NCBI GenBank assembly: GCA_030280995.1
Contig: JASXTE010000002.1
Coordinates: 40,218,183 to 40,282,182 of the forward strand
Origin: Hemileia vastatrix
Taxonomy: Eukaryota > Basidiomycota > Pucciniomycetes > Pucciniales > Zaghouaniaceae
Direction of reading: 5' to 3'
Length of the DNA stretch: 64,000 nt
The position numbers were made by a program, and so were the translations under genes. A model generated the notes under the pieces. It made no database searches, was not told the DNA's origin, and saw nothing but the letters and a program-made list of their open reading frames with translations. Positions 1 through 64,000 of this stretch are shown here, one piece after another. The number at the start of each line of letters is the position of its first letter. Within the stretch, counting starts at the first letter, position 1.

Positions 1-15
1 AAGCCCTACACCTGA

Positions 16-1240
16 AAATCAAAGGCAGGTTCAGGTCAGCTTAAAAAGGATGATTATCTCATCATAATCAACTTCCTTAAAATAAAATCAAATTTTGAAG
101 CATGTTTTGGATGTGAAAAGTCCACTCGTATTGGACGTCCACCTTCTTCAAAGGTTAATGGCTACTTGTTGATGGCCAATGAAGTAAGGAAGAAAACAAG
201 GGGGAGAATCGATATCAATCCTAAACAAATGAAGGAGAGATTTAAGAGTTACCATTCAAAATATAAAAAGACTCATCATGCTGCAAATGAAACTGGCTTT
301 GGTATTGACGATGATGATTTGGAGATTGGAATTACTACTGTTTCCGAAAAGCTCAATGTCATGTTTCCTTTCTATGAGGAAATGGATAATCTTTTTGGCT
401 CCCGAGTTGATGTAAACCCTTGGTTTCTACACGATACTACTAAGCATATACCCTCTGGATCCAAACCTTCCTATAATCTACCCAAAACACCTTTACTTGA
501 AGGAGATCAATCCCCTCCACCTTCTAACCATAGTTCAGCTGAAGATGATCCCGACTATCAAGCAGAACAATTATATCGCAGAAGATCTGAATCATCAGAG
601 GCCCAAAATTTAAATGTATGTTTACTTTTTGTTTTTTCTTCAATTCTTCTCTGAATTTCTCTTTCTTTCTAGTCTCCTCCTACTCAAACTCAATCTCCAT
701 TAAATAATCTCAATTCTGGAAATGTGAATACCACTTTAGAAGCTGCTTTAGAAGAACTTCCTGAAGCCTCTTGTTCAAACTCCAAACTAAAGCGTCGAGC
801 CTCAACTTCAATGAACTTGAACCATCTATTAAAACGTGGTAATACTTCAACAAGCTCATTTGACTCCCTTGAGGATTATTTTGAAAAAAAAGATATAAGT
901 AAGTTTTGTTTACTATATATCTTAATCATTAACTCATTTATTTATTTATTTCAATTTAATTTTCTCAGTGAAATCAACTATTGCAAATAATGCCCTTGAC
1001 TTTGAGAAGATGAAGTTTGATCATATGCTAAGGAAAGATCAGCAAGCCTTAGATTTGGAAGAAAAAAAATTTGAGGTAGAGCAGATGGAAAGAGTAAATG
1101 ACCGTCAATTTCAAAGAGAAATGGCTACTTGTGAATTGGAAAAACAAGAGAGTTTTAAAAAAAAAGATTTCATTATGGAATGTGTTAAAAATGGCCAATC
1201 TTATGAGGACATTAAAAAATTACTTGACCTTTTCAATTGA
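16..1240 (+). CDS. Myb/SANT-like DNA-binding protein, transposon-associated (5' end cut by window)
   Basis: Three exons join in frame: up to 615, 673-898 and 969-1240, with donors GTATGT (616) and GTAAGT (899). The frame is open back to position 16, so the start codon is in an upstream exon outside the window. The N-terminal part has the hallmarks of transposon-linked Myb/SANT-like proteins: a GYLLMANE helix, a basic RKKTRGR stretch, KQMKERFKSYHSKYKK, then GFGIDDDDLEIG and a FYEEMDNLFGSRVDVNP segment. The middle is Ser/Pro/Asn-rich. The last exon encodes a charged coiled coil (EEKKFEVEQMERVNDRQ..) ending in a short helix. In PIF/Harbinger elements such proteins bind element ends and help nuclear import of the transposase; that role is inferred here. 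A broken paralogue lies at 13303-14784. The gene is convergent with the oxygenase gene downstream. Confidence 0.75.
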
Positions 1241-1410
1241 TAAATTGTTTTTCTAGTTAATTTAATTTTGTTTGATTTCTTTTTGTTAATATTTTCTTAT
1301 ATGCTGACTTATAAAAGGAAACGAATATGGTACGTTATTTTTGACAAAAATTTGAATGTATAAAAAAAATTTTCTATCTTTACTTTCTAGTCAATAAGTT
1401 TGCTTATCTA

Positions 1411-1690
1411 AATTTTTCTAAGTCATCAATTTCACATGTCAAATTTAAAAAATTGGCAATGCCCTCCCCTGCATTTTATTGAAACAAGGGGTGGGTACCA
1501 CCAAATTTTTCTAAGTCATCAATTTCACATGTCAGATTTAAAAAATTGGCAATACCCTCCCCTGCATTTTATTGAAACAAGGGGTGGGTACCACCAAATT
1601 TTTCTAATTCATCAATTTCACATGTCAGATTTAAAAAATTGGCAATACCCTCCCCTGCATTTTATTGAAGTAAAGGGTGAAAGTCATCAA
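1411..1690 (+). repeat. Three tandem copies of a 93-bp repeat between convergent genes
   Basis: Copies start at 1411, 1504 and 1597 with a constant 93-bp spacing. Each contains AATTTTTCTA, a TTCACATGTC block and a C-rich GCCCTCCCCTGCATTTTATT block. Because 93 is divisible by three, an open frame crosses all copies as a 31-residue repeat, but I treat it as non-coding. A single diverged copy lies in inverted orientation at about 13175-13260, at the same place between the oxygenase and Myb/SANT genes of element copy 2. The tandem expansion is therefore specific to copy 1. The remaining sequence to 1977 is AT-rich and shows nothing else. Confidence 0.9.
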
Positions 1691-1977
1691 AATTTAATAT
1701 AATTACATAAATTAATTAATATATAAATAAGATATGTCAAATATACTACTTTTAAAGTAATGACAATTCCTTAAGCCAAAATGCAGATCAAGTCTAGAAA
1801 CTAGGTTTGGGACTTTCCACAAGTATAGGCTAGAGGAACCCCATGAAACAAATTAATGTTATCATGATTACCATTTATACAACACAAGGTCGTGGGCCCA
1901 TTACTTTAATTTCATAAATTGAAATATCATATTTATTTATTAAAAATTTATGGAAGAATATTAAATATTTGGTGACT

Positions 1978-3167
1978 CTACAAATCCCCATACTTTTTGG
2001 ATCTACCTAAATAATTTTTAAATTTATTACCTTTTTCTTCTTTTTTTAACTTGTTTATTCGTTGGATTAACTTTTGATTGATCTGGAAAGAGCAACCAAA
2101 ATGCGTGAAGTCTTGACAAGATTCCAAACCTGGAGGAGCCTTTGTGGTTTGGTGATTATCGTAAGAAGAATTCCAAACTGTTTTGATGATTCCATTTCCT
2201 AATCCAAAATCGATTATACATCTATGATCCGGGAAATATAATCCATGTCCTTTAATTTTAGCAGGTGATTGAATAGGTTGTCCAGTGATAGGATGAATAT
2301 ATGTGAAAATTCCATAAGTGAGGTAATTGACATCATTTGTGTCGGTGTGAATTCGATTATGTAATCCAGAATGAGTGATTATAACATTTGAAAACATTAG
2401 ATAATCTCTGCAAATATCTTCCCATTCAGAGTCACACCAGTTTGGTATTCCAAATCTCATAGCAACTTCATGATTTTTTTCAAAAGCTTTATTGAAGAGT
2501 TTTTTAAGTCGAAGAGCAATAAATGAATTAAATGAAGGTAAAGTATTCCATTTTCGAAAATCATTATCTAATTCAGCTTTAGATAAAGATCTGAGTAAAG
2601 AATATATGCCTATTTGAATTAAATTCAGTAAAATGATATTAAAAAATCCTGAAAAATCTTTAAACATACCAAGAGAAAAACCTTTAACAAATCCTGGTCT
2701 CCATCCAATTCCAATCATGATTCCACCCAACAAATTCTTATTCCTTAAAGATAAGCAAACGAAAGCCATTTGGTAGAGTGTTATGATGAGATCACAGAGT
2801 TGATTAAATGAATCATCTTTTAAACCATTAAAAGAATGGTTTTCGTAAATAAATTGAGGTTTGAAAGTATTATTAATAACAGCTTTAACTTCATCAGCTC
2901 CAGTTTCAGTTAAATAATGTATATTTTCAGGTAATGTTTTCAGATATTTTTTTTTCTTTCAACTTTAGTTTTATAGTACTTGATTTTTGAAATATGGCCA
3001 AATAATTGATCCAAGTGAATTTTTATTTTATAATTTCTTTTATTTCGATACTGTTCATTTTTTGACAATGTTTTAGATGATGATTGAAAAGAAGCTGAAT
3101 TTAAAGATGATAATGAAGTTGAAGATGATGAGAGTGAGGTAAGTGGTGAATCAGAAGTTAAAGTCAT
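1978..3167 (-). CDS. TET/JBP-like 2OG-Fe(II) dioxygenase, probably frameshifted
   Basis: Family members oxidise 5-methylcytosine or thymine in DNA using Fe(II), 2-oxoglutarate and O2. The C-terminal half shows the double-stranded beta-helix signatures: RIHTDTNDVN supplies the HxD iron ligands, TYGIFTYIHPITGQP and KIKGHGLYFPD follow, and THFGCSFQIN supplies the distal histidine. The N-terminus is Ser/Thr-rich (start at 3167), followed by a Lys/Tyr-rich stretch. The frame breaks at an A9 run at about 2946-2954. Downstream of it a second frame stays open from a KYLKTLPENIH segment to the stop at 1978, so one inserted or deleted A separates two otherwise intact halves. Total length is about 395 codons. 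It resembles the Tet-like oxygenases of rust fungi; enzymatic activity on DNA is not shown by sequence alone. The neighbours are the Myb/SANT gene (convergent) and the transposase gene (same strand, upstream). Confidence 0.72.
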
Positions 3168-3359
3168 GTATTTTTCTACTTAAAAATTTGTTACTTTTCA
3201 AACACCCAAAATTATACATTAAAAAAAACTCACTTAATTTAAATTAAAAAATAAAAATTCCTCAAAAGACTGATGAGAATTTTTTTATTTCACTTGAACT
3301 TAATGAATATTTTTCTCTAAAATTAAAAAAAAATCAATAAACTGTTAAATTTTTTTTAA
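3168..3359. other. AT-rich spacer upstream of the oxygenase start
   Basis: This stretch is nearly all A and T with several poly-A runs, and no coding sequence is visible. It probably contains the acceptor side of a leader intron that begins at the GTAAGT donor at 4219-4218 on the minus strand, but I could not choose the acceptor. Confidence 0.4.
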
Positions 3360-4085
3360 CACTTCCCCATTCCCCTAAATTCCCCTCTCCAAAGCCCTCT
3401 CCCACCTCCCAAAAACCCTTGGAATACCCCCCTCCACCCCCCACCAAATCCACCAAATCCCCCCTCCAAATCCCCCAAATCCCCCCTTCAAAACCACCTC
3501 CAAATCCCCTCCAAACCCCCCTCCAAATCCCCCTCCAAACCCCCCTTCAAACCCCCCTCCAAACCCCCCGCAACCCCCCCAAACACCCCCTTCAATCCAC
3601 CTCCTTTCACCCCCTCCAACCCCCCTCCAAATCCCCCTTGAAACCCCCCCAATATGTCCCTCTAAACCCCCCTAACCTCCCCTCCAACTTACTTAACGAT
3701 TCGCTAACGAATCGTTAAGTGAAGTTTAAGGGGGGGGTAGGAGGGATATGAGGGAGGATTTGGGGGAGTTTTGAGGGGGATAGGAGGGGGGGTTAGAGGC
3801 GGGTTTGGTGGGGATTTGGAGGGAGGATTTGGGGGATTTGGTGGGGGGTGGAGTGGAATGAGGGGAAGATATGAGGAGACCAAGAAGGTGGAGAAAGGGA
3901 GAGATGAGACCAAAGAGGGAGAAAAGGGAGGTTAGAGTGAGCCAAGGAGGGGGGAATAAGGCAGCCAAAGGGGGTAAAAGGGGGATGTATCCATTCCAAG
4001 GAGAGGGTAAAGGTGGGAAAAAGACCAGGCCAAGGGGGGATAAAGAGAGAAAAGAGGGAGAGAAAGAGAGAGAAAAAAAAAGGTT
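3360..4085. repeat. About 700-bp quasi-palindrome: C-rich half, perfect hairpin core, G-rich half
   Basis: The left half (3360-3685) is built of short units such as CCCCTCCAAA and CCCCCTCCAAAT, almost free of G. The right half (3725-4085) is purine-rich with units such as GGGGGAGTTTTGAGG and GGAGGGAGG, almost free of C at first. The centre is a perfect 13-bp inverted repeat, ACTTAACGATTCG at 3690-3702 and its complement at 3707-3719, with loop CTAA. One strand can therefore fold on itself over hundreds of bases. Long open frames through the tract are compositional artefacts. It lies between the oxygenase and transposase genes and has no obvious counterpart in element copy 2. Confidence 0.85.
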
Positions 4086-4109
4086 AATTTTACCTATAAA
4101 TTTAAAAAC

Positions 4110-4118
4110 AACCACTTA

Positions 4119-4158
<40 letters not shown>

Positions 4159-4185
4159 AAAAAACCAAAAAAAAAAAAAAATTAG
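4110..4185. repeat. Poly-A tract with interspersed CC
   Basis: A run of more than 30 A residues is followed by AACCAAAAAACCA and a further A run. It forms the right edge of the purine-rich half of the quasi-palindrome. Polymerase slippage and assembly collapse are likely here. Confidence 0.9.
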
Positions 4186-4219
4186 CAAAAAATTTAGTAA
4201 AAACAATAAAATGACTTAC

Positions 4220-4480
4220 CTGGAGAGATGAGTTGAGAAAAAATAAATATAAGTGAAATTGATTGAGTGATGTAGGAAGAGAGGAGAAAACGGATATGAG
4301 TGAAGAAAAAAAAGAGAGTGACTGAAAAAATATGCGTTTGCTGAAAATATGCGATTTCATGTTGAGTTGATGAAAGAAAACACAGAGAGAAAAAAAAAAG
4401 ACTTTAACAGCAAATTCAAAAACCAAAAAAATATGCAAAAAAATTTACCATTCTCAGTGAATAACACATGCAAATTGATA
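4220..4480 (-). other. Conserved leader or first-exon region ending in a splice donor
   Basis: On the minus strand this region ends in CCAGGTAAGTCATTTTATT, a consensus donor with the cut after 4220. The same donor context, preceded by a T-rich stretch with CAACATGAAATC, recurs on the plus strand at 10640-10933 in element copy 2. Conservation of a donor between two otherwise diverged copies suggests a real non-coding first exon. From its position and direction it most likely belongs to the oxygenase transcript, starting just after the 3' end of the transposase gene. Open frames here are T-rich and not convincing as protein. Confidence 0.5.
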
Positions 4481-4503
4481 ATTTGAAGAGAAAGTAAAAA
4501 AAA

Positions 4504-5763
4504 TTAAAATTGCGTTGAAAAATGTTGGAGTGTTATTGGAAGAATTTTTGCCCTTATACTAGTTGATTGAGAAATAGAAGTGTTGGATATAGTCGGAGGT
4601 GAATCAACTTGTTCATCTTCATACAGCTCTAACCATTGATCTTTGAGGTCAGCAAGTAGGTTATGAAGTATAGTGCAACACAGAATCCAGTTGATCACCG
4701 CCTCCATTTCAGATTTATTTCTAAGAGGACTTCTTAATTCCCTTAAACTAGAAAAACGGCCTTTCAAGATTCCAATAGAATGTTCAATACGGACTCTTGA
4801 CTTTGCCAAATGATTGTTGAATTTGGCATTTTGACTGTCTTCTGAAGCTGCTCCCCAAAAAGCAGGAAGTACATACTTTCCATTCACATAAGCAGAATCT
4901 GCAAGAAGATACTGATCTTCATCAAAGAATTTTTCAGGTTCATTTGAAATATGCATTCTTTGGAAGACGTAGGAGTCATGACATGAGCCAGGATAGCCAG
5001 TGAAGAATGATATAAATTTTTTGCTTACGTCACATATAAGCTGAACGTTAATTGAATATCTATAAAGAAGATATATTTGTTTGTGTTAGTTTCAAAGAGG
5101 ATGAAAGGAGTTAAAAATAATCTACCTCTTTTTACGGTCAAAGTAATTGTTTCCACCTTGAGCAGGTTTCTGGCTCAAAGGAATAGTAGTACCATCAACA
5201 AAACCAATACATCCTGGAAAGCCCTCTGCTTGCATAACCTGAGATGATTCAAGTCGCTCTTCTTTTGTTGGCCAGGTGAGCAGTTGAGATTCCAAGGAGT
5301 TGATGGCAGTGATACATCGTTTGGTATAAGTGTTAACTGAACCATACCCTAAATCAAAGACATTTTCTAAACGTTTCAAAGCGGCTCCATTACCATTTGA
5401 ACCCAAACAACATAGTGTGATGGCCAATTGAATTGAAGGATGTCGTTGTTCTTTTTGAGAATTATTGTGAAATATGGGATGATCCTGAATAAGCTCAAGC
5501 AATTTAAGGAAAAATTCCTGAGAAGTCCTGAACAGCTGTCTAAAACTGGGTGTAGATAGGTTAAGAAGTGTTTGGATGGTGTACTTGGGGGTATGAAGTA
5601 CTTGAGGCTTTCTGGGAAGAAGGTAACGTTTCCTGGCCATTTTTGATAAAACGACAAAATCTTCTTCTAGATCAGAATTGGAATCAGAGTCCAAGAGAAG
5701 TTCAAGAGCCATGAAAGTCATTGCTTTATGTAATTTATCACGATTTGAAAGTGAGGAAGGCAT
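4504..5763 (-). CDS. PIF/Harbinger-type DDE transposase
   Basis: Two exons, 5763-5126 and 5059-4504, are joined by a 66-bp GT-AG intron and give about 397 residues, the usual size for the family. The N-terminal region is helical and carries a helix-turn-helix (KRLENVFDLGYGSVNTYTKR). The catalytic triad is visible: Asp in GFVDGTTIPL near the end of exon 1, Asp in YLLADSAYVNGKY, and Glu in SRVRIEHSIGILKGRF. The TGYPGSCHDSYVFQ block is also typical. The frame is intact, so the enzyme could be active. It lies about 290 bp inside the element terminus at 6056. The last residues PITLQHF recur in the transposase fragment at 10476-10646, linking the two copies. Confidence 0.9.
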
Positions 5764-6056
5764 AACTCTTATATGATATGATATGAAGATGTAAGTGATG
5801 TACGATGTTTTGAGTTATGAAGTGTTATGCTGTGGAGTGCTGCGTATGAATGGGATGATGCTGACAAATCAGTGAAATGGGACTTGATCGTGAAATCAGC
5901 ACTTTTGGTTGAGAAAGTGCGGATTTGAGTGAAATAAGTGACTTATTTCATTTTGAAATCCACCAGTATTGGGGCTAGTGTGTTTTGGAAATCCGCACTT
6001 ATTTAAGTGCGTATTTGGTCAAATTTAAGTGCGGATTTGCCAGAACTGACACCCCC
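5764..6056 (-). repeat. Element terminus with subterminal inverted repeats
   Basis: The outermost bases on the minus strand are GGGGGTGTCAGTTCTGGC (from 6056). Inside them the 11-base word AGTGCGGATTT occurs at 5915-5925 and 6029-6039 and, inverted, as AAATCCGCACT at 5989-5999. A perfect 19-bp palindrome, GAAATAAGTGACTTATTTC, sits at 5931-5949. Such repeated subterminal words are plausible binding sites for the transposase or the Myb/SANT protein. The segment also serves as the promoter and leader of the transposase gene. Confidence 0.7.
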
Positions 6057-7134
6057 TAATAACAGGTGCTCTGATAGGTGTTATTTTGTAAGTATCATGA
6101 GATACATCTTTAATTATTTCAGCTTCTTCAATGGAAGTTAAAGATGTATCTGTATGAGGTATAGCATCATTCAGGAACATTATATCCTGTTCTAATACAA
6201 ATATCTCATTTTCATCATCACTGTAAGATATGTTACTTTTACAATCCTCACTGGATTCCATATTCTCATCTTCATGATTACTTGGCTCAGAATTCTGGGA
6301 GGTTTCAATAACATTTATTCTTTTCTTACACGTGTGACCTTTAACCCAAGGTTCATTACATTTATAACAAGTGTTATTCTCTTGTCTTTTAGGGACAAGG
6401 GGAGCTGAAGGTTTTTTCTTCTCCACTGGTAATTTACTTGTAGTAGGTTTTACCACGTCAACACTTTTCCTGTAATTAATATACTTGGTTTCATATTTGT
6501 GGTTTAATAATATTTCATTACATATATTAATGAACCCAGAGGTATCTCTGATGGTTTCAGTTCTAGCTACAATAATGTCTCTAACTGATATAGGTAACTT
6601 GTATATTATCTTTTCTTTCCACTCTTCATAATCCATTTTTGGATCCATGGCTTTCATGATTTTTATTAAATTTATTAAAAATACCATAGGTTTATCTCCA
6701 GCATTTGGATTATATCTGGCCTTTTCATACAATCTTTGTTGAGTGATTCTAAATTTTGGGCCACCAAATCGCCTTTCAATTAGTGCCTTCCATTCATTCC
6801 AGGAGTAATTAATTCCCTCACTCAATACAGATTCAAACCATAATAAGGCCACATCTGTAAATAAAGATATTAACTTTGAAGTAATTTCTTCATCAGGTAA
6901 TTTGTATGAAAATTTTAAGTTATCAATTCTTTGTATGAATTCCTGCCAATCAGATTTTGAATCTCCGTCAAAAGATGGGTACTGATCTAACTTAGGCCAG
7001 TTCTTTTGGCTAGTTTTTGCTTCCCTAACCTGAGGAATATTGAGTAATTCACTTACTTTAGAAAGATGATCATGTATTTCATCTTTTACTGATTTATTAT
7101 TCTCAGAGCCCATGATACTATGTTCATGTTCCAT
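6057..7134 (-). pseudogene. Gypsy-1 gag with zinc knuckle, interrupted at its 3' side
   Basis: The reading frame starts at 7134. It contains a gag core (WPKLDQYPSFDGD, LISLFTDVALLWFESVL, WKALIERRFGGPKF) and a retroviral-type zinc knuckle, CYKCNEPWVKGHTC. It then runs through an acidic linker to the start of the protease region and stops making sense at 6056, where the Harbinger-type element begins. The homologous segment of Gypsy-2 continues into an aspartic protease. Gag forms the particle that packages the element RNA. Confidence 0.8.
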
Positions 7135-7143
7135 AATTGGTGT

Positions 7144-8387
7144 TTAATTTGCATGTTTCATGAAAACAGGCACTCTTGCCACATAAGAAGTGTTATCTTT
7201 TATTCTTTCATTATTTTTCAACATTTTTGCTACTTCTATTTCCACTCTTTGTAACCTATCCTGTATTACTGGTACATGAGTTAGGGTGTCATTTACATTT
7301 GAAAAAGATAATTTAACACGTCCCTCAATGGTAGCCATAATATTCTGAGAGTGTTCTAATTTATTTTCTAAATATCTAATCTCAGATTTTAAGCCCTTAT
7401 TCTCATTGATTAATTCATTATTTGAATTTTCAATAATTTTTAATCTATTGGCTGTTGCACTCAATTATTGTGTTAGCTGTAATAATACCTTTTCTGTATT
7501 ATTGTTTGACTCTTTTGAGAACTCTTCCAATTTTTCAATTCTCAATAATAATTTACTTATTATCTTTAATTCCATTGGATTTTCTTTTAAAAAATATTCT
7601 ATTTTTTCTGTGTCCAACTCAGAAGACTCATCATTTGATTCCATTTTAATAGCATTATCCTGGTGATCAATAAAACTATCTACATTGTCTTTGTGCAAAG
7701 ACAAGTTTAACATATTTTTTTCAAATGAATAATCCTTTAAATCATTATCAATTATATCCAATATTTTTTTATCAATCTCATTACCTATGAGTAATTCATT
7801 GTTAGGTTGATGTAATTGTTCATAAGAAGTTGGATGACTCACCAAGGTCTTACTCCATTTCCCCTGCCTCTCCTTGGCTTTCCCCTGTAAGGGTGACTGC
7901 TGGATCCTTGTTGAGGAGGATTGTTGTAATTTTGGGCGTACCAATCCCATTTCCATTTGCTTACTGTAATTTTTTGGTCCTCCTCTTGGGCTGGAGGTGT
8001 TGCTATCGAATTGTTGGATGCCACTGTTGGTGGTTGAGTCTTTATGTCCACTAGAGCTTGGTTGACTTCTATGAAACCTTGAGCTGCTCTCTTTTCCAGA
8101 TTGTTGATCTGGTCCACTATGTTGTTGACTCTTATTGTCAAGGTGTTCATTAGGGTGGATAGGGAGTGAACTTGTTCTTGTAATGTATTTTTTGACTTCT
8201 TTATTGAAACCTGCTTTAGAAGCTTTTCCCTTTCCTCCAGAGACATTTGTGGAGGGTTGTTGATTATGGGAGAGTCCTGGCCCTCAATTTGAATGTCCTG
8301 TAACAGGTCTTTCAGCTCTAGGTCTTAAGTTATAAGGTTTTGCCTTATTACTTACAATGTCATTGTTGTCACACATTTTCACGTGGA
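7144..8387 (-). pseudogene. Gypsy-1 N-terminal gag region, coiled coil, frameshifted
   Basis: Several overlapping minus-strand frames cover this region: an N-terminus with KPYNLRPR near 8350, a coiled coil (MSLEEREKLLKQVSIKKSKN.. at 8246, LEKRAAQGFIEVNQALVDI), and further acidic and helical stretches down to 7144. Gypsy-2 shows the same pieces and the same change of frame between the KPYxLRPR start and the coiled coil. The frame change is therefore ancestral, or the family uses two overlapping frames. In-frame stops show this copy is no longer functional. Confidence 0.6.
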
Positions 8388-8966
8388 ATTTAAAGAATTT
8401 GAGAATTTAGATATAAAAACTTCAAAAAGGAGTTTTATCAGTTTTTATCAATACCACTGAAGACAATTTTATTGCATACTTATTGGTATGAAGTGAATCC
8501 TTAAGTGCCAAAAGTCAAATATGCTTTTTATGTGGTAACTTAATTTAACTGGTCTACAATATGTAGCTGTGTTTTTATATTTAAAAGAAAACAACTGTTA
8601 GTAAGATTCTCTCTAAATATTTAATGAATATTACAAACCAATAAAAAGAAAAGATTAAGAGTCCTGTTAAAAGAAAACAATTAATCAGTTTATTTGGTTT
8701 ATTATCTGCAAAAGATCACAAATTTAATTGGTCTATTGACAGACTACCACTAATAACAATTTTATGTTAAATTAGTGGTAAAATTGTTGATTCAATATCA
8801 CAATTTTATTATATAACAGGGCTTCTTTTTCTGAAATCACTATATAAGTGACCCCAACCTGTTGTAATTATCCAAATATTTCTATAGGGATATTATTTAC
8901 GTGCACCTTCTATTGAAAATTTCACTTACTGGATTATAACAGAATTCTTGAGGAAAGGCCCCCAAT
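8388..8966 (-). other. Gypsy-1 untranslated leader and primer-binding region
   Basis: No gene is visible. Directly inside the LTR edge the minus strand reads ATTGGGGGCC, the position of a primer-binding site in Ty3/Gypsy elements. The rest is AT-rich leader, conserved with 36600-37198 in Gypsy-2. Confidence 0.6.
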
Positions 8967-10469
8967 TGTCAGGCTAAGGTCAAGTACAAGGACGTGAACT
9001 AGCTTGAATAGTCAGTTGTCTAGAAGATTTTAATGGTCCTATATGAATACTGTAATGTAAATCCAATAAGTAGTAAAATATAATCAAAATTAAAGGTCTC
9101 AGTAATATAACTCTCACTAATTTTATATATGGCTTACAATATTTGTAGTTGGTAGAAAAATAGATTTTATAATTTCAGATACTATTCAAAAGTCTTATAA
9201 AAGTACTAATTGATATGTATTGTAATTTATTTGGTTATATTGGTAAATTGTAAATGATAAAGAATGCAGAAAACAAGACCAAAAACCCCCTCCTTTTATA
9301 CACACTAAGTTTCCCCAATAACCACCTTAATGTACCATCCAATACAATGTTAATAACGCCTTCAAACAAGTAATAGACCTCTCCATCAACGCCCCTAGTG
9401 ACCAATAACATAATTAAACAAACAACAACCACTAAAATCCTATTAATAATAAGGGAGATCCATCAAAATTAAAGAAAAGACAAAAAGAGAGTATATGCGT
9501 GGAAAAAAATATTATAACAAGGTGAAAGGAGACTTTTTAAGGTTAATTATAGCTTAATAATAAGGGGAATCTACAGTAGAAATGGAAGGGCTAATCCTGA
9601 CATTATACTACGTGAAATTCCCATTCAAAAATAACCAAAATTGACTGAGAAACCACCCAAAAACTTAAAAAAGAGCGTGAGATGTGGGGTAACTACATGC
9701 AGTCCTTGGCAGGCGCTTGCACGGGTAAATCCTTGACTAAAATTAGGCAAATTTAAGCGTGGTGATGAAATAAAGTGCCAAGAGTGAGGTTATTAATGAA
9801 ATTAGTGCATATAAACAAGGTCAATGCATTATTAATTAAGCTAGGACACTAAATAAGCGCCTGTCGCCTATTTTAGTGTGTTTCCCCACAGTGGGCGTAG
9901 AATGTGGGGTAATTATAGTGTGAAAAAGCTTACTTTTCTAAAAATGAAGCTATTCACATGGGAAAAAAGCAGGCAGTATGTAGTCAGTACACAGAAGCCA
10001 TTTCTGGCATAAAAAACACCAAATTTGAAAAGTGTTATTTTTATGCCTTTAAATAGCCAAATCAATAGTTCTAAATGAGCCCAATTGATCTGTCAAAGCG
10101 CAATTTTGATATTCTCAATTTTATAGCGCATATAGTCAACTTTTAAGTGAAATAAAGCGCATTTCTAGTTTTTTGTGTAAAACAATGAATATAACAGCTT
10201 TAAGTGTACTTAAAAATGATGTAGCCTTATACTTAAGGTTCTTAAGATTACCCTAACATATTCCAACTTAATATTAAGTACATAAGACTTATAAAAGGTG
10301 GATATATGCGTGTATATAAGGTGTTATAATGGCATTTTATGTGTATTATCATAATTTTACTTATGTATACTGTTTGTGTACTCTCATTTCTTGTTCACAT
10401 GTATAGTTCATGTGTTTAACATAACTTATAAACACTTTTTACTCAGTCCTGGGGATATACAGGCTGACA
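8967..10469 (-). repeat. 5' LTR of Gypsy-1 (about 1.5 kb)
   Basis: The ends read TGTCAGCCTG..CCTGACA on the minus strand. The LTR aligns along its length with those at 29581-31071 and 37199-38685 and with the split solo LTR at 40979-48060. It contains the family-specific blocks TGTGGGGTAA and AAGCGCCTG. No gene is present; the small open frame at 9235-9432 (-) is not conserved. Confidence 0.92.
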
Positions 10470-10475
10470 ACTTGG

Positions 10476-10646
10476 GTTTGGAAAACACTTTACCTTATAT
10501 GTCTTTTAAATGATCTTTATGAAGAAGAGGATTCTGAACCTGTACCAGATCTCCCCTCCCTTGAGTTACAAAACATTCTTTCCACCGGCATACACTTTGT
10601 AATTATGCCAATCACCCTCCAACATTTTGAAAAACAACCCTTTTAG
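10476..10646 (+). pseudogene. C-terminal fragment of Harbinger-type transposase
   Basis: The frame reads CLLNDLYEEEDSEPVPDLP and ends in PITLQHFEKQPF followed by a stop. The intact transposase at 4504-5763 has LLADL.., an acidic LYEDEQVDSP stretch and PITLQHFSTQF before its stop. The fragment begins within bases of the Gypsy-1 LTR edge, so the remainder of the gene should lie beyond that element, outside the window. Confidence 0.7.
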
Positions 10647-10933
10647 GTTTTTTTCATACTCTCCAAATGCTTAACTTGTGTGCTTTATTCACTTTTTTTG
10701 GTGTTTTTGTTTTTGGCATATTCATTTTTATTTTGAAATTATAGTGAATGTCTCTTTTTTGGATGTTTCATTTGTTTTCATTCACCAGCTCAACATGAAA
10801 TCACATATTTTCTGCAATTGCATAATTTTTCACTGTTTATTTTTTTCATTCATCCCTTATATCCTTTCCCTCCTCTCTTCAAACATCCCTCAAACAATTT
10901 GGTTTTGTTTATTTTCTCATCTCATTACTCCAG
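10647..10933 (+). other. Leader region matching 4220-4480, ends in splice donor
   Basis: T-rich sequence contains CAACATGAAATC and ends CTCCAGGTAAGTCATTTT, a donor after 10933. It is the inverted counterpart of the leader of copy 1. A possible acceptor is the TTTTTTATAG before 11101. Confidence 0.5.
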
Positions 10934-11130
10934 GTAAGTCATTTTATTCATTTTTTTGATCTTTTGTTTTCTACTTATAACTTTTTTGTTTCTTTTTTTC
11001 TGTTTTTTTTTTTTTGTATCTTAATTTTTTTTAAGTGGTTATTTTTGATTTTAATGGTAAAATTAACCTTTTTTTTGTCTCCCTCTTTTCTTTTTTTATA
11101 GCTCCATCACCCTACTCTGGTCAGACAAGG

Positions 11131-11350
11131 ACCTTATGACAACAAATAATTCCCAAGTAAGCAGTAGTACTGAGCTCAAGGGAGAGTAAGGTAATAGATA
11201 CCTGCAAAAGTTTTTGGTTAGCTGAGATATATTTCATAGTGGATACAGTATAGTATAGATAGTGTAGATCAGATAATACCTTATGACAACAAATAATTCC
11301 AAAGTAAGCAGTAGTACTGAGCTCAAGGGAGAGTAAGGTAATAGATACCT
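11131..11350 (+). repeat. 147-bp tandem duplication, 1.5 copies
   Basis: ACCTTATGACAACAAATAAT begins at 11131 and again at 11278. The two 73-base segments running to GATACCT (11203 and 11350) are nearly identical, including AGCAGTAGTACTGAGCTC. The spacing is 147 bp. Confidence 0.85.
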
Positions 11351-12350
11351 AGATGGCATAGGAATTAGAAAGAAATTAAATAGATGAATAAAATAACAAG
11401 ACAGGAGATGAACTTACCTTCAGAAGTTGTTGGTCAACTGAGGAAAAAGAGGTGAAGTATGATCCTATTTATCCTGAATAGTGCCAACTCCTTTTGCAGG
11501 TGTAGTAGTGTAATATGGCTAATAATTAGACTAAATTTTAATCTATGAAGTAATCAGGAGATCATACGCACATTTTTCTGAAGGATGTGATAAGAATGAG
11601 GATTTATTACAAATAGTAGTGGAAAATGGAAATGTGTAGGGAATTTAGGCAAGGATTAAAAATGATGGTGTAAATACTCCAGAAGTGAGATGAGATGGGG
11701 GAGGGAAATTGCTGCAGTTCTCACACTCTTTATCCCTCTTTGACATGGTCATTATCCCCTCTTTCCCCTATTTCAATTTTTTTGGTTCTATGTTATTAAA
11801 ACACATACATTGCACTTTCTTTATGCATTTCACTTACTCCATATTCAATTTCCCCCAAATTCCAACATCAATCTTCCTCACTCTATTTTTCCTACTATTC
11901 AATCAAAGTAAGTTTCATCTCCTTTTTTACATGCCTATATAATATCTCTTTATTTCTATGAAATTTTCAAACTTAAATATATGTAGGACTCTTATCTGGA
12001 CAACAGTGGACCTGTTAAACTCCTCTTGTTGTCATTTCCATTATCACTTTTCAAGTTTTTGTAAAATTTTGAAAACCAGAGTTGGAATCAGGGTTATGTT
12101 TATTTAAATCTAGATTTCTTTTTCACTGAAGAATCTCCTGAAGACTATATTTTGTTTTCCACAAACAGATTTGAATTTGGTTCAGTGGTTGCTGAGATAT
12201 TGATTTTTAAAGTTGAGCCTTTTTTTCCAAATTTCACTTTATTCATTTCACATTTTTATATTGCATAATTAGAGAATAAGGCTTCTGAAACTCTTATCTG
12301 ATGATTATCTAGGCTTTAAGCTCCCAAAGCTTAGCAGGATTCAATTTGTC
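11351..12350. other. Non-coding or decayed stretch before oxygenase copy 2
   Basis: This should correspond to the N-terminal half of the oxygenase gene, but I see only scattered frames. The plus-strand frame at 11709-11942 is a T-rich hydrophobic string ending at a possible GTAAGT donor and is not convincing. From about 12310 the sequence becomes recognisable as oxygenase. Confidence 0.4.
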
Positions 12351-12884
12351 TTGGTCAATCACTTGAAAAAATTATATATTTGTGCATTTCCATCCAATCA
12401 TAAACTGGCCAAGAAAGCTGGGGTTCCCAATTTGACAGATATGGAATGGGTTGAACTCACTAATGATTATATTTTTTCTTCTAATGTTATAATCACTGAT
12501 GGAAAATTTAATAACCAGATCCATGTAGACAAATCTAATTCTAATATGCTTACTTTTGGGCTTTTCTGTTATATCAGTCCTATTACTGGAAGACCAACAC
12601 CTTCACCAGCTAAAATCAAAGGCCATGGACTATACTTTCTTGAGCACAAATATATCATGGAATTTGGTTTAGGAAATGGGATTATTGAAGAGATTTGGAA
12701 TTCTTCAAGAGATAATAATCAAACTACTAAGATAACTCCTGGATTGGAATCTTGCAAAAAGTTTACTCATTTCAGATTTTCTTTCCAGATAAATCAAAGT
12801 TTGATAAAATGGGTAAGTAAAGTAAGGGGTGAAGGGTCAATGTTTAGTAAAACATTTGGGAGGGTTTTTAAATATGGTAATTAA
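12351..12884 (+). pseudogene. TET/JBP-like 2OG-Fe(II) dioxygenase, C-terminal catalytic domain only
   Basis: The open frame of 177 codons aligns with the second half of the gene at 1978-3167: AGVPNLTDMEW, FSSNVIITDGKF, then the iron-binding HxD in NQIHVDKSN, TFGLFCYISPITGRP, KIKGHGLYFLE, FGLGNGIIEEIWNSSRDN and the distal His in THFRFSFQIN. All ligand residues are kept, although roughly half the protein positions differ from copy 1. The N-terminal half is missing or decayed. An undisturbed catalytic frame in an old copy may reflect late loss of selection or continued function. Confidence 0.65.
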
Positions 12885-13174
12885 AGGATTTCTGAATTTT
12901 TATTTTTTTTCTTAAATTTAAATTTATCAGTATTAAAGATAATCAATCAACTTTAAGTATTGTACCATCAGGCCCCTGTGCTGTATAAAGGTGTTCATTC
13001 AAAGATATAATTGTATTCTATGAATGAGTTCATAATACCATTTTTGTTATATGTTTTCTTTGAATTCGGTCATATCTGAAATCATTGGAAGGTATTAGTT
13101 GGTATTCCTTTACTTTTACTTAGTTGATTATCTTTTTAATTGATTTACTTAATTATTTATGAAATTAAAATGAA

Positions 13175-13260
13175 AATTTGGTAATCCTCACCCCCTCCCA
13201 GAGTAAATTGCAGGGGGGGGTATTGCCAAATTTTCAAATAAGATGTGTAAAGTTTTTGAT
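13175..13260 (-). repeat. Inverted single copy of the 93-bp inter-gene repeat
   Basis: The plus strand reads TTGCAGGGGGGGG, TATTGCCAAATTTT, ATGTGTAAAG and GAAAAAAATTTGG. This matches the reverse complement of the repeats at 1411-1690. It lies between oxygenase copy 2 and the Myb/SANT pseudogene. Confidence 0.75.
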
Positions 13261-13302
13261 TTGAAAAAAATTTGGAATGAAATATGAATGAAATAAAAAA
13301 AA

Positions 13303-14784
13303 CTAATCATCAAACATTTTCAGAAAGCGTTCAATTTCTTCTACAGATTTATTAGCTTTAACACATTCTATCAAGAGAACTTTTTTTTTTGAACCATCTT
13401 CAAGTTGGTACTTGAGTTTTATCTGATCCAATAGGAAATTGTACTCAAGAGCCTTCTCCTCTTTCTTTATCAGGAATCTCTTCTTCTCTGAGTCTTGTGT
13501 CTTATCATCCCTGTGTAAAGAGAGCTTGTATTGTTTCTTTTGAAAATTAAGAATATCTCTTGTAACTTCAACTTTACCTAGAGTGAAAAGGAATATCAAC
13601 AAAATAAAAGAAAAGCTCACTAAATGATTAAGAGGTATTCTATCACTTACCAGCATCACATTTCTCTAAAAAATCATCAATGGAAGAAAAAGGTGTTTGG
13701 GAAAAACTATCTCTGTTTTTTTCTTTGACTGTTGAAATTCAGAGTAGTTAATGTTCTTTTCTTTTTTTGGAGGTAAAATTTTCCTCTTCATCATCAATGC
13801 TAGCTTCAGACCTGCTTGCTTGAGAATCCTGGGTTCATTCATTAGCCTTTTTAGAAATAAAAAAAAGACATCAGAAAAAAAACATGGGCACCTGATAGCA
13901 GGCGCCAATCCCTATCTTTGTCTTAACTTGATTTCAACTTAGCTGTAATTCTTTAGGAAAGACTGTGCACTGGAAAATGAGTACACTAGCTCATGCAACA
14001 TCAAATCAAATTTACTCTTAAATAAAAACTGAATATAGGGATAGGCACCTGCTAGCAGGTGCCACTTGATTTTTTGTGGTGAGAGATGTAAATAAAAAAA
14101 AATAAAACAACTAGACAAGAAATAAAAGCTCACTGGAGTAATATTGGGTTTGTTTATATTGCCATAAGGAACTATTGAAAAGATATCTTGATTGGTGGGA
14201 GTCAAAAGAGAGGAGGCTTGAGTAGAAGAGGAAGGAAAAATATTTCTTTTGACATCATGTTTTGTGGTATCATCTTCTCCATCCAACATGTTTTCAGGAT
14301 TGACATTGGCTTGCTCTCCAAATATGGAATCCATCTCTTTATATTAATGACATAAAGAATCAAGTTTTTCATCTATAGATTTGACACCCTTACTGATATC
14401 AAGATCATTAATACCAAAACCAGTGGAATATGAAAGAGTCTTAGCCTTCTTGTATTTGGCTCAATAGTGCTTGGAGCATTCAGACATCTGTTTAGGCAAA
14501 AGATCAAACCTTCCCTTTGTCTTATTTTGTAATTCATTGGCCATTAGAAGATATCCATTGAATTTTGATGCGGGGAGTGGCCCTAATTTAGTTTCATTCT
14601 CAGTACCGAAACAAGAATCATAATTAGTTTAATTTTCAGCCAGTTGATAAGTATGATATGTTCATCTTTTTTTTAGTTAAACAGTCTTTGATTTCTCACC
14701 TGAGCAGGGGAAAGAGAGAGTAATGGGATTTGAAGAGCAACTGGGGGAAGGCTGCCTTTGAGAAGATCTGTGATGATGAGGCAT
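13303..14784 (-). pseudogene. Myb/SANT-like protein gene, disrupted
   Basis: A start codon at 14784 opens a short Ser/Pro/His-rich exon ending in CAG before GTGAGA near 14700. A second exon carries KFNGYLLMANELQNKTKGR, TGFGINDLDISKG and YKEMDSIFGEQANVNPENM, all matching the gene at 16-1240. In-frame stops interrupt it within the KHY-AKYKK region and just before YKEMDSIFG. The last exon (to 13303) encodes the charged coiled-coil tail. A 180-bp palindromic-ended insertion sits at 13885-14064. It is the counterpart of the first gene of copy 1 and is divergent from the RecQ gene. Confidence 0.75.
13885..14064. mobile_element. 180-bp MITE-like insertion with self-palindromic terminal repeats
   Basis: The two ends form imperfect 30-bp terminal inverted repeats, each ending inside in ATCCCTAT/ATAGGGAT. 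Each terminal repeat is itself a palindrome: the right one contains GGCACCTGCTAGCAGGTGCC (14044-14063), a perfect 20-bp palindrome, and the left one the slightly diverged GGCACCTGATAGCAGGCGCC. No coding capacity. A target duplication is not clear. Confidence 0.65.
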
Positions 14785-15215
14785 GTTAAGATATTTGAAG
14801 ATGAAAAGGAGAAGAAACAAACCAATGAGATGGGGAGGGGTTCTGAATGGATAGAATGAATAGACAGGATGGGAGTAGTTAACTAACTGATCTTGGCTTT
14901 TGGCAGTGAAGTAAAGAAAAGGGAGCTGAAAGTATTTTTCAAAAAGCTTTAAGAGGATATATATATATATATTATATTCCTATATTTTTTAATTTTTGGT
15001 TGGCGTGGTTGTGATTGATATTGAGAATCTTTTATTGTTTATGAAAGATGGTTTTTTGGCTTTTAGGTGAGATTGCATGGGTTGATGGATGAATATTCAT
15101 TTTTGGTTTCATTGTGTGTGTACGCGTCTTTGAATTTCCATTCTGCAATTTTTAGTCTTCGTGTTTCTTTGTCTTGCAAGTAACAAGTTAATTATATTCA
15201 ATCCTTCTTCAGAAA
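14785..15215. promoter_or_regulatory. Divergent intergenic region between Myb/SANT pseudogene and RecQ copy A
   Basis: No gene is seen. The region contains a purine-rich stretch (14700-14940), a (TA)n tract at 14956-14975 and the presumed promoter and leader of the RecQ gene. The right end of element copy 2 must fall here, but I could not recognise a GGGGGTGTCA-like terminus. Confidence 0.35.
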
Positions 15216-20236
<5,021 letters not shown>

Positions 20237-20895
20237 GCTGCTGTCAAATTTCAAAAATCAAGAAGAAATTTAGAAATTTAGAGAGCTTTAGTCACCATAT
20301 GTATGTATAATATATTGATAATGTTTTGTGTTTGGTGGGTTGATTGGTTACTTTTATATTCATGTACAGAAAGTAAGGTGTTTTTGATGGAATGGGTGCT
20401 TTGCTATTGTGGGGGTTTGGGTTGTGTTATATATATATATATGTCAATGTTGTTTGGTCTGTGTTTTGATGTTTGAATCTTTCTTGGCATGCACATCTAT
20501 AGTAACCTTTTGTAGATGACCAAAATACTTGGACCCTAGGTGACATTTAATCTACAGCTTTGTAAGCATAAGTGTTATGGATAATTAATTGTAATTTTTT
20601 TTTGTTGGATTTGAGGTGTATAGAGGAAGGAGAAGGGTGGTTGGGGAAGGAGATTAAAAGTGAAGAATATGATAAGCATGAATTGATTAGATAGTGTGTT
20701 TTCAGCTACCATAAGGATCTATATGTATTGTAACTGTTAAGTCTAATTTTTATTATTGTTATGGTGGTGGTAGCAGTGGGAGTAGTTGTAGTTTTAGTAG
20801 TGTTGATTTAATAAGGTTTTTTCAGTTGATAAGGATGTGGGTCAGATTGATTTATCAAGCATTTGTTGAAATCTATTTTAATTTTTTTTTCTTAT
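20237..20895. other. Intergenic, RecQ copy A 3' flank
   Basis: AT-rich sequence with a short (TA)n run at about 20430 and no credible coding frame. It probably contains the RecQ 3' untranslated region. Confidence 0.4.
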
Positions 20896-20904
20896 TTTTT
20901 GTGT

Positions 20905-21030
20905 ACAGTAGGGTAGAGTAAGGGTAAAGGGTGGTCTAGGACAGGGGGGATAAGGGTGGTCTAGAACAGGGGGGATAAGGGTGGGGTAGAGCAGGGGAGG
21001 GTGATAGGGTGGGGTAGGGTAGGATAGAAG
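20905..21030 (+). repeat. G-rich short tandem repeat
   Basis: Units of about 25 bases (AGGGTGGTCTAGGACAGGGG, GGATA) repeat with variation, giving many runs of three to six G on one strand. The tract could form G-quadruplexes. It is isolated in AT-rich DNA. Confidence 0.8.
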
Positions 21031-22975
21031 AAAGGAATGATGATGATTATTATTATTCTTTATTTATTTAGTTGTTGAACCATATGGACAGGAATGAAAG
21101 AAAATAAAATATAAATAATAAAGAAAAACATGAATGGAGAAACAAAAACTAAATGGGATAGGATGTCAGAGGTTGACTAAGCAAGAATGTGTGCACAGTT
21201 TTTTTTTTTTTTACTTATTTTTTTTGTCATGATAAAACTGTAGAAAAGTAATTTGGTTATGTTTTTTTTCTAATTTACCTATAACTAAGAAGAACATATT
21301 ATGAAACTATTTACAGGGGCTAGAAGCAAATTCTTGTCACCCTTTCAAGTTTTACAAATTTTCTCAAAACAAATTAATTAACATTACAAGTATGTTAAAA
21401 GGTTAAGAGACACCTTTGATTCTAAATATCTAATTTAAATTAAGTTAAAAATTAATTAATGTTTTATTTTATAAACATATTTACAGCTAGACCAAAAAAA
21501 CTTTGTGCAAATGCAAATTTTTTTACAACTTTTTACCTTCTCCTGCACCACTTTTTGGACACTCTAAAAGCATGCAACAGACCAGATCTGTCCTGCAAAT
21601 GACAATTCCTAAGATCCAATCCTTCTAATGTACAATTGGGTGTCCTGTACAATCCAATTTGGGTTCCATCAAGGTTATGTGCTTTCAGCTTTCAGCAAAG
21701 AAAAAAAATTGGTCAAAACAGCCACAGCACTCCTGCCTTACTGGACCCCACTCATGTGCTATTTTCCCTCCTCACCAACTCTTTAACCATTTTTTCATTT
21801 CTTAACTCTCATTTTATGTGTTTTTTCAATTTGGTAAGAGTTTTGTTTAATTTTCACTTGATTTCATATTAAGCTCATTGTTTATCTATTCATCCAGAAT
21901 GATTGATTATTCATCAAAATTCAACACTTATTTTTAACTCAGGAACTCCTTTTTGTTTCTGTGAACTAATGTTACATTTCACAGGTGAAATATTTAATAA
22001 TTGTTTTTTTGTCACTGGTTTATCTCCTCTGGATTTTAACAGATCTGAAGAATAACCAACAAGCAAGTCCAAAGATGATTTAAGCAATGGTATTTGTCAA
22101 TTGAAACAAAATAAAGATTCATCTCAAATTCTGGTGTATATGGATTATATCTTTTATATTCCAAATGAAGAAGAGATGAGTGGGCCCCAAAGAAGAACTT
22201 CTACTAGTTGACAACAAAGATATGAAGAAGTTGTTTCAGAGCTGGAAAATTTGGGTTTCAATTGGCATACTTCTAATACTTCTTTAGCAGATTTTTAAGA
22301 GCAAACTATCACACCAATAAATGAAGGGGAGAAAAATAATTGGGATGAACACATTTGCAAAGAATTAGATTTTAATTCACTGAAATGGTAAATTGTAGTC
22401 CTAAAAAATGGATTTCTTTCAGCCAGGAACAACAATTGATATTTTTCAAAAGCTCCTTGTGACATTACCTGAAGACTGAAAGATTATTTGTTGAGTTGAG
22501 GAAAAAGATCTAAAGTGTGATGCACAAGTATGTTTATTTTTTTACTTTCTGTGATCAGTCTGTAGTTGATATTTTTTTTAGAGACAATCAGTTTCTCACA
22601 CTACATAGGAAAGTGGTGTTGCAGGCTGTCCTGCATGAACCAATCACAAACCAAACCACAGCTTTGTGAAACACAAAGCATGGATTGAACTTATTTTCTA
22701 CAGCTAAAAGTTTTCTGCACACCCCTTTCATTCTTTAATGCTCATTTTTTATCATAGTTTTATTGTATCACTTTTCCCTGCTCCCGTCTTGGTGCACCTT
22801 GTTCCATGTCTCTTCACTTAGCACTGGTTCCCATACCATTCTTGTATTTCCTCTGAAACTTTTTCCCTCCAACATGTCTCAATTATTCTGGTAGTCAATG
22901 TCCTCAACTTATACCTCTCACAAATAATGTGCTTCTATCATCCTCTTTCACCAACTCCTTTAAGCCTCACACCAC
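21031..22975. other. Gene-poor spacer with coding relics
   Basis: The DNA is mostly AT-rich. Around 22020-22540 short plus-strand frames (for example RYEEVVSELENLGFNWH) are broken by stops and look like a decayed transposon gene. I do not recognise the family. Nothing else is supported. Confidence 0.35.
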
Positions 22976-22979
22976 AACT

Positions 22980-23160
22980 CTTTAAATATGGCACTCCACC
23001 CCTTCCCACACACCTCGCTCACCTCTCCTTCATCTCTACTAGGTACCCCATCCTCTCCCATCCACCTTGCTCACCTCCCCTTCACCTCTACTTGACACCC
23101 CACCCTTTCCCACCCACCTCACTCACCTTCCCTTCACCTCTACTAGGCACCCCACCCCAT
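22980..23160 (+). repeat. 52-bp minisatellite, about 3.4 copies, C/T-rich
   Basis: CACCTCGCTC, CACCTTGCTC and CACCTCACTC begin at 23011, 23063 and 23115, a constant 52-bp period. Each unit contains CACCTCTACT and a C-rich ACCCCACCC block. The long open frame across it (22927-23229) is compositional. Confidence 0.85.
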
Positions 23161-25130
23161 ATTTGGTACTGTCTAATCATTTTTAATCTTTCATTCAAAA
23201 ATTTATTTCATTTCAGCTCTACTTCATAAATATAGATATAAATAATGGCAGATTTGCACAAGAAAAAATTGGTTAAACATTTTTTTAGAGGAATAGGGGA
23301 TATTTTAAGTAGAAAAATCCATCCAGATTATCCTCCCTGATCCACACTTATACTTCCAATTCTTTCAAAAAATTTATCCATAGCAGCTTTATTTTCTTAT
23401 CTCACCCTTCTCAGCTGGTCATAATTCAATATGATTGTAAAATGAGAGAAATATCCCTTTCACCAAAATCAAACATGGAAGGTGAAGTAAAGGCCACCTG
23501 GACCTTTACCTCTAGAATACTTAGTGCCTTATTTTAGCAAGCCAAATTTTTTATTCTAGGCTAAGGTTTTGTCCTCAAGATTTTTTTCAAGTTCTCACCT
23601 AGTAAATAATTTTTAGCCTGAGCCTCAAAAAAACCTTTTTTTTGAACATATATTTAACAAAATTGAACAAATAAAAAGAAAAAAGTAACAAAAATAAAGG
23701 GAAGAGTAAAGAAAAAAAAATCAAAGGGAAAGATGTCTGCAGAAACATCATCCTCTGTTGCAGGCCACATGTGAATGTCTCTGACTGCGTGGAGTCATGA
23801 AAGTTGCAAGTTCAGTGCTCTGACATGCCTTAGTCTGGTTGTCACAAGGCTGTTTGAAACACTGTTTTCTGTGTAGTGTCAATGCTTGAGACTTTCTACA
23901 TTAAAAAATGAAAACTATGGCAATAAAGAAACTCAACATGGTGCTGGGGCTCAAAATATGTCTAATAATTTTGATCTTGTGTGTTTAATCCAAGAATCTC
24001 ACCTTTCTTGTGAAGGCCTCACTGGAAATTCAGAGGCTTTTTTCTGTGTGAATTGTTCAAGTCCAGAATAATACTTCATCATTACTCCATCTTTGGAGGA
24101 AATTTGGGCTAGAGCAATTTCAAGTGTTTTTTTATAATTTTTTCACTTAACCTGTTTAAATTACATTATTTATTCTTGATTGTCCACTCTGCTATACTAT
24201 AATGTTTAAATTTTGCAAATCAAAATTAAGTAACACATTTAATATCACCAAATACACCCCAATTCAAACTACACTTTCATACAGCTTTGGATTTACTGCA
24301 TTTACAAAATAATATTTCATCTGCCACAACAATCAATGCACTCTCTGAATTTGCAGAAATTTTAGGCTCTATTATATGTCATATGAGCCAGAAAAAAATT
24401 CAAACCACACAATTATAAACACTTTGGTTGTTCCTTCAGATTTTGAAATCCAAGAACTTGACTTTACCACGGTTGAGTTTTGTCAATATGCAAAAGTAGC
24501 CCTATATGATGTAGATTTACAAGGTTTGAGGAAACAATGATTGACTCATTGGAATTTTTTCCATTATTTTTAAGAAAGTGACTTGAAAGAAGCTGGTTTT
24601 CCTGTTACTTATGCTAGAGCTTTAGTGCAATGTTCAAAAACATATCCAACTTATCTTAGATGTCAAGGGATATAAGAAAATTAGAAATACTTATATTTAT
24701 TTATATTATTTTATTTTATCTTTAATTTATTAATAAAATTTTTCAAAAAAAGAAAATAAATTTATTTTAAATTTATTTTAAATTTTCAAAATAATTAAAT
24801 TGTGTTACTGTTTCTTGCAGATCCATACTTGTAACCAGACCAGTAAGTGAAACAGAAGGAATGAAATTAAATCAAAGATTGCCTCCTACTTGTGGAATCC
24901 ACTTGGTTCAAAAGCATTTCAATTCCCACCCATTATCATGCATGGACCCACTAAAAGTTATGCCACATTCATCTTGTATAATGCAAGCATATAGAATTAA
25001 TAATCTAATTTACAAAGGAATATTAAAGTAGAAACACATAACTTTGAAAAAAAAAATATCTGGGGTAAAGTAAACCAACATTTGCGAAAAATTTGGCTCA
25101 TGGATAAGTATTCTAACCAGGATTGACTTG
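23161..25130. other. Spacer with decayed coding segments
   Basis: A plus-strand frame at 23886-24071 contains a Cys-pair sequence (AFFCVNCSS). Another stretch at 24440-24680 reads FCQYAKVALYDVDLQGL and GFPVTYARALVQCSKTYP with intervening stops. They look like remnants of one transposon gene. Family not recognised. Confidence 0.35.
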
Positions 25131-25136
25131 ATGTAG

Positions 25137-25538
25137 TTTCTTTTTGATCAAATGAAGGTGCTCCAGAATTTATTTTCCAATTGTAGACTTTGAGACTTTA
25201 ACAATGTGTTCTTCCAATAACCTCTGTTGAGTTTCATCTTGATAATTTTTTAGGTCTTGTGATACCAGATCTAGAATAAATTTTTGATATTCTTCATGTA
25301 GTTTTAAATTACAAAAACGTCTGAGATAAGTAGCTGTATCAGTAACAACAGCTTTTGTGGTCTGATAGAGCTTAAGCCATTTGTGTAGTGAATTTTTGTT
25401 GATTTTGCAAAAATATTTTTTATTTATTTCAATGAGAGACTCTCCTTTCAAAGCATACATGAGCACATTGAATTTGAACTCAGGATCATATTTAAAATAT
25501 GGAATATTTTTGTTAGAAGTAATCTGAAAAACAGGCAT
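25137..25538 (-). pseudogene. Tc1/mariner-like transposase, N-terminal helix-turn-helix remnant
   Basis: The frame starts at 25538 and shows the layout of basidiomycete IS630/Tc1-mariner transposases: a homeodomain-like HTH (FNVLMYALKGESLIEINKKY, SLHKWLKLYQTTKAV) and a second helical unit (FILDLVSQDLKNYQDE, VSKSTI). It ends with no catalytic DDE domain. Recognition is from motif spacing, not close identity. Confidence 0.5.
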
Positions 25539-28500
25539 TGAATTAAAAAAATAGATTAGAAATAATCATCAAAATAAAAAAATGACTTACCAAGCAAAAA
25601 TAACTAAATAGTAAGAGTGTAGATTAAAATAAAAATGAATAATAATGAAGAGGCACAGACTTAGCTGTTAAAATATTAAAAGTAATTAAATGAAATGAAA
25701 TTTAAAAAAATGAAAGCTTACCTTAGAAAACAAGCAAGTGATAAAAACCAATTTTTTTTGCACAAAATAAGACTGAATGATTGGGTGGAAAGAATGGAAG
25801 GACAAATTTGAGGGGATGTGATTAGATAATCCTGTGGTTGATTTTTTATTTCTGAAGTTCATTTTGCACTGCACTCAAATTGGATCATTGTGTGCTCATG
25901 GCATTTCGCAAAAGAGGTGCAGGGAAAGGCAAAAAGTTGCGAAAAAAATTGCATTTGCACAAAGATTTTTTGGTTTAGTTTTAACAACTAAAATCAATAA
26001 CTTCTACATGATTCCAATAGAACCATTAGATAGCTTAGCTATCATCAGAAAAACCTATAAAAAAGTGAAGAAATAAAAAAATCATTTTTTCCTTTTCCTC
26101 CCTGAAACAGAGCCCTTTCTTTATGGGAATGGTGAGAATCATATCTTTATAAAATACTTTCTCCATGAGGAGGTGAGCAGACTTGATGATATGGACCTAC
26201 TTATGGATGTCTCATATAATCTATTCTCTGGGGTGATTATAACAGGGAGCAGTTGGAATGGTGCTTCTTGAAAAAAAGGTGGACAATGATTAAGTATAGA
26301 ATATTGTGGGGGAGCTACTAACCTAATTCAATTAATAGGGGGTATCAACGTAAGAAATATTCCATTTCAAAATACCTCTTTTTTCCACCAAATCAACCAT
26401 GATTATTTTTTAAAATACACCATATTGTGCCCCAAAGAACTTTCTTATTGAGAATTAATGTCAAGTCTGTGGCTTTTCTATTTTTGTTGTGAAATACATT
26501 TTAAATAATTACAAACTTCTAACTTTGATACCCCTTATTATCAAATCAACCACTTTTCTTAATTTCAATAACATTGAAAAAGGCCTTCTTTTCAATTGGT
26601 AGTAGCTGCTTACTAGGTCTTGAAGATAGGATGTTAAAGCAATGAAAGTAGAGCAAAAATCTTATTTTTATCAACTTATAAAAAACTAGTATATAAGAAA
26701 TGGTAGAATAAATTACTAAATAGAAGAATAAAAGTGAAAAATAAAGTTTTGAGTCAGGGAATCATGAATCTTTATAATATGGTGGTGGTAGTGAAGAAAG
26801 AATAAATTTATTTTGTATGACTGAAAGTTTCTTCTGGCCACTGTAAATGGGAATTCAGGTATGATGATGTAAGCAGAGTGTATCATCTGGTCTCAAGTAA
26901 AAATTACTAGATTTTTACTAATGGTTCAAAATTTCTTCAGCCATCTGATGAATGTTTTGTTTTAAATATTTTTCACATACTTTACATCATTTTTAGGTTG
27001 AATACAACACCAGAAAAAGTATGTGTGAACCAGATAAAAACTACCAATTTATATTCTGATTAAACAGGGTATAACCTCTGCTGTAAAACTTTTTCCACCA
27101 TCACACATTCAACACTGAGAATACTGTTTTTGTGGCTTTAAATATAATTTATTTTTGAATTTTAAATGAATTTAGAGATTGGCTTTTTCTATCATGTTTC
27201 AGGTATTTTTTGTGGTGTAAATCTGGAAACTTAAACATCCCCCCTCTCAATACTCCCATGTTAATAAGAAGAAAGGGTGATATATGGTATCAAAGTTGCT
27301 AAACATCTTATTAAAGTAATAGTAGATAATAATGAAATATCCCTAATTTTTTTCTGTATTTTTCTCCTTTTTTTAATTTTTTTTCTTTTTTCTTTTTTTT
27401 AGAAATGAATGTGTTATTTGATAATTAAAAATCACAAAATTCTCTAGGAGACTTGATAAACCAGAAAAAAATGGGTGGGTAGCTTGCGTGCAAGTCCATA
27501 ATCCTACTTAATAGACTTGAGTTTAGATTAGAATACCAGTCTTCCTGTCATTCTTTCATGGTGATAGCCATTCTTTAACAATAAAGATTAAGATATTATT
27601 CACATGTACATACTTTTTCCCAAATTTTCTCTTTTCTAGAAATTCCTTCCCCTTTCTCTGTTTATGTCTCCACCTTCACCAAGTTTTATTATTAAGATAT
27701 TTTTTCCACATTAGTGACTAGATCTGAAAATATTATTGTACATGTAAACAAGGGTTGATGAAGACTTTTTTCTCAGTGAAATAATTTTTATTATTTCTAT
27801 CTATAATCATAATCTTTTCATTAGAAAGTCCTTAATTTTAACCCAATTGAAGTTCAGATGGAGATTAGACTAAACTTTTGCCCATATCTTTTCCTTTCTC
27901 ACTAATTAGTTGCTAAATATTTACTAAGAATCAAATGAAATTTTACCAAGAACTTTCTGTAAAGGTTTTGAGGCCTCAAGAATAATATGGGAAGCCTACC
28001 ACTTTATAAAATCTGCAATATTCTCTATAATTTATATTAAAATTACTATTTATTAGAGATGAGAAACCAAAATTTATAAATTAACAATAATCTTGAGGTT
28101 TATATTACAAGCCTTATCTATTAGAGTTACACAACCAGCATAGAAATATATTATGGACATAATATGAGCATCAAATCTCATGATAGATAAAAAATACTAC
28201 TAAATCACTTTAATAATAGTTTCAATAATCTTGGAATCAATATCCAATGTGTAATCAATTAGAAAAGCACATATAAGCTACAAGTAGCTTAAAAGTGATT
28301 ATGCTGTGGAATTTAACATAGGAAAGCAAAATCATTTTAAAGGAGAATAACTTATTGAAGTAAAGGCCCCTGGGGACCAAAAAAAGATGAAATTTATAAA
28401 AATATAGTTAAAATTAAATTTAAGTATATACAAAGTAATTAATAGCTCTACTTGTATCTTAAATCTATTTGGAAAGATTTAAATTGGTTATAAAATAAAT

Positions 28501-29575
28501 GATCAGATTATGTCTCAGAAATATAAAGAAACACAATACACCACAAACAATTTTGAGGATACTTACTACCAAATATGCAACTGTACCTTAGATGGAACTC
28601 AGACTGCACTCTTGCAATAGCTCTTTGTTAAAGCATGCTGAGTCATTACTTCCTTGTAAACATATATATATTGAGGAATCAATGATCACTTTCTGTGAAG
28701 TTACCAGATAGTCACTGAGCTGTGAGTGAGCATTTTCTGGGCAGAAACTGAGATTAGGGTCATAAATTATTGAGCATTGGCTCAGAAGTGAATATAGAAA
28801 GAATTAAAATTGACTCATATGCACCAGAAAAAAAAATATGGCATCTGCTAGCAGGTGCCAACATTTTTTTTCCTGGCAATGTAGCTTCAATTGAGGTCCA
28901 GTGAAGACTTTCTCTTACTCTTTATTTTTTTCATCAATACCTTAATTTGTATTCCATTTCTGGATTAATTATGGTTTAAGTCTTCTGATTTTCTGGCAAG
29001 TCCACCTCACATAATTTGTAGTGATAGGTTTCAGATATCAATTTAGATTTCAGACAAAGAATCTTTTTAAGAATATTTATGAAGGACAAAATATGTAATT
29101 ATTATTTCTCCCATATCTGTATTGGTGTTTTCTTGGAGCTCTTAAACAGCTTGGATAGTTGGTTATTATATTTTACTTGGGCTTCATTCTATTTCACTTA
29201 TCTATAAATTTTATCTAGTTTTGGTCTCATTTTTCAGCTCATATCTCTTGGTATTGGTCTATTTAGGTGTTTCTTATAAGCATATGGTTCAGATAGATGT
29301 TTTATGGAATTTCCCTCAACCATTTCCTTGTAGAATTTTGAAGAGGGCCTCCGATTTTGGACCTGGGAAACTCAATGGAATGCCGAGGGGGGAATATAAA
29401 AGTCAGCTGGACAAAAATCTGCTTTTAGAATTTATGGTAACTGTGGGGAATGGTTTTAATATGAAAATAGAGAGTCAGTAAGCTATTCTTTTCTCCATAT
29501 TTTATATATAATCAACACACATGTCTTTTATAACATCATAGTTAATATCACCTATATCTCTTGAATATATACTTA
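25539..29575. other. Gene-poor AT-rich spacer
   Basis: No supported gene in about 4 kb. Short frames at 25686-25874 (-), 25834-26076 (+) and 29221-29481 (+) have no recognisable domains. A single palindrome related to the MITE terminus lies at 28840-28862. Confidence 0.4.
28840..28862. repeat. Palindrome GGCATCTGCTAGCAGGTGCC
   Basis: One mismatch from the perfect palindrome in the MITE-like insertion at 13885-14064. It is flanked by A-rich sequence on the left and T-rich sequence on the right. A more diverged form, GGCACCTGCTATAAGGCACC, lies at about 56543. Confidence 0.7.
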
Positions 29576-29580
29576 GGATT

Positions 29581-31071
29581 TGACAGGCTGAGGTCAAGTA
29601 CAGAGACATGAACTAGCTTGAATGGTCATTTGTCTAGAAGATTTTAATATTCCTACATGAATACTGTAGTACAAATCCAATAAGTATTAAAATATAACTC
29701 AATATAAGGGTCTCAGTAATTTTAATCTCACTAATTATATATATGGCTTACAATCTTATAGTTGGTAGAAAAAAAGATTTAATAGATTCAGATACTATTC
29801 AAATACTTTATAAGTACTATTTATATGTATTGTAATTTTATTTTTTATATGTTTAATTGTACCAATAAAGAATGTAGAAAACAAGACCAAAAACCCCCTC
29901 CTTTATACACAATAGCTTCCCCAATGAATCCCTTGATTTACCAGCTCTATACACAGTTAATGAGGCCTCATTCCAGATAATAATTATGCCCAAAAACATA
30001 AAGAGTGACAAATAACATAATTAGAATGATATCACCCACCAAAATCCTGTAGTAATAGGGATAACCCATCAAAAATAAAGAATAAGCAAAAAAGAGAGTA
30101 TATGTGTGTTATAAATTAAAATAAAAGACTAAAAAAAAATTAAGAATAATTATTACTCAATAATAAGGGGGATTAAAAGTAGAAATGTTGGGGCTAGTCA
30201 TGACATTATAGTATGTGAAATCCCCATTTAAAAATAACCAAAATTGACCGGGAAACCACTTAAAAACCCACAAAAGGGTGTGAGATGTGGGGTAACTACA
30301 TGCAATCCTTGGAAGGCGCTTGCACAGGTAAATCCTTGACTAATTTAGGAAAATTTAAGTGTGGTAGTGAATTAAAGCACCAAGATTGAGGTTATTAATG
30401 AAATTAGTGCATATAAAGAGGGTCAATGCATTTATAATTAAGCTAGGACACTAAATAAGCGCCTGTTGCCTATTTTAGCATGTTTCCCCACAGTGGGCAT
30501 AGAATGTGGGGTAATTATAGTTTGAAAAAACTAACTTTGCTATAAATGAAGCTATTCACACGGAAGAAATGCAGGCAGTATGTGGCCAGTACACAGAAGC
30601 CATTTCTGGCATAAAAAACACCAAATTTGAAAAGTGTTATTTTTATGCATTTGAGTAGCCAAATCAATAGCTCAAATTAAGAAAAATTGATCTGTCAAAG
30701 CAAATTTTTAATATTATTTAATTTTTAGTGCATATAGTCAACTTTTAAGTGATTTAAAGCACATATCTTGTTTTTCACATAAAACAATGAAAACAACAGC
30801 TTTAAGTCTACTTAAAAATTATGTAGCCTTATATTTAAGGTTCTTAAGATTTCTCTAACATATTCAAACTTAATATTAAGTACATAATACTTATAAAAGG
30901 TGGATATATGTGTGTATATAAAGTGTTATAATGGCATATTTTGTATTTTATCATAAATTTACTTATGTATACTATTTGTGTACTCTAATTTATTGCTCCC
31001 ATGTATAGTCCATGTGTTTAACATAACTTATAAGTAATTTTTACTCATTCATGGGGATATCCAGGCTGACA
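29581..31071 (-). repeat. 3' LTR of Gypsy-2
   Basis: On the plus strand it begins TGACAGGCTGAGG and ends ATCCAGGCTGACA. It is similar to the 5' LTR but with many scattered differences, so the insertion is not recent. Confidence 0.93.
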
Positions 31072-31575
31072 CTCACCCACCCAAAAAAAACAATAAAAAA
31101 TGATAAGTTATACACTTTTTTTTATTTTATATTATTTTTCAGGTATTCAGAAAATTCTGTAGCATTAAAAATTAATTCTTTAAAGAAATAAAACATAATA
31201 AAATATTTTGAGTACTAGTTTTTTAACCCCTCAGCTGGTTGAACAGAAATTTATTTCTGTTTAAATTTTTTAAGAAGGGAGGATAGAGTTGAAATTTCTT
31301 TTTCAGGTATCCTTTATCAAATTCATTTGATTTCCCCTTAAATCTTAATAAATACTCAGTTCCTTTTTCTTTAGTAAGGATTCTTTTCTTGAGTATTTTT
31401 TCAATCTCTGCTTTTTCCACAACTTCTTCAGGTTGCTTTTTAGGCCTTCCTTTTCTTTTTGGAAATAAGTCAGGATCATTTTCAAGTTAAGGTTTCAATA
31501 ATGAGATAGGGAAAACTGGATGTTTCCTATCATATGGGGCATATAATATGACTTCCACAGCATTATTACCAACCA
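31072..31575 (-). pseudogene. Gypsy-2 C-terminal chromodomain-like tail
   Basis: After a stop, the minus-strand frame (start 31420) reads EIEKILKKRI, EYLLRFKGKSNEFDKGYL and KFQLYPPFLKNL. This is the chromodomain layout found at the end of chromovirus integrases. A chromodomain guides integration to particular chromatin. The adjacent 31430-31500 is basic (KRKGRPKK). A stop separates it from the integrase frame. Confidence 0.6.
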
Positions 31576-31594
31576 TTTTTCTCACTACAAAAAG

Positions 31595-33460
31595 TCATGC
31601 AAAGGGATCCTTCAATTTAACATTACCTTGTAAGTTAAAATGTAGTGTTGAAATTAGGACTTCATCTCCTTTTTTTAATTCAAATTCTTTATGAGATTTA
31701 TCCCACCTTTTCTTTTCATATTCAAATGCTTTTTGGATGCATTCCTCTGCATGCTTTCTATGCATTTGTTGCATATGAATAAAGGATTTAGTTTCAGGGT
31801 GTATATCTAACCTTGGTAATTTATTTAAATGATTTACTGGGGTATTTGGTACATATCCCAGCCAGAGTTCAAATGGTTTTTTATCTGTTACAGAGTAAGT
31901 TGTGCTATTATAAGCAAATTCAAGGCCAGGAATTAATGTTACCCAGTCATGTGTGAATTTCTCATTGTCTTTGTATTCTAATCCAAAGGCACAATATCTT
32001 CTGATCATATCTTCCAGAGTCTGTATGATTCTCTCAGCCAGACCATCAGTTTGTGGATGGTGTGCTGTAGATAATTTCAATTGAAAACCTGATACTTCCA
32101 TCAAAAATGTCCATAGCTCTGAAGTAAATTTAGGGTCTCTTTCAGAGATTATGGATTTGGGGAACCCAGCAGTATTTGTCATTTGAGTCCACCATAGTAC
32201 TACCAAGTCTTTTGCAGATTCCTCTTTATGGGTATTGATAAATTTACACATTTTTGTTAATCTATCTTCAATTACATAGCAAGAATTGAAACTTTCTTTT
32301 CCTGCTAATGGCAAGCCAGTGAAAAAATCCATGTTTATAATTTCCCATGGAGCTTTTGGCTGCTCTATTTGTTGTAACAACCAAGCTCTCTTCCCAGTTA
32401 ATCTTTTAGATTTCTGACAAGAGTCACATGTTTCAATGTATTTTTGTACATCTTCTTTCATGTTTATCCACCAGGCTGTATTTTTAACTCTGGTTAATGT
32501 TTTGTTAAAATCAAAATGACCAGCTAAGATGTCATCATGACAAGTACTAAACATTAACTCTTTAATAGAGGGTGGTATAGCTATTATATTACTTAGCCTT
32601 TTCCTGTAATATATATGTCCATCTTCAATTGACAATTTACCTTTTTCCAACGCATTTTTATACTTTGGAGGCAAGGTTTTAATTAATGCACTCATGGAGG
32701 CATTAGTTGGATCATTTAAAATGGTATATAATTTAGACAAATATTTATCAGATGAATAATTTTTTAGTATATTTTGCATAAATTCTTCCTCTAAATCCAA
32801 TATATAAATCCCAAAGATATGTATAGCCTCATTTTCAGGTACATATGCTGGGTTGTCAGTATCATTTGGAAAAGGGCTTCTGGATAACAAATCCACATTA
32901 GAATGCAATGTTCCCGCTCTATGAGTGATTTTCATTCTTCCTCTGTACTCTTGTACAGCTAGTTGCCATCTAAAAATGTGCCTATTAGGTGTTTTTATGT
33001 TTAGTAATGATTTTACTGCACTGCAATATGTTATTAATTCAAACTTCTGGTCCTCCAGATAGTAATGAAGTTTCTCCAAGGCCCACAAAACAGCTAAAAA
33101 TTCCATTTGTGTGGCACCATACCTTAATTCTGTCTTTCTTAAGGTTCTGGATATATAACAGATAACTACTTCAGATAATTTCCCATTTATTATCTTTTTC
33201 TTCTGTAAAGCAGCACCTAACCCTGTGAAGCTTGCATCATTATACAAGATAAAAGGGAGGTTAAAATCTGGAAGTCCCAATATTAGAGCTGAAATCAAAC
33301 ATTCCTTCAATTTATCAAAGGTGTGTTGTCTTTCATTATTCCAAATGAAAGCCTCATTTTTCCTGATTAATGTTGTTAAAGGGGCTGCAATGTATTGGTA
33401 GTTTTTTTTATACTGCCTATAATATCCACACATACCTAAAAAACTTTGAACATCTCTCAC
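31595..33460 (-). pseudogene. Gypsy-2 RNase H and integrase
   Basis: A 621-codon open frame. Near the start is the reverse transcriptase connection (QSFLGMCGYYRQY), then RNase H (LYNDASFTGLGAAL, ATQMEFLAVLWAL), the zinc-binding integrase head (HDDILAGHF..CDSCQKSK) and the integrase core with its DDE residues: Asp in IINMDFFTGLPL, Asp in SERDPKFTSELW, and Glu in GLAERIIQTLEDM. It is long and intact within itself but shifted relative to the reverse transcriptase upstream. Confidence 0.88.
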
Positions 33461-34149
33461 ATTCTTAGGTATACTAATGTTTTTATTGCTGCCACTTTGT
33501 TCTTGTCAACGCAAATTTGTAATCCAGATACAACATTTCCAAGTACTTTCAAGGATTGAAACCCAATCTTAAATTTCTTTAATGCAATTGTCATATTAAT
33601 TTCATCCATCTTTTGAAATACTTTTTTTAGGTGATTTAAATTCTCATCATATGTTTTTGAAAACACTATGATGTCATCAATATAAACTAAAAGCCATCCT
33701 TCAACCATTTACTGATGAAAAACACTATCCATAAATTTTTGTGAGACTGAAGGTGCATTCTTTGAGCCAAAAGGCACTCTCACATATATATATATCCCCA
33801 TGTGTGTGGTTATGAGTAAGAAGTTCTGAGAGTTCTTTTCCACAGGAATATGGTGGTAACCTTTGTTTCCATCTATACAGGAAATATATTTTTCTCCTTG
33901 TAAGGTAGCATGGATAGAGGCTATCCTTGGTAGAGGGTAAATATCATCTACAGTGTATGTATTCAGAGCTCTGTAATCACCACATAATCTTGCCTTATCT
34001 TTTTCATAAGAAATTAAAACTGGTGAAATAACACAATACTTAGGTGTTGTGTCCACTTTTTCAATGATACCCATTTCTAACAACATTTTAATGTTGTATT
34101 CAATTTCTTTCCTTTTTTCAGGAGAAGCTGGGTAAGGTTTATTTTTCAA
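33457..34149 (-). pseudogene. Gypsy-2 reverse transcriptase, broken frame
   Basis: Two frames, 34149-33709 and 33708-33457, hold the palm domain: CVISPVLISYEKDKARLCGDYRALN, a dinucleotide-binding IDGNKGYHHIPV block, PFGSKNAPSVSQKFMD, and the catalytic YIDD box in LLVYIDDIIVFS. A stop splits the two parts and another frame change follows before the RNase H region. Confidence 0.85.
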
Positions 34150-34188
34150 GCTGCCAGGAATATTATCCAGATCACAACTTAAAGAGAT

Positions 34189-34899
34189 TTACATCTCATG
34201 GTCTTTGACCAATCCTAGTTCATTTGAAAAATGAGCAAATGCCATAGGATAAGATTTTATCAATCTCAAAATATTGTTTTCTTCATTTTTTGAGAGTTGA
34301 GGACTGAAAGAGGCCTTTTGGATTTCATTTTCCAATTCTACCACTTCAGAGGTGGTTCTTCCACCTTGCAGTTGTTCTTCTTTTGGAGAAATGGAATAAA
34401 CTGAACTTTCAGAGCAAATCTTGAATTTTCTTTTCCCACTTACGCCTATAGTGAAGAAGCTATTTGCAGGATCCAGTTTAATGCCAAATTTTTTCAATAA
34501 GTCATTGCCAATAATAAACCAATCACTAAAATTATTATTATCCATTACCACAAATTCACACACTGCTCTTACATATCCATTATTATATTTAAAGAATAAA
34601 GGAGTTTTGTATTTTCCAATTAGATTTAATACTGAACCAAAACCCCTCCAGTTCTTTGTCTTTACAGGTTCTAGTTTTCCCTTACACTTACTATCTAGTT
34701 TCATTAAAGTTTTAATAGAAACTAAACTACCTTCAGCCCCAGTGTCAAGAATGGCATTCATTTCTTTTCCACATATAATAACAGGCACTCTAATAGGTGT
34801 TATTTTGTAAGTATCATGAGATACATCTTTAATAATTTCAGCTTCTTTAATGGAAGTCAAAGATGTATCTGTATGAGGTATTGCATCATTCAGGAACAT
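34189..34899 (-). pseudogene. Gypsy-2 aspartic protease
   Basis: The frame contains the retropepsin active site NAILDTGAEGSLV and the downstream FIIGNDLLKKFG hydrophobic motif. The equivalent point upstream of this active site is where the Harbinger-type element interrupts Gypsy-1. Confidence 0.8.
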
Positions 34900-36600
34900 A
34901 ATATCCTGTTCTAATACATATATCTCATTTTCATCATCACTGTAAGAAATGTTACTTTTACAATCCTCACTAGATTCCTCCTTTTCATCTTCATGATTAA
35001 TTTTTTTAGAATCTTGTGAGTTTTCAATAACATTTATTCTTTTCTTACAAGTATGAACTTTAGCCTAAGGTTTATTACATTTTTAGCAAGTGTTATTTTC
35101 TTGTCTTTTAGGGACAAGGGGAGCTGAAGATTTTTTCTTCTCCACTGGTAGCTTATTTGTAGTAGTCTTTACTACCTCAACACTTTGCTTGTAATTATTA
35201 TACCTGGTTTCATATTTTTTGTTAAATAATATTTCATTTCATATATTAATAAGCCCAGAAGTATCTCTGATGGTTTCAGTTCTAGCTACAATAATGTCTC
35301 TGACTGATATAATGCTCATGTTCAATCATTGGTTTATTATCTGAGTGTTTCATAAAACTGGTACTCTTTCCACATAGGAGGCATTATCTTTTATTTTATC
35401 AGTATTTTGCAAAATTTTATCTATTTAAATTTCTACCCTTTGTAACCTATCCTTTATTACAGGTACATGTGTTAAGGTATCATTCAAATTTGAAAAAGAC
35501 AATTTTACACATCCCTCTATGGTAGCCATAATCTTCTGAGAATGTTCTAATTTATTTTGTAAATTATTAATCTCAGAGTTTAATCTTTTATTTTCATTGG
35601 TTAATTCATTATTTGAATTTTTCAATAATTTTTAACCTATTGGCTCTGGTACTCAATGATTGTGTGAGGTTTACTAATACACTTTCTGTATTATTGTTTG
35701 ACTCTCTAGAGAATTCTTCTAATTTTTCAATTCTTGATAATAATTTGCTAATGATTTTTTATTCCAATGGATTTTCTTTTAGAAAATATTCAATTTTTTC
35801 CATGTCCAATTCAGAAGACTCATCATCAGGCTCAATATTTATTTCATTTGTTTCCATTTTAATATCAATATTATTATCCTGGTTATCAATAAAACTATGT
35901 AAATTGTCATCATATAAAGACAAGTTTAACATGTTATTTTCAAATGAATAATTTTTTAAATCTTTATTAATTATATCCAGTAACTCTATATCAATCTAAT
36001 TACCTATAAGTAATTCATTTTTAGTATTATATAATTGATCCTGAGAGGATGGATGACTTACCAAGGTCTTATTCCATTTCCCCTGCTTCTCCTTGGTTTT
36101 CCCCTGTAAGGGTGACTGATGGAGCCCTGCTGTTGAGGAGGGTTGTTGTAGTTTTGGGAATACCAGTCCCATTTCTATTTGCTTACAGTAATCTTTTGGT
36201 CTTCCTCTTGGGCTGGAGGTGTGGCTGAGTAATGTTTGGGTGCAACTGTTGTTGGTTGAGACTTTATTTCCACTAAAGCTTGGTTGACTTCTACAAAACC
36301 CTGAGCTGCTCTTTTCTCCAGACTGTTTATCTGGTCTACTATGTTTCTGACTCTTATTTTTAGGGTATCTAGTAGAGTGGATAGGGAGTGAATTTTTTCT
36401 TGTAAAGTATTTCTTGTTTTATTTATTGGTACTTGTTTTAACACTCCTTCCCTTTCCTCCAGAGACATCTGTGGAGTGTTGCTGTTGGTGGGAGAGTCCT
36501 GACCCTCCATTTGAATGTCCTGTAACAGGATTTTCAGTTCTAGGTCTTAAGCTATAAGGTTTTGCCATATTGCTTACAATATCATTGTTGTTGTCACACA
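34900..36600 (-). pseudogene. Gypsy-2 gag, with internal deletion and stops
   Basis: Coiled-coil and leader pieces match Gypsy-1 (LEKRAAQGFVEVNQALVEI at about 36300; KPYSLRPR near 36570). Near 35310 the sequence jumps from a position equal to 6588 to one equal to about 7117 of Gypsy-1, so roughly 530 bp of the gag core is missing. The zinc knuckle is damaged. Confidence 0.75.
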
Positions 36601-37198
36601 TTTTTACGTGGAAGTTAAATCAAAGAATTGAAATTTGAGATATTAAAGCTTCAAAAGGAGTTTTATCAGTATAAATCAATACCACTGAAGACAATTTTAT
36701 TGCTTACTTGTAGGTATTAAGTGAATTTATAAGTGCAAAAAGTCAAATATGCTTTTATGTGGTCACTTGATTTAACTGGTCTGAAATATGTAGCCCTGTT
36801 TTTATATTTCAAAAGAAAATCTGTAAGTAAGATTCTTTCTAAATATTAAATGAATTTTACAAACCAATAAAAAGGGATTAAGAGTCCTTTTAAAAGAAAA
36901 CAATTAATCAGTTTTTATTAACTGGTTTATCACCTGCAAAGGTCACAAAATTAATTGGTCTATTGACAGACTCCCACTAATAACAATTTTTATGTTAAAT
37001 TAGTGGTAAAATTGTTGATTCAATATCAAAACTTTATTATATAACAGGGATTCTTTTTCTGAAATCACTATATAAGTGACCTCATCCTGTTGTAATTATC
37101 CAAATATTTCTATAGGGATTTTATTTACTTGTATCCTCTTTTTGAATTTTTACTTACTGGAAGATAACCAACAGAATTCTTCATGAAAGGCCCCCAAT

Positions 37199-38685
37199 TT
37201 TCAGGCTGAGGTAAAGTACAGAGACATGAACTAGCTTGAATGGCCTGTTTTTTTTAAGATTTTAATGGTCCTATATGAATACTGTAGTACAAATCCAATA
37301 GGTATTAAAATATAACTCAATATAAGGGTCTCAGTAATTTTAATCTCACTAATTATATATATGGCTTACAATCTTATAGTTGGTGGAAAAATAGATTTAA
37401 TAAATTCAGATACTATTCAAATACTTTATAAGTACTATTGATATTTATTGTAATTGTATTGGTTATATGTTTAATTTTAATGATAAAGAATGTAGAAAAC
37501 AAGACCAAAAACCCCCTCCTTTATACACAATAACTTCCCCAATGAACCCCTTTATTTACCAGCTCTATACACAGTTAATTACGCCTCATTCCAGCTAATA
37601 ATCATGCCCAACAACATAAAGAGTTACCAATAACATAATTAGAATGATATTATCCACCAAAATCCTGTAGTAATAGGGATAATCCATTAAAAATAAAGAA
37701 TAAGAAAAAAAGAGAGTATATGCGTGTTATACATTAATATAAAAGACTAAAAAAAAATAAGACTAATTATTACTCAATAATAAGGGGGATTGAAAGTAGA
37801 AATGTTGGGGCTAATCATCACATTATACTACATGAAATCCCCATTCAAAAATAACCAAAATTGACTGAGAAACCACTTAAAAACCCAAAAAAGGGTGAGA
37901 TGTGGGGTAACTACATACAGTCCTTTTCAAGCACTTGCACAGGTAAATCCTTGACTAAGTTAGGCAAATTTAAGTGTGGTAGTGAATTAAAGCGCCAAGA
38001 TTGAGGTTATTAATGAAATTAGTGCATATAAAGAGGTTCAATGCATTTGTAGTTAAGCTAGGACACTAAATAAGCGCCTGTCACCTATTTTAGCATGTTT
38101 CCCCACAGTGGGTGTAGAATGTGGGGTAATTATAGTGTGAAAAGCTAAATTTACTAAAAATGAAGCTATTCACACAGGAAAAATGCAGGTGGTATGTGGC
38201 CAGTACACAGAAGCCATTTCTGGCATAAAAAACACCAAAATTGAAAAGTGTTATTTTTATGCATTTGAGTATCCAAATCAATAGCTCTAATAAATACAAA
38301 TTGATCTTTCAAAGCGCATTCTTAATATTATTAAATTTATAGTGCATATAATCAACTTTTAAGTGATTTAAAGCGCATTTCTTGTCTTTCACAAAAAACA
38401 ATGAAAAAAACAGGTTTAAGTCTACTTAAAAATTATGTAGCCTTATATTGAAGGCTCTTAAGATTAGCATAACATATTCCAACATAATATTAAGTACATA
38501 AGACTTATAAAATGTGGATATATGCGTGTATATAAGGTGTTATAATGACATATTTTGTATTTTATCATTAATTTACTTATGTATACTATTTGTGTACTCT
38601 AATTTATTGCTCCCATTTATAGTCCATGTGTTTAACATAACTTATAAGTACTTTTTAATCAGTCCTGGGGATAGACAGTCTGACA
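37199..38685 (-). repeat. 5' LTR of Gypsy-2
   Basis: It ends GACAGTCTGACA on the plus strand, abutting GGATT. The inner edge has TTTTCAGGC in place of TGACAGGC. The leader with the primer-binding position lies at 36601-37198. Confidence 0.92.
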
Positions 38686-38690
38686 GGATT

Positions 38691-40973
38691 ATTTATATAC
38701 AACCTTAATAGATTTTTTATTGCTTATATATTGACTAGAACGTTTAAAGGATAAAAATTAAGTATTTTTGAGAGTTTAATAAGTAACTAATCTTAAGCTG
38801 TGGTATTTTCAATAGAACCCAGATGAAAGTCTCCATTTAAGCTAATATCAAGCTTTAAGAGTATTCTATTTTTAACTCTAATTAATTAACTTGTAAAAAT
38901 ATTCACTCAGAAGGAGCCATATTAATTTTTTGGCTCATATATATCAGTGTGATTAATTTGAGAATCTGATAGAACTGGATCAGAAGTAACTAAGAATTGG
39001 CTAAGAAGTGACTGAATACTGGCTCAGAAATTATTAATCTTTGGCTAAAATTAAAATAAAAAAATAATTAAAATTGAGAACTAATAAGCTTCAATTGAGT
39101 CTCAATATGTCTTCCAGTAAATTTAAGTAAAGTTCAACCCTTACTCTTCAGTTTTTTTTTCACTACTTCAAATTTTTTTCAACTTCTTTTTTAATTGAGG
39201 CTTAAGTTTTTGGACGTTTTTGAAGGTCTGCCTCTCATGTTTAGTGGTGTATAAAATATTTTTTAAATAATTTAGTGTTCCACCAATGTGAGAAATTAAA
39301 AATAAAAAAAATGGACAGAAAATTTATTCTCCCATTTTATAAATGTGAAACACATGAAGTATTTATTTATTAAAAACTCACACTTTCATTATCTACTAAG
39401 TAATTATAATAGCCAATAAGTTTAATTTATTGAGAATATAAAACAAGAATCAAGATATTTATTATAAAATCAAGGCAAAAAATTCTAGTTATGTTAAGAA
39501 AATATGAAAAATTATTATTCACAATGCATTTATAATTTTTATTAAATTAATGAAAAACATGGGTACCTGAAATATGATATTTATATCTTTTAAAAACATG
39601 AAATTAAAATTAATTCACTGAATATATCAAATTGAACAGGGATAATTTTAGATCTCATTAATTTTAAGGTAGATCACTGGTTTTCTCATTAGCTCAATGT
39701 AAGCTTGGTTGGGAAGTAAGGCACTCAAAGGAAAAATAATTTTGAATTATCTGAGTCATGAAATCTTCCAGAACTGAGTAGTCATACAAAAAAATGATTG
39801 AATAAATTCAAGAGAAGTTTACTCCTTTAATCTGAATGTGAATAGGGCCCTTCTGATTATAAGTCATGATTTATAAATTCTTCTTTAAATCATTTAAAAT
39901 GGGAATTAAATGCATTAGACACTTTTGAAAAGACTAAAATCACCTAGGGGTTAAAAGGATTTCTAACTTTGATAAATCTATATTTTTCTTGATCCTTATT
40001 TAATACTTCATTTTAAAAGCCTCCCAATGACCTACCAACAAGTTCACATTATAAAGATGGCTGTAAAGTCCCCTTTTTTATAAGTTAAAATTGTGTATTT
40101 TTTATTTTTATTTTTTTTAAAAAGTAGCAGTTTTTGTTTTGTGGTGGTATTAGTAGAAAGTGTATGTGAATTCAAATTTCAAATATTGGTACTTTACTGC
40201 AGTTTTTTTCATTAGGCTGTGTAGTGGGATCAAAAATTTTCTGGCCACTTCTCATCATCATAAATCACAAACATTTTGCAAAAATATCATTAAACTTCTT
40301 TTCATTCCCATTATTTTAATTAAACAGAGTTTAAATATAATGCTAAATTTAATTTTATCAAGATATCTTATTGTATTTTAGGATTTTTAAAAAAATTGTA
40401 ACTTCAGATCAATAGAAATCAAAAAAAAGCTCCTACAACTTGAAAGCCCTTCAATTATAGTTATAATTCTGTAAAAATATCTTTGAAAATATCAAAATTA
40501 TTGGGGGCCGTAAATAGGTTTAAACCCCAGTAGCAAAAGAACAAAATTCAATTCTTAGTTAGATGGTTTTAATGTGGTTGATTAGTTCACTATGTGTGAA
40601 ATAACTCCAAGTCTTTTAGATAGATTTACATGGCTATATAAAAAATTTTGCGTGGTGGAGCTTTTGCATATTAGACTTGGGGGTTTTCCACATCTTTTTA
40701 TTTTATTCAAGTCTATGGATTGGACTGGCCAATTTTCATTTATCTAGAGGTTAATTTCTACTTGGGAATTTTGAAATAAATTGAAAATATGCACTAGGAA
40801 GTTTTCCTCTATTAGGAGGAAGAAAGTTTAAGGACTAATTTTCACAAGCCATGAAAGGAGTAACCCACAATACAAATTATTGAATGAGCACTTTGTTTTA
40901 GCTTATTTCAGGGAAGGGATATCAGGGGGGGTTACTTTTTTTAAAGAATCCATCTCAAATAATGCTGGAGGAG
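38691..40973. other. Gene-poor AT-rich spacer
   Basis: No supported gene. The frame at 40160-40381 (+) has no recognisable domain. The stretch contains several short A/T runs only. Confidence 0.4.
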
Positions 40974-41553
40974 TAACCTGTCAGCCTGGATACTCCTAGG
41001 ACTAAGTAAAATAATCATATAAAATATGCTAAACATATGTATTACACATGGGGACAATAAGCAAAGGTATAAAATATGTACACATAAGTGAAATAAGTCA
41101 TTTAATACAATATATTCCATTAGAATACATTAAATACAAGCATATACCCACCTTTTATGGGTCTTATGTACTTAATAATAGGTTTGAATATGTTAGGGTA
41201 ATCCTAAGTACCTTAAAAATAAGGCTACAAAATTTTTAAGTGGTCCTAAAGATGTTTTTTCATTATTATAGTGAAATAATTGATAAATGTGCTTTATATC
41301 ACTTAAAAGCTGGATATACGCACTATAAATTTAATAATATTTAAATTGTGCTTTGACAGATCAACTTTCATTATTTAGTGAAATTGATTTGGCTATTTAA
41401 ATATCTAAAAATAACACTTCTAAAATTTGATGTTTTTCATGCTAGAAATGGCTTATGTGTACTGGTGTTATGCTGCCTGTATTTATACCACATACATAGC
41501 TCCATTATTAAGAAAGTTAATAATTTCATGCTTATATTATACCACAGTGTATG

Positions 41554-41871
41554 TGTTAGGATTTGGTTGAGAGGTAGGGAGGAGGAGTGCTTTGGGAGCT
41601 ATGCATTATAATGATGCAGAAGAGTGGATATTGCATAAGGGAGTTATATGGGGAAAGAACTGTGGAGTGCTCCCCATCTGAAAACTTATCTAGTATATCC
41701 ACTTGTTCACTAGTCTCACTGCCATTTGGCATAGTCAGTCTGAACTTCTCTCACTGTTGGAAGTCCCAACATAGTCAGTCTTAGTTAGTCTCACTGCTGC
41801 ATCCAGAATAGTCAGTCCCATCTTAGGCTAGTGTTTGTACAAGTGGTAGTCTGCCTTCTTAGGTCTTAAAA
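41554..41871 (+). repeat. 5' LTR of Gypsy-3
   Basis: Shares long blocks with 46816-47136, for example GTGGATATTGCATAAGGG and CTGCCTTCTTAGGTCTTAA. Confidence 0.9.
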
Positions 41872-41908
41872 TTTTTTCAAATCTTAATTGGTGCACTACC
41901 AAAGAACA

Positions 41909-42880
41909 ATGAACCCCTCAGGTCAACCTGATGCAGAAACTCTCACTGCAATGCAAGAGAAAATGACATTCTAACAAGAAAAAAACAGCAGACTTATGGA
42001 AAATTTAGCTGAGGAAAGGCCCTAATACCATGGCCCCGCAGAAGCAGAACTGGAAGCTGCTGAAGCTGAGGCACAGGCATGGCCCGCAACACCAGCACCA
42101 CTTGTTAAAGGCCAAAAGATTGCTGTTCCAGCAATCTTTGGTGGAAAACGAGGTCCCCAGGCCAATCAATACACATTAAAAGTAAATCTTTATGTCCTTC
42201 TCAACTGCCATAATTTTCAAGATGAGAAATAAAAATTGGATTTGAAATCTTGTACCTCACAGAAAAGGTGGCACACTGGTTGAGGCCATATACAAAGGAA
42301 CTCCTTGGAAATGGTAAGTTGGCAACAGATTTCTGTCAGTTCATGGCAGAATTTGAATTAGCATTTGATGATCCTGATTTGGCCACAACCTCAGAGCATG
42401 CTCTCAACCAGTTGCAACAGAAACACTCTGTTGCTGAGTATGTGTCCAAATTCTGGGGCCATGCCAGCTATGTTACAACATGGGGAGAAGTAGCACTCCT
42501 ATTTCATTTTAGAAATGGGCTCCCACAAAAAATTAGGAACACCCTAATTAGTCACCCTCATCCAACCTCACTCCAAGCACTCATGGAACTAGCTATCCAA
42601 ATCAACAAAAAGCTCACACATCAGAAAATGGATGGTTAGAGTGGTGCTCTTCAGTGGCGCAACTATTCCCCATCAGGTGGGGCCAGTTCCAGGGACCCAA
42701 ATGCCATGTACATTGATGCAGTCAATGTATGTGGCACTAATGGGAAGAAAAGGCTATCTGATGATGAATACCAGAGGTTTATGAGTAGAGGGCTGTGCCT
42801 CTGATGTGGAAATGGTGTTCATCTAGCAAGGGATTGTAAGGGGAAGATCAAGGTAAGTGAGGTGGAGGATAGTGCAGGTA
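41909..42880 (+). pseudogene. Gypsy-3 gag
   Basis: It starts MNPSGQPDAETL; an acidic, Ala-rich stretch and an IFGGKRGPQANQY block follow. The gag core is the frame 42250-42639 (WLRPYTKELLG, FMAEFELAFDDPD, FRNGLPQKIR). The zinc knuckle near 42800 has a TGA between its first two cysteines (CGNGVHLARDC remains). Several stops interrupt the frame. Confidence 0.8.
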
Positions 42881-42908
42881 GGGCCCAGGTAAAAGACAGC
42901 CCTCAGGA

Positions 42909-43337
42909 GTGAAGGTTGTGCCCTCCTTGAGCAGATTAGAGAGAAAGAACAAGGAGGATTTGGTAGAAGAATTACAATTATGTAAGCCACTTGAAGTAAA
43001 TGATAATTGTATTGTACTAAACTTGCCTTTAATGGCCCTTGATGCTACAAGAAATGTACAAGCCCTACTGGACTGTGGGGCCACAGAGTGTTTTATTTAT
43101 ATCAAGTTTTTTCAGAGAAATAAATTTAAATGTGAAAAATTGGATCTCCCTAGGCATTTAATTATGTTTGATGGATCCCCAGGTGGGGGAGGAGAAGTAA
43201 GAGAAAAGGTTTTTAGCAGGTTTTGGTGTGATGGAAAAGAGTCACAGTGCAGGGCATATGCAAAAACCCTGAAGGACAAGAGCAACATGGTACTGGGTAT
43301 GACAGGGCTGGACCAATATAACTCACACATTTACTGA
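42909..43337 (+). pseudogene. Gypsy-3 aspartic protease
   Basis: The active site reads ALLDCGATECFI, a Cys-containing variant of the D(S/T)G motif. It is followed by a hydrophobic segment and VLGMTGLDQYNSHI (normally LG..WL..HNP). The region to 43870 is a charged linker. Confidence 0.7.
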
Positions 43338-43869
43338 AAGGAAAAGAAGGTTCATATGGGAAGTAAAGAGGATTCTGGCGCTAAAGTATTGGCCCCCTGG
43401 CCCTTTCAGGGGTCAGAGGCCCATCCTGGCGAGTCTTCTGATGTTTTGTTATCATTAGTTGACTTTCCACAAGAACTGATGCTTTCTCTTTATTCTAAGC
43501 AGCAGGCTGGGGATGGGATGCCAATGGGGAGTGCCAGAGAGGGCCAAAATGGAGAAGAAAAATGCCTAAAGGAGGAGAAGGCGCAAAAGAGGAAGGATAA
43601 GGCAGAAGATGGGAAGGTGGATGGCACAGAGAAAGCATTTGTCCCCTAGCCTTTGCAGGGGTTAGGGGCCCCTCCTGGTGAGTCTCCTGGTGTTTCATTA
43701 TCATCAGTAGAATTTGCGCAAGAGCTGACACTTTCTCTTGTTGCTAAGTTTAAGGACTTGGAGGGGGCTCTGGAGGAAGAAGAGGAGCTGGAATGTGACA
43801 CAACAGCTTGAAAAATATCTGCCAAGATTGCAGCCAAGTTCCAGTCCTCAAAGCCAACAAAAATCCTCA

Positions 43870-45250
43870 AGGAAATGGTCCCTGAAGCCTACTGGGAATT
43901 CTTACCACTGGTTGAAGATGGAGAAGTTGAGACCCTACCATCTCATCAACCATACAGTGTTGCCATTGATATGATGCCAGGTGCAACCCCTCAATTTAGC
44001 CACATAGTCCCATTATCAACCCTAGATTCAACAGTACTAAAAGAGATGATAGATGAAAATTTAAAGAATGGTTTTATTAGGGAATACAAATCTCCCTGGG
44101 CCTCCCCTGTGATCTTTTCAGGAAAAAAGGATGGGTCATTAAAACCTTGTACATATTTCAGAAGGCTAAACGTTCTGACATTAAAGAAAAGATATCTCTT
44201 TCCCCTGACTAGTGAGCTAATTAATAGCCTTCAAGGTGCAGAGATCTTCACATCCCTAGATCTTAGGGAAGGTTACCACAAAATACATGTGAAAGAAGGT
44301 GATAAACACAAACTGGCATTCTGAACCAAATTTGGTCATTTTGAATGGCTGGTAATGCCATTTGGTCTGTGTAATGCACCTGCCACTTTCAAAAATTTCA
44401 CCCACAGCATCTTTAGAGACAGAATAGGGATATATGTGGTGGTATACCTGAATGGCATTCTGATTTACTCAAGATCAATGGAAGAACACCAGATATGTGT
44501 GAAATAATTTTTGCAGCGCTTTAGAGACGTCCAAGTATGGTTAAAACTGAAGAAATGTATTTTTTCAGTAGGTGAAATCCCCTAACTGGGTATTATCATT
44601 TTAAAAAATAAGGCGCAAATGGACCAGGAGAAAGGAAATGGCAGTAATGGAATGGCCAACACCAACATCAGTAAAAGAGCTCCAGTTATTCCTAGGCTTT
44701 GAAAATTTTTACTGCTGTTTTATTGAAAATTACTGCCACATCTGTTGACCATTGCACAACCTCACAAAAAAAGAAGTCAAGTTTATCTGGACAGGTAAGC
44801 AACAAGATGCATTTGACTACCTGAAAAGTAAATTTTTGAAAGCCCCTATTCTTGAAATACCTGTCTTATAAAAGCCATTTGTTCTGGAATGTGACTGCTC
44901 AGATTTTTCACTAGGTGCAGCATTATTCCAATACAATGCTGAAAATGTCCTTCACCCAGTAGCATATTTTTCACAAACACTGCTAGGTGAAAAACTGAAC
45001 TATGAACTATAAGATAAGAAGTTATTGGTACTAGTTAAAGAGGTGCACACCTGGTGTCACTATTTAGAAGGTTGGCCACACAGACTACAATTTTTTATTT
45101 ACACGTACCATAAAACCTTGGAAACTTTCCTGAAAACAAGAAAGTTGACTCTCCAGAAGTAACACTGGGCAGAACTGCTTAGTAGCATTAATTTTTTTTT
45201 ACATTCTTACCAGGGAAGAAAAGTGAAAAACCTGATGCACTATCACAATT
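43870..45250 (+). pseudogene. Gypsy-3 reverse transcriptase and RNase H
   Basis: Recognisable blocks are WASPVIFSGKKDGS, FTSLDLREGYHKIHV, MPFGLCNAPATF and the polymerase box, here VVYLNGILIYS at about 44437-44468. The two catalytic aspartates expected after YL are replaced by Asn-Gly, so the enzyme could not work even without the stops. RNase H follows (ECDCSDFSLGAAL, VAYFSQTLLGEKLNYEL). Confidence 0.82.
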
Positions 45251-45257
45251 TACAGAC

Positions 45258-46806
45258 TTGCACCCAGAACCAGACCAGTCACATACTGTTGGCACTACGT
45301 TATTGAAAGGGGACTGTAAAGAGGGGGAAATCCTTGATGAAGTAAAATGGGAAGATGAATATTTGATGGAATGGGTAAGGAGGGAGAAGGAAAAGGATGA
45401 GGGGGTTCAGGAGCTAGTGAAGGCACTGTTATCAAAAGATGTATTGGTAAGGAAAGGATTGGAGGACTATCACCTAAAGGGGAAACACTATATTTGAATG
45501 GGAGGTTAGTGGTGTCAAACAATGAAGAGCTTAAGAGGCAGGTGGTAAAATAAAGGTATGACTCTCCCATGGCAGGGCACCCAGGAACGCTGAAGACTGG
45601 GGAGCTTGAATATTGCAACTTTTAGTGGAAGTCCATGAAGGCAAATGTCCAGCGCTAGGTAGTGTAACACAACTCTTTCCATAGGAACAAGATCAGCCCA
45701 ACAACCACGCCACTAACCCCATTAAGCATATCCAAGCAGCAATGGAAGGAACTCTCTTATGATTTTATAGTGGAGTTACCCAAGTCACAAGGAATGAATG
45801 CTAACCTCACAGTAGTTGACCACTGCACCAAGAGGGAGCACTTTATTCCCACCACTACCAGAGTTACATCAGAAGGAACTGCAGACTTAATGGTGGTGCA
45901 TGTCTATAAATTACATGGATTGCCTGAAAGTATAGTATCAGATAGAGGAAGTAATTTTAACTCTAAGCTGCTGAAAGCAATGTATGAGCAACTGAACATC
46001 AAGCCCATCTTGTCAACAGCATGGCATCCACAGACTGACATGAAATCTGAGATAGTGAATAAAGCAATTGAACAATATTTGTGCAATTCATTAAATATCA
46101 GAAATATAATTGGGTACATATTTTACCATTAGCTGAATTCTCATACAACAACTGTGCACATGCCGCAACAGGCATTTCACCCTTCTATGCTAACTATGGG
46201 TATCACCCAACATTCTCAATTGGTACCCCATCCTTTATACAAGTTCCAGAAGTAGAAGAGCTGATCCAAAGAATATTGAGTATACATCAGGAACTCAAAG
46301 TGGCTCTCAAATTATCTCAACAATCAATGAAGCATCATCATGATCAAGGAAGGACCCAGAACTGTGTGCTACAGGTAGGTGACAAGGTTTGGTTAAGCTC
46401 ATGTTCCCTTTCCACATTATGCCCCAGCGCTAAATTAGATCACAAGAAATTGGGGCCATTCAAAGTCAAACGCAAGGTATCTGACTCAGCTTATGAACTG
46501 GAACTACCAATATCAATGAGACAAGTACATACAGTCTTCAATGTTTCACTGCTCACAAAGCATAATGAAGACACAACTCCAGGAAACCCAGAAGAGCCAC
46601 CAGTGCCAATCCAAATGGGAAATGAAGAGGAGTTTGAAGTGTAGAATGTTGTTTCTAAGAGGGTGTAGAGGGGAAAGATTCAGTACTTGGTGCATTGGAA
46701 AGTTTATGGGGTTGGAGATAGGTTTTGGGAACTGGTGGAAAATTTGGTGAATGCAAAGGAAAGGTTGAAGGAGTTTGAGAAAGAGCACAGGAGACAGGAG
46801 GGGTAA
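45258..46806 (+). pseudogene. Gypsy-3 integrase with C-terminal chromodomain
   Basis: A degraded zinc-binding head (around 45560-45680) precedes the core: TVVDHCTKREHFIP, SIVSDRGSNFNSKLL, LSTAWHPQTD, then FSYNNCAHAATGISPFYANYG. The tail has KLGPFKVKRKVSDSAYELEL and VFNVSLLTKH. A chromodomain at 46628-46806 reads QYLVHWKVYG with two in-frame stops before it. This chromodomain is what places the element among chromoviruses. Confidence 0.85.
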
Positions 46807-46815
46807 AAGAGGGGG

Positions 46816-47136
46816 TGATTTTAGGATTTGATTGAGAGGTTAGGAGGAGGAGGGCTACAGGCGCTATGCATTTTAAAGATGTGGAAGAGTGGATATTGCA
46901 TAAGGGGGTTATATGGGGCAAGCGCTGTGGCGTGCTCCCCATTGGAATACTTATCTAGTAAATCCAGTTATTCTCTAGTCTCACTGCCAATTGGCCTAGT
47001 CAGTCCAGCCTTCTCTCACTGTTGGAAGTCCCAACATAGTCAGTCTTAGTTAGTCTCACTGCTGCATCCAGAATAGTCAGTCCTGTCTTAGGCTAGTGTT
47101 AGCACTAGTGGTAGTCTGCCTTCTTAGGTCTTAACA
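46816..47136 (+). repeat. 3' LTR of Gypsy-3
   Basis: It begins TGATTTTAGGATTTG after a purine-rich tract and ends TTAACA. Confidence 0.88.
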
Positions 47137-48065
47137 GTATTCCATATATGTGTAAACATGCTAAAATAATCAAGAGGCACTTATTTAGTGTCTTAATTTC
47201 ACTAATAGTGCATTTACCTCATTGTATGCACTAATTTCATTAATAAACTCAAGATTGGCGCCCAGATTTCACAACTACACTTAAAATTTCCTATTTAGTC
47301 ATGGATTTACCCCTTCAAGCACCTTCCAAGAGTCTGCATTCAGTCGCCCCACATTTCACAACTACTTTTGGGTTTCTCAATGGCTTCTCAGGCTATATTG
47401 GTTATTTTTGAATGGAAATTTCATGGTTAAAATTGTTATAATTAACGTCTTCATTTTAAATTTTGATACCCCTTAATTAGACATTATTTTTAGGTCCTTT
47501 TATTCCCTTATATATTCTTTTATGTTAAGAATTACATGCATATGCTCTCTTTTTTTATTATTACTTTATTTTGATGGATTATCCATGTTATTCTTGGATT
47601 TTGGCATGTGATATGATTCTCATTTTGTTATGGGATAGTCCTGGAGTGGATTGGCATGTGGATTAGCTAGTATGAGGTTTTATTAGCCGTGGAAAGGACT
47701 AGAAAGACAAAGGGGAACATAGGGTGAATTTATGGGTATAAAAGAAAGAGGTTTATGGGCTTTTATTCCATATTATTTTCATTACATTTTAAACTTACAA
47801 CCATACAATCACAATACATAGTAATTAGTGCTGTTAAAGTCTTTGAAATAGTGTTTTAATCGATTTCTCAATTTTTCTACCAACTTTAAGTCATATAAAA
47901 TTTATATTAAATGAGATCAAATTACTGAGACCATTATATTGAATTATATTTTAATACTTAATTGGATTTGGACAACACTATTCATACTGGACTATTAAAA
48001 TCTTCTAGACAACTGACTAATCAAGCTACTCACGTCTCAGTACTTGAACTCAACCTGACATAACC

Positions 48066-48936
48066 ACTATTGAAGGTAATCTAGAGACATTCTCTCTTTT
48101 ATTTTTTATATTTTTGACAACAAACAGCTGCCTGACTAGATGTTTTGCTTACTCCAAGGCTGGACTTAATGGTCCACCCTCAAAAATCCATCAGAAGCAG
48201 GATCAAGTGAATTTGAGTCTCCTCTCTTTTTGGGAAATATAGAGGTGTTTTTTATTTTTATTTATTTATTTATTTATTTTTTGAAACAATGTAGTTAAAG
48301 AATTGTAGCTCATACATGCAACAGTAAATGGTTTGCAATGTCATATTAAAAGTAAAGCTATCTTTCATTTTATTATATGCCATCAAGAGATCAGATGAAA
48401 CACTTGAGAAGATTCTGACATGACTCTAAGTGTGGCTTTATAAGGATAACCTTATTTCAGCAATTTTTTGATTTTTGATTTTCCATTATTTTTATTTTTT
48501 TTGGTATTTTGATATAATTTGGCAAATAGTGGTTGAGAGCACTTTGAAATAATAGGTAATGTAGCTTTTGATAGCACCTGAAAGTGCCATACCACAAATA
48601 GACCCCTTCTGGTTGGTATGAGCTGTTTCTCGCAAGGGTGAAGAACAATGACATGGGGCTAAAAGTTACTAAAAATAAGAAGAAAAATGAATTAAAATAA
48701 AATGTTATATAATTGGTGATGAAGTTAGGAGTAAAAAGACAAAAATCCAAATTGGGAGGGGTATTAGTGTTGATGATGGCGTGAGAGACAGATGAAAAAT
48801 GAAGAAAACAAAAAAAATATTTTAAAGGTGACCAGAATATATGTCTCTCACTGTAGGTATTATAATGTTTGAATAATGCATAGGAATATCTCTACCAGGC
48901 CTTTGGTGTTGCTTCTTCACTTTTGCATGATGGTAT
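48066..48936. other. Intergenic region upstream of the nucleotidyltransferase gene
   Basis: AT-rich sequence with a TTTA microsatellite near 48255. The minus-strand frame at 48457-48750 is hydrophobic and Lys-rich without a recognisable domain. The promoter of the downstream gene should lie here. Confidence 0.35.
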
Positions 48937-51197
48937 ATGGTGTATATCTTCAATCAAGAAAACCCATCATCAGCTACCACTCCAACTCACACCAGAAAAA
49001 AGAAGAAAAAGCAGTTTTTCACTAATTTTACCAACACTAACAATAATCATAACAACTGTAACAATAAACCTTTTGCAGAAGCTACTAACCATTGCAACAC
49101 ATCTGATATTCAACGATACCTATAACACTTCACCCAAAACTAAAAGTACCCAGAACTCTGCTCCAGTTGAAGCTCCTGCACCGGCTACCCGTAAGAAAAA
49201 GAGAAGGAGAAAGGCAACAACGGCAAGAAACCTAAATCTCAACACCAGCGGCAAGAATCAAAATATCCTTTCAAGCCATTCACGAACCCAGTCCCAACAC
49301 AAGTAATAATATCAAAGACATCTGCAGCACTAGAACCTAATCTCAATAATTTCCCCACTACCTTAGTTCTCATTGAGAAAAAAAGGGGAAACCTGAATGT
49401 TCCGTCCACCACAGAAAAGAACAACGAAACCAATAACCTTTACCATAAGAAATCTGCACCTCCCCAAGCATCCTCGCATCCATCTGGCATCCCCAATCCT
49501 AATCAGTTATCTAAAAGTCTAGCTCACGTCAAAATCTTACCCTCAGAAAACTCTGGCTTGCTAAAGCTGCACATAAGCATTCATCAACCCCTTCCCCAAC
49601 GCAACCCTCGTCGTCAAGCATTCCCAACCTCTATTTCTGAGATTGATGATAAAATGCAGTCAATTCTAAGAAAATTCCATTCACAAGCCTTTATTGTATC
49701 CAGCAGTATCAAATCTGGTATTAGCTTAGGCAGTGAAATCCAAATGTTTTCTCGAGTGAGTAAATTTTTATTGATTTTTTTTCCATAATCATGACATCAA
49801 TTCTTTTCAGCAACTTCTCCCTTCTCAATCTGTTATCCAAGCACGACTCGAAGTAGTTGACAAAATCGAAAAGGCTCTAAATTTATCACCGCATAAAAAA
49901 CCTCCAGGTTCTCGATGCTTCAAAGTGATGCCATTTGGTTCGACATGTTTTAACCTCGACACTTCAGACTCGGATTTGGATCTTTGTATCTTCGACCCGG
50001 ATTACCCGCATGGCTTGTGTAAATTAAAAAAAAAATCTTTTAAAAAGACTTCCCAGCTTTATAATCCCAATGTAGTCGGAAAAATACTCTCCAAAATTGG
50101 TTTTCAAGACATCCAGCCGATTCCTTTGGCCAATATTCCAATTGTCAAGTTCATAGCACCCAATGGGATAAAGGCTGACTTGAACTGCAATGAACGTTTT
50201 GGATATTGGAATAGCCAATTGATCCGTGCCTATTCTCTTCTTTGCCCACATTTATTTCGTCCTCTTGGATTGACAATCAAGCTTTGGGCCAAGACTCGAG
50301 GTATTTGCGATCCTTCTGGAGGGAACGGTGCTCCTAGTTTTTCTGGTTACACATTGGTCTTGCTCATGATTGCATATTTGCAATCTATTGGCGTATTGCC
50401 CAATCTGCAACAGCCCATGGCTTATACAGACAAACGAGGTCGAATCCTCTATTATCATGTCCCTGCTAAACGGGGAAAAGGCTCTCGTCCGAAATCTCTT
50501 AAAACCATTCCTTATGATACCAGTTTTATAGAGGATTATTCACCTGAGGTCCCTTTGGCCTCGATTGATGTGGAACAAGCATTGATTGGCTTCTTTCAAT
50601 GTTATGCTGATTTTCCATTTCAAGAGCGGGCCATAAGTATTCGCTCAGGTGGATTAATCAATAGACCTACTCGATGGTTGAGCGTAAAAGAAGAACGAGC
50701 TGAAGAAGAAGCCATTAAAGCCGCTAAGAAAGCCAGAAAAATCCGCCGAAGGTTAGAAAAGGAAAAAGATATTGAAACTAATGCAATTTCAGGATTTGAA
50801 CCTGTTAGTTCGAGTGGTGGTAATGAAGAGGAAAATAGTGATCTTAGCAGTACAGATACCATCAATACTCAATCTGCTGTGTCATCTAAAAAAGAAAAAA
50901 CACCAAACCTTTGGAACACGATGATTGTCACGCAAGACCCATTTATATTGGTTCGGTATGGCTTTTGATCTACATATACATATATATTTGCTTTTTTCGC
51001 TGATGTTTTAACATAACCACTTTGATATATATTTTTGTATGTTTGCTTTTTATTTATTTATTTTTTGCAGAAATACCTCCCAAAATATTGGTTTAAGAAG
51101 AGCCAAGACTATTATAGGAGAATTCAAGCGCGCTCGAGATATCTTGTCTTCAGATCGTGCTTCTCTAAAAAATCTCATTTCCTCTGAAGAACATTAA
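48937..51197 (+). CDS. Cid1/Trf4-type poly(A)/poly(U) RNA nucleotidyltransferase
   Basis: Exons 48937-49755, 49811-50955 and 51071-51197 join in phase (about 696 residues). The enzyme family adds A or U residues to RNA 3' ends. Exon 2 carries the nucleotidyltransferase signature PFGSTCFNLDTSDSDLDL, with the catalytic Asp pair in SDLDL, the third Asp in IKADLNC, and the palm-to-finger LTIKLWAKTRGI helix. The PAP/25A-associated domain follows (SGYTLVLLMIAYLQ, DVEQALIGFFQCYADF), then a charged coiled coil (EEAIKAAKKARKIRRRLEKE) and the closing TQDPFILVRN..GL motif across the last intron. The N-terminus is low-complexity and basic. Frame 1 of exon 1 is closed between 49123 and 49194, while another frame across this gap reads sensible Lys/Arg-rich sequence. 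This means a missed intron, two compensating indels or an assembly error. It could equally be a cytoplasmic Cid1-like or a nuclear Trf4-like enzyme. Confidence 0.85.
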
Positions 51198-52150
51198 TAG
51201 TAGTGTATATTTTAAATTTTGCTTACACTTACTATATTTGAACACAGGCTCTTAATGATTATATATATATATATATATATATGCTGAACCTGGCTGACTT
51301 GTAACTTGTGCTTAATATGAATAGCCTGTGATTTGATACAATGTAAATAACATGCGGAGTAGTGCAAGCCATAACTTTGATTATGAGGATTAGGAAAAAA
51401 ATGCAATGTCTTCTAGGTTATTCATATCTTTCCATAATTATAGTAATAAGTTAGTAAATTCAGCCTGTGCTCCATATGAGTGTTTTTTATATTTAATGAG
51501 ATGGAAGCAATCAAGGTGGATACGCAGTGGCTGGCAATACGTTCCCACATCTTCCATTCTTTTACAGTGAATAATATATCTACTTCCATAACGGGGTAAT
51601 TTTTTTCACGAGGAATTACAAGTTCAAAAACCTTTTATACTTTCTAAAGTTTTCATGTCATATATTAATTTTTTAATTTCATAAAATCTAACCCAGCTAG
51701 GGGCATGAAGGAAAATTGAACTCGGCCAAGTACACGTTGAGTGTCTGGTCTGTATACTACACTCATCAGGAAAATTCAGTGAAATACTTGTATACAATGA
51801 GGGGATATGGCAAATTGAAAATAAAGAGAAAGGTTAAGATATAGGAGGAAGGTGGTAAGAGAATGGGGAGAAGTTGCAGTGTGAAGGAATGGGAGGGGGA
51901 GAGCGTGTGGTAATGGGATAGTGGCTGTTCTGATTAGAAGCCATGATTTTTGCTCCAGGGGACTTCCTACAAAAAAGGGATAAGTAGCTAGTGCACATTC
52001 ATTTTTGCTCAAAAGCATATGCATATTTTGGACGATTGAAATTTTGAAATTTTAGATTAAACTCAATTCCAATCATAATTCTTTACTTTGTGATCTTTGT
52101 ATTTCTGCCTTGCTGGTTACAATTAATTTTATTCAGTGCTCCTTCAACAA
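51198..52150. other. Intergenic region between the nucleotidyltransferase and RecQ copy B genes
   Basis: It holds a (TA)n run at 51262-51282, AT-rich DNA and a purine-rich stretch around 51830-51910. The minus-strand frame 51776-52024 has no recognisable domain. The RecQ promoter should lie in the last few hundred bases. Confidence 0.35.
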
Positions 52151-56166
<4,016 letters not shown>

Positions 56167-56683
56167 TGATCTCATATTGGACAATCAACCATCGTGGAAC
56201 TCAAGCTATGCAAATGCTAGGCAGCTTTACAAATCATATGTTTGTATACATCAAAATAAAATATATTTCATCGATAAATGTCATTATCTGTTCAGATAGA
56301 ATTATAATTATAGATTATTATCATGCTAATTTATTGTTGTTGTCAAAATCACACCGATTTGCTGTACATGTACGATGATTTTAGAAGTTTTAGTCTGTGA
56401 TACTTTGAATTCCAACGCTACATGGCGAGGGATAAATGATTCTTTCTTGCTCGTCTTGATAGGCTTGATAGGATTTTTTGATGTGTTGTTTAATTGATTT
56501 GGATTGGAACAAGTTTTTTTCCCTGTGAGCGCAATCCCAACACTTGGCACCTGCTATAAGGCACCAATGACTCACTTGATTGTTGATGGTGGGTTGGGCT
56601 GAGTGGGCGAGTTGCAGCACATTGGATATGCAACGTGGGCGGGTGTTCCCCAAGACGGCGTCGTTGTCTTTGGGGCGTGATCG
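56167..56683. other. Intergenic region upstream of ALG10
   Basis: No gene supported. A diverged copy of the palindromic motif (GGCACCTGCTATAAGGCACC) lies at about 56543. GC content rises towards the ALG10 start. Several overlapping minus-strand frames (56326-56772) reflect that composition only. Confidence 0.4.
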
Positions 56684-58952
56684 ATGGACTCCAAGCAGCA
56701 GCGATCGTTGCGGTCTTTAGTCGCATTCTCCATCCACGCCTCCTCCATCTTCTTCATCGCCAGAAAAGTCAACTCCCACCTTCCTCAGCCTTACATTGTT
56801 CGTCAGCTGTCTTAGTCTCCCTCTCCTCAAGTGTCTGGCTCATCTCTGCTTTCTCTTGGGATAGGATGAGCTTTTTCATGTTCCCCAGGCGCAGGCCTAT
56901 TGCAACAATCACTGGCTTCATTGGGACCCTATGATCACCACTCCTCCTGGGTTGTCAGTCTCAGGCTTGTCTGTTATCTTGAATCCTTTCATCTCATTAG
57001 ATCCTTTCACAGATATATCCTGCCTGCCTTGTTGCATCGTTTGGGCCCCTCTTACTTTTCTTGCTCCACCTCAGCCTTGAGATCCCTCAATGCCTTCATG
57101 CTCTCCATCCTTCCTTGGTTCATCAGGCGCATCCTCTCTCATTTTCGTACCTCTCCATATCCACCCTGTGCAGGATCAAAATCCAAAGTCCGCTTTTTGG
57201 TCCCTGAGGATAATATCATTCTTGAAGCTATCGTGATCACATGCTTTCCAATATCTTATTTTTATGCATTTCTCTTTTATACCGATATCGCCTCTTTGGT
57301 TCTTGTCATGGCATGTTATGATCAAAGTCTGATTCACAAACATAAAACCGCTGCCCTAGTAAGTTTCTTTCCACTGGTTCTTCTACATCCTATTTGCTTT
57401 TTAAACCTAATACCTCACTTTATTTTTATTTTTTATCCTTATAGCTTGGACTTGCAAGCTGTTTAATTCGACAGACAAACATCCTTTGGGTTGCTTTCAT
57501 TGCCGGTTCAAGTCTTGTATCATACTTGAAACATTCAAACAAGAACTGCCTCGCAACATCATCTCGCACAGAATCATTAATGTTCAAAGCTGAACAAGTT
57601 TCCTCAGTGACCTCTGCGCCTTCTACCAATGTGATTCATGATCCAGTGCTTCTCGGTTCTTCACCACGTGGGCCTTCCTCATAAGCAGACTTGTAATCTT
57701 TCTTATCCATCATATGACTTCATTTTAATGGAACCTCATATTTTATTGTGAATAAAATAAAGACTTGGCCGTTTTTGTGATTTCTAAATGATTTCTTGTC
57801 TAGCTCTTAAGTCATCAGCTAATGTTCATTTCTTTTTTTTTTTCTTCTGAATACTACTCAATGACTTTCTACTCTAGATGATGTCCTCAGGGCCATATGG
57901 TCACTGTTTATGAGCGTATCAGCCCACATGACTGAATGTGTTGTCTTTATCTTCCCTTATCTGATGGTTTTTCTATTATTTTCAATATTCCTATTTTGGA
58001 ACGGAGGAATAACACTTGGTAAGGTTACTCTTAAGGTAATGATTTACACCTTGAATTCAATTCGGCGTCTTTTTTTTTTTTTTTTTTTTTGGTGTGTCTT
58101 ATCACTTTTAGGGGATAAAACCAACCATAAAGCAGTACTACACCTTCCCCAAATATATTACTTATCTGGATTTTCCACTCTGTTCCTTATACCCATACTT
58201 TTGGATTTTAAGATAATTAACGAAGTCATTCTTAGAATGCTGCTTGGCTTCAGGTTTGTTTTCATCTTTATATTTTTCGGATGATCTATAATGCTGAAGA
58301 ACAAAGATGTTACATAGGCGCCAGTTTATGACTGTAGCGATGCTAATTTTTATCTGCTGGACCGTTCATGCTTTTACGTACTTGAGTTTTCCTTCAGTCA
58401 TCAATGTCATACTCTGGACGTATTAAAAATCATTTGCCATGTTTTGATGGTAGTTACAACCATCCTTATTTGCTAGCAGATAATAGACATTATACCTTTT
58501 ACGTTTGGAAACGAATATATCAAGCTCATGATTCAGTTAAATATGTTCTAATTCCAGGATATCTGTTTTGTATTATGCTTCTCTGGCAGAGATTAGGTGA
58601 GCTTGTTATTATATCTTTGTGGCTCTTACAATATATCTAACTTCTACTTACCTTTATAGCACGGTCTTATACACTCACCCTGCTTCCCACAATATTTTAC
58701 TGCATAGCAGTTCTCTTCACCCTCACGCCTTCGCTTTTACTTGAACCGCGATACTTTCTAATCCCTTTTATGTTTTTGAGAATCCACTTTCGACCGTTGG
58801 TGGATGAGAGTCGAGCTTGGTCATACAGATTGTTTTTTGAGGGAGCTCTTTATAGTTTGGTGAACGCCTTAACGTTGTATGTATTTATTTATCGGCCTTG
58901 GAAAGCACCTGAAGGTCAATGGCCTGGTGCTTGGCAAAGATTTTTATGGTAA
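56684..58952 (+). CDS. ALG10: Dol-P-Glc:Glc2Man9GlcNAc2-PP-Dol alpha-1,2-glucosyltransferase (ALG10/DIE2)
   Basis: This enzyme adds the third and last glucose to the lipid-linked oligosaccharide in the ER lumen, the signal for oligosaccharyltransferase. Nine exons agree in phase: 56684-56797, 56865-56950, 57013-57358, 57445-57667, 57878-58018, 58112-58253, 58318-58377, 58454-58596, 58660-58952, giving about 515 residues. Family signatures are [13 protein letters not shown] and [10 protein letters not shown] near the N-terminus, [66 protein letters not shown] and [17 protein letters not shown]. The protein is strongly hydrophobic with many membrane segments. The start follows the first in-frame ATG before PQPYIDE. 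The donor at 57668 (GTGGGC) is the weakest junction. Confidence 0.92.
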
Positions 58953-59460
58953 ATTTATAACTTATTGAATTGCTTTAGCCTAGTACCGTTGTGGTCCCAT
59001 GATATCCTAACAGCTAATAATGATATTTAGCTTGTCAATCTTAGCTATGATATAAATTTAAAAATATCATTGACAGTGGTGTAGTAGTGTTGGTGAAGTT
59101 TTTTTGTTCGGAGTGCAATATATGTTAATGGGGTTGTTGACCTTTCTTGAAAAGGGGATTGTAGTAGCTCTTATGGTGATTGTTTTTGGTCCATTTTGTG
59201 AGGGGTCCATTTTTGTAAGTTTGTTTGCTGAAGACTATATATTTATCTATGATGCCTAGTATGAATAGAGAGAGAAATTCTCGATAATAGCAACAAAAAT
59301 TCAGTGGGTAAACTTTTCCTGCGATTCTCTCTCTTTCTCTCTCTCTTTTTCCTTCTTCTTCTTAGTTTTAATTTGATGAGGTATATATAAGTGTTCGTTT
59401 CGTTATTTTTTATTTTTATTTTATTTTTTTATTTTTTATTTTTTTATTTTTTTTTTAAAA
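58953..59460. other. Convergent intergenic region, ALG10 side
   Basis: AT-rich DNA with a CT-repeat (TCTCTC) at about 59325-59350 and T-rich runs. It holds the ALG10 3' untranslated region; no gene. Confidence 0.4.
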
Positions 59461-59486
59461 ACCAGATGGATTTCAAGTTGGAGGTA

Positions 59487-59537
<51 letters not shown>

Positions 59538-59620
59538 TCGATCTGGTACTATGAATCTTGATCATCATCATCTCGATCTGGTACTATGAATCTTGATCAT
59601 CGATTGAAGATTGATAGGAT
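59487..59620 (+). repeat. (ATC)n microsatellite followed by a short tandem duplication
   Basis: About 15 ATC units (59490-59537) are followed by two copies of a block containing TCGATCTGGTACTATGAATC, about 43 bp apart and separated by further ATC units. Confidence 0.9.
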
Positions 59621-59655
59621 CATCATCATCACTTTTGTTGTATGTTGGATCAATA

Positions 59656-59659
<4 letters not shown>

Positions 59660-59708
<49 letters not shown>

Positions 59709-59822
59709 ATGTTTTTATGTTTTTCTTTTTTATTTTTTATTTATGTATTTATGTATTTTATTTATGTATTTTAGGTTTGAGATCGTGTTGATGATGATCA
59801 AGGGTTTGTTGTTGTTGGATTG

Positions 59823-59856
<34 letters not shown>

Positions 59857-59998
59857 TTTTTTATGTTTTTATGTTTTTATGTTTTTATTTATAGAATTAT
59901 GAATTTATGTGCTCAGATATACTGGTTTAAAGGTATTCTGCATTTAGACGATATAAAGACTACTACCACCCATTCAACTGAATTTCATCATTCTTTTC

Positions 59999-60029
<31 letters not shown>

Positions 60030-60030
60030 T
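59660..60030. repeat. Low-complexity T tracts, (ATT)n and poly-A
   Basis: There are T runs at about 59661-59708, a TTTATGTATTTATG stretch, (ATT)n at 59823-59855 and an A27 run at 60000-60026. No coding sequence. Nothing further is seen to 60277. Confidence 0.85.
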
Positions 60031-60277
60031 TGACAATGAATTAGTACCCAGCACTCTAAAATTCATACTATTATCTACACATTCTGATAGTCTGTCTATC
60101 TATATCCCTTTCTGTCCTCAATATGACTTTACTTTACTTTAAAGTATAAATTAGAATAAGATTTCAACGATATAACCTTTATCATTTTTGAAGAATAGGT
60201 TATTTTCATTCTGAAATGTGAAATAGAAAAAAAGAATTATATATATTTGAACTAAAAGATGTAATCAGTGTGAACTT

Positions 60278-61356
60278 TTAGCGTTTCTTCTTCCTGGTTC
60301 CTTTTGACTCTGTACCACTAGTTTCTGCGCCACTGGTCTCAGCCTCACTAGTGGTTCCACTTTTTGTTGACCGTTTCGTTAAATGGTTGGCAGGAATCCA
60401 ATCAGATTCATACTGACCTCCTTTTGATGTTGAAATTAGATTAGATTTAGATGGTGATGAAGATGAAGATTTTGAAAAAGCGTTATCCTTGTTGATGATG
60501 GTCTTGGTTGATTTCAAGGGAGCGAGGTACGATAGATAAACTTGATAGGTAATAAATCCAAATAACGATCCTAGAATGAGGTAAAGTAAGAGTCTATCCA
60601 AATCAAAAATATACCCCAGGAATTTTTTTTTTTTAAAAATCAGAGTCTCGTTTTGATGCAAAACACATTGGACTTAATCATAACATACAGTTGAGGATCA
60701 AACCAACTAGTGGGTGGTTCGGTAATAGTGACAGTTGAGTCATAGGCTAAACTTTTGTGATGAGGTCCTTTATCACCGCTGGACCAGGTTACCCAAACTT
60801 TCATATTCACATCACCTTCTTTGAGTTCGGAGCTGAAGCTATAGTTTATAATGGTGGGCTGAGGGGATGGAGGTACTTTGCGCTTTGAAGGAAGTGGTTT
60901 TCCCTTTTGAAAAAAAAAAAAAATAAATAAATAAAAGAAGAAAGAAAGTAAGGTAAACAAAAGAAAGTGTGAGGGTGGGAGAATCAAAGTATACTTTACG
61001 AAGAATTCGTTCCTTTCCACCGATCTCTCTGAACTCGTGGACTACGGAAATGATTCTAAGGACATCCTCTGTAGGATTTTTTCCAAAATTCGTGAACTTG
61101 AGTCTGTGCAAGTAATAATATATATATATATAAGAATGAGAAACAATTGTAGCAAAGGTGCACCATCATTGAATGAGAGAAGGGGGAGAGATAAAAAGAG
61201 AAGAACGACTACAAACAAAAGTTGGTTAGGTTGTCCGTTGAAGACGTTGGATAATGGATTGTGAGGTGGAAAGGCGGCAGATATTTCGACAGCTTCAGGT
61301 GAAAGAAGGGCTACGACTGCGCTAACAAAGGGCACGAGTAAGGCTAAAACATACAT
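60278..61356 (-). CDS. Translocon-associated protein alpha subunit / Irc22-like
   Basis: TRAP-alpha is a type I ER membrane protein next to the Sec61 channel; the fungal homologue is known as Irc22. Exons on the minus strand are 61356-61217, 61103-60995, 60903 to about 60689, and a last exon to 60278. The N-terminus is a signal peptide (MYVLALLVPFVSAVVALLS), followed by the lumenal domain: NVFNGQPNQ, LKFTNFGKNP, VVHEFREIGG, KMKVWVTWSS-like strands and YDSTVTITEPPTSWFDPQL. The last exon has one transmembrane segment (LLLYLILGSLFGFITYQVYL) and a Ser- and Lys-rich cytosolic tail ending KGTRKKKR. The junction of the last two exons is uncertain: the acceptor near 60648 and an A12 run at about 60625 allow more than one phase. 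The gene is convergent with ALG10. Confidence 0.8.
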
Positions 61357-62084
61357 GATGTCCGTGCGCCCAGTAGTTTTGAGGAATGAGGAGTGTTTGT
61401 CAAGGATGTAAAAAGATATCCAGTTTGGAAGTCTGGCTTCTTGTTTTTAGGGGAACGGATGAAGGCGGAAAGACACGTGGAGACAACTTTGGATAGTCGG
61501 CGAGTGGAAATGAATATTGTCTCCTGAGTGAAAGCCTTCCTTGGATCACTGATCACTATTTATGTCTCATCTTTTTGATGCACTGGAAATAACTTGTCTT
61601 TTTGGAAATCAATCAAAAAAATACATATATTCCAGGCTTTCTTTTTAATCAATCATTTAGTTATCTATACTTGTCCAGGATAACATAGTTTCATCAATTT
61701 TTATATTAGCTTTTTATTTTTTTACTTTTAATCTTCCTCCAATTGTATCTCTTAAAGGATTCTTCATCTTTCTATTTTCAACGTAAAACTGATTGCTTCT
61801 CATACTGCCATATCTTAGATCACCCAGCTGTAATAAATATAAAATAAGAGTTTGAATATTATTCAATATTCGTATTCAATATACTGAATTGTGAGCGACA
61901 AAAGTATTTGATCGAAACGACTCGTGAATTTTTATTCCAGGGGTACTGTGTAGAGGTAAGACCAAAAAGAAATCCTTTCACTCTACTTGATTTTTTAATC
62001 CTCCATTGGAACTATTGTACCTTACACGTTCGCAAGGTTTAGACTCTTGGCTTCTTTTGTGTTATGGAGACGATGAGGGTATCA
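61357..62084. other. Intergenic region
   Basis: It holds the promoter side of the TRAP-alpha gene. The minus-strand frame 61344-61556 overlaps the start codon region and has no recognisable domain. Otherwise AT-rich with nothing supported. Confidence 0.4.
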
Positions 62085-62154
62085 GCATGTTTAGCTTAGC
62101 GGCAAAGCAGCCTGCAGTATGTTGGTGATCACGGGTTCAACTCCTGTAACATGC
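62085..62154 (+). tRNA. tRNA-like cloverleaf, degenerate anticodon arm
   Basis: Seventy bases fold with exact tRNA geometry. The acceptor stem GCATGTT pairs fully with AACATGC. The D-stem GCTT pairs with AAGC. The T-arm ACGGG/CCTGT has the canonical loop TTCAACT. Internal A-box (TAGCTTAGCGG) and B-box (GGTTCAACTCC) promoter sequences are present. The anticodon arm is poor: GCCTG against TTGGT has a T-T mismatch and wobbles, and the loop CAGTATG lacks the usual T33. The nominal anticodon would be GTA (Tyr). It is either a tRNA pseudogene, a tRNA-derived repeat head or a divergent tRNA. Confidence 0.5.
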
Positions 62155-63105
62155 GTTGATCTCTCTAGTCCCCTACATAAGTGTTGGGTAAGAAAACAAT
62201 AATGAGAAAGTTGTAACATCCAAAAATGTGGTAGTTTCTCCTCCTGTGTGTATAATTGAGTAAGTCATCTTGACACACTCATATTGAGCATTAAAAGTAG
62301 AATGATGATTGGAGGCATTTGACTGTATGTGTGTGCTTAGCACTCATTGACGAAATTGTCCTGCTACCTAATTATAACCTTTCTGACTACTTTTTTTTCA
62401 CTGCTTACATGCTGTTTACAAGCTTTTTTTTCTCAAATAATAATTGCTGACTTATTTTTTTGATGCTTTGTGTCAGCCAGTGAAGGGAGAAATTAGAGGG
62501 AAATGAGGCAGACAAGGAGGGGTAATATGGGAGTTTGTAAAGTTAATTTTTATTAACATTATTTTGTATTTTTTTTTTTTATTCAGAATATTATATAAAA
62601 AAAAAAAAGTTATGGTTCAAGCTGATTCAAAAATAAATTTGGTGTGTTTATAATTTTGATTTTTATTTATTTTATTTTATTTTTATTTTTTTTATTTATT
62701 TTTATTTTTTATTTATTTATTTTTTTTTTTTTCTGGGAATAATTTTTCTGATACAATTTTTTTTTTTTTTTTTGGTTAAAATTTTTGATTATCATTTTTT
62801 TTCCAAGGACTTTAAGTGGTATACCCAACACCAAATACCTTTGAAATTCATTTTTTTTTTGGCAAATAATTTTACTGATGTTTGTTTTTATTTTTTGGTT
62901 ACTCTTTTTTTTTTTGTTTCAATTTTTTTTTTCAAGGCTCCCAGTTTTAGTTTTTATATTTCATTAATTTTTTCTTTTCTTTTTTTTTCCTTTATTTATT
63001 TTCTCCTCTCTTTATTTTATTTATGGTTTTTTTTCTCAATTGCTATATTAAAATAATGTAAGTCGTTTTTATTTCTCTTTTTATTTTTATTTGTTTTTTT
63101 TTTCT
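62155..63105. repeat. AT-rich, largely low-complexity region
   Basis: From about 62560 to 63100 the sequence is mainly TTTA and T runs. The frame at 62772-63056 is Phe-rich and compositional. No gene is seen. Confidence 0.7.
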
Positions 63106-63110
63106 CCTCA

Positions 63111-63955
63111 GATGCCTAATCTTGATCAGATTCTCAATCCGCCCCTTTCTCCACCACCTTTCTACAATGACAACAACAGATATGATGATGTCGTTATTAG
63201 TCAGATCCCTTGATCCTCAATTGCAATAAATCTTGAGTTTGTCTTTTTTTTACCCAGACAAGAAAATAAAAATGATAAAAAAAAGAAGAATAAAGAGGAA
63301 GAAAAATAATGAAGTATCTATCAAAGTCAGTAGGGTTGTGTCTCAGCCAGATAAGTTATGATTTTCTTGGGATTCTTCAAATCATAATCTAGAAGACTTC
63401 AAGAAGCAGGCTGTCAATGTAATATTTGAATGTGAACCAGAAAAAATGGGAATTTATGTTGAGAAGGAAATTAAAAATGGTACTGTTGTATGGTATGCTA
63501 TTATACCACATGTCTCAGGTTTTTTGGCAAATCATAAGAAGATGCTCGATTCAAATGATGTTTTTGTCCAATTTTTGAAATTGGCTGAAGTGAACATTCA
63601 TGATTGCAAAATTTATTTATGCATGGAGCAAATTGACCCCTGACCAGTTCAGCAGGTGAGTATTTTTTTTCTCTCTTTATTTTATTAATATCTTATTTTG
63701 CTTTTCTGCAGAGAGAGTCTGCCTACCAGATCCTTGAAAACTCTTCTTCTGAAGAGGAAGTAGAAACTGATCCAGCTTTTGAGCTAACCTTTTCAATGGC
63801 ACAAAAATGGGCACATGCAATGGTCAGTTTTTTTTTGCTTCTCAAAAAGCTTAATCTAATAATCTTTTTCCATTTCATTTTCAGGTTACAAATCCTAATG
63901 AGGTGACATACTTTGCAAAGACACCCCTTTTTTAGTGGCATCCAATAAAATCTCA
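63111..63955 (+). pseudogene. Decayed multi-exon coding relic, family not recognised
   Basis: A CAG acceptor precedes MPNLDQILNPPLSPPPF at 63111. Further open pieces are a basic stretch (63250-63310), FSWDSSNHNLEDFKKQAVNV (about 63360), the frame 63446-63643 (VEKEIKNGTVVWYAIIPHVSG) and, after an intron-like gap, SAYQILENSSSEEEVETDP (63718 onward) and AQKWAHAMVTNPNEVTYFAK. Stops separate several of them. The layout resembles transposon-encoded rust proteins, but I cannot assign it. Confidence 0.4.
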
Positions 63956-64000
63956 TAATTTTACTAGTATGTCTGATTTATGTAGCCATTAGCCCTAAAC

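Follow-up and report, generated by a model that had tools for sequence, protein, structure and literature searches.

Two diverged Harbinger-type elements in Hemileia vastatrix probably carrying a standing TET/JBP-type oxygenase gene

Two loci in a 64-kb stretch of Hemileia vastatrix DNA (hereafter the window, the whole stretch analysed) probably belong to one PIF/Harbinger-type (PHIS) transposon lineage with a standing TET/JBP-type oxygenase gene, of the TET+ Harbinger or PHISTA kind described by Kojima (2025, PMC12730594), in which the oxygenase would protect the element (probability roughly 0.8). Copy 1 occupies positions 1-6056 and copy 2 extends from 10470 to at least 14628, and the two contain shared parts in a shared order, one being inverted relative to the other: third gene, repeat, Tet-like oxygenase (PF20515), leader and Harbinger-type transposase, the last of these present in copy 2 as a tail only. 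Homology between the copies was taken from tblastn and blastn searches of the window against itself; the left end of copy 1 lies outside the window, and no complete two-ended copy occurs within it. The initial annotation had proposed two collinear copies in reversed order, and all parts were matched in these searches; the end that it gave for copy 2, at about 14.8 kb (14784), was unsupported, with homology detected only to 14628.

The Tet-like 2OG-Fe(II) oxygenase domain of copy 1 was located at 1978-2958 (minus strand; PF20515, E 2e-28) from the profile match, the alignment and the reading frames, and the C-terminal two thirds of the domain were located in copy 2 at 12273-12884 (plus strand; PF20515, E 8e-19) from the profile match and the alignment. 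By tblastn, the copy 1 domain (1981-2958, minus) is 56% identical at the amino acid level over 175 positions to 12363-12881 (plus). The N-terminal stretch of the copy 1 oxygenase (to about 3166) is in a different frame from the catalytic domain. Both the HxD motif and a downstream histidine (HQTT) are present in copy 1, marking its product as a putative TET/JBP dioxygenase of the PU type; copy 2 has kept HxD, with asparagine in place of the downstream histidine, and is the exception among the seven aligned oxygenase sequences, six of which retain that residue. By analogy with TET enzymes, this histidine would be the iron-binding one. Between the two copies, the oxygenase pN/pS is 0.38 (bootstrap 0.30-0.49, 173 codons) with a pS of 0.72, which points to constraint at the protein level. 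Two of the five oxygenase homologues are named, both from Austropuccinia; no relatives were found in viral contigs, the copy 2 oxygenase used as query had no relative in plasmids, and the oxygenase sequence had no match to solved structures at E<=10. The AlphaFold model of the oxygenase (pLDDT 36, 7 sequences) was too low in confidence to use.

Copy 1 encodes a 397-aa Harbinger-type DDE transposase at 4504-5763 on the minus strand (exons 5763-5126 and 5059-4504), which matches DDE_Tnp_4 at E 3.3e-25, above the Pfam cut-off, with the acidic residues present as judged by eye; copy 1 thus has the DDE_Tnp_4-type transposase of PIF/Harbinger (PHIS superfamily). The closest transposases are from Puccinia, at 54-55% identity. 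A tree was built from the window protein and 47 chosen database proteins, with PHISTA sequences unlabelled; in it, seven Puccinia rows form the sister group of the copy 1 transposase (100/99), followed by Austropuccinia rows. The copy 2 tail (10470-10646, plus strand) is cut at 10470 by an LTR and was recognized through a tblastn match of the copy 1 tail to 10512-10637 (plus; 40% over 42, E 5e-4). The conserved leader, located upstream of the oxygenase, comprises the transposase 3' end and, downstream of it, a non-coding stretch that contains a GTAAGT splice donor (4063-4546, minus), and its counterpart in copy 2 (10601-11088, plus) has the same splice-donor context. The two leaders align at 74% over 498 columns (E 1e-75), compared with a longest match of 80 columns in 100 shuffles, and homology between the copies is continuous from the transposase 3' end through the leader.

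On the other side of the oxygenase, the third gene of copy 1 was placed at 16-1240 on the plus strand, its 5' end outside the window, with proposed exons at 16-612, 673-898 and 969-1240; the splice sites were read by eye, and the reading is open through all three. Its counterpart in copy 2 (13303-14628, minus strand) is a pseudogene, its N part being interrupted by two in-frame stops. The N part (88-447, plus) aligns with 14257-14628 (minus) at 48% over 124 columns (E 1e-34), and the C part aligns with 13309-13635 (minus) at 28% (E 3.5e-9). For the N part, a pN/pS of 0.37 (0.27-0.49) with a pS of 0.83 over 120 codons, two stop-bearing codons being skipped, suggests that this gene too is under protein-level constraint; the C part gave 0.57 (0.43-0.75) on an alignment that takes in about 14 codons corresponding to an intron in our own splice model. 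None of 1343 candidates was a third-gene homologue at E<=1e-3. Between the convergent 3' ends of the third gene and the oxygenase, copy 1 has three tandem 93-bp repeats (1410-1688), and blastn detected a single diverged unit in copy 2 at 13139-13275, which aligns with 1594-1728 at 74% (E 3e-13). Hairpin folding is possible for the 93-bp unit, with z values of -2.70 (copy 1) and -2.06 (copy 2), and of -0.41 for a shorter piece.

The right terminus of copy 1, GGGGGTGTCA, was found at 6047-6056 (minus strand), its single exact occurrence in the window. Comparison with the sequence from 34776 on shows homology to an LTR retroelement beginning exactly at the 6056/6057 junction, so the right end of copy 1 is a real insertion boundary. 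The retroelement, which is not part of the transposon, is partial (6057-10469, minus strand; homology to 29580-38685; one LTR at 8966-10469); it is the target of copy 1 and adjoins the cut transposase of copy 2. The flank of copy 1, seen on one side within the window, reads TAATAAC and fits a TA and a TAA duplication alike. With one mismatch or fewer, GGGGGTGTCA has four matches (shuffle mean 1.39; four reached in 5 of 100 shuffles), and one of the single-mismatch matches, at 3639-3648 (minus), lies between transposase and oxygenase in a C-rich tract that is absent from the equivalent position in copy 2; we take it for chance. For copy 2, a third-gene-side terminus was sought at 14601-15200 and none was found, the best matches having 5 mismatches to TGACACCCCC and 3 to GGGGGTGTCA. 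A host paralogue at 52078 was considered as the empty site of copy 2 and rejected, its homology beginning only at about 15140. Subterminal repeats of the form AAGTGCG(G/T)ATTTG, with one CpG in each, occur in both orientations at 5915-6039; the core AAGTGCG has four sites in the 64 kb, all clustered at one end, a mildly unusual count that was reached in 4 of 100 shuffles.

Combined, the order of parts kept despite strong divergence, the unbroken homology from transposase to leader and the precise end of copy 1 within the retroelement support, at the level of sequence, the view that the oxygenase, transposase and third gene form one unit, upholding the single mobile unit of the initial annotation. 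The two loci represent diverged families, not near-identical copies; both are old and have decayed to different extents.

In the mechanism that we favour, the transposase would cut and join the element ends, the third protein would perhaps help to bind the subterminal repeats, and the oxygenase would act on its own element, oxidising 5-methylcytosine in the promoter and the CpG-bearing ends, which may allow the element to escape the methylation and loss of CpG by which other transposons of the same genome are eroded. Published work on stem rust describes CG methylation on young transposons. Within the window, CpG observed/expected is 0.34 in copy 1 and 0.06 in copy 2, with 0.07-0.23 in three retroelement stretches and 0.60-0.79 in three host-gene stretches; none of 11 aligned copy-1 CpGs is kept in copy 2, compared with 7 of 16 GpCs. 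The retention of CpG in copy 1 was dropped as evidence for protection by the oxygenase because the younger age of copy 1 explains it equally. The loci nevertheless offer a natural comparison between one element still with CpG and another, its oxygenase damaged, almost without. It is unlikely, although not negligibly so, that the oxygenase is carried along as a passenger, serving the host or acting on another substrate (e.g., 6mA, thymine, RNA), and gives no protection to element DNA: other modifications are possible for enzymes of this type (Kojima 2025), but the oxygenase seems to be constrained within the element, which stands against this, and the strong transposon CpG loss in the window points to 5mC as the obvious substrate.

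The initial annotation had called the third gene Myb/SANT. The copy 1 protein has a weak Myb/SANT-like stretch at residues 48-100 and a charged helical stretch at its C terminus, and PF13837 matched it at E 0.0014-0.0037 (18.1-19.4 bits), below the Pfam cut-off of 27; the copy 2 protein had no Myb/SANT profile match. The Myb/SANT label is thus a weak one and concerns copy 1 only. The AlphaFold model of the third protein (pLDDT 45, 2 sequences) was unusable, and the three helices in this region were not taken as evidence. The third protein is possibly DNA-binding. It seems improbable, at something like one chance in a few, that the elements are not PHISTA but form a TET+ lineage of their own, related to Nuwa or classical Harbinger elements and having a Myb/SANT gene and a duplication of 3 bp. 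The weak PF13837 match, a flanking TAA compatible with a TWA duplication and a transposase that shares just 54-55% identity with its closest named rust relatives would agree with such a lineage; however, TA suits the flank equally well, the profile match falls short of the cut-off and has no counterpart in copy 2, and the tree neighbours, Puccinia and Austropuccinia, are genera of Kojima's TET+ Harbinger families. Also improbable is a TET+ Harbinger that has retained a Myb/SANT-type partner recognising the CpG-bearing subterminal repeats (AAGTGCGKATTTG), whose sites its own oxygenase would keep readable, coupling demethylation to end recognition.

It is very improbable that a module of oxygenase and third gene, and an independent Harbinger element inserted close to it, were copied once as a segment: both termini are seen in neither copy, the single-mismatch terminus lies between the genes, and TET/JBP genes pass between transposon superfamilies (Kojima 2025), but order and selection were kept despite synonymous saturation, an old segmental copy would not leave copy 1 inside a younger retroelement and ending in a clean break at the terminus, and the match at 3639 is within chance in its C-rich tract. 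For the single oxygenase-bearing lineage, copy 2 would have come first, an LTR retroelement would then have entered its transposase gene, and copy 1 would later have inserted into that retroelement.

Among known systems, the KDZ (Kyakuja, Dileera, Zisupton) elements, reportedly described with TET/JBP genes by Iyer and colleagues in 2014, resemble the window elements as fungal DNA transposons with such a gene, but differ in having an unrelated transposase and 8-bp duplications (Zisupton, Dileera element Zisupton-1_PGr). The PIF/Harbinger and Nuwa groups of PHIS (Han et al. 2015, PMC4482050) combine a transposase with a Myb/SANT-type second gene, duplications of TWA (PIF/Harbinger), CWG (NuwaI) or TNA (NuwaII), and short termini, those of NuwaII mostly beginning GG. 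The window elements share with them a transposase, a second gene and short termini, although the Myb/SANT likeness is weak, and they carry an oxygenase, which the account of those groups drawn on here does not mention. The closest likeness is to the fifteen TET+ Harbinger families ("PHISTA") of six rust species (Kojima 2025), which have TA duplications and a third protein without a Myb/SANT domain. Common to both are a Harbinger-type DDE transposase, a PF20515/TET-JBP oxygenase (predicted in both window copies at a conserved position), a third protein and an A/T target; PHISTA hosts are Puccinia and Austropuccinia, the genera of the window transposase's tree neighbours. The comparison, which for PHISTA is by description only, differs in the weak Myb/SANT match of copy 1 and in a flank that fits TA or TAA; if the third protein were Myb/SANT, it would call for a revision of the published view that such a protein is missing from TET+ Harbinger elements. 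The initial annotation had regarded the pairing of a TET/JBP gene with a Harbinger-type element as a new association, but Kojima had already described it from six rust species. The window elements are therefore a good new example of a combination described in rust fungi in 2025, not a new kind, and they support from raw sequence, independent of Kojima's consensus method, that the three genes have stayed together beyond synonymous saturation.

The first 15 kb of the window contains two loci that share their parts and part order, one being inverted with respect to the other. In copy 1 (1-6056), a third gene (16-1240, + strand, its 5' end beyond the window edge) is followed by three 93-bp repeat units (1410-1688), a Tet-like oxygenase (domain 1978-2958, - strand, Pfam PF20515), a leader comprising the transposase 3' end and downstream non-coding DNA with a splice donor (4063-4546), a DDE transposase of 397 residues (5763-4504, - strand, Pfam DDE_Tnp_4) and the terminus GGGGGTGTCA (6047-6056, - strand). 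Copy 2, which runs from 10470 to 14628 or beyond, consists of a transposase tail, leader, oxygenase (also matching PF20515), a single repeat that has diverged and a pseudogene of the third gene. All part correspondences emerged when the window was compared with itself by tblastn or blastn; the transposase tail gave the weakest match (E 5e-4). Combined with the Pfam matches, these comparisons confirm, with limits, the two collinear, inverted copies of the initial annotation, and its proposal of one mobile unit is well supported.

Several smaller features were also observed. The 93-bp repeat could form a hairpin in both copies (1410-1688, z -2.70; 13139-13275, z -2.06) and lies between convergent gene ends, perhaps as an RNA 3'-end signal. 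In the leader-oxygenase interval of copy 1, 3360-3860 is a large, imperfect C-rich/G-rich inverted repeat (arms 3429-3555 and 3730-3856, 73% complementary, with a short palindrome inside near 3692-3721), possibly a fold-back insertion. Copy 2 has no such tract; its leader-oxygenase interval carries a 73-bp direct repeat (11131-11203 and 11278-11350, 99% identical, spacing 147 bp) that is young relative to the age of copy 2.

The interval between the copies (6057-10469) is an LTR retroelement fragment with a longer relative at 29580-38685, whose 1.49 kb LTRs are 91.6% identical, with GGATT read by eye at both sides. This relative is almost without CpG (observed/expected 0.07). The LTR retroelement label rests on paired LTRs and on ORFs judged by eye, the sole Pfam hint being Retrotrans_gag at E 0.04, under the cut-off. 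Similarity to the relative starts at 6057, the base right after the copy 1 terminus (184/194 bases identical); GGGGGTGTCA is therefore a genuine element end, and copy 1 inserted in the retroelement. The LTR end at 10469 adjoins the cut transposase gene of copy 2. The simplest history would therefore begin with copy 2, followed by the retroelement inserting into copy 2 and copy 1 into the retroelement; we infer this order, since the other halves fall beyond the window.

Between the copies, the oxygenase has a pS of 0.716 and a pN of 0.274 (pN/pS 0.38, bootstrap 0.30-0.49; 173 codons), and the N part of the third gene, with two stop-containing codons skipped, a pS of 0.833 and a pN of 0.307 (pN/pS 0.37, 0.27-0.49; 120 codons). 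The C part of the third gene gave 0.57 (0.43-0.75), with approximately 14 codons being intron under our splice model. Because synonymous sites are saturated, the copies represent separate families of one lineage. The T-rich leader is 74% identical across 498 columns; 10 of 100 mononucleotide shuffles matched at E<=1e-5, none beyond 80 columns. In the alignment, the copy 1 oxygenase retains HxD and the HQTT histidine, the iron ligand by analogy with TET enzymes; this position is histidine in 6 of 7 aligned sequences and asparagine in copy 2. The N-terminal stretch and catalytic domain of the copy 1 oxygenase lie in different frames (2940-3170, near a run of A). The shift could be a genuine lesion, an artefact of the assembly or the sign of an intron that was not recognised.

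Transposons in the window lose CpG. Across three retroelement stretches the observed/expected ratio is 0.07-0.23; copy 2 has 0.06 and copy 1 0.34, compared with 0.60-0.79 in three host-gene stretches, two being copies of one gene. None of the 11 copy 1 CpGs aligned to copy 2 is kept, against 7 of 16 GpCs. TCG hypermutation is reported for Pucciniomycotina in the discussion of Kojima 2025 (PMC12730594); here, TCG/CGA observed/expected is poor in the retroelement stretches (0.00-0.30) and copy 2 (0.36) and not poor in copy 1 (0.91) or the host-gene stretches (1.10-1.36), with low values inside copy 1 in the transposase (0.48) and leader (0.36). In stem rust, young transposons are reported to carry CG methylation (PMC8444563). 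The oxygenase could oxidise 5mC in the promoter and at the ends of its own element, which would allow transcription and end recognition to continue; methylation escape is proposed for TET-carrying elements in general by Kojima 2025 (PMC12730594). The higher CpG of copy 1 is no evidence for protection because youth predicts it equally. Near the copy 1 end are AAGTGCGKATTTG-like repeats: with <=2 mismatches, the window has 8 matches (shuffle mean 2.55; 0/100 shuffles reach 8), five of them <=165 bp from the terminus. All four exact AAGTGCG sites in the window lie <=142 bp from it, four per 64 kb being only mildly unusual.

Among the host genes, a helicase-like gene (RecQ-like by eye) is present in two copies (16736-18923 and 53688-55860, DNA 78% identical) with a diverged upstream part (15140-16120 and 52078-53029), both CpG-rich relative to the transposons. 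A poly(A)-polymerase-like gene lies at 49775-50968 (PF22600, E 1e-21).

The nearest transposases are from Puccinia coronata (54% identity) and P. striiformis (55%); the best P. graminis matches among those listed reach 42-49%. In a tree built from 47 chosen database proteins and the window protein, the latter branches as the sister of a group of seven Puccinia rows (100/99), followed by six Austropuccinia rows and one Phakopsora row. Two of the five oxygenase homologues are named, both Austropuccinia. These relationships and the TCG/CGA pattern suggest that the host is a rust fungus.

The TET/Harbinger association, initially considered new, has a precedent: Kojima 2025 (PMC12730594) describes fifteen TET-carrying Harbinger families from six rust species, named PHISTA, whose duplications are TA and whose third protein has no Myb/SANT. 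The present element is therefore a new member of the TET-carrying Harbinger kind, and may be PHISTA proper, depending on its duplication and its third protein. Open-licence literature on JBP, Harbinger and SANT, or on PHISTA, Harbinger and TET, yielded nothing besides that paper. PHIS groups are defined through duplication and coding capacity by Han et al. 2015 (PMC4482050). No third-gene homologues were found among 1343 candidates. The copy 1 third protein matches Myb_DNA-bind_4 weakly (18.1-19.4 bits, E 0.0014-0.0037; cut-off 27), the same profile found no match in the copy 2 third gene, and a Myb/SANT-type protein is possible from the sequence. Compared with the published TET-carrying Harbinger elements, the third gene is the single point at which the present element may differ.
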